IMG/VR virus record: IMGVR_UViG_3300042356_001512
Coordinates: 1-23,970 of that record
Strand: one strand, 5' to 3'
DNA: 23,970 bases
From: a virus
Positions 1 to 23,970 of the stretch are shown piece after piece. The position numbers and the translations under genes are program-made. Each line of letters opens with the position of its first letter. Position 1 is the first letter of the stretch. The notes beneath the pieces are model-generated. The model had not been told where the DNA came from. It ran no database searches and was given only the letters and a program-made list of their open reading frames with translations.

Positions 1-53
1 TATACTAATTTTGCTCGTGCAATATTAGCAACAAGAATTTGTGCGTTTGACAT
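1..53 (-). CDS. 5' end of an unidentified gene, runs off left edge
   Basis: An ATG at 51-53 opens a frame with no stop up to the window edge. Its first residues read MSNAQILVANIARAKLV. A strong Shine-Dalgarno sequence (AAAGGAG) lies 6 bases before the ATG, and a near-consensus sigma70 promoter lies just upstream (80-108). The gene is therefore first in a new transcription unit. Seventeen residues are too few to assign a family. Only the start is certain. Confidence 0.6.
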   Translation of the reverse strand, partial: MSNAQILVANIARAKLV

Positions 54-79
54 ACTGGCTCCTTTGTTATTGAAATACA

Positions 80-108
80 ATTATAACAAATCAGCCTTTT
101 CTGGTCAA
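80..108 (-). promoter_or_regulatory. sigma70-like promoter for the left-edge gene
   Basis: On the minus strand, TTGACC (103-108) and a perfect TATAAT (80-85) are separated by exactly 17 bases. Start of transcription about 7 bases downstream would give a leader of about 20 bases containing the AAAGGAG ribosome site. The TGA stop codon of the upstream 120-aa gene (105-107) lies inside the -35 box. The match to consensus is direct; use by host polymerase is inference. Confidence 0.7.
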
Positions 109-467
109 CTATAATTTTCCAGGAACTTTTGCAGGTCGCCATACAAGGTGGCCAGCATGGCTTCACGGCTTGAAAACAAGATCAACTGTTGACCCGGGAA
201 ATTGATGTAGTAAGGAAAGGTGATTTTTCGATCCAGGGCCAACAGCACACTCTTGTTCACTCTCAGTTGTTTGATGTTTTCAAGGGCTATGCTCCAACTT
301 TCAATGTCAAGCATTTTAAAAGTCTGATATCCAAGATCGGTTAGTCTAGCACCGCCATCTGACCTAATATTTCGATACCAAACTTTGGTGGCATCATCAA
401 CTGACATCTGCTGATGGCTGGGCAGAAGATTGATTACTGCTTGAGTAATGTCATGCCGATTTTTCAC
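105..467 (-). CDS. small conserved-type phage protein, 120 aa
   Basis: The function is not recognised. The predicted protein starts at a GTG codon (465-467) that overlaps the end of the upstream 100-aa gene by 17 bases. No good ribosome site precedes it, so translational coupling is likely; an internal ATG at codon 21 is the alternative start. The middle of the protein has a 'GGARLTDLGYQTF' stretch followed by W-containing helices, a pattern I associate with small hypothetical proteins of aquatic T4-like phages (from memory, not a search). No signal peptide, membrane segment or catalytic motif is visible. It is last in the long queE-metK-exonuclease unit. Confidence 0.75.
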   Translation of the reverse strand: MKNRHDITQAVINLLPSHQQMSVDDATKVWYRNIRSDGGARLTDLGYQTFKMLDIESWSIALENIKQLRVNKSVLLALDRKITFPYYINFPGQQLILFSSREAMLATLYGDLQKFLENYS

Positions 468-753
468 GTGGATAAATGGTTTCCCCTTGCGTTAGCAAAA
501 CAACGGAAAACTTGTCAGTCTTGAACTGTGTATTTAATTTCTTGGCAAGATTGATGGCATGTCCACTGTTGGAGAAACTCACCTTGCGATACTTGGGCCC
601 AGGATATTGAGTCAACATGTGTGCTGTTTTCAAGTTGATGGGTGCGCGGTCAAAGAACACTGCCCAGATGCCATCTGCGGCCAGCACCTGTTCACTGCGA
701 TAAGTTCGTTTGTCGGTGTTCTCAATCAACACATGCGGTTTTGGTCTACTCAT
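451..753 (-). CDS. small hypothetical protein, 100 aa
   Basis: The function is unknown. The ATG start (751-753) has a good ribosome site, GGGAG with 6 bases spacing. The protein is basic and soluble-looking, with a segment 'YRKVSFSNSGHAINLAKKLN' (residues 55-74) suggesting a small alpha/beta fold. Its 3' end overlaps the GTG start of the next gene. An AT-rich inverted repeat (767-784) sits directly upstream in the 40-base gap. The clear ribosome site and fit in the co-directional array make it a real gene. Confidence 0.75.
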   Translation of the reverse strand: MSRPKPHVLIENTDKRTYRSEQVLAADGIWAVFFDRAPINLKTAHMLTQYPGPKYRKVSFSNSGHAINLAKKLNTQFKTDKFSVVLLTQGETIYPREKSA

Positions 754-766
754 TTTTAACTCCCAT

Positions 767-784
767 GTTTATTTATCAATAAAC
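767..784. promoter_or_regulatory. AT-rich inverted repeat in the 754-793 gap
   Basis: A perfect inverted repeat has 7-base arms (GTTTATT/AATAAAC) and a 4-base loop. It lies between the stop of the 68-aa gene and the GGGAG ribosome site of the 100-aa gene. In RNA it would form a weak hairpin next to the ribosome site, so it could be an mRNA processing or stability element. The contained GATAAATA resembles the T4 late promoter TATAAATA (7 of 8), but no experiment supports that. The repeat is certain; its role is open. Confidence 0.45.
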
Positions 785-793
785 TCAGCAGTT

Positions 794-1000
794 TTAAAAG
801 TTGCCACCATCCATGGAGACTGTGATCACATCAGTGTTGGTGTTGTCAGCGGGCTCTTGCAGTGCTTGTAACACCAATAAAAGCTTGGTGATATCGGCAT
901 GTAAATCACGGGCCTCGATGATGCTTAAAATTATATCTCGTTGTTGCCGGCTTTCGGCAGCTTTGATTCGATCAATGAATCGATTGATGTGCAGGCTCAT
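794..1000 (-). CDS. small helical hypothetical protein, 68 aa
   Basis: The function is unknown. The ATG start at 998-1000 overlaps the TGA of the upstream 148-aa gene as ATGA, so translation is probably coupled. The protein is mostly helical, beginning MSLHINRFIDRIKAAESR, followed by a leucine-rich middle ('ITKLLLVLQALQEPA'). It has no membrane segment of convincing length. Short proteins of this sort between replication and modification genes are usual in T4-like phages. An opposite-strand frame over the same bases is a shadow. Confidence 0.72.
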   Translation of the reverse strand: MSLHINRFIDRIKAAESRQQRDIILSIIEARDLHADITKLLLVLQALQEPADNTNTDVITVSMDGGNF

Positions 1001-1443
1001 TTTGCTTGTTCTGCCGCTTCTTGGGTTTTAAATGGTCCCAGATACTTGTATCTTTCCAGCATGATAAACTTGGGGCATTCCACAGTTTCATAATCTCTAC
1101 GCACTTTTACTCGATACCAACCGGCTGCATACCAACTACGGCTTCGTGGTTCTTTGGTCCATAATGGTAGTTGGTGTTTGATATCAAACACTGAATTATG
1201 GGGAGTTTCTGTGGTATGGTATCCGTGAACCTGGTACTGTGGTTGAGTGCTGGGGGCGGGTAAAATGTTTTTAAAATCCACTAACACTTGTTCACGCAAC
1301 ATGTTCATGGTTTTATATACTGTGACACTGTCATTTATCCTCACTGAATACCCTTGTGGCATGTGTTCAATATTGCCTATTTTTTGATCGTTTTCCTGCA
1401 AAATCCAATATTGATCGGGTACTACTGTTTTGGCTACTATCAT
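997..1443 (-). CDS. hypothetical phage protein, 148 aa
   Basis: No assigned function. The start ATG (1441-1443) has an AAGGAA ribosome site in the 18-base gap after the exonuclease gene. A notable segment at about residues 73-115 runs from 'VHGYHTTETPHNSVFDIK' to 'SRSWYAAGWYRVK', rich in aromatic and basic residues. It is followed by 'CPKFIMLERYKYLGPFKT'. I recall this pattern from hypothetical proteins of marine myoviruses and podoviruses, but cannot verify it here. Its position directly after the exonuclease suggests co-expression with replication or nucleotide functions. Confidence 0.78.
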   Translation of the reverse strand: MIVAKTVVPDQYWILQENDQKIGNIEHMPQGYSVRINDSVTVYKTMNMLREQVLVDFKNILPAPSTQPQYQVHGYHTTETPHNSVFDIKHQLPLWTKEPRSRSWYAAGWYRVKVRRDYETVECPKFIMLERYKYLGPFKTQEAAEQAK

Positions 1444-1461
1444 TGTTGTTTCCTTGTAAGA

Positions 1462-2460
1462 TTATCCCAATACACCGTGGTAGGTTTCATTCAACCAACG
1501 TGAGTATTGCTCTGCGCTTTCGCTGACTCGATTCAATTCATACTTGCCGCAAAATTTCATAAATCGCACCCCCACTTGTCCCACATCCTTGTGTGAAATC
1601 TGTGACGCGATTGCTTGATCCACATAGGCCTTGACATTGTCGGGCTGTGCAGTCAAGTCAACCAAGGTGCAATTGCGTTCATAGTCATCCAACACACGAT
1701 GCTCGGCACCTTCGTGATCTGACCAACGTTGCAACATCATGTTGTTCCAATTGTAGCCTTTTTTATCACGGTCTTCATAGGCTTCCAAAAGGCCCACCTT
1801 GTTCTTGGTGCCTTTTGTTCGCACACCTGGATAGGCCGAAAACACATTGTCACTGGCATCACCACGCATGCACTTCTCGAACAACAGCCATTTGGGATCG
1901 GGAATGATCTTGGGCTGTTTGGTCTTTTTGTCAACCACAGCACGATTCTTGGCATCAAAGATGCCGCGTATGGTCAACAACTCGTCGGTGATGCCGTTGT
2001 ACTGATCCACGTTCTCGCTCAGCAATTGAACAAAGTCGGTGTCGCTTGAAATAACTGTGTGGTGATCTTGGGGGTGCAAAGCTATCCATCGCGCAATGAT
2101 GTCATCGGCTTCGGCTTGCTCGTGTCGAATCACAGAACAGTTGGTCTGCTCTGCTAGGTATTTAGTGAAAACATCATAGGTCTCCCAAAACAGCTTGTCT
2201 TCTTCTTGCTCTTCTTCGGTCATTTTCCCGCGGGCCACAGCACGATTGGCCTTGTAGGGCTTGTAGAAATCTTTGCGCCAGCTTCGACCCTCTAAGGCAA
2301 ACACCACGTGATCTGCCTTGAATCGTTGATGCATGCGATTCACTGAGCTCAACACAATGTGCAGAGCATACCCAACTTTTTCCCAGCTGTCGGCAGCACG
2401 GAAGGCCGCGTGGCGAGCACGGAAAAATAAGTTAGCCGTGTCAATTAGTAGATATCGCAT
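1462..2460 (-). CDS. 5'-3' exonuclease / flap endonuclease (T4 RNase H-like)
   Basis: A FEN-family nuclease that would remove RNA primers and 5' flaps on the lagging strand during phage replication. The start is set at ATG 2458-2460 because the protein then begins MRYLLIDTANL, the family's first metal-binding strand; an in-frame extension upstream overlaps the preceding gene. Acidic residues match the T4 RNase H metal sites: D7, E57 (where T4 has Asp), E117, D119/D120, D140, D142, D201 and D204. The basic 'FYKPYKANR' segment (65-73) and the helix-hairpin-helix-like region after GDASDN (200-205) fit DNA binding. It is 332 aa, close to the family norm, and starts 2 bases after the upstream stop. 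Confidence 0.93.
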   Translation of the reverse strand: MRYLLIDTANLFFRARHAAFRAADSWEKVGYALHIVLSSVNRMHQRFKADHVVFALEGRSWRKDFYKPYKANRAVARGKMTEEEQEEDKLFWETYDVFTKYLAEQTNCSVIRHEQAEADDIIARWIALHPQDHHTVISSDTDFVQLLSENVDQYNGITDELLTIRGIFDAKNRAVVDKKTKQPKIIPDPKWLLFEKCMRGDASDNVFSAYPGVRTKGTKNKVGLLEAYEDRDKKGYNWNNMMLQRWSDHEGAEHRVLDDYERNCTLVDLTAQPDNVKAYVDQAIASQISHKDVGQVGVRFMKFCGKYELNRVSESAEQYSRWLNETYHGVLG

Positions 2461-2462
2461 GT

Positions 2463-3179
2463 TTACGCCAGGTTGTTGTTGATAATGTATTGTAACATAA
2501 ATCTCTGCCATGCACGGTGAGCATCTTCTCCAAAATGCCAACTATCTGGAGAAACCGTGCCAAAACCGTTGCGGCGCAACCACGAATCAAATGTGGATTC
2601 TGGATTGTAGGGATCAATATAGTGTACTCCCCAATCATGTTGTTGTGATAGGGGTATTTTGGCAAAGTGTGAATTGCCGTTGAAAAATACATGTTGTATA
2701 TTCAACTTGTTTAGCTGTTGATGAAAGGCCCATATTTTTTCATGTGATTGAGTTGTGCATTGTTGCCAGTCAATGTTGGCAACAAATTCTTTGTACTGTT
2801 GTTGTAGTTCAACAGGAACGTCATCAATACCCGAAGCATTGACTTGATAGTGGACACCGTCTTCGCCCTGCCATTCTTCGCGTTCCCAGGTGCTCCATTG
2901 AATCAACATCAATGTATCATTACACCATCCAGGGTGTTCTTCAATCCATTGCAGTGTGGTGCGAATGATTCGATCATTACTGCTGGCAGATTCAGCGTCA
3001 CAGTATAGCACAGTTTTGAATACTTGACTTAGCCGGTTACCCCAACTCACTTGAAGATTGTCGGGATGCGGGACTCGCCCCATGTAAAAGTAGCGTCCGT
3101 CATCGTTGGCAAAAGCATGCTGATTCACAGCTTCGGCTGCGGCAGCGTGACTGTCACCGTTTACATACAGTCGCATCAT
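2463..3179 (-). CDS. SGNH/GDSL-hydrolase-like phage protein, 238 aa
   Basis: The N-terminal strand ends in GDSH (residues 8-11), matching block I of SGNH hydrolases with Ser10 as candidate nucleophile. The C-terminal part has D-S-W-H and a following 'EDAH', which could supply the Asp/His pair. A middle segment 'AESASSNDRIIRTTLQWI' followed by 'LMLIQWSTWERE' resembles a protein family common in aquatic T4-like phages (from memory). The substrate is unknown; an esterase or acyl-sugar deacylase role would be inference. The ATG overlaps the TAA of the nucleotidyltransferase gene by one base, and a second ATG follows immediately. A related protein lies at 8291-8986. Confidence 0.8.
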   Translation of the reverse strand: MMRLYVNGDSHAAAAEAVNQHAFANDDGRYFYMGRVPHPDNLQVSWGNRLSQVFKTVLYCDAESASSNDRIIRTTLQWIEEHPGWCNDTLMLIQWSTWEREEWQGEDGVHYQVNASGIDDVPVELQQQYKEFVANIDWQQCTTQSHEKIWAFHQQLNKLNIQHVFFNGNSHFAKIPLSQQHDWGVHYIDPYNPESTFDSWLRRNGFGTVSPDSWHFGEDAHRAWQRFMLQYIINNNLA

Positions 3180-3649
3180 TATGATATTGCCTTGATTTTT
3201 TCTGCTTCTGCAACTCGCTTGCGCAAACTGCTGGAACTAAAGCTATGGTCACGCCTATTAAATATTACTTGTATTTGTCGACTTTGGCCTTCGGCACGAC
3301 CGGTAAAGTTTGTATCATTGTATTCTTCGCCCAAAATACGAATATCCAATGGTAGAATAAGCAACAAGTCAATCAAGTCTTGTTCAGTTTGATACACAAC
3401 AACTTCATCAACATAGCGGCAAGCCGCAAGTTGAATCTGTCGTTCTACGATACTTTGAATAGGTTTATTCTTAGTATCAGGTCTATCAATAGTCGGGTCA
3501 GTTTGTAGTCCGCAAATCAAGTAATCACAATGATTTCTTGCTTCACTTAACATAGCAACGTGACCTGCGTGTAGCATATCAAATGTGCTGAAGGTAATGC
3601 CAATCTTTTTACCTTGTGCTTTTAGTTCTTTAATGTGATTGAATATCAT
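3179..3649 (-). CDS. cytidylyltransferase-like nucleotidyltransferase (TagD/RfaE-C type)
   Basis: A 156-aa protein of the HxGH nucleotidyltransferase superfamily, which couples CTP or ATP to a phosphorylated small molecule. The motif HAGH is at 27-30, preceded by 'GITFSTFDMLH'. The C-terminal 'SSSSLRKRV' matches the ISSTxIR-type nucleotide-binding motif. Length and composition fit glycerol-3-phosphate cytidylyltransferase or the ADP-heptose adenylyltransferase domain; the sequence alone does not decide the substrate. It overlaps its upstream neighbour as ATGA. A CDP- or ADP-activated product would fit the surface-sugar genes further upstream. Confidence 0.85.
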   Translation of the reverse strand: MIFNHIKELKAQGKKIGITFSTFDMLHAGHVAMLSEARNHCDYLICGLQTDPTIDRPDTKNKPIQSIVERQIQLAACRYVDEVVVYQTEQDLIDLLLILPLDIRILGEEYNDTNFTGRAEGQSRQIQVIFNRRDHSFSSSSLRKRVAEAEKIKAIS

Positions 3650-4044
3650 GACACTTCTCTCCGTCCGCCACCAATGTCCTTGCTTTTTGTGTATCTAGCC
3701 GGAGTTGGATTCATGGCTTGATCTTGTTCCCAAGTTTCCATTACAACATGTCTACACACATTTTGGAACCAACGATCCACCACTTCAGCGTCGGTGTCAT
3801 CGCGATTCATCATGTATCCAGCACGTACAAGATTGGCAACAAACTTCTCATTCCAATCCAGTTCAAATGCACCTTGATGCAGATTTTCTGAGTCCACTTC
3901 CAAACTTAGTATGGCCACATAAGGCTCGCCTTTTTCGTTGGCAATCTCTTTGGCAGATTTTTTTGGAGCCGTCCGGGGTTTTTCCTCTCGGGGAGGAGTT
4001 ACTTCTGGTTCCGGCTTCTTTTTAAAACGATCAAATAATCCCAT
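3646..4044 (-). CDS. hypothetical phage protein, 132 aa
   Basis: The function is unknown. The N-terminus (MGLFDRFKKKPEPEV) is a short helix followed by a low-complexity Pro/Lys/Glu linker to about residue 38. The globular part contains 'FELDWNEKFVANLVRAGY' and ends in 'GGGRREVS'. I associate this layout with a conserved small protein of aquatic T4-like phages (recalled, not searched). A strong ribosome site, AAGGAG, precedes the ATG; its TAA is the stop codon of metK. It sits between metK and the nucleotidyltransferase. Confidence 0.8.
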   Translation of the reverse strand: MGLFDRFKKKPEPEVTPPREEKPRTAPKKSAKEIANEKGEPYVAILSLEVDSENLHQGAFELDWNEKFVANLVRAGYMMNRDDTDAEVVDRWFQNVCRHVVMETWEQDQAMNPTPARYTKSKDIGGGRREVS

Positions 4045-4053
4045 GACTACTCC

Positions 4054-5154
4054 TTAAAATAAATCCACGGTTTCCCAAGGCAAGTTTTCCTTGCCAAAGT
4101 GACCATAGTTGGTTGTTGAGCTGTAGATAGGGCGGAACAAGTTAAATCTTTCGATGATACCTCGAGGAGTTAGATCAACATTGTCTTGAATCCATTTAGT
4201 CAATCTACGTCCTTGTGCGGCATCAGCAGTTTCAACATAGAAACTCATGGGCTGTGCTAGTCCAATAGCATAACTGATTTGCACAGTGGCCCAAGGTGCT
4301 TGTCCACTTGCCACAATGTTCTTGGCAAGGTATCGCATCATGTAGGCAGCACTTCTATCCACTTTAGTAGGATCTTTGCCACTGAAGGCTCCACCACCAT
4401 GAGGAGCATAGCCACCGTAAGTATCAACAATAATCTTACGGCCAGTAAGCCCAGTATCGCCATCAGGGCCACCAATAACAAATCTACCAGTAGGGTTAAT
4501 AAAGAATTCAGTTTCATTGTCTACATATTTCTCTGGTAATACTCCACGAATAATATTTTCTACTACCATTCGAACTTGTTCAATGCTAGCACTCTCTGCG
4601 TGTTGGGTCGAACACACAACTTTGGCAATACGGAGTGGTGTGCCATCATCATTGTATTCAAATGTAACCTGACTCTTGGCATCGGGTTCTAGCCAGGTTA
4701 CAATACCATTTTTACGTGTATTAGTCAGGCTCCGCAAAATTTCGTGGCTCCAATAAATTGCACTTGGCATGTGCGCTGTGGTTTCGTTGCAGGCGTAGCC
4801 AAACATCAGGCCTTGATCACCAGCACCAAATGTGTCAGTACCTAGTGCAATATCGGCACTTTGTCCGTGTAGTAAGTTAGTAATCTCTACAGTACGCCAA
4901 TCAAATCCAGCCTGCTCGTAACCAACATCACGGATCACTCTGCGCACAGCACTGTTGATGGCTTCATCAGGCACCAAGCCTTTGAACTCGCCGGCAATGA
5001 TGACACGATTGGTTGTGACCAGGGTTTCACAGGCGCAACGTAGCGCCGGGTTCTTCTGTGCCATAAACAAATCTAAAACAGCATCACTGATGGCATCAGC
5101 AACTTTATCAGGGTGCCCTTCACTAACACTTTCACTGGTAAACAAATAACTCAT
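4054..5154 (-). CDS. metK: S-adenosylmethionine synthetase
   Basis: Makes S-adenosylmethionine from methionine and ATP, releasing phosphate and pyrophosphate. The start at 5152-5154 gives the family N-terminus [20 protein letters not shown] with a good AAGGAA ribosome site. Diagnostic motifs are intact: GHPDK (13-17), the hexapeptide GAGDQG, and the glycine-rich phosphate loop [16 protein letters not shown]. At 366 aa it is slightly shorter than typical bacterial enzymes (about 380-400), with no catalytic segment visibly missing. It lies 16 bases after a 62-aa gene that follows queE, so it could feed the radical SAM and methyl-transfer enzymes here. MetK is unusual cargo for a phage. Confidence 0.96.
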
Positions 5155-5170
5155 TAATTTCCTTTTAATT

Positions 5171-5359
5171 TTACCAACTATCAACGTCGGTGATGTCTAT
5201 CTTAATTGATTGCCTGGGATCAAACTCAATGGTGACTGTGGCACCAATGCCGCTGGTGCTTTCTTCACTCCATGCTATTTGATCCACGCTGTCATACATT
5301 TCAAAAACTTCTTGCAAGCGTTCAAACTGTTTACGTGTGATTACAATCTGTGTCATCAT
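5171..5359 (-). CDS. small hypothetical protein, 62 aa
   Basis: A short acidic protein beginning [15 protein letters not shown] and continuing with an acidic helix and two predicted strands ('GATVTIEFD', '[10 protein letters not shown]'). The ATG at 5357-5359 overlaps the TGA of queE; the next codon is also ATG, so either may be used. A longer frame reaches back into queE but lacks support. Function unknown. Its place between queE and metK suggests co-translation with both. Confidence 0.7.
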
Positions 5360-6240
5360 GTACCCCAGGCATTGCGCCACAAGTCAACTTGGAGTCTTGG
5401 GCTGTAACGATATCCACGTTTCATTGCCATGTTGGCAACTTGTTGGGTATTGAGATTGTAGACATCAGCAACACCGCCCACCGGCATTAGATACACTGGG
5501 CCGGTAAATCCAACTTCTCGATACTCGGCCACAGCACGATCAACATCAATTAGATCTTCTTCGGTGGAAATAACAAACTTGAGGTATGTCATACCAATGT
5601 CATCAAAGCTTTTGACAATGTCAGGTCTAATGGCATTTTCCCACTTCTCACCTGAACCGGGAAGTTTGGGACTTACACTGAATGTAAGACGATCGCGATA
5701 CCGGCCCCAATTTGTAAAGTCTTGATGCAGGTACTCCCATACTTCGGGATAGAGTTCTTGACTGCCATTGGTTTCAAATGTCAAGTTGCGCAGGCCATGT
5801 GCACGATTGATTTCAATTAACTTGGGATACAGTTGTTGATAAGCCAACAACGGCTCACCACCAGTGATTACCAAATGAACATCATCACTGATGGGATCCA
5901 TGCTCCACTTGTTGTTGGGAACCAAGTCTAACATGCGTTCAGTAATTTCCTCAGGAGTTCCAATTTCAGAAAAGTGTTTGAACTCGGGATAGATGCTGGC
6001 ATAACTGTCGCAGCCACTTTTTACCAGCGGCAAGTCTTCAAACTTGGGATAGAGCGTGATATTCTTGATGATCTCAGCAACTTCGGGATTGGCTCCGTCG
6101 ATTACCTCGTTGCGATCTCTGCCAAATTTCTTGCATCGAAAATTGCATCCGTATGTGCGAAAGAAAACGCTGGGTACTCCGGCCCAGCGTCCTTCTCCCT
6201 GCAAGCTATAAAATGTCTCGGTGTAGTGTATTTTTTCCAT
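5356..6240 (-). CDS. queE: 7-carboxy-7-deazaguanine synthase (QueE-like radical SAM enzyme)
   Basis: QueE converts 6-carboxytetrahydropterin to 7-carboxy-7-deazaguanine using S-adenosylmethionine and a [4Fe-4S] cluster, on the way to preQ0. The N-terminus 'ETFYSLQGEGRWAGVPSVFF' is diagnostic, as are ITGGEP (near residue 125), FETNGS and VSPKLPGSGEKW. The cluster motif is abnormal: C32 and C36 are present, but the expected third cysteine three residues later is F39. The next candidate is C77 in 'SGCDSYAS', inside an insertion of about 50 residues that makes the protein 294 aa against about 210-225 usually. It is first behind its own promoter, and its ATG lies 5 bases from the -10 box with no ribosome site. 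Confidence 0.9.
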   Translation of the reverse strand: MEKIHYTETFYSLQGEGRWAGVPSVFFRTYGCNFRCKKFGRDRNEVIDGANPEVAEIIKNITLYPKFEDLPLVKSGCDSYASIYPEFKHFSEIGTPEEITERMLDLVPNNKWSMDPISDDVHLVITGGEPLLAYQQLYPKLIEINRAHGLRNLTFETNGSQELYPEVWEYLHQDFTNWGRYRDRLTFSVSPKLPGSGEKWENAIRPDIVKSFDDIGMTYLKFVISTEEDLIDVDRAVAEYREVGFTGPVYLMPVGGVADVYNLNTQQVANMAMKRGYRYSPRLQVDLWRNAWGT

Positions 6241-6245
6241 AGTAT

Positions 6246-6274
6246 ATTGTAACAGAATGTGTTGATATATGCAA
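6246..6274 (-). promoter_or_regulatory. sigma70-like promoter for queE-metK unit
   Basis: TTGCAT (6269-6274) and TACAAT (6246-6251) are spaced by 17 bases on the minus strand. Only 5 bases separate the -10 box from the queE ATG (6238-6240), so the transcript would begin at or next to the start codon. The upstream side overlaps an inverted repeat (6271-6285). Confidence 0.6.
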
Positions 6275-6285
6275 GAGTTTCTTGC
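6271..6285. promoter_or_regulatory. inverted repeat after stop codon, overlapping -35
   Basis: GCAAGA-3-TCTTGC is a perfect 6-base-arm inverted repeat. It begins directly after the TGA (6286-6288) of the 166-aa gene and shares bases with the queE -35 box. It could be the 3' stem-loop of the upstream mRNA, although no U-run follows, or a protein-binding site at the promoter. The same arm sequence recurs at 10224-10244. Confidence 0.5.
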
Positions 6286-6786
6286 TCAATTTTTATCTGG
6301 GAATGGCCAATTAGTGCTGTTTACACCTGCGCCAGGCTTTGGGCGAGATTTTAGTTTTACCTTTTTTTTGATCACTGTGCCATCTTCTTCACACAGACTA
6401 ATCTCAAAAGGTGCATATATCACAACCTGATCATCCTCGACACCCCATTCGTGTTCGCCATCAAATAACCAGGCGGCGCCACCTTCGTGGTAGGATTCTT
6501 TGATCTCTTGTTGCTCTGTTTCAGTGATATCATCACTAAATTCCCACTCGATTCCTATACTGTCGTCAAATTCAGCACCCCAGCCGCAATCGGTTCGAGC
6601 ATAAGCAATGTCGTCCTCTTTCCAGGGCAGATTGCAATCTAGATCCTCTTCAACAAATCCTTGTCCCCATCGATATGTTTCACGCATAGTAAACCAACTG
6701 ACAGTATCATTGTCGTTTTGGCGAAACATTTCTACCACCCATTGAACACTTTTCTTTTCCAGAGGTTTGATTACGTATACAGTCAT
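6286..6786 (-). CDS. acidic hypothetical protein, 166 aa (paralogue of 6962-7375)
   Basis: Function unknown. The protein is rich in Asp/Glu and Trp, with a basic C-terminal tail ('IKKKVKLKSRPKPG'). It shares an ordered set of blocks with the 137-aa protein two genes upstream: an early KKS, 'E-x-YRWG', then 'W-x-F-x-D-D-[IM]-TE-x-EQ-x-EI', then 'FDG...E...W' and 'D-x2-I-x2-P-x-E'. This indicates duplication. The ATG overlaps the TGA of the 60-aa gene as ATGA. It is the last gene of its unit, followed directly by the inverted repeat at 6271-6285. Confidence 0.78.
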   Translation of the reverse strand: MTVYVIKPLEKKSVQWVVEMFRQNDNDTVSWFTMRETYRWGQGFVEEDLDCNLPWKEDDIAYARTDCGWGAEFDDSIGIEWEFSDDITETEQQEIKESYHEGGAAWLFDGEHEWGVEDDQVVIYAPFEISLCEEDGTVIKKKVKLKSRPKPGAGVNSTNWPFPDKN

Positions 6787-6965
6787 TCTTCAACTCCGAA
6801 ATGTTGTTTAATTAAATCCGAAGCAAGGAATGGTTCCGCAGTATCAGCAATCTCGGCACATTTAAGAACAATCAACTCGGCAAACTTTTCTAGAGTTTTG
6901 CCACCCACGTCTGGATAATGACTACCACCTGCTTGCAGTGCAAGCTCTTTAATTTGCTCGTTCAT
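6783..6965 (-). CDS. small helical phage protein, 60 aa
   Basis: A 60-residue protein, MNEQIKELALQAGG…, with 'TLEKFAELIVLKCAEIAD' as a probable amphipathic helix and an 'IKQHFGVEE' ending. This pattern is common in small hypothetical proteins of T4-like phages (recalled). ATGA overlaps on both sides (6962-6965 and 6783-6786) show tight translational coupling between the two acidic paralogues. The function is not known. Confidence 0.78.
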   Translation of the reverse strand: MNEQIKELALQAGGSHYPDVGGKTLEKFAELIVLKCAEIADTAEPFLASDLIKQHFGVEE

Positions 6966-7375
6966 TCTTCTTCTCCTGAGTATACTACATTGCCTTCTTC
7001 ATCGGTCAACTCCAGCGGTCCTTGCAAGATGTAATCTGTGTCATTGTTTGACCAACCTAGTTCTTCCATGCCATCAAAGTAATCTTCATCCCAGGCTGTT
7101 TCAATCTCTGCTTGTTCTTCTTCCGTCATGTCTTCGGGGAATGTCCATTCAGCCCAGCATCCATCGTCAAGGCTTGACAGTTCCCAATCATAGTCGCTTT
7201 CGCTGAGATTGTATTCTCCATCCTCTGGTTCGATAACAGGTTGTTCATCACTCTCGCAATAGAATTCGCCCCAGCGATAACCTTCCTCACGAATGATTAC
7301 TTTGCCGTCCTTGCACCAGAACTGCTTTTCAACAGCACTTTTTTTGTGTAGAGTTTTGAGTGTCCAAGTTGCCAT
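6962..7375 (-). CDS. very acidic hypothetical protein, 137 aa
   Basis: By my count 41 of 137 residues are Asp or Glu against 8 Lys/Arg, an extreme charge. Aromatic residues are also frequent ('EEGYRWGEF', 'GCWAEWTFPEDM'). The sequence is clearly related to the 166-aa protein at 6286-6786. No family is recognised. The strong negative charge is compatible with a DNA-mimic or charged-partner-binding protein, but that is only inference. The ATG comes 2 bases after the stop of the Bax inhibitor-1-type gene's reading direction neighbour region, and its own stop forms ATGA with the 60-aa gene. Confidence 0.78.
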   Translation of the reverse strand: MATWTLKTLHKKSAVEKQFWCKDGKVIIREEGYRWGEFYCESDEQPVIEPEDGEYNLSESDYDWELSSLDDGCWAEWTFPEDMTEEEQAEIETAWDEDYFDGMEELGWSNNDTDYILQGPLELTDEEGNVVYSGEEE

Positions 7376-7377
7376 GA

Positions 7378-8067
7378 TTACTTCCTATCGCCAAACAACT
7401 GCAACAAGTTCAAGAACAAGTTGATAAAGTCCATATACAATGTCAATGCACCACGTACTTCTGCAACATCACTTGCGTCTACACTGAGTTCCTCACGTAT
7501 CTTTTGCGTGTCATAAGCAGTGAGGCCAAGGAAGATGATGATTGCTAGTGCGGAGATCACCATCTGCATCACGGTGCTGCCAATAAAGATGTTTACAATA
7601 CTGGCAATACAGATGGCGATCAAACCCACAAACATAAACTTGCCCATGCTGTCAAGACTCTGTTTGGTAAAGTAGCCATAGCCACTCATTACAGCAAACA
7701 GTATAGCCGCACCCATAAATGCTGACACAATCGATCCCATGGTAAACACCGCAAAGATCATTGCAAAACTCAAGCCCATTAGGGACGCAAAACCATGTAG
7801 GCAAAGTTGTGCTGTGCCTTTACTAGGATTATTACCTAGGATCATAGCAACACCAAAGATCGCCGCAAGTGGTGAAAAGATCACAATCCATTTTATTACA
7901 CCTGTAAAAAAGAATTGTAGCAACTCTGGACTAGATCCCACAAAGTAACTCACAATCATTGACACAATAACAGCCAGACTCATGTGTCCATACACACGAC
8001 CCATTGCTGAGTTAATTTCACTGGCACTGCGATATGCGATTCCGCCTGTATACGTTGTTCCAAACAT
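7378..8067 (-). CDS. Bax inhibitor-1/YccA-family membrane protein
   Basis: A 229-aa polytopic inner-membrane protein with about seven hydrophobic segments. The family signatures 'GLTAYDTQKI' (about residues 180-190) and a C-terminal 'LTLYMDFINLFLNLLQLFG' are unmistakable. E. coli members include YccA, which modulates the FtsH protease, and YbhL; others act as pH-sensitive calcium channels. The start ATG has a strong AAGGAG ribosome site. It lies among small phage-like genes, so capture from a bacterial host is plausible. An FtsH-modulating role would be inference from YccA. Confidence 0.93.
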   Translation of the reverse strand: MFGTTYTGGIAYRSASEINSAMGRVYGHMSLAVIVSMIVSYFVGSSPELLQFFFTGVIKWIVIFSPLAAIFGVAMILGNNPSKGTAQLCLHGFASLMGLSFAMIFAVFTMGSIVSAFMGAAILFAVMSGYGYFTKQSLDSMGKFMFVGLIAICIASIVNIFIGSTVMQMVISALAIIIFLGLTAYDTQKIREELSVDASDVAEVRGALTLYMDFINLFLNLLQLFGDRK

Positions 8068-8077
8068 GATTTTCTCC

Positions 8078-8290
8078 TTAGTTGTCTAATTCCATTTCGC
8101 CGGCTTCTTTAACTAGAGCCAGTACTTCGTCCAAGGTGTTGCACAAGATCTTGGCACTGACGTAGTCACCTTTCTTGTTGCGTCCACCAGCTTCTACCAT
8201 GAAGCCATTGTCATATCTATTGATAGTATATGACTCGTTGATTTTTGTCAGCTTGTCGCTGAACTTGTTTACTGATTTTGCTGTTGCCAT
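8078..8290 (-). CDS. small phage protein, 70 aa
   Basis: A 70-residue protein with a basic N-terminal helix, then 'YDNGFMVEAGGRNKKGDYVSAKI' type strands (written here as one short fold) and an acidic C-terminal helix ('LDEVLALVKEAGEMELDN'). I recall similar short proteins in T4-like phages. Its ribosome site AAGGAG lies inside the last codons of the upstream SGNH-like gene, and the two genes abut. Its own TAA is part of the AAGGAG of the next gene. Function unknown. Confidence 0.78.
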   Translation of the reverse strand: MATAKSVNKFSDKLTKINESYTINRYDNGFMVEAGGRNKKGDYVSAKILCNTLDEVLALVKEAGEMELDN

Positions 8291-8986
8291 TTAAGTCTCC
8301 TTTAAAAGTTTATTGTATCTTTCGCCCCAAAATTCAGCCGCATCCTGATGAGCTGACATTAATGGATGCCATGTATCTTTAGTAATTTCGTGCCCGTTAT
8401 GCTCACACCATTCTAAGAAATTCATACCATGCCATGATTCTAAGTGTTGTATCACAAGATCTTGCAATGTTGCAATGTATCCAGGTGCATGCCAATCCTT
8501 GACAAACAATGTTTTATCCATGTAGGTTTGTACATTAACAATACCGCGCTGTTGTAAAAAACTCTGTGCCGCACACATGGCTTGAAGACTACGCCAACGA
8601 TCCCAGACTGTGCTGTTACCGGCATAGTCTTTGTAGAGAGAAATTAATCTATCAGCTTCGGTTATGCCTACATGATTTTCTAGTTTGACCGGTACACATG
8701 TTGGCCCCAGCGTTACCCAGGACTCTGAATTAACAATATAAAAATCCCAACGAAGTGCCCAGGTCCAATTGATTACTGCCAGTACATCTTTGTGACTGTT
8801 AGTTGCAAAATAGCTGTAAATTTGTTGTGCAATATTTTCGTTGCCACACCCCGGAACCGAGCAAGTGATGTAATCAACTTTGAGGTTTTTGGCAACCAAG
8901 GCAGGCCATGCTAGTTCGCCATTACGATTTCCGGGAATCTCAGTTCCCCATATAAAACTATCGCCAAACGAAACAATTTTTTTCAT
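8291..8986 (-). CDS. SGNH/GDSL-hydrolase-like phage protein, 231 aa
   Basis: Begins MKKIVSFGDSFIWG with Ser10 in GDSF, the block I motif of SGNH hydrolases; 'SVPGCGNENIAQQI' resembles the Gly and Asn oxyanion blocks. A C-terminal D-T-W-H-P…A-H (near residues 205-214) could give the Asp/His pair. The central 'VLAVINWTWALRW' parallels 'LMLIQWSTWERE' of the protein at 2463-3179, so the two are probably distant paralogues. The substrate is unknown. The ATG overlaps the upstream TGA as ATGA; no independent ribosome site is visible. Confidence 0.8.
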   Translation of the reverse strand: MKKIVSFGDSFIWGTEIPGNRNGELAWPALVAKNLKVDYITCSVPGCGNENIAQQIYSYFATNSHKDVLAVINWTWALRWDFYIVNSESWVTLGPTCVPVKLENHVGITEADRLISLYKDYAGNSTVWDRWRSLQAMCAAQSFLQQRGIVNVQTYMDKTLFVKDWHAPGYIATLQDLVIQHLESWHGMNFLEWCEHNGHEITKDTWHPLMSAHQDAAEFWGERYNKLLKET

Positions 8987-9348
8987 TTTATAAAAGGTTC
9001 TAAATTAGGAGGAACCCAACCCACCGGCTTGAGTACCTTACCGTCCTCACGTTTACGTACCTTGCCTGTGTCTCGATCAATCTTGGCAAAATTGGTACTC
9101 ATGACTTCTTTCCAAGCACCTTCGGCATCCCAACCGGCACTGTGAATAGCACCGATGGTAACAACCAAAATGTCAATTAGTGCGTCTAATACTTCTACAT
9201 CGTCGTTGTTGGCCAATGCTTGTTTTAGTTCAGTATGCTCTTCTTCGATTAAAGCGCAATACATATCAAATTGTGATCCTGGAGGACCATCACAATTTTG
9301 ATCGCAGGCCCGCATAAATTTTTCTTGATCTCTAAATGGATTTGTCAT
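8983..9348 (-). CDS. MazG-like nucleotide pyrophosphohydrolase
   Basis: A 121-aa all-alpha NTP pyrophosphohydrolase-type protein. The metal-binding pattern ExxE…ExxD is visible as E36/E37, E40, E52, D55, with D59 following. Such enzymes hydrolyse nucleoside triphosphates to monophosphates; phage MazG proteins are thought to adjust nucleotide or (p)ppGpp pools. The C-terminus 'REDGKVLKPVGWVPP' matches single-domain phage and bacterial members. It lies 2 bases after the glycosyltransferase gene and overlaps the SGNH gene by ATGA. The substrate cannot be read from sequence. Confidence 0.85.
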   Translation of the reverse strand: MTNPFRDQEKFMRACDQNCDGPPGSQFDMYCALIEEEHTELKQALANNDDVEVLDALIDILVVTIGAIHSAGWDAEGAWKEVMSTNFAKIDRDTGKVRKREDGKVLKPVGWVPPNLEPFIK

Positions 9349-9350
9349 GA

Positions 9351-10184
9351 TTAGTTGGGTTTAAATTGCATTTGTGCGTTGGGTAGTCGGCGCATGTGAT
9401 CATTGACATCTGACGCCAACATTTTTTCCCAAGGGTCTTGTTTACCAGCAACGACATTTTTCCAATAGGTTAGGTCATATCCGCGATCTTCAAGATACTT
9501 GCACAGTTTGTAAGCATCTTGAATTCTATTATCTCGTTGAGTGACATAGTTAAAGTCTCTGGGGTCGTTGGGGTTGCCTTCAAATATGGTTCGATTTTGA
9601 AATGTAGAATCGTTGTTGTTGCCGGTCAAATCAAATCTATTATGCTCCACACGAACTGGGATCCGAACCATGATGTCCAGCATCCAAGCAATCTGACTGA
9701 TGTAAGCATCATTGAGTTGGTGTGTGCTCAGATATCCCAGCTGTTCAAACCAGGCTCTTGGCACAATGGGGAAAATGCTATAAGGGTGTTTGGTGTGGGT
9801 GTCAAATGCTTGAATACAGAATTGATCCTTGTGAGATAAAATAACTGTGTCCCATCCCTGATCCAGCATCACAGCATCGTCATTCCAAAACACCCACCAA
9901 GGAGCAGTGGCGTGCGGTCCCATCTTGTTTAGGTATTGATGCAAGTTCTGATAGCCCATGGGCTTGAACCCCAGCACAATATATTGACTACCGGCCTCGT
10001 TTAATATTGGCACAATGTTCTCAATAAAATAAGTTGAAGACTCGGTGTCGTCATTGTCAAAACCTAGTAGGAACTGTATTTGCGATGCATCATCGGCAAG
10101 ATCCACTAGACTACGTATGCTGTCCAGGAGCATTTGTGTTCTGCCCCGGCTGGGCAGTAAGATTGAAATGTTTTTATCGCTCAT
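9351..10184 (-). CDS. family 2-like glycosyltransferase
   Basis: A 277-aa GT-A fold protein. The N-terminus 'ISILLPSRGRTQMLLDSIRSL' and 'LGFDNDDTES' form the nucleotide-binding half. 'WWVFWNDDAVML' places the metal-binding DxD equivalent (NDD). It probably transfers a sugar from a nucleotide donor, either to a phage component (DNA base, tail protein) or to the host surface. It lacks membrane segments. It is first behind its own promoter and has an AGGA ribosome site. Donor and acceptor are unknown. Confidence 0.82.
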   Translation of the reverse strand: MSDKNISILLPSRGRTQMLLDSIRSLVDLADDASQIQFLLGFDNDDTESSTYFIENIVPILNEAGSQYIVLGFKPMGYQNLHQYLNKMGPHATAPWWVFWNDDAVMLDQGWDTVILSHKDQFCIQAFDTHTKHPYSIFPIVPRAWFEQLGYLSTHQLNDAYISQIAWMLDIMVRIPVRVEHNRFDLTGNNNDSTFQNRTIFEGNPNDPRDFNYVTQRDNRIQDAYKLCKYLEDRGYDLTYWKNVVAGKQDPWEKMLASDVNDHMRRLPNAQMQFKPN

Positions 10185-10206
10185 GTTATCCTAAGGTATT
10201 TTACAT

Positions 10207-10235
10207 ATTATAACAAAGTACCAGCAAGATTGCAA
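10207..10235 (-). promoter_or_regulatory. sigma70-like promoter for glycosyltransferase unit
   Basis: TTGCAA (10230-10235) and a perfect TATAAT (10207-10212) with 17-base spacing. The predicted leader of about 16 bases holds an AGGA ribosome site before the ATG at 10182-10184. Confidence 0.68.
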
Positions 10236-10244
10236 GTATCTTGC
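10224..10244. promoter_or_regulatory. inverted repeat overlapping -35
   Basis: Perfect 7-base arms (GCAAGAT/ATCTTGC) around a 7-base loop. The repeat covers the -35 box and lies 17 bases after the stop codon of the radical SAM gene. The arms match the GCAAGA/TCTTGC repeat at 6271-6285. No T-run follows on the minus strand, so an operator or 3' stem-loop is more likely than a classic intrinsic terminator. Confidence 0.5.
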
Positions 10245-10261
10245 CAATATTGTTGTTCAAA

Positions 10262-12190
10262 TCACTGTTGAGTAGACCGGCATTCCACTGTGGCTTTGCC
10301 GTAATTTCGTCGTCGGCCAAAGTAAAATAATTCTAAAAATCTGGAAAAACTAATGTCGTGATCTTCTAGAAAATCCAACTTGTAGGTCGACTCAGTCTGT
10401 ACAAGATCACTACCAAATGTAAGGTACTCCCAAATATTGTAGTCTAGCACAAGATCTTCCGGGTAAGTGTTGATAGCGTCATAGGTTACAAAATATCTAC
10501 GTTGCAACTTAACCAATGCGTCTAGTAATTTATCTGGTAAATTGTATCTCTTCATAAAATTGTACAGTAGCCCAAACACCGCATCGTATTGTTTCTCGAT
10601 GTGCATGTTGATCACAGTACGATGTATCAAATTCCAACCGTGAATCTCTATTTCAAATTCTGGATGATCAATTTTTCCCTGTGTCATCCAATTGTAATAG
10701 TATTTTTTTAGTTGTTCTTGTTCATTCACCAGCCATGCATCAGTCTGTATAAACTCAAACAGCTCTTCGTAGAAATCATGATAACTAACTCCAGCATAGC
10801 GATTAACAAATCGACTCAACAGTGTACTAGTGCCGTTGATGTGAAAGGTGTTGATAAACCAAGAGAAAATATGTGCATCAAGCATTTCATCAAAGGACAA
10901 ATCTTTGGTCGAAGTTATAATTTCAATGCTTTCTTCAACATGCTCGTTGCTATAGCTACCGGCAAAATAATCTGTCACAGGCTGACTGGTTATTTTATAT
11001 ATTTTTCGTTGTAGTAAATTCATCTCTGCATTTTCCAACAACTGTGCTTGGAAGATGGCAATACCAGTATGATTGCCCATGTCAAACAATTTGTAAAAAT
11101 TGTTTTTCCACGTTTGCAGACTTTCACCAGGAAGTCCTAGTATAAGTTCAGTATAGGTTGGAATATTTCGTTGCTCGCACATTTTAAAAATATCAGCAAG
11201 ACGATTCATCTCCATGTTCTTGCGATGTATATTTTCCAACACACCTTCGGTGAGAGTTTGCACTGATAATGTTAGGCCTTGATTGAACCACCTAGTGTCA
11301 AGCAGACGTTTGACAATGTCAACAACTTGTTTCTGTTGATTCTTTGCCCACGCCAGTGACAACATTTTTGGAGCACCGTAGCGTTCTTGGCATTCGATAA
11401 TCTTGTCGGCGATCATGCCATCACGTTCAGCAAACATACCAAAGTTGGCGTCAGTTATACTGATAAAATTAAAATTATTTTTACCAAACCATTCTATTTC
11501 TTCAAATACGCGATCTAATTCAAACTTCTTGACTTTGCTGTAAGTTAGACTGCCCCAGTCACAGAATGTGCAGGCATACGGGCAACCTCTGTTTGTTTCC
11601 AGGGTTGCTTGCCACATAGTGTCAGGATGTTCGGCCATGAGTTTGTCAAACACACCCAATAGATACGGGCTTGGAAGCTGTTCCAAACTTTCAATGCGCT
11701 GTGCTGAACCAGTACTAACGGCTTTACCATTTTGGTTTATCAGTAAGCCAGGTATAGTTTCAAATTGTTTGCGCTCAAATTCTTGTAAAATTCTTTTGAT
11801 GGTGATTTCGCCTTCATAGCATACCACCAAATCCATGAATGGATTTTTTACAAATATATCTGGGTCAGTGACAGCCGGCTCGGGTCCACCAAAAATAATC
11901 AGCACCGCGGGATTGAGTTGTTTGATTTGTCTTGCTAGTTCATAGTTATAATTGTGATTCCAAACATAGGTGCTAAACGCCACAACATCACATTGACTCA
12001 ACCTTTTGGCAATGGGCTCGACTGCATCACGCCGCCACACCCATTCAACAACTTCAAAGTTGTCTTTGATCCATGGATCCGAAATAGCATACCCCCACAA
12101 CACCCCAGCCGAGTACGGCAGGTAAAAAGCATTTAACTCTTTGGGGCCTTGTTGAAAGTTTGGCTGGACCCATGCAATTTTATAAGTCAT
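10262..12190 (-). CDS. B12-binding-type radical SAM protein, 642 aa
   Basis: The N-terminal part (about 1-150) resembles a cobalamin-binding Rossmann domain ('VVAFSTYVWNHN', 'IIFGGPEPAVTDP', 'VVCYEGE'), but no DxHxxG lower-ligand motif is seen. The radical SAM core follows with CxxxCxxC at C203, C207, C210 in 'NRGCPYACTFCDWG'. 'ELILGLPGESLQTW' is also typical. The C-terminal 200 residues are of unknown fold. Relatives perform methylations or ring rearrangements; the substrate here is unknown. The gene overlaps the end of the dadA-like gene by 11 bases and would draw S-adenosylmethionine from the phage MetK. Confidence 0.9.
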   Translation of the reverse strand: MTYKIAWVQPNFQQGPKELNAFYLPYSAGVLWGYAISDPWIKDNFEVVEWVWRRDAVEPIAKRLSQCDVVAFSTYVWNHNYNYELARQIKQLNPAVLIIFGGPEPAVTDPDIFVKNPFMDLVVCYEGEITIKRILQEFERKQFETIPGLLINQNGKAVSTGSAQRIESLEQLPSPYLLGVFDKLMAEHPDTMWQATLETNRGCPYACTFCDWGSLTYSKVKKFELDRVFEEIEWFGKNNFNFISITDANFGMFAERDGMIADKIIECQERYGAPKMLSLAWAKNQQKQVVDIVKRLLDTRWFNQGLTLSVQTLTEGVLENIHRKNMEMNRLADIFKMCEQRNIPTYTELILGLPGESLQTWKNNFYKLFDMGNHTGIAIFQAQLLENAEMNLLQRKIYKITSQPVTDYFAGSYSNEHVEESIEIITSTKDLSFDEMLDAHIFSWFINTFHINGTSTLLSRFVNRYAGVSYHDFYEELFEFIQTDAWLVNEQEQLKKYYYNWMTQGKIDHPEFEIEIHGWNLIHRTVINMHIEKQYDAVFGLLYNFMKRYNLPDKLLDALVKLQRRYFVTYDAINTYPEDLVLDYNIWEYLTFGSDLVQTESTYKLDFLEDHDISFSRFLELFYFGRRRNYGKATVECRSTQQ

Positions 12191-13358
12191 TGTTAATCAG
12201 CTCTACTACTTGTTTTGCAGTTGCAGGACATAGAGTCCAACCCAAGTGCCCGTGTCCTGCGTGATAAAACACCTTTGGATTTTTGTTGCTTTGCTGAACA
12301 ACCGGCAACATATTTGGCGTCATTGGGCGCAAACATGCCCATTGTGTGTAGTCGTGTGTGTTGATATCAGGAAAATTAGTGTGTACCCAATCTAATAATG
12401 GTTGAATTCGATCACGTCTAATATCGTAATTTTCTCCTGCAAGTTCTGCAGTGCCTGCGACACGTAATCTATTACCTAAAGTTGCAGTAACAATCTTTGC
12501 TTGATCATCTAACAAACTTACCTTGGGCAAATACTTGGGATCAACGTCATTGATTGTGATGCTGTAACCTTTGACAGGATAGATACCTAGACTGTCACCT
12601 ATACTATTTGCTAACTTTTCGGAACCAACTCCATTGGCCACAACCACTGCATCATAATATGAAACATCTTCAATGTGTTTGATTTGCCAACCGTAGTGAA
12701 ACTCAACACTGTATTTCTCTTTAAGTATCTGTTCCATTTCATAGCAGAATTTGTGTATGTCTCCCACAAAGTCAGATTTAGTCCATACCCCACCTAAAAT
12801 ATTATCTAATCGAAACAGCGCCGGATCTAAACTAAGTGTTTGAGTTGATGTTAAAATATCCCACTCTACACCATTGTCCTTGTAAATTGTTTTTGATTGT
12901 TTGGCAGTATCAAAATACTGTTCATCTTTGTAGAAATGTAAGATACCTGACGGACTATAATCAAAGTCAATGTTTTCGTCCTTGAGAATCTCTTTGTACA
13001 ATTTGCGGGACTCTAACCCTAACTTGATAGTTGTTTCGGTGTTCTTTTTGTAAGCCCCGGTGGCGGTGTAATAAAGAAACTTTGCCAACCACTTCCATTG
13101 TGCCCAATCAAGACGTGGACGTATTAGTAATGGAGCATCCTTCTTGAACATCCACTTAACGCCTTTTTTAACATTGCTCCATGTTGTCCAAACTTCGCTG
13201 TTGCTAACAGAGACTTGCCCACCATTAGCAAAGCTAGTGCGCATGGCAGGATAGCGTTCCTGCTCGTAGACAGCAACGCTATATCCTTCACGGGCAAGGT
13301 AGTAGGCTGTGGTAATACCGGCAATGCCGGCTCCAATGACTGCTACACGTTTCTTCAC
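12180..13358 (-). CDS. dadA: D-amino acid dehydrogenase-like FAD oxidoreductase
   Basis: A 392-aa FAD enzyme of the DadA (DAO) family, which oxidises D-amino acids to 2-oxoacids and passes electrons to the respiratory chain. GxGxxG is at 9-14. 'RTSFANGGQVS' (40-50) and C-terminal 'GHGHLGWTL' are DadA hallmarks. It is slightly shorter than the usual 410-435 aa. The start is a GTG (13356-13358) overlapping the queD TGA, so it depends on coupling. Amino-acid oxidases related to glycine or sarcosine are alternatives. DadA is unexpected in a phage; its partner queD suggests co-expression only. Confidence 0.88.
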   Translation of the reverse strand: MKKRVAVIGAGIAGITTAYYLAREGYSVAVYEQERYPAMRTSFANGGQVSVSNSEVWTTWSNVKKGVKWMFKKDAPLLIRPRLDWAQWKWLAKFLYYTATGAYKKNTETTIKLGLESRKLYKEILKDENIDFDYSPSGILHFYKDEQYFDTAKQSKTIYKDNGVEWDILTSTQTLSLDPALFRLDNILGGVWTKSDFVGDIHKFCYEMEQILKEKYSVEFHYGWQIKHIEDVSYYDAVVVANGVGSEKLANSIGDSLGIYPVKGYSITINDVDPKYLPKVSLLDDQAKIVTATLGNRLRVAGTAELAGENYDIRRDRIQPLLDWVHTNFPDINTHDYTQWACLRPMTPNMLPVVQQSNKNPKVFYHAGHGHLGWTLCPATAKQVVELINNDL

Positions 13359-13852
13359 GCAAACAAGTCCTCATTCCATTCACGATGACCTTCACGGAAG
13401 GCCATGTTGCTTTGTGTCTCACGCACTTCTACGCGATAGCACCAAAGACGAGCCGCTTCACCAGGCCCCCACATCTCTGGAATGTAAACACCATTAACAT
13501 ACTTGTACAGCATATCGGATAGTCCTTCACAGCCCAGCCGAGGTAACACAACTACTTTGGCCATTTTTTTCTCTACCAACAAGTTGTAGGTTTCCATCTC
13601 GGGATCATCTGCCGCAACAATCAGTGTATGGTCAAATTGGTCTTCTAGCGTTTTCTTTAGTTCTTTGAGACCACCATAATCAGCGGCCCAGTTTCGAACA
13701 TCCAGATCGTTGGTGCCAAAGTAAAACTTCATACTGAACGAGTATCCATGAATTAAATTACAGTGGCTGTCTGCCCTCCACTGTCTGTAGGCGCATGGAA
13801 ATGCGTCGTGATATTCTTTTGTCGAGGTATATTTGTATGTGATGGGTGTCAT
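13355..13852 (-). CDS. queD: QueD/PTPS-family 6-carboxytetrahydropterin synthase-like
   Basis: QueD turns dihydroneopterin triphosphate into 6-carboxytetrahydropterin, the QueE substrate. The ATG at 13850-13852 (ribosome site AGGAG) gives 165 aa; an upstream in-frame extension into the gap is not supported. Matches include catalytic C31 in 'SHCNLIHGY', 'DYGGLKELKK' (58-67), 'DQFDHTL' with H75, and 'GCEGLSD'. The usual zinc ligands are altered: the first His is Y22 and the third (HGH) is Y37, leaving H35, with H30 nearby. I recall the 'CxYRQWRADSHC' form from other phages, so it may be a functional variant. First gene behind its promoter. Confidence 0.87.
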   Translation of the reverse strand: MTPITYKYTSTKEYHDAFPCAYRQWRADSHCNLIHGYSFSMKFYFGTNDLDVRNWAADYGGLKELKKTLEDQFDHTLIVAADDPEMETYNLLVEKKMAKVVVLPRLGCEGLSDMLYKYVNGVYIPEMWGPGEAARLWCYRVEVRETQSNMAFREGHREWNEDLFA

Positions 13853-13862
13853 GCTGTTTTCT

Positions 13863-13884
13863 CCTATGTTAATTATAGCATAGG
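13863..13884. promoter_or_regulatory. inverted repeat flanking the queD -10 box
   Basis: CCTATG and CATAGG arms (6 bases, perfect) are placed around a 10-base centre that holds the TATAAT. Because transcription would start near its edge, the symmetry is in DNA rather than RNA, which suits a repressor or activator site. Confidence 0.4.
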
Positions 13885-13901
13885 CTGGCAGAGTTTGTAA
13901 A
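13872..13901 (-). promoter_or_regulatory. sigma70-like promoter for queD-dadA-radical SAM unit
   Basis: A perfect TATAAT (13872-13877) has either TTTACA at 18 bases (13896-13901) or TTACAA at 17 bases (13895-13900) as -35. The leader of about 13 bases carries AGGAG. Confidence 0.6.
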
Positions 13902-13924
13902 GCGGGATGAAGCCAAGACCGCTT
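13900..13924. terminator. possible stem-loop after the HIT gene
   Basis: AAGCGG/CCGCTT arms, 6 bases each and GC-rich, enclose a 13-base loop. It lies 10 bases beyond the HIT gene stop on the minus strand and runs into the queD -35 region. Only a short T-run follows, so termination would be weak. Confidence 0.35.
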
Positions 13925-13934
13925 AGAAAAGTAT

Positions 13935-14333
13935 TTATGCTGGTAGTTGATAGCCAGTTTTCTTGTAGTTTGCTTGTCCAAAAATAACTCCTCGGACACC
14001 GCCAACTGGATCTGCACAGTCTCCGTTACGTCTGGGAATCAAATGTACATGTGGATACATCACAGTTTGTCCAGCGGCCACGCCCATGTTGATACCAACA
14101 TTAAAAGCATCACAGTCGTTGGCATTGACCAGTGATTGTCCATACCGTAGTGCCGAATCAAAACAGTCACGTATCACGTCCACTGTATTGTAATTGGGCA
14201 CAAAAAGCAAATGTCCCATTGTTACTGGAAACCGATCTTGAAAAACAGTGACATGAAAATCACTGAGTTCCTCAACTTGAATATCCCATGGTGCAACACC
14301 ATCTTTTTGTGCTTGTTCTAAATCAGTGGTCAT
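13935..14333 (-). CDS. HIT-family nucleotide hydrolase/transferase-like protein
   Basis: A 132-aa histidine-triad protein. The family acts on nucleotide phosphoramidates or dinucleoside polyphosphates through a covalent nucleotidyl-His. 'FPVTMGHLLFVPN' (35-47) and 'GQTVMYPHVHLIPRR' (88-102) are typical. In the HxHxHxx motif the first His is Tyr (Y93); the catalytic middle His (H95) and last His (H97) are kept. It starts 2 bases after the protease-side gene boundary (14336 is the protease stop), with no ribosome site, so it is probably coupled to the protease gene. Function in phage infection is unknown. Confidence 0.88.
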   Translation of the reverse strand: MTTDLEQAQKDGVAPWDIQVEELSDFHVTVFQDRFPVTMGHLLFVPNYNTVDVIRDCFDSALRYGQSLVNANDCDAFNVGINMGVAAGQTVMYPHVHLIPRRNGDCADPVGGVRGVIFGQANYKKTGYQLPA

Positions 14334-14335
14334 TT

Positions 14336-16765
14336 TTAAAAGTTTGCAGTGTAGTAGGCTCGAGCATTGCTAGTGCCATCTTGAGCTACCTGGGCACGGA
14401 ATCCCACACTGTGTTTGGTATTACCAGCATCATTAAAATTGTGTTGATACTTGATACCCAAGTATGTAATTGGTGTGCTAACTAAACTATTGTTAATTTG
14501 CGTGTACTTCATAGTACCGTCGGCATCAACGCTGGTTGGTACATTAAAGTTCACTGCACCCGACGCCACAGTTGGCTTAATACCGGCAAACAAATTCCAA
14601 TCCTTGTACTGATACCCACCCATGGCGTGCACAGCAAAAATTGGTGTTACATTAGAAACTAGGCCACTGGTGTGGTTGACACTAGTCATCATAGCACCAC
14701 CTTGTGCCCACCAACCTTGTGGTTGACCAAGCTTGGTTTCACGCTCACCAGGCTGGTACAATGCACTGTATTCTGTGGTGAATGCCGACTTAGTTTGTCC
14801 ATAAGCACCACTAAAATTAACAAACGGATTGTGGGTGCTATTGGTCATGGTCAATTGATGAATAGTAGAACTGCTTGCTTCGTCGGGACGCTTTGGCAAC
14901 ATTCTTGAATCTATAGTTAGTGTGGCATCTGCACCAATTTGGTTGCCAGAAAATGGTGTTTGTAAATTTTGCCCAGCTACTAGGCCAGTCCAACGACCAC
15001 TCCAGTTATATCCAGGATCAGCATCCATCATTATTGGATTACTCATCAAGTTGTTGACGGCCGCACTACCTTTCATGTCCACGCTAAAGTCTCGCTGAAA
15101 GCTGTCAACCACTGACACCGAGCTCAAGGTAGATATAGTGCTAGCCGAAGTGCTGGCTAGAGCAATACCACCTGATAATGGCACAGTAGAATTGGTTCGG
15201 CCATTAAGTGCAATACCAAGATTGCCCACAGGCTGGGTGGCTCGGTCCAAGTCCAGTAAACCTTGTCCCATGATGTCGGGGTTGTAACCCGGGAGATTTT
15301 TATTGGCTGTTTTTAACAGTAGTTGAACTTGATTTGACGCAGTCATGTAGGGCCATAGTTGATTGACCACTGCCAGTGCACCGGCAGCCACAGCAGATGC
15401 CTGGCTAGTGCCACTCATGGCCTTGGTGCCTGTTGCACTAACTGTGATGGGTGACACACTGTTGACTAACATACCAGGTGCTAAAATATAAAAGTCGCTG
15501 ATCTTGTATTGATCTAAACAGGCAGTACCGGCTACATTTTTACACACAGTGCCTGCACCCGCACCCTCGATCCGCCCGGCTTTTGCGTTCCAATTACCCA
15601 CCACCAACATTTGGCCGTTTAACAATAATTTACCATTGGCATCGGTTGCTGTGGCAAATGTAGCTGGATTTTGCGGATAAGGAACACTTTGGTTACCGGC
15701 ACTGACTGTGACTGCTAATTTAGGTGTCAATGTCTGTGCCCATGATTGTGGCGATTCAAGATTGTAATAATTTTTGCCACCATAGTTGGGATCTGAACTA
15801 GCATATATTCCGGGACTCAGGACCTTGACCGAAGCAGTGTATGTTGCGGCATAATTTGTATTTGCTGACAAGTTGGCCACTACAATATCAGGTTTGTTGG
15901 CGGCCCAGGCCAAGGCGCTGGCAGCATTACTGCCAACAATGTTTGAAGTATTACTGAGTTTGACCACAGCAAGGTTGGCATCAAACGCAACACCTGTGGG
16001 AGTAACATTGTTACGTGCACCTGCAACGATTCCGGCAATGCTGGTACCGTGACCTACAACGTCTTGCAATCCAGTGCCAGTGATATCAAGTTGATATTTT
16101 ATTTTACCTGCAAATGCTGGATTATTGACATCAATGCCAGTGTCCATGACCATAACAGTGCTGCCTTTGCCGGTCCAACCACGTGCCCAAGCTGCCGCAC
16201 TGTTGATGTACTGGTTAGCACCATTATTATACTGAGTATTCTCCCAGGACTTGGGCATACTACTAAACACCGCAGTTGGTGTTCCCCGATAAGGGCTATG
16301 TCCATAGTAGGTGGCTGCATTAAATGTATTGGTTGGCACAATGGTAATAGCTGGAGGAGCAACAACTACAGCAGTTGGAGACGGAGTAATTATTGTACTA
16401 CTGGCCAACGTCCTCACCGTTGATGGGGTAACCGTGTTCCTAGTATTAATAGTGGTGGTCAACAAAGTTTCAGTTACTTGTTTGGTGCCATTGCTGAGAG
16501 TAACTGTGGTAATTTGATAACGTTTGTCCTGTGCTGTGATGGGTGTGGTAGTTCGAGTTTGCACTAAATTATACACATTTTTTACCACAGATCCATCGGC
16601 TTGTTTCACTGTTTGTGTGTCAGTGTTTGTGGTTTTGACCACAATTGGGGTACCTGCACTAATCACAGTCGACTCAGTTCGATATGTAATTTTTTTAGAT
16701 ACCACTGTTTGTGCAGTGGCCAGACCACTAATCAGCACAAACAATATTGATGCAATATATTTCAT
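14336..16765 (-). CDS. secreted subtilisin-like (S8) serine protease, autotransporter-like
   Basis: An 809-aa exported protease. Residues 1-18 form a signal peptide with ATA|QT cleavage site. A Thr/Val-rich linker (19-145) precedes the S8 domain with Asp208 (VMDTGID), His239 (VGHGTS), oxyanion Asn358 (SAGNQ) and Ser454 (SGTSQAS), a complete active site. Residues from about 520 on have repeated aromatic-alternating strands and end in 'YYTANF'; a terminal Phe is the outer-membrane barrel signal. It may thus be a beta-barrel-anchored or autotransporter protease. Alternatively the C-terminal part is a virion-binding domain. It has its own promoter and a GGAG ribosome site. Confidence 0.9.
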   Translation of the reverse strand: MKYIASILFVLISGLATAQTVVSKKITYRTESTVISAGTPIVVKTTNTDTQTVKQADGSVVKNVYNLVQTRTTTPITAQDKRYQITTVTLSNGTKQVTETLLTTTINTRNTVTPSTVRTLASSTIITPSPTAVVVAPPAITIVPTNTFNAATYYGHSPYRGTPTAVFSSMPKSWENTQYNNGANQYINSAAAWARGWTGKGSTVMVMDTGIDVNNPAFAGKIKYQLDITGTGLQDVVGHGTSIAGIVAGARNNVTPTGVAFDANLAVVKLSNTSNIVGSNAASALAWAANKPDIVVANLSANTNYAATYTASVKVLSPGIYASSDPNYGGKNYYNLESPQSWAQTLTPKLAVTVSAGNQSVPYPQNPATFATATDANGKLLLNGQMLVVGNWNAKAGRIEGAGAGTVCKNVAGTACLDQYKISDFYILAPGMLVNSVSPITVSATGTKAMSGTSQASAVAAGALAVVNQLWPYMTASNQVQLLLKTANKNLPGYNPDIMGQGLLDLDRATQPVGNLGIALNGRTNSTVPLSGGIALASTSASTISTLSSVSVVDSFQRDFSVDMKGSAAVNNLMSNPIMMDADPGYNWSGRWTGLVAGQNLQTPFSGNQIGADATLTIDSRMLPKRPDEASSSTIHQLTMTNSTHNPFVNFSGAYGQTKSAFTTEYSALYQPGERETKLGQPQGWWAQGGAMMTSVNHTSGLVSNVTPIFAVHAMGGYQYKDWNLFAGIKPTVASGAVNFNVPTSVDADGTMKYTQINNSLVSTPITYLGIKYQHNFNDAGNTKHSVGFRAQVAQDGTSNARAYYTANF

Positions 16766-16796
16766 AAAATCTCCAAAGTAAGGATGTTGTTAGGTT

Positions 16797-16825
16797 AGTA
16801 TAGCACTAGACCAATTATTGGTCAA
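16797..16825 (-). promoter_or_regulatory. sigma70-like promoter for protease gene
   Basis: TTGACC (16820-16825) and TATACT (16797-16802) at 17-base spacing on the minus strand, giving a leader of about 25 bases with GGAG. It is embedded in two overlapping inverted repeats (16809-16838). Confidence 0.65.
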
Positions 16826-16838
16826 GTACTAGTTGACC
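16809..16838. promoter_or_regulatory. two overlapping inverted repeats, operator-like
   Basis: The first (16809-16823) is a 15-base palindrome with 7-base arms GACCAAT/ATTGGTC on the minus strand. The second (16820-16838) reads GGTCAACTAGTACTTGACC, with 6-base arms. They share the TTGACC of the -35 box, so a dimeric regulator bound here would compete with RNA polymerase. The symmetry is visible; the regulator is unknown. Confidence 0.5.
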
Positions 16839-16853
16839 CATAAGTTTGGTGTT

Positions 16854-17666
16854 TTACCTTGGTGCAAACTCTTGTTGCAGTTTGATGTTGTCAAAAAACT
16901 CTTTCTTCACACTAGGATCGTCTTTGAACGCACCTTTGAGCACAGTGGTCTGTGTTAGACTAGAGTGTGCCATAATACCACGATTCTCACAACAACCGTG
17001 TGTGGCTTGAATGTACACTGCTACGTTTTCGGAGTCAGTAGCCTTACTAATCTCACGGGCAATGTCATTGCAAAGTTCCTCCTGGAGAGTACCACGTCGG
17101 GCACACCATTGGGCAATTCGGGTGTACTTGCTGAGTCCGATGAGCTTTTGTGCGGCAATAAGGCCAATATAAGCAACGCCAGCCACGGGTTGGTGATGAT
17201 GGCTACACATACTGCGAAGCTCGCTACGAACAACCAACATACCTTCGTAACGGTCCTGCGAGTCGTTTGGAAACGCTGTGGCGTCTGGTCCTGGTTCATA
17301 TCTACCCTCCATAATTTCATTGAAGTACATTTTGGCAAGTCGTCTTGCAGTACCTTTTGAGTTGGGATCGTTCTCACGATCAATAAGCAACCGATCAAGC
17401 ACTAGTTCAAATGCTTCTGTTGCTTCATCTATAAGGGTATGTTTCATTTCTTCAGAAACATAATCACTGATGTTGTCGCCTGCCCAAAAACGTTTGTTAT
17501 CACGCTTCATCTTGGTACGAATGGCATCTGCTAGATACGCTTCTTCGTATCCCTTGTCGCTCATCATTTCTGCGGCTTTTACAATTGGGCTTTGATGAGC
17601 GTGTGGTATAAATGCGTTTTTTGAGTCTGAATGGATAACGGGATGCGGGATAAAGTCTTTGGTCAA
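16854..17666 (-). CDS. folE: GTP cyclohydrolase I
   Basis: Converts GTP to dihydroneopterin triphosphate, the first step to both folate and preQ0. Family features are 'GTARRLAKMYFNEI' (105-118), zinc ligands C154 and H157 in 'CSHHHQP', 'GLSKYTRIAQWCARRGTLQEEL' region (177-198), and H223-G-C225 completing the site. At 270 aa it carries about 60 extra N-terminal residues compared with the 222-aa E. coli enzyme. The start is TTG (17664-17666), chosen for the GGAG site 7 bases upstream. It is alone between two promoters. With queD and queE present, it probably serves 7-deazaguanine synthesis. Confidence 0.93.
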   Translation of the reverse strand: MTKDFIPHPVIHSDSKNAFIPHAHQSPIVKAAEMMSDKGYEEAYLADAIRTKMKRDNKRFWAGDNISDYVSEEMKHTLIDEATEAFELVLDRLLIDRENDPNSKGTARRLAKMYFNEIMEGRYEPGPDATAFPNDSQDRYEGMLVVRSELRSMCSHHHQPVAGVAYIGLIAAQKLIGLSKYTRIAQWCARRGTLQEELCNDIAREISKATDSENVAVYIQATHGCCENRGIMAHSSLTQTTVLKGAFKDDPSVKKEFFDNIKLQQEFAPR

Positions 17667-17705
17667 TTTGTTTCTCCGAGTTAATGACGTGGATGTCTTT
17701 GTGCT

Positions 17706-17734
17706 ATTGTAATATATTTAGATTGCAAAGTCAA
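17706..17734 (-). promoter_or_regulatory. sigma70-like promoter for folE
   Basis: TTGACT (17729-17734) and TACAAT (17706-17711) spaced by 17 bases. The TGA stop of the upstream DegT-like gene (17731-17733) forms part of the -35 box. The expected leader is about 33 bases. Confidence 0.62.
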
Positions 17735-17738
17735 TCTA
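17719..17738. promoter_or_regulatory. inverted repeat spanning stop codon and -35 of folE
   Basis: Perfect 7-base arms TAGATTG/CAATCTA with a 6-base centre. The repeat includes the TGA stop of the DegT-like gene and the folE -35 box. It is the same arrangement as at the other unit boundaries. Confidence 0.48.
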
Positions 17739-18327
17739 TAATTTTAATTTTTCTAAGATCTGGATACTTTACTGCAATTGGTGCGGGAGTGTTTTCTTTG
17801 ATTCCCTCCAACAAGGCCAATGCAGTTGTGGCTTCTTCGATGGTGGGACGGTAATGGTAGCCCACATGAAATTCTTTTTGAGTCTCCCAGGGGCTGATTT
17901 TGAGATCACGCCCATCACTGCGCTGTTGTATCAATTTCTGGTAGGCTTTCTGGTCATCCAACAAGATTGCACCACCGCGTCCAATATGCAATGGTTTGCC
18001 GTGACCAAAACTTAGACACTGCATTTTACCGGGTCGGTACATGTCCCGTTCAAGACGCCGTGCACTGTCCCAGACTCGAGTATAAACAAACTCATATTCG
18101 CCCACCCATGTCTGCTCAGGCTCATCTAAATACACGTAGTGAATGCCCAGTTTATGCATGGTCATTGGCACACTGAGGTAGGTGTAAGGAGTCATTTTTA
18201 GTCCACGTACACCATCATATTTCAAGCACATCTCAATGGCATGAGTGCAACAATCAGTCATGATGACATAAGGCGCACCTGTAAACTCACCTAAGGCTTT
18301 TTCAAATTCAAAAATTTTATCGAACAT
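17731..18327 (-). CDS. miniature DegT/DnrJ/EryC1-type PLP protein, 198 aa
   Basis: Resembles the large PLP domain of sugar aminotransferases. Visible are 'FTGAPYVIMTDCCTHAIEM' (15-33, cofactor-phosphate segment), D87 in 'VWDSARR', the probable Schiff-base K111 in 'SFGHGKPLHIGRGGA', and 'VGYHYRPTIEEA' (155-166), where classic members have GYNYR. The C-terminal small domain, about 120 residues or more, is missing, and the middle is compact. The start is set at ATG 18325-18327, 11 bases inside the galE end; ATG 18342 is an alternative. The frame is intact with no sign of decay, so it is likely a reduced active or partner protein. Target sugar unknown. Confidence 0.75.
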   Translation of the reverse strand: MFDKIFEFEKALGEFTGAPYVIMTDCCTHAIEMCLKYDGVRGLKMTPYTYLSVPMTMHKLGIHYVYLDEPEQTWVGEYEFVYTRVWDSARRLERDMYRPGKMQCLSFGHGKPLHIGRGGAILLDDQKAYQKLIQQRSDGRDLKISPWETQKEFHVGYHYRPTIEEATTALALLEGIKENTPAPIAVKYPDLRKIKIID

Positions 18328-19276
18328 ACCAATTCCAGGCATGTTGCACAATGTAGTGAAGTGTATTATATTGCCACTTGCCAGCAACTTTTTCAAATCT
18401 GCCAGCATTGGCTGTGAGCTCGCTTGGATCTCCGGGTCTAGGATCACCTATGGTGACTTTGAGTTTGCGTCCAGTGATTGATTCGGCCATGGAAATAATT
18501 TCCTGATTACTGGTACCTTTGTTGCTGCCAAGATTGTATACTCCGGTTGGAATATCATCATCCAGCGCACGAATATGTGCTCTTGCAATGTCCTCAACGT
18601 GCACATAATCTCGAACACAGGTTCCGTCATTGGTGTTAAATTGATTCCCGTTTAACACAAACTCTTCGTCGTCACGCAGGCTTTCTAGCACCCGGGCAAT
18701 GATGTGTGTGGCACCTGGCTCTTGACCATGGCGGGCTTGACTATCAGCACCGCAGGCATTGAAGTATCGGAAAATCACTGGTTGCACCCCATACGCACGG
18801 AAATAACTTTGTAGCATCATTTCAGTCATGAGCTTGCTTTCACCGTAGGGACTTAATGGCAGTGCTGGATCTTCTTCCTGACATGCACCCATGATGGGCT
18901 CGCCGTATACCGATGCCGAACTGCTGAAAATGATTCGAATGCTAGATTGCAACTTGGCCGAAACAACAGCATCTATCATCTTCTTTGTACGTACAAAGTT
19001 GTTTTGATAGTACAGTTCCGGATCACTGACACTGGGACCAACTAAACTTGTTCCGGCACAATGAATAATTGCCGATGGCTGATGCATAAACATAAAGTCA
19101 ATGGCACCTTGGCTGGCAAAATCTCCTTGGTATACGTGAGACAATGCCGTTTGCACGTTCGTAGGACATGGACGAATGTCAACTCCGACTACGGTGTATC
19201 CTAAGTCGTTTAGTTGAAGTGCAGTTTGGCCTCCAATGTAGCCCGAACTTCCAGTAACAACCACAGTTTTTGTCAT
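18317..19276 (-). CDS. galE: UDP-glucose 4-epimerase-like
   Basis: An extended SDR enzyme interconverting UDP-hexose C4 epimers. 'GSSGYIG' (9-15) binds NAD; the catalytic set is 'SSSASVYG' (118-125) with Y144 and K148 in SPYGESK. 'FRYFNACGAD' and 'GTCVRDYVHVEDIARAH' are strongly GalE-like, and 319 aa is close to the family length. The ATG overlaps the upstream stop as ATGA. UDP-N-acetylhexosamine epimerase activity is possible. It sits in the sugar operon and probably supplies galactose-type precursors. Confidence 0.92.
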   Translation of the reverse strand: MTKTVVVTGSSGYIGGQTALQLNDLGYTVVGVDIRPCPTNVQTALSHVYQGDFASQGAIDFMFMHQPSAIIHCAGTSLVGPSVSDPELYYQNNFVRTKKMIDAVVSAKLQSSIRIIFSSSASVYGEPIMGACQEEDPALPLSPYGESKLMTEMMLQSYFRAYGVQPVIFRYFNACGADSQARHGQEPGATHIIARVLESLRDDEEFVLNGNQFNTNDGTCVRDYVHVEDIARAHIRALDDDIPTGVYNLGSNKGTSNQEIISMAESITGRKLKVTIGDPRPGDPSELTANAGRFEKVAGKWQYNTLHYIVQHAWNWYVR

Positions 19277-20085
19277 ATATATTCTTTCAAAGATCGTTCA
19301 AGACCCCATAGGTCAAAATTGTGCGATGCCAATTTGGCACCATTGCCGGTGAAGCATTGGTCGCTGGTGGATAAAAACTTTACAAGGCCAGGGTCAACTC
19401 CGTGTTGTTCATAGTATATACGCAACACATCGCTTAGTCTATGTTTCTGATCATAGACAAGATTTACATCATTGTATTTCAAATTACCTTGTATGGTTTG
19501 GTCAATTACCACTGCAAGATCGTGTAAACTAAACAAGTCAAGAAACCTGTCATTTTCAAATCGAAAGCGGCGATTGGCAGATATATTTTTTACCACATCT
19601 TGTAAAGGGGCAACGTATTCAGTATCATGTTGACCAAAACTACCAAACATTCGTAGGTTATAAAAGTTTGGTAGCTGTGTCACCAATCTAGCAATGATGT
19701 TTTTACTGGCGCCATGCAACTGTGACGGATACCGTTGAAATAATTCTTCCTCGGTAGTTTGATCATTGTTGACTTCAACGTCAAACTCGGCACCTGATGC
19801 CAGATTTATAAACTGTTGATAGTGCTGTTTACAACTGGCCAAGTTGTTAAACATAAAAAGGTTGTTTTGAAATATTGCTGGATTTAATGTACGAACAGCC
19901 CTGCGCCCATAAGTGGCACAATGTATTATGGTATGAAAGTGTTTGTCAGCAAAGAAGGCTTGGACCATCTCTCGATCCAACAAGTCCAGGTCATGATGAT
20001 TGATGGCAGTGACATCATAGCCTGGTAAATTGTTTGTTAGGTACGACCCAACAAGTCCGCTAGCGCCGGTAATTAGTATCTTCAT
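19273..20085 (-). CDS. NAD-dependent sugar reductase/epimerase-like SDR, 270 aa
   Basis: Starts MKILITGASGLVGSYL, an NAD(P)-binding Rossmann motif; 'DLLDREMVQAFFADKHFHTI' then 'IHCA' resembles dTDP-4-dehydrorhamnose reductases and GDP-fucose synthases. The catalytic region keeps S97 ('NLASGAEF') and K128, but the YxxxK tyrosine is His124 (HGASK). It may use a different acid or be inactive. The chosen ATG is 20083-20085; a perfect 14-base tandem duplication around it creates a second ATG just upstream with a five-codon frame, and a TTG at 20118 gives an in-frame 11-residue extension. No good ribosome site is visible. Confidence 0.82.
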   Translation of the reverse strand: MKILITGASGLVGSYLTNNLPGYDVTAINHHDLDLLDREMVQAFFADKHFHTIIHCATYGRRAVRTLNPAIFQNNLFMFNNLASCKQHYQQFINLASGAEFDVEVNNDQTTEEELFQRYPSQLHGASKNIIARLVTQLPNFYNLRMFGSFGQHDTEYVAPLQDVVKNISANRRFRFENDRFLDLFSLHDLAVVIDQTIQGNLKYNDVNLVYDQKHRLSDVLRIYYEQHGVDPGLVKFLSTSDQCFTGNGAKLASHNFDLWGLERSLKEYI

Positions 20086-20101
20086 AATAGTATCTTCATA
20101 A
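20074..20101. repeat. 14-base perfect tandem repeat at a gene start
   Basis: Plus-strand TAGTATCTTCATAA occurs twice in direct succession (20074-20087, 20088-20101). The unit contains the start codon and first codons of the SDR gene. The upstream copy yields a five-codon frame whose TGA overlaps the real ATG. Confidence 0.9.
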
Positions 20102-20118
20102 AATTTATACAATGTCAA

Positions 20119-21048
20119 TTAACATTTGGGGTTTTCTAAGTACCAGTTGACAGTTTGCAACAACCTTTGTTCAAACGACACTGTCTCTGACCAACCTAGA
20201 TTATATAGCTTACCGGGATCTACAGAAAAACATAAATCATGACCAGGTCGGTCAATCGGCACCAGGCGATACTTTAACTCTTTGCCCATGGCTTGTGCAA
20301 TCAACTGTGCAAAGTCTAGATTGTTTATAAAGTTCCGGCCGGCACTATTCCATTTTTCACACCGAGCAGTTTGTGTGTTCAAAATGAATCTTGTGTGACT
20401 GGCCACATCTCCGGCATAAAACCACCGCCTTCCACCAATAACGTTGTTGGCACCTACTTGTAAATCTAAAGTTTCGTTGTTTATTAATTTGTTTATGACA
20501 ATAACTGGTAATCTATTGGGCTGACAGCGTGGGCCAAATGTGTTGTTGATGTGGATAACACTGACCGGAACATTGAATGAGTTGGCATAGGCCAAACACA
20601 GCTCTTCGCCTGCGGCCTTGCTGGCTGCATATGGACTGTTGCTGTTGTAAGCATCTGTGATTTGACTATCTTGTCCAATAGGTATAGGCCCATATACCTC
20701 GCCTGAACTGTAATAGACAAACCTTTCAACACCAGCATGCCGCGCATACTCTAACAAGTTTAGTGTGCCCAACACGTTGTCCATAACTGATGCTGTGGGG
20801 TTGTTCAAGCTGTCGGCCGCACTGGGGTTGGCACCAGCGTGTAATATAATATCCACTGCTGGCAAATTTGCACAGGGATTTTTAATATCGTGCTCAACTA
20901 TTTCAACGTCATCAATGACATTCTGAAGTCTGCTCATGTTGGCGGTGCCTGGCCGCACCATGCAGATCACACGATGATCAGGCAAAAATTCTTTTACTAG
21001 GTAGTGTCCAATGAACCCATTGGCGCCAGTGATCAATACTGTTTTCAT
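20119..21048 (-). CDS. dTDP/CDP-glucose 4,6-dehydratase-like NAD-dependent SDR
   Basis: A 309-aa extended SDR with 'ITGANGFIG' (6-14), S115 in 'YYSSGEVYG', Y140 and K144 in 'SPYAASK', and C-terminal 'RPGHDLCFSVDPGKLYNLGW', a stretch typical of the RmlB group. The dehydratase Asp-Glu pair in TDEVYG is here Gly-Glu, so a 4-epimerase, decarboxylase or altered dehydratase is also possible. 'GPRCQPNRLPVIVINKL' is also family-like. If it makes the 4-keto-6-deoxy sugar, it would feed the RfbH-type enzyme. Its TAA lies just before the duplicated start of the next gene. Confidence 0.87.
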   Translation of the reverse strand: MKTVLITGANGFIGHYLVKEFLPDHRVICMVRPGTANMSRLQNVIDDVEIVEHDIKNPCANLPAVDIILHAGANPSAADSLNNPTASVMDNVLGTLNLLEYARHAGVERFVYYSSGEVYGPIPIGQDSQITDAYNSNSPYAASKAAGEELCLAYANSFNVPVSVIHINNTFGPRCQPNRLPVIVINKLINNETLDLQVGANNVIGGRRWFYAGDVASHTRFILNTQTARCEKWNSAGRNFINNLDFAQLIAQAMGKELKYRLVPIDRPGHDLCFSVDPGKLYNLGWSETVSFEQRLLQTVNWYLENPKC

Positions 21049-21716
21049 GGAGTATATTTGTATACAATGTCTGTGGCGTTGTCTAATATTCGAGAATATT
21101 TCATTTCAGTAAAAAATTGATCAAGCATTTCATTTGTTACATTATATCGGGCAGCCCAAGGCTCGTACCACTCCACCATGATTACTGGATGATACTTTTC
21201 GATGGTTTGGCGTGCACCCAACAAAGCAAAATACTCGTAGCCTTCAACATCTAACTGTATAAGACCGCAACTGGGAAGATTTAATTCATCAATGATCACT
21301 GTGGGCACATTGCCTTGACCATCCACATGAATTGCTCCTGCATCATTGGTGACATTTAAATTTACAAACTTTTTATCGTTGCCTATACAGGCTTGTGTTT
21401 TTATGACGTTATTGCCACAATTCAAAGTCAAGCACACAAAGTTCAATGGGTTGGGTTCAAAAGTGTAGACTGTACCAAACCATTGAGCAAACTGTCGTAC
21501 ATACTGTCCGCAATTGCCCCCGGCCTGCACCATGACACTAGTTGAGTCAACGTGACTCATTACTTCATGAAAAAACTCCGGTGTTACACGAAATTCATGC
21601 ATGTAACTCCAACATGCTTGATCATATCGGGGCCACCACAATCTTTCCAGTTCAGGTAAACTGGATTCTCTTAGTTCTACTAGATCTTCTATTCTGGGAA
21701 TTTTATCTGTTATCAC
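21045..21716 (-). CDS. FkbM-family methyltransferase
   Basis: A 223-aa class I methyltransferase. 'VMVQAGGNCGQYVRQFA' is the S-adenosylmethionine-binding motif I, followed by 'YTFEPNPLNFVCL'; 'IQLDVEGYEYFALLGA' is the FkbM hallmark, and 'PVIMVEWYE' follows. Such enzymes O-methylate sugars in polysaccharides and natural products. The start is GTG (21714-21716) within GTGA overlapping the transketolase C-half stop. It probably modifies the sugar made by its neighbours. The exact hydroxyl is unknown. Confidence 0.9.
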   Translation of the reverse strand: MITDKIPRIEDLVELRESSLPELERLWWPRYDQACWSYMHEFRVTPEFFHEVMSHVDSTSVMVQAGGNCGQYVRQFAQWFGTVYTFEPNPLNFVCLTLNCGNNVIKTQACIGNDKKFVNLNVTNDAGAIHVDGQGNVPTVIIDELNLPSCGLIQLDVEGYEYFALLGARQTIEKYHPVIMVEWYEPWAARYNVTNEMLDQFFTEMKYSRILDNATDIVYKYTP

Positions 21717-22192
21717 GATCTTCTCACATTCAAATATGCAGGTTGTTTGCTGTATAAAAATTCAGACCAGACTGATTCTAGTTCCTGAATGGAATTGGGC
21801 TGATATATTTTGATGTTGGGAAATACCTCAACTGCCCGTGCGGCATCTTCGGCCCAGTGACTAAATCCAAGATGCCCGTAGTCTTGATCACGACCAATAC
21901 CTACTAGCTTGACCGGTGCCAGCTCATGATCCAAATAGTTACGCAACCACTCGTATGGACGAAAAATTACAAATGGTGTGATGCTGTAGCACACTGGAAT
22001 CTTGCCGCAATGTGTGAGACCTACTGCGGCACCGACCATGAGTTGTTCGGCCGCGCCCACATTGATAGCTCGGTCAGGAGCCACTTGTCTTGATTTATTG
22101 AGTACACCAAATCCTAAATCGCCGGTTAGTAACCATACATTGGGATCGGCTGCCAGGCTGTCAGCAATGAGTTCGCCAAATCTGTTTCTCAT
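21713..22192 (-). CDS. transketolase-like, pyrimidine-binding half (short)
   Basis: A 159-aa protein corresponding to the Pyr domain of thiamine-diphosphate transketolases. 'INVGAAEQLMVGAAVGL' contains the catalytic Glu that activates thiamine; 'IFRPYEWLRNYL' and 'GFSHWAEDAARAVEVFP' are typical. The usual C-terminal domain is absent: split homologues are about 300 aa. It overlaps the N-half as ATGA, so equal amounts are likely. With that partner it could form a minimal carbon-transfer enzyme. Confidence 0.88.
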   Translation of the reverse strand: MRNRFGELIADSLAADPNVWLLTGDLGFGVLNKSRQVAPDRAINVGAAEQLMVGAAVGLTHCGKIPVCYSITPFVIFRPYEWLRNYLDHELAPVKLVGIGRDQDYGHLGFSHWAEDAARAVEVFPNIKIYQPNSIQELESVWSEFLYSKQPAYLNVRRS

Positions 22193-22797
22193 AATTTATC
22201 CATGTCTTCGGGTTTCAACACATAGTAATGTGTGAGTATACCTTGTGCAAACGGCCAATCGGGTGGAGAAGTTTCGCGTATGTTGATGCGTGGCAAGAAA
22301 GCCTGTAATCGACGCACAATATATTCTCGGTCAATGAAGTCATACGCAATCATGCCGTTGACATTGACGTATACTTCTAGATTATCTAGTTTGGCTTCGT
22401 AGATGAATCTTAGAGCTTCCCAGATAGATCCTTCACCACATTCACCATCACTGATCAAACAATGCACACGTCGATTGCGATCAGCAAGTGCGTATCCTGT
22501 GGCCAGTGTAAGTCCCATGCCAAGACTGCCTGTGGAGCAAGGCAATCCGTCATCTAGATTTCTATGCGGATGTACTCCGTGTTTGTGAAACAAGTGTTCA
22601 GCATCTTTGCCTAGATATTTTTCTAGCACCACATACCAAGCCAAGGCTGCATGACCTGAACTCAAAATAAACGGTTCATTGGGTTGTTTATTTTTGTAAA
22701 TTTCTTCAATGATGTTTACAGCGTTTAGATTAGAGCTAAGGTGCCCAATTTTTTCTCGATAGCTGATATCAATAATTCTTTTTTCAACGTCGTTCAT
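22189..22797 (-). CDS. transketolase-like, thiamine-diphosphate-binding half (short)
   Basis: A 202-aa protein matching the PP domain. Visible are 'LSSGHAALAWY' (50-60), 'STGSLGMGLTLATGYALA' (about 88-105) and the cofactor motif 'SDGECGEGSIWEAL' ending in 'NVNGM'. Split N-subunits are usually about 270-300 aa, so this is compact. Its ATG overlaps the TGA of the RfbH-type gene. A two-carbon transfer to a keto-sugar is a plausible role, discussed under findings. It is too short to be a primary-metabolism transketolase by itself. Confidence 0.88.
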   Translation of the reverse strand: MNDVEKRIIDISYREKIGHLSSNLNAVNIIEEIYKNKQPNEPFILSSGHAALAWYVVLEKYLGKDAEHLFHKHGVHPHRNLDDGLPCSTGSLGMGLTLATGYALADRNRRVHCLISDGECGEGSIWEALRFIYEAKLDNLEVYVNVNGMIAYDFIDREYIVRRLQAFLPRINIRETSPPDWPFAQGILTHYYVLKPEDMDKL

Positions 22798-23970
22798 ACA
22801 AATAAACTCATAAAACCATCCACCTGCTCGCCAATGTACTCAATTTGTTCTGGTGTAATAACAGGACTGCATCCGTGGAAGAATGTGTTCTTCATAGTGA
22901 GTGTGGCCACAGGATAGTTGTCACGAGCATCTGCAGGATTCATCAAATGACTGTAGGCAGGCTGCAACATGATGTTACCAGCAAAGTAAGGACGGGTTTG
23001 TATCAAACGTTCTTCTAGGTAGTCTACTATGTCGTTGCGTGTGAACGGTGCATCTGCTCTAATGGTAAGAGGAAATGCAAACCAACTTACATCTGCGTGT
23101 TCTCTGGCACGTGGCAAGTGGAAAAACTCTTCGTACTTTTCGTAGATAGCAAACAGCAAATTGTAATTGCGTTGGCGCAAGGCATGAATCTCGGGCAGTT
23201 TCTTGATTTGTTCAAGACCCATGGCGGCCTGTAGTTCAATGGGCTTTAGGTTGTAACCAATTTCATCATACACATATTTGTGGTCGAAGATCTCCCCGGG
23301 CATTTCTGGAATCCATTCATTGAATCGCTTGCCACAGGTGCCACATTTTAACTTGTTGGCATCGGGTCCAACACAGTAGCATCCACGACCCCATTCACGT
23401 AGCGAGCGCACAATAACTTCTTGAGTGGGATCGTTCATGGCCACAAAACCGCCTTCACCCATGGTCATGTGATGTGCTGGATAAAAACTACACGATGCCA
23501 TTAAGCCAAAACTGCCCAAGGGCTGACCTTTGTAGGTTGTTCCCAGACCATCGCAACAGTCTTCCAACAGCACAAGATTGTGTTGCTTGACCAGTTCCAT
23601 GACATGGTCCATGTTGGGAGGATTTCCCAACACATGAGCAAATGTGATAATTCGTATGTCAGGATCATTGGCAAGAATTTGTTCAGCTTGATCCAAGTCA
23701 ATGTTCAGGGTGTCAATTTCAATATCACAAAATACAGGTGTAAAATTGTTTTGAATAGTTGGATTCAAAGTGGTGGGAAATCCGGCAATGGGCATCAACA
23801 CCTTGGTGCCAGCAGGAAAGTTGTAACCACGCTTGGATTTCATAGCAGCCATCATCAGCAAGTTGGCACTACTCCCTGAATTGGTCAACACTCCACGAGT
23901 CTTGCCAAACTGTTCGGGAAAACTGCGTTCAAATTCTAGACTTTTATTGCCCATTACTAGCCAACCGTTT
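22794..23970 (-). CDS. rfbH: RfbH-type CDP-4-keto-6-deoxyglucose 3-dehydratase, 5' end missing
   Basis: The frame is open to the right edge. An internal ATG at 23952-23954 is not the start, because 'NGWLVMGNKSLEFE' reads through it and aligns with the DegT-family N-terminal region. The enzyme removes the C3 hydroxyl of CDP-4-keto-6-deoxyglucose using PMP and a [2Fe-2S] cluster. In 'SFYPAHHMTMGEGG' His (codon 23472-23474) replaces the Schiff-base Lys, the mark of the dehydratases. 'GCYCVGPDANKLKCGTC' supplies cluster cysteines, which GDP-sugar ColD lacks. A partner reductase (RfbI type) is not in view. Its TGA overlaps the transketolase N-half. Confidence 0.9.
   Translation of the reverse strand, partial: NGWLVMGNKSLEFERSFPEQFGKTRGVLTNSGSSANLLMMAAMKSKRGYNFPAGTKVLMPIAGFPTTLNPTIQNNFTPVFCDIEIDTLNIDLDQAEQILANDPDIRIITFAHVLGNPPNMDHVMELVKQHNLVLLEDCCDGLGTTYKGQPLGSFGLMASCSFYPAHHMTMGEGGFVAMNDPTQEVIVRSLREWGRGCYCVGPDANKLKCGTCGKRFNEWIPEMPGEIFDHKYVYDEIGYNLKPIELQAAMGLEQIKKLPEIHALRQRNYNLLFAIYEKYEEFFHLPRAREHADVSWFAFPLTIRADAPFTRNDIVDYLEERLIQTRPYFAGNIMLQPAYSHLMNPADARDNYPVATLTMKNTFFHGCSPVITPEQIEYIGEQVDGFMSLFV

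Follow-up and report, generated by a model that had tools for sequence, protein, structure and literature searches.

A miniature split transketolase coupled to an RfbH-type dehydratase in a phage gene block: a probable branched-sugar pathway with exchangeable ThDP enzymes

Comparison with described branched-sugar systems

In the yersiniose pathway of the Yersinia O-antigen, an RfbH/E1-type 3-dehydratase feeds a 3,6-dideoxy-4-keto sugar to the ThDP carboligase YerE (ErwE and MygE are related enzymes), and an SDR then reduces the branch ketone. Carboligation by YerE on CDP-3,6-dideoxy-4-ketoglucose is established (PMC12247030). The ThDP classes described for branched sugars, in a review of enzymes that form tertiary alcohols, are the decarboxylase (YerE), the alpha-ketoacid dehydrogenase type and, as a proposal only, the transketolase (PMC12247030). 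In the case of the paulomycin, avilamycin and kibdelomycin octoses, two-subunit carboligases of the alpha-ketoacid dehydrogenase type place an acetyl group as a branch on a keto sugar. For the Streptomyces split transketolases of miharamycin and amipurimycin biosynthesis, transfer of a hydroxyacetyl group onto a keto sugar has been proposed, and the action of split transketolases on ketones is a proposal that lacks in vitro proof (PMC12247030). A search of the open-licence PMC literature yielded no description of a branched-sugar pathway in phages.

The window analysed here is the whole IMG/VR record IMGVR_UViG_3300042356_001512, a linear fragment of 23,970 bp. Its main genes lie on the minus strand, and a row of sugar genes is located at the right end. 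All the evidence is computational, the scans are pattern-based and the contigs are fragments. The block resembles the YerE pathway in that an RfbH/E1-type 3-dehydratase would feed a ThDP carboligase, a candidate SDR for the branch ketone is encoded likewise, and relatives of the window hold a YerE/acetolactate synthase-type enzyme in the same slot. In contrast to the YerE pathway, it is phage-borne, a miniature transketolase is the putative carboligase, the dehydratase belongs to the dTDP type and not to the CDP type, and no E3 or cytidylyltransferase was found in the phage contigs. We give a probability of about 0.72 to the view that these genes form the central part of a phage route to a 3,6-dideoxy sugar that is nucleotide-linked and bears a carbon branch. 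Such a sugar is the most likely product because three ThDP classes exchange beside a constant RfbH.

The RfbH block and its dehydratases

The gene for the RfbH/E1-type 3-dehydratase (22794..23970, minus strand) is cut at its 5' end by the contig edge. It is followed by the genes for TKN, the N subunit of the miniature transketolase with the ThDP pyrophosphate-binding domain (22189..22797, minus strand, 202 aa), and TKC, the C subunit with the pyrimidine-binding domain only (21713..22192, minus strand, 159 aa). ATGA overlaps join RfbH/TKN, TKN/TKC and FkbM/SDR1, and GTGA joins TKC/FkbM. The overlapping, coupled block of an RfbH-type dehydratase and a split transketolase, as described in the original prediction, is thus present as three minus-strand genes with ATGA junctions. 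The RfbH-TKN-TKC trio is not due to chance because it recurs in dozens of independent contigs. A 34-kb contig, L002, is identical across the cluster genes and extends farther upstream than the window. Its upstream part contains the complete RfbH gene (L002:8685-10004, 439 aa), UNK241 (L002:7963-8688), a 4,6-dehydratase gene and a glycosyltransferase-like gene. For the UNK241 protein, no family was found via Pfam, NCBIfam, PHROGs and PDB.

The truncated RfbH of the window, counted from the first ATG, consists of 386 residues and matches Pfam DegT_DnrJ_EryC1 (5.7e-72). The complete protein of L002 scores above the NCBIfam RfbH cut-off (433.5 bits vs 423), and the top PDB match is 3bcx, CDP-6-deoxy-L-threo-D-glycero-4-hexulose-3-dehydrase (4e-94). 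These results support the RfbH function that had been predicted. His215 replaces the PLP lysine (AHHMTMGEGG), and Cys187, Cys245, Cys247 and Cys260 show the E1 spacing C-X57-C-X1-C; all five residues are invariant in a 12-sequence alignment. A PMP-dependent enzyme with a [2Fe-2S] cluster is predicted, the cluster from the four conserved cysteines.

The dTDP-glucose model scores the upstream dehydratase of L002 at 305 bits, and the CDP-glucose model scores it at 71 bits. Nearly all members of this dehydratase family possess the S-T-D-E catalytic motif. According to the sequence, the upstream dehydratase is a dTDP-type enzyme. Sequencing upstream had been expected to reveal a glucose-1-phosphate cytidylyltransferase and a CDP-glucose dehydratase; neither was found in the pathway of the window or upstream in L002, and the dTDP-type enzyme occupies the region instead. 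Therefore, a dTDP sugar is likelier. No NTP_transferase gene is present in contig G001 or in the 320-kb relative G002. The CDP route is not supported by these data.

A Fer2-type E3 reductase of RfbH was likewise absent from 30 contigs, G002 among them. Since G002 lacks both NTP_transferase and Fer2 genes, nucleotide activation and the electrons for RfbH would be supplied by the host. The missing E3 reductase leads to another proposal, in which a branched sugar is made and the branch goes onto C3 or onto the glucoseen intermediate of RfbH, and not onto a 3,6-dideoxy sugar at its C4 ketone. The lack of any Fer2 protein, even in 320 kb, agrees with this proposal. However, SpnQ and similar RfbH homologues are known to draw on housekeeping ferredoxin or flavodoxin reductases, and the host could provide electrons in the same way. 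We regard the C3 or glucoseen acceptor as quite unlikely and retain the C4 ketone as the presumed acceptor.

Downstream of TKC, the FkbM-family methyltransferase (21045..21716, minus strand) matches Pfam Methyltransf_21 (2e-13) and TIGR01444 (55.1 bits vs cut-off 37.7). It probably performs sugar O-methylation. In close relatives, the FkbM gene comes after the mini-transketolase or after a split YerE-type enzyme. The next protein, SDR1 (20119..21048, minus strand), is an extended SDR with the motifs SSGE and YAASK, and is conserved at 65-82% in relatives. It had been described as dehydratase-like; the SSGE motif stands where active 4,6-dehydratases have S-T-D-E, and SDR1 was rejected as the 4,6-dehydratase. 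The real dehydratase is thus the upstream gene, and SDR1 is probably a reductase or an epimerase, judging from its motif. The RmlD-like SDR2 (19273..20118, minus strand) is the candidate reductase of the branched ketone, and relatives of SDR2 are located directly after most YerE-type and E1-type carboligase genes. Its activity is uncertain because His seems to stand in the position of the YxxxK tyrosine in the window. A GalE-type epimerase (18317..19276, minus strand; NCBIfam galE 265.7 bits vs cut-off 262.3) closes the cluster on its downstream side.

The miniature transketolase

TKN and TKC together consist of 361 residues. TKN matches Pfam DXP_synthase_N (1e-6) and Transketolase_N (7e-6), and TKC matches Transket_pyr (5.6e-15). 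Each subunit was modelled alone by AlphaFold2, with pLDDT 94 and pTM 0.91 for TKN, and pLDDT 91 and pTM 0.89 for TKC. The top PDB matches are the N subunit (6yak) and the C subunit (6yaj) of the split transketolase from Carboxydothermus hydrogenoformans, by both sequence and structure. The depositors name that enzyme an ordinary transketolase, and its PDB chains have 309 and 341 residues vs 202 and 159 here. TKC stops after the pyrimidine-binding domain, so that the third transketolase domain is absent, as in all the family relatives. In this respect, the phage C subunit differs from the miharamycin and amipurimycin enzymes. The relatives are mostly 200-270 aa (TKN) and 147-182 aa (TKC) in size. 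In surveys of bacterial genomes, the mini C frames (about 137-177 aa) form a size class clearly separate from the C subunits of ordinary split transketolases (about 300-420 aa). Mini-transketolases were found in 1/398 surveyed genomes of one phylum and in about 12/187 of a Patescibacteria class.

His19, His49, His76, Asp117, Glu122, Asn147 and His190 of TKN correspond to His26, His66, His100, Asp155, Glu160, Asn185 and His261 of Escherichia coli TktA, and Glu49, Phe74 and His112 of TKC correspond to Glu411, Phe437 and His473. By this alignment, the ThDP/Mg site and the catalytic His and Glu residues are kept across the two halves. Thus two halves of about 360 residues lacking the third domain, as predicted originally, are confirmed, and the residue map and the single-subunit folds indicate that this two-domain enzyme keeps its cofactor site. 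We infer that TKN and TKC would combine into a single ThDP enzyme whose active sites lie between the subunits.

Part of the substrate-binding residues is not kept. The phosphate-site His461 of TktA is replaced by Gly100 of TKC, an invariant glycine. Arg520 is kept as Arg or Lys, and Arg358 and Ser385 have no safe alignment. The acceptor-site Asp469, which contacts the hydroxyl of the acceptor in transketolases, is replaced by Leu108. According to the raw counts, this position is Leu in 49 mini-transketolases with RfbH and Asp in 35 without RfbH. These counts agree with the idea that Leu marks a 3-deoxy acceptor; with ancestry considered, three pairs are concordant, none is discordant and two are neutral, and the association is not significant (p 0.25). 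Leu108 is compatible with a 3-deoxy acceptor, and its link to RfbH is not independent of ancestry.

RfbH, the dTDP-type dehydratase, TKN and TKC co-occur, with varied gene order, in viral contigs with identities as low as about 50%, and a few MAGs of bacteria have the same set at about 70%. Many large, partly T4-like phages share RfbH and the dTDP-type dehydratase as a conserved module. Mini-transketolases also occur without RfbH, in Patescibacteria and Omnitrophota operons with SDR, methyltransferase, TKN, TKC and glycosyltransferase genes; the reaction may therefore be broader, and the family seems to have a general role in making unusual sugars. A few of these bacterial operons are near homologues of glucose-1-phosphate cytidylyltransferase and CDP-glucose dehydratase. 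At one such locus (L134), TIGR02623 (265.5 bits) and TIGR02622 (202.2 bits) are the best-scoring models, both under the cut-off.

HldE-like kinase/nucleotidyltransferase genes or a HAD phosphatase gene adjoin some mini-transketolases (L109-L111, L098/L099/L104/L106), and an HldE-like nucleotidyltransferase is encoded at 3179-3649 of the window. In the cyanophages S-SM2 and P-TIM68, a fused E1-like ThDP protein is located beside heptose-type genes, and RfbH is not nearby. These neighbours are in line with a ThDP enzyme that acts before activation, as in a heptose-like pathway, and builds a ketose or higher-carbon sugar phosphate to be activated later. On the other hand, the constant partners in the clade of the window, RfbH and the 4,6-dehydratase, act on nucleotide sugars, and their route needs no transketolase before activation. 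Action before activation is thus considered unlikely, and a nucleotide-linked substrate is preferred. Among the cultured phages searched, no close mini-transketolase was found. The RfbH of cyanophage S-H68 is 42% identical, and none of the three carboligase types is present within 7 kb of it.

Exchange of ThDP enzymes and the proposed pathway

The RfbH-based viral search gave at least 580 loci. Among the best 80 of these, 51 had full flanks, and a ThDP gene lies within 6 kb of RfbH in 47 of the 51: 29 YerE-type, 10 transketolase and 9 E1, one locus having two. The other four of these fully flanked loci, also from the best 80 of at least 580, contain no ThDP gene within 6 kb. The slot beside RfbH is thus filled by three ThDP superfamilies, the mini-transketolase, the YerE/acetolactate synthase type and the mini-E1 type, with the type assignments confirmed by Pfam on representatives. 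The YerE type occurs in a split form (a TPP_enzyme_N/M and TPP_enzyme_C gene pair) and in a fused form of about 585-616 aa, of which the top PDB matches are acetolactate synthases. The mini-E1 pair (206 + 177 aa) shows E1-dehydrogenase and E1-beta similarity, and the usual C-terminal domain is missing. This pair is similar to the antibiotic octose carboligases, but it is miniature and linked to RfbH. T4-type capsid genes are present in contigs of all three types, and G002 carries a T4-type major capsid protein. In 20 long contigs, all nine TPP_enzyme_N genes are within the RfbH module.

In a tree of 92 RfbH proteins, the ThDP type changes about 21 times, and well-supported branches force at least 5-7 changes per type. 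The nearest relative of the window, L171, has an RfbH with 97% identity and a split YerE-type enzyme. L002 and L171 are 88% identical in DNA over L002 4971-9999, up to the RfbH stop, and 80% identical over L002 11094-15298. Between these matching flanks, TKN-TKC (L002 10000-11093) stand in the one contig, whereas the split YerE-type genes (L171 7316-9099) stand in the other. This is a clean replacement of exactly the two transketolase genes. The swapping of three ThDP classes at one position beside a constant RfbH makes little sense unless the pathway needs what they have in common, the addition of a carbon unit to a carbonyl. The function shared by the exchanged enzymes is very probably the addition of a carbon chain to the RfbH-made keto sugar. 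Because YerE-type and E1-type enzymes occupy the same slot, the earlier idea of a branched dideoxy sugar has become much stronger. A role like that proposed for the miharamycin and amipurimycin enzymes is here supported by co-occurrence and by replacement with types known to form branches.

With its transketolase fold and catalytic residues, the mini-transketolase might also be a pentose phosphate enzyme of auxiliary metabolism that lies beside sugar genes by chance, and cyanophages have a transaldolase near sugar genes. However, the phosphate-binding site is partly lost at the position of His461, the slot is also filled by YerE-type and E1-type enzymes with no pentose phosphate role, and bacterial genomes with a mini-transketolase have other, larger Transket_pyr proteins as well. 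A pentose phosphate role is very unlikely, and a branch-forming enzyme is preferred.

For this branch-forming enzyme, we infer the following route. The upstream dehydratase would produce an NDP-4-keto-6-deoxyhexose, probably linked to dTDP, and RfbH would strip the 3-hydroxyl group with electrons from a host reductase. The C4 ketone would then receive a carbon unit through TKN/TKC and become a tertiary alcohol. In the transketolase type, this unit would most likely be a two-carbon ketol (hydroxyacetyl) from an ordinary ketose donor; on account of the family chemistry, we give the hydroxyacetyl unit roughly even odds. An SDR would reduce the branch ketone, FkbM would then methylate the product, and glycosyltransferases would attach the finished sugar to its target. 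In related phages, exchanged YerE-type decarboxylases or mini-E1 enzymes would add the branch, so that the branch would differ and the sugar core would stay. YerE-type enzymes use keto acids, and genes that might supply such donors (class I aminotransferase, DmpF/DmpG, NeuB, HpcH-like) were found only beside YerE-type enzymes.

The repeated exchange of carboligases suggests selection for variety. We somewhat favour a wider reading, in which large phages hold a conserved dehydratase-RfbH core and vary the branch by swapping ThDP carboligases of three superfamilies, the window carries a ketone-using transketolase, and two superfamilies were independently reduced to two-domain mini-enzymes. The exchange suggests that phages may vary a sugar on a surface, on the virion or on DNA through replacement of a single enzyme that forms carbon-carbon bonds; on this idea, the purpose of such viral sugar genes could be put to the test. 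The mini-transketolase family is small and compact and comes with partners that make keto sugars, and it bears on the proposal of ketone-acting transketolases for branched sugars. The same RfbH with three carboligase types offers a natural side-by-side comparison.

The target of the sugar might equally be DNA, the host envelope or virion glycans. QueD, QueE and a FolE-like protein are encoded in the same region. These proteins are typical of 7-deazaguanine DNA modification, and thus the sugar might decorate DNA.

Two mini-transketolase pairs in one virus, and a bacterial operon

Two pairs of the split, two-domain transketolase (mini-TK) are encoded by the single virus L070, at 9935-10483 and 13440-13922, and likewise by L019, L020 and L069. 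In these viruses, the acceptor position, which matches Asp469 of E. coli TktA, is Leu in the mini-TK adjoining the 3-dehydratase RfbH, and Asp in the other. In Patescibacteria and Omnitrophota, the mini-TK subunits lie in a conserved operon, in the order SDR, zinc-motif methyltransferase, N subunit, C subunit and ArnC-like glycosyltransferase (L118, L119, L120, L134, L145 and other loci).

Other thiamine-diphosphate enzymes in phages

The acetolactate-synthase-like (YerE-type) enzyme of phages L190, L191 and L226 is adjoined by DmpF/DmpG-like genes (9122-11075 in L190), of the acetaldehyde dehydrogenase and 4-hydroxy-2-oxovalerate aldolase type. This pair could possibly supply a keto-acid donor, giving a longer branch. 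In the cultured cyanophages Synechococcus phage S-SM2 (6971-8179 of locus L247) and Prochlorococcus phage P-TIM68 (7046-8191 of locus L248), there is a fused E1-like thiamine-diphosphate protein of about 380-400 residues, annotated as "transketolase central region". The sugar cluster that encodes it also holds kinase, nucleotidyltransferase and phosphoheptose isomerase-like genes; RfbH is absent near it.

Other sugar-related and 7-deazaguanine-type genes

A 156-residue nucleotidyltransferase of the window (3179-3649) matches the PHROG heptose 7-phosphate kinase/heptose 1-phosphate adenylyltransferase (1.4e-31), with 75-86% conservation across several related contigs. A short DegT-family-like protein of 238 residues (17731-18447), whose gene shares about 130 bp with that of GalE, is kept in relatives, and looks like an aminotransferase-family protein reduced in size. 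QueE-like, QueD-like and FolE-like genes are located at 5356-6240, 13355-14017 and 16854-17666, respectively. Upstream, on the matching 34-kb contig L002 (2939-4456), a 505-residue protein with no PDB match carries a DSGGFQ motif like that of tRNA-guanine transglycosylase/DpdA; the motif alone would make it DpdA-like. Together, these genes probably serve DNA modification by 7-deazaguanine.

Genes outside the sugar cluster

An 809-residue subtilase (S8) protease (14336-16765) is flanked by sugar and queuosine-type genes. S-adenosylmethionine synthetase (4054-5184), a B12-binding radical SAM protein (10262-12190) and a DAO-type FAD oxidoreductase (12180-13358) are phage-encoded in one region. 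A membrane protein of the Bax1-I (Bax inhibitor) family is also phage-borne (7378-8067, E = 1.8e-52).
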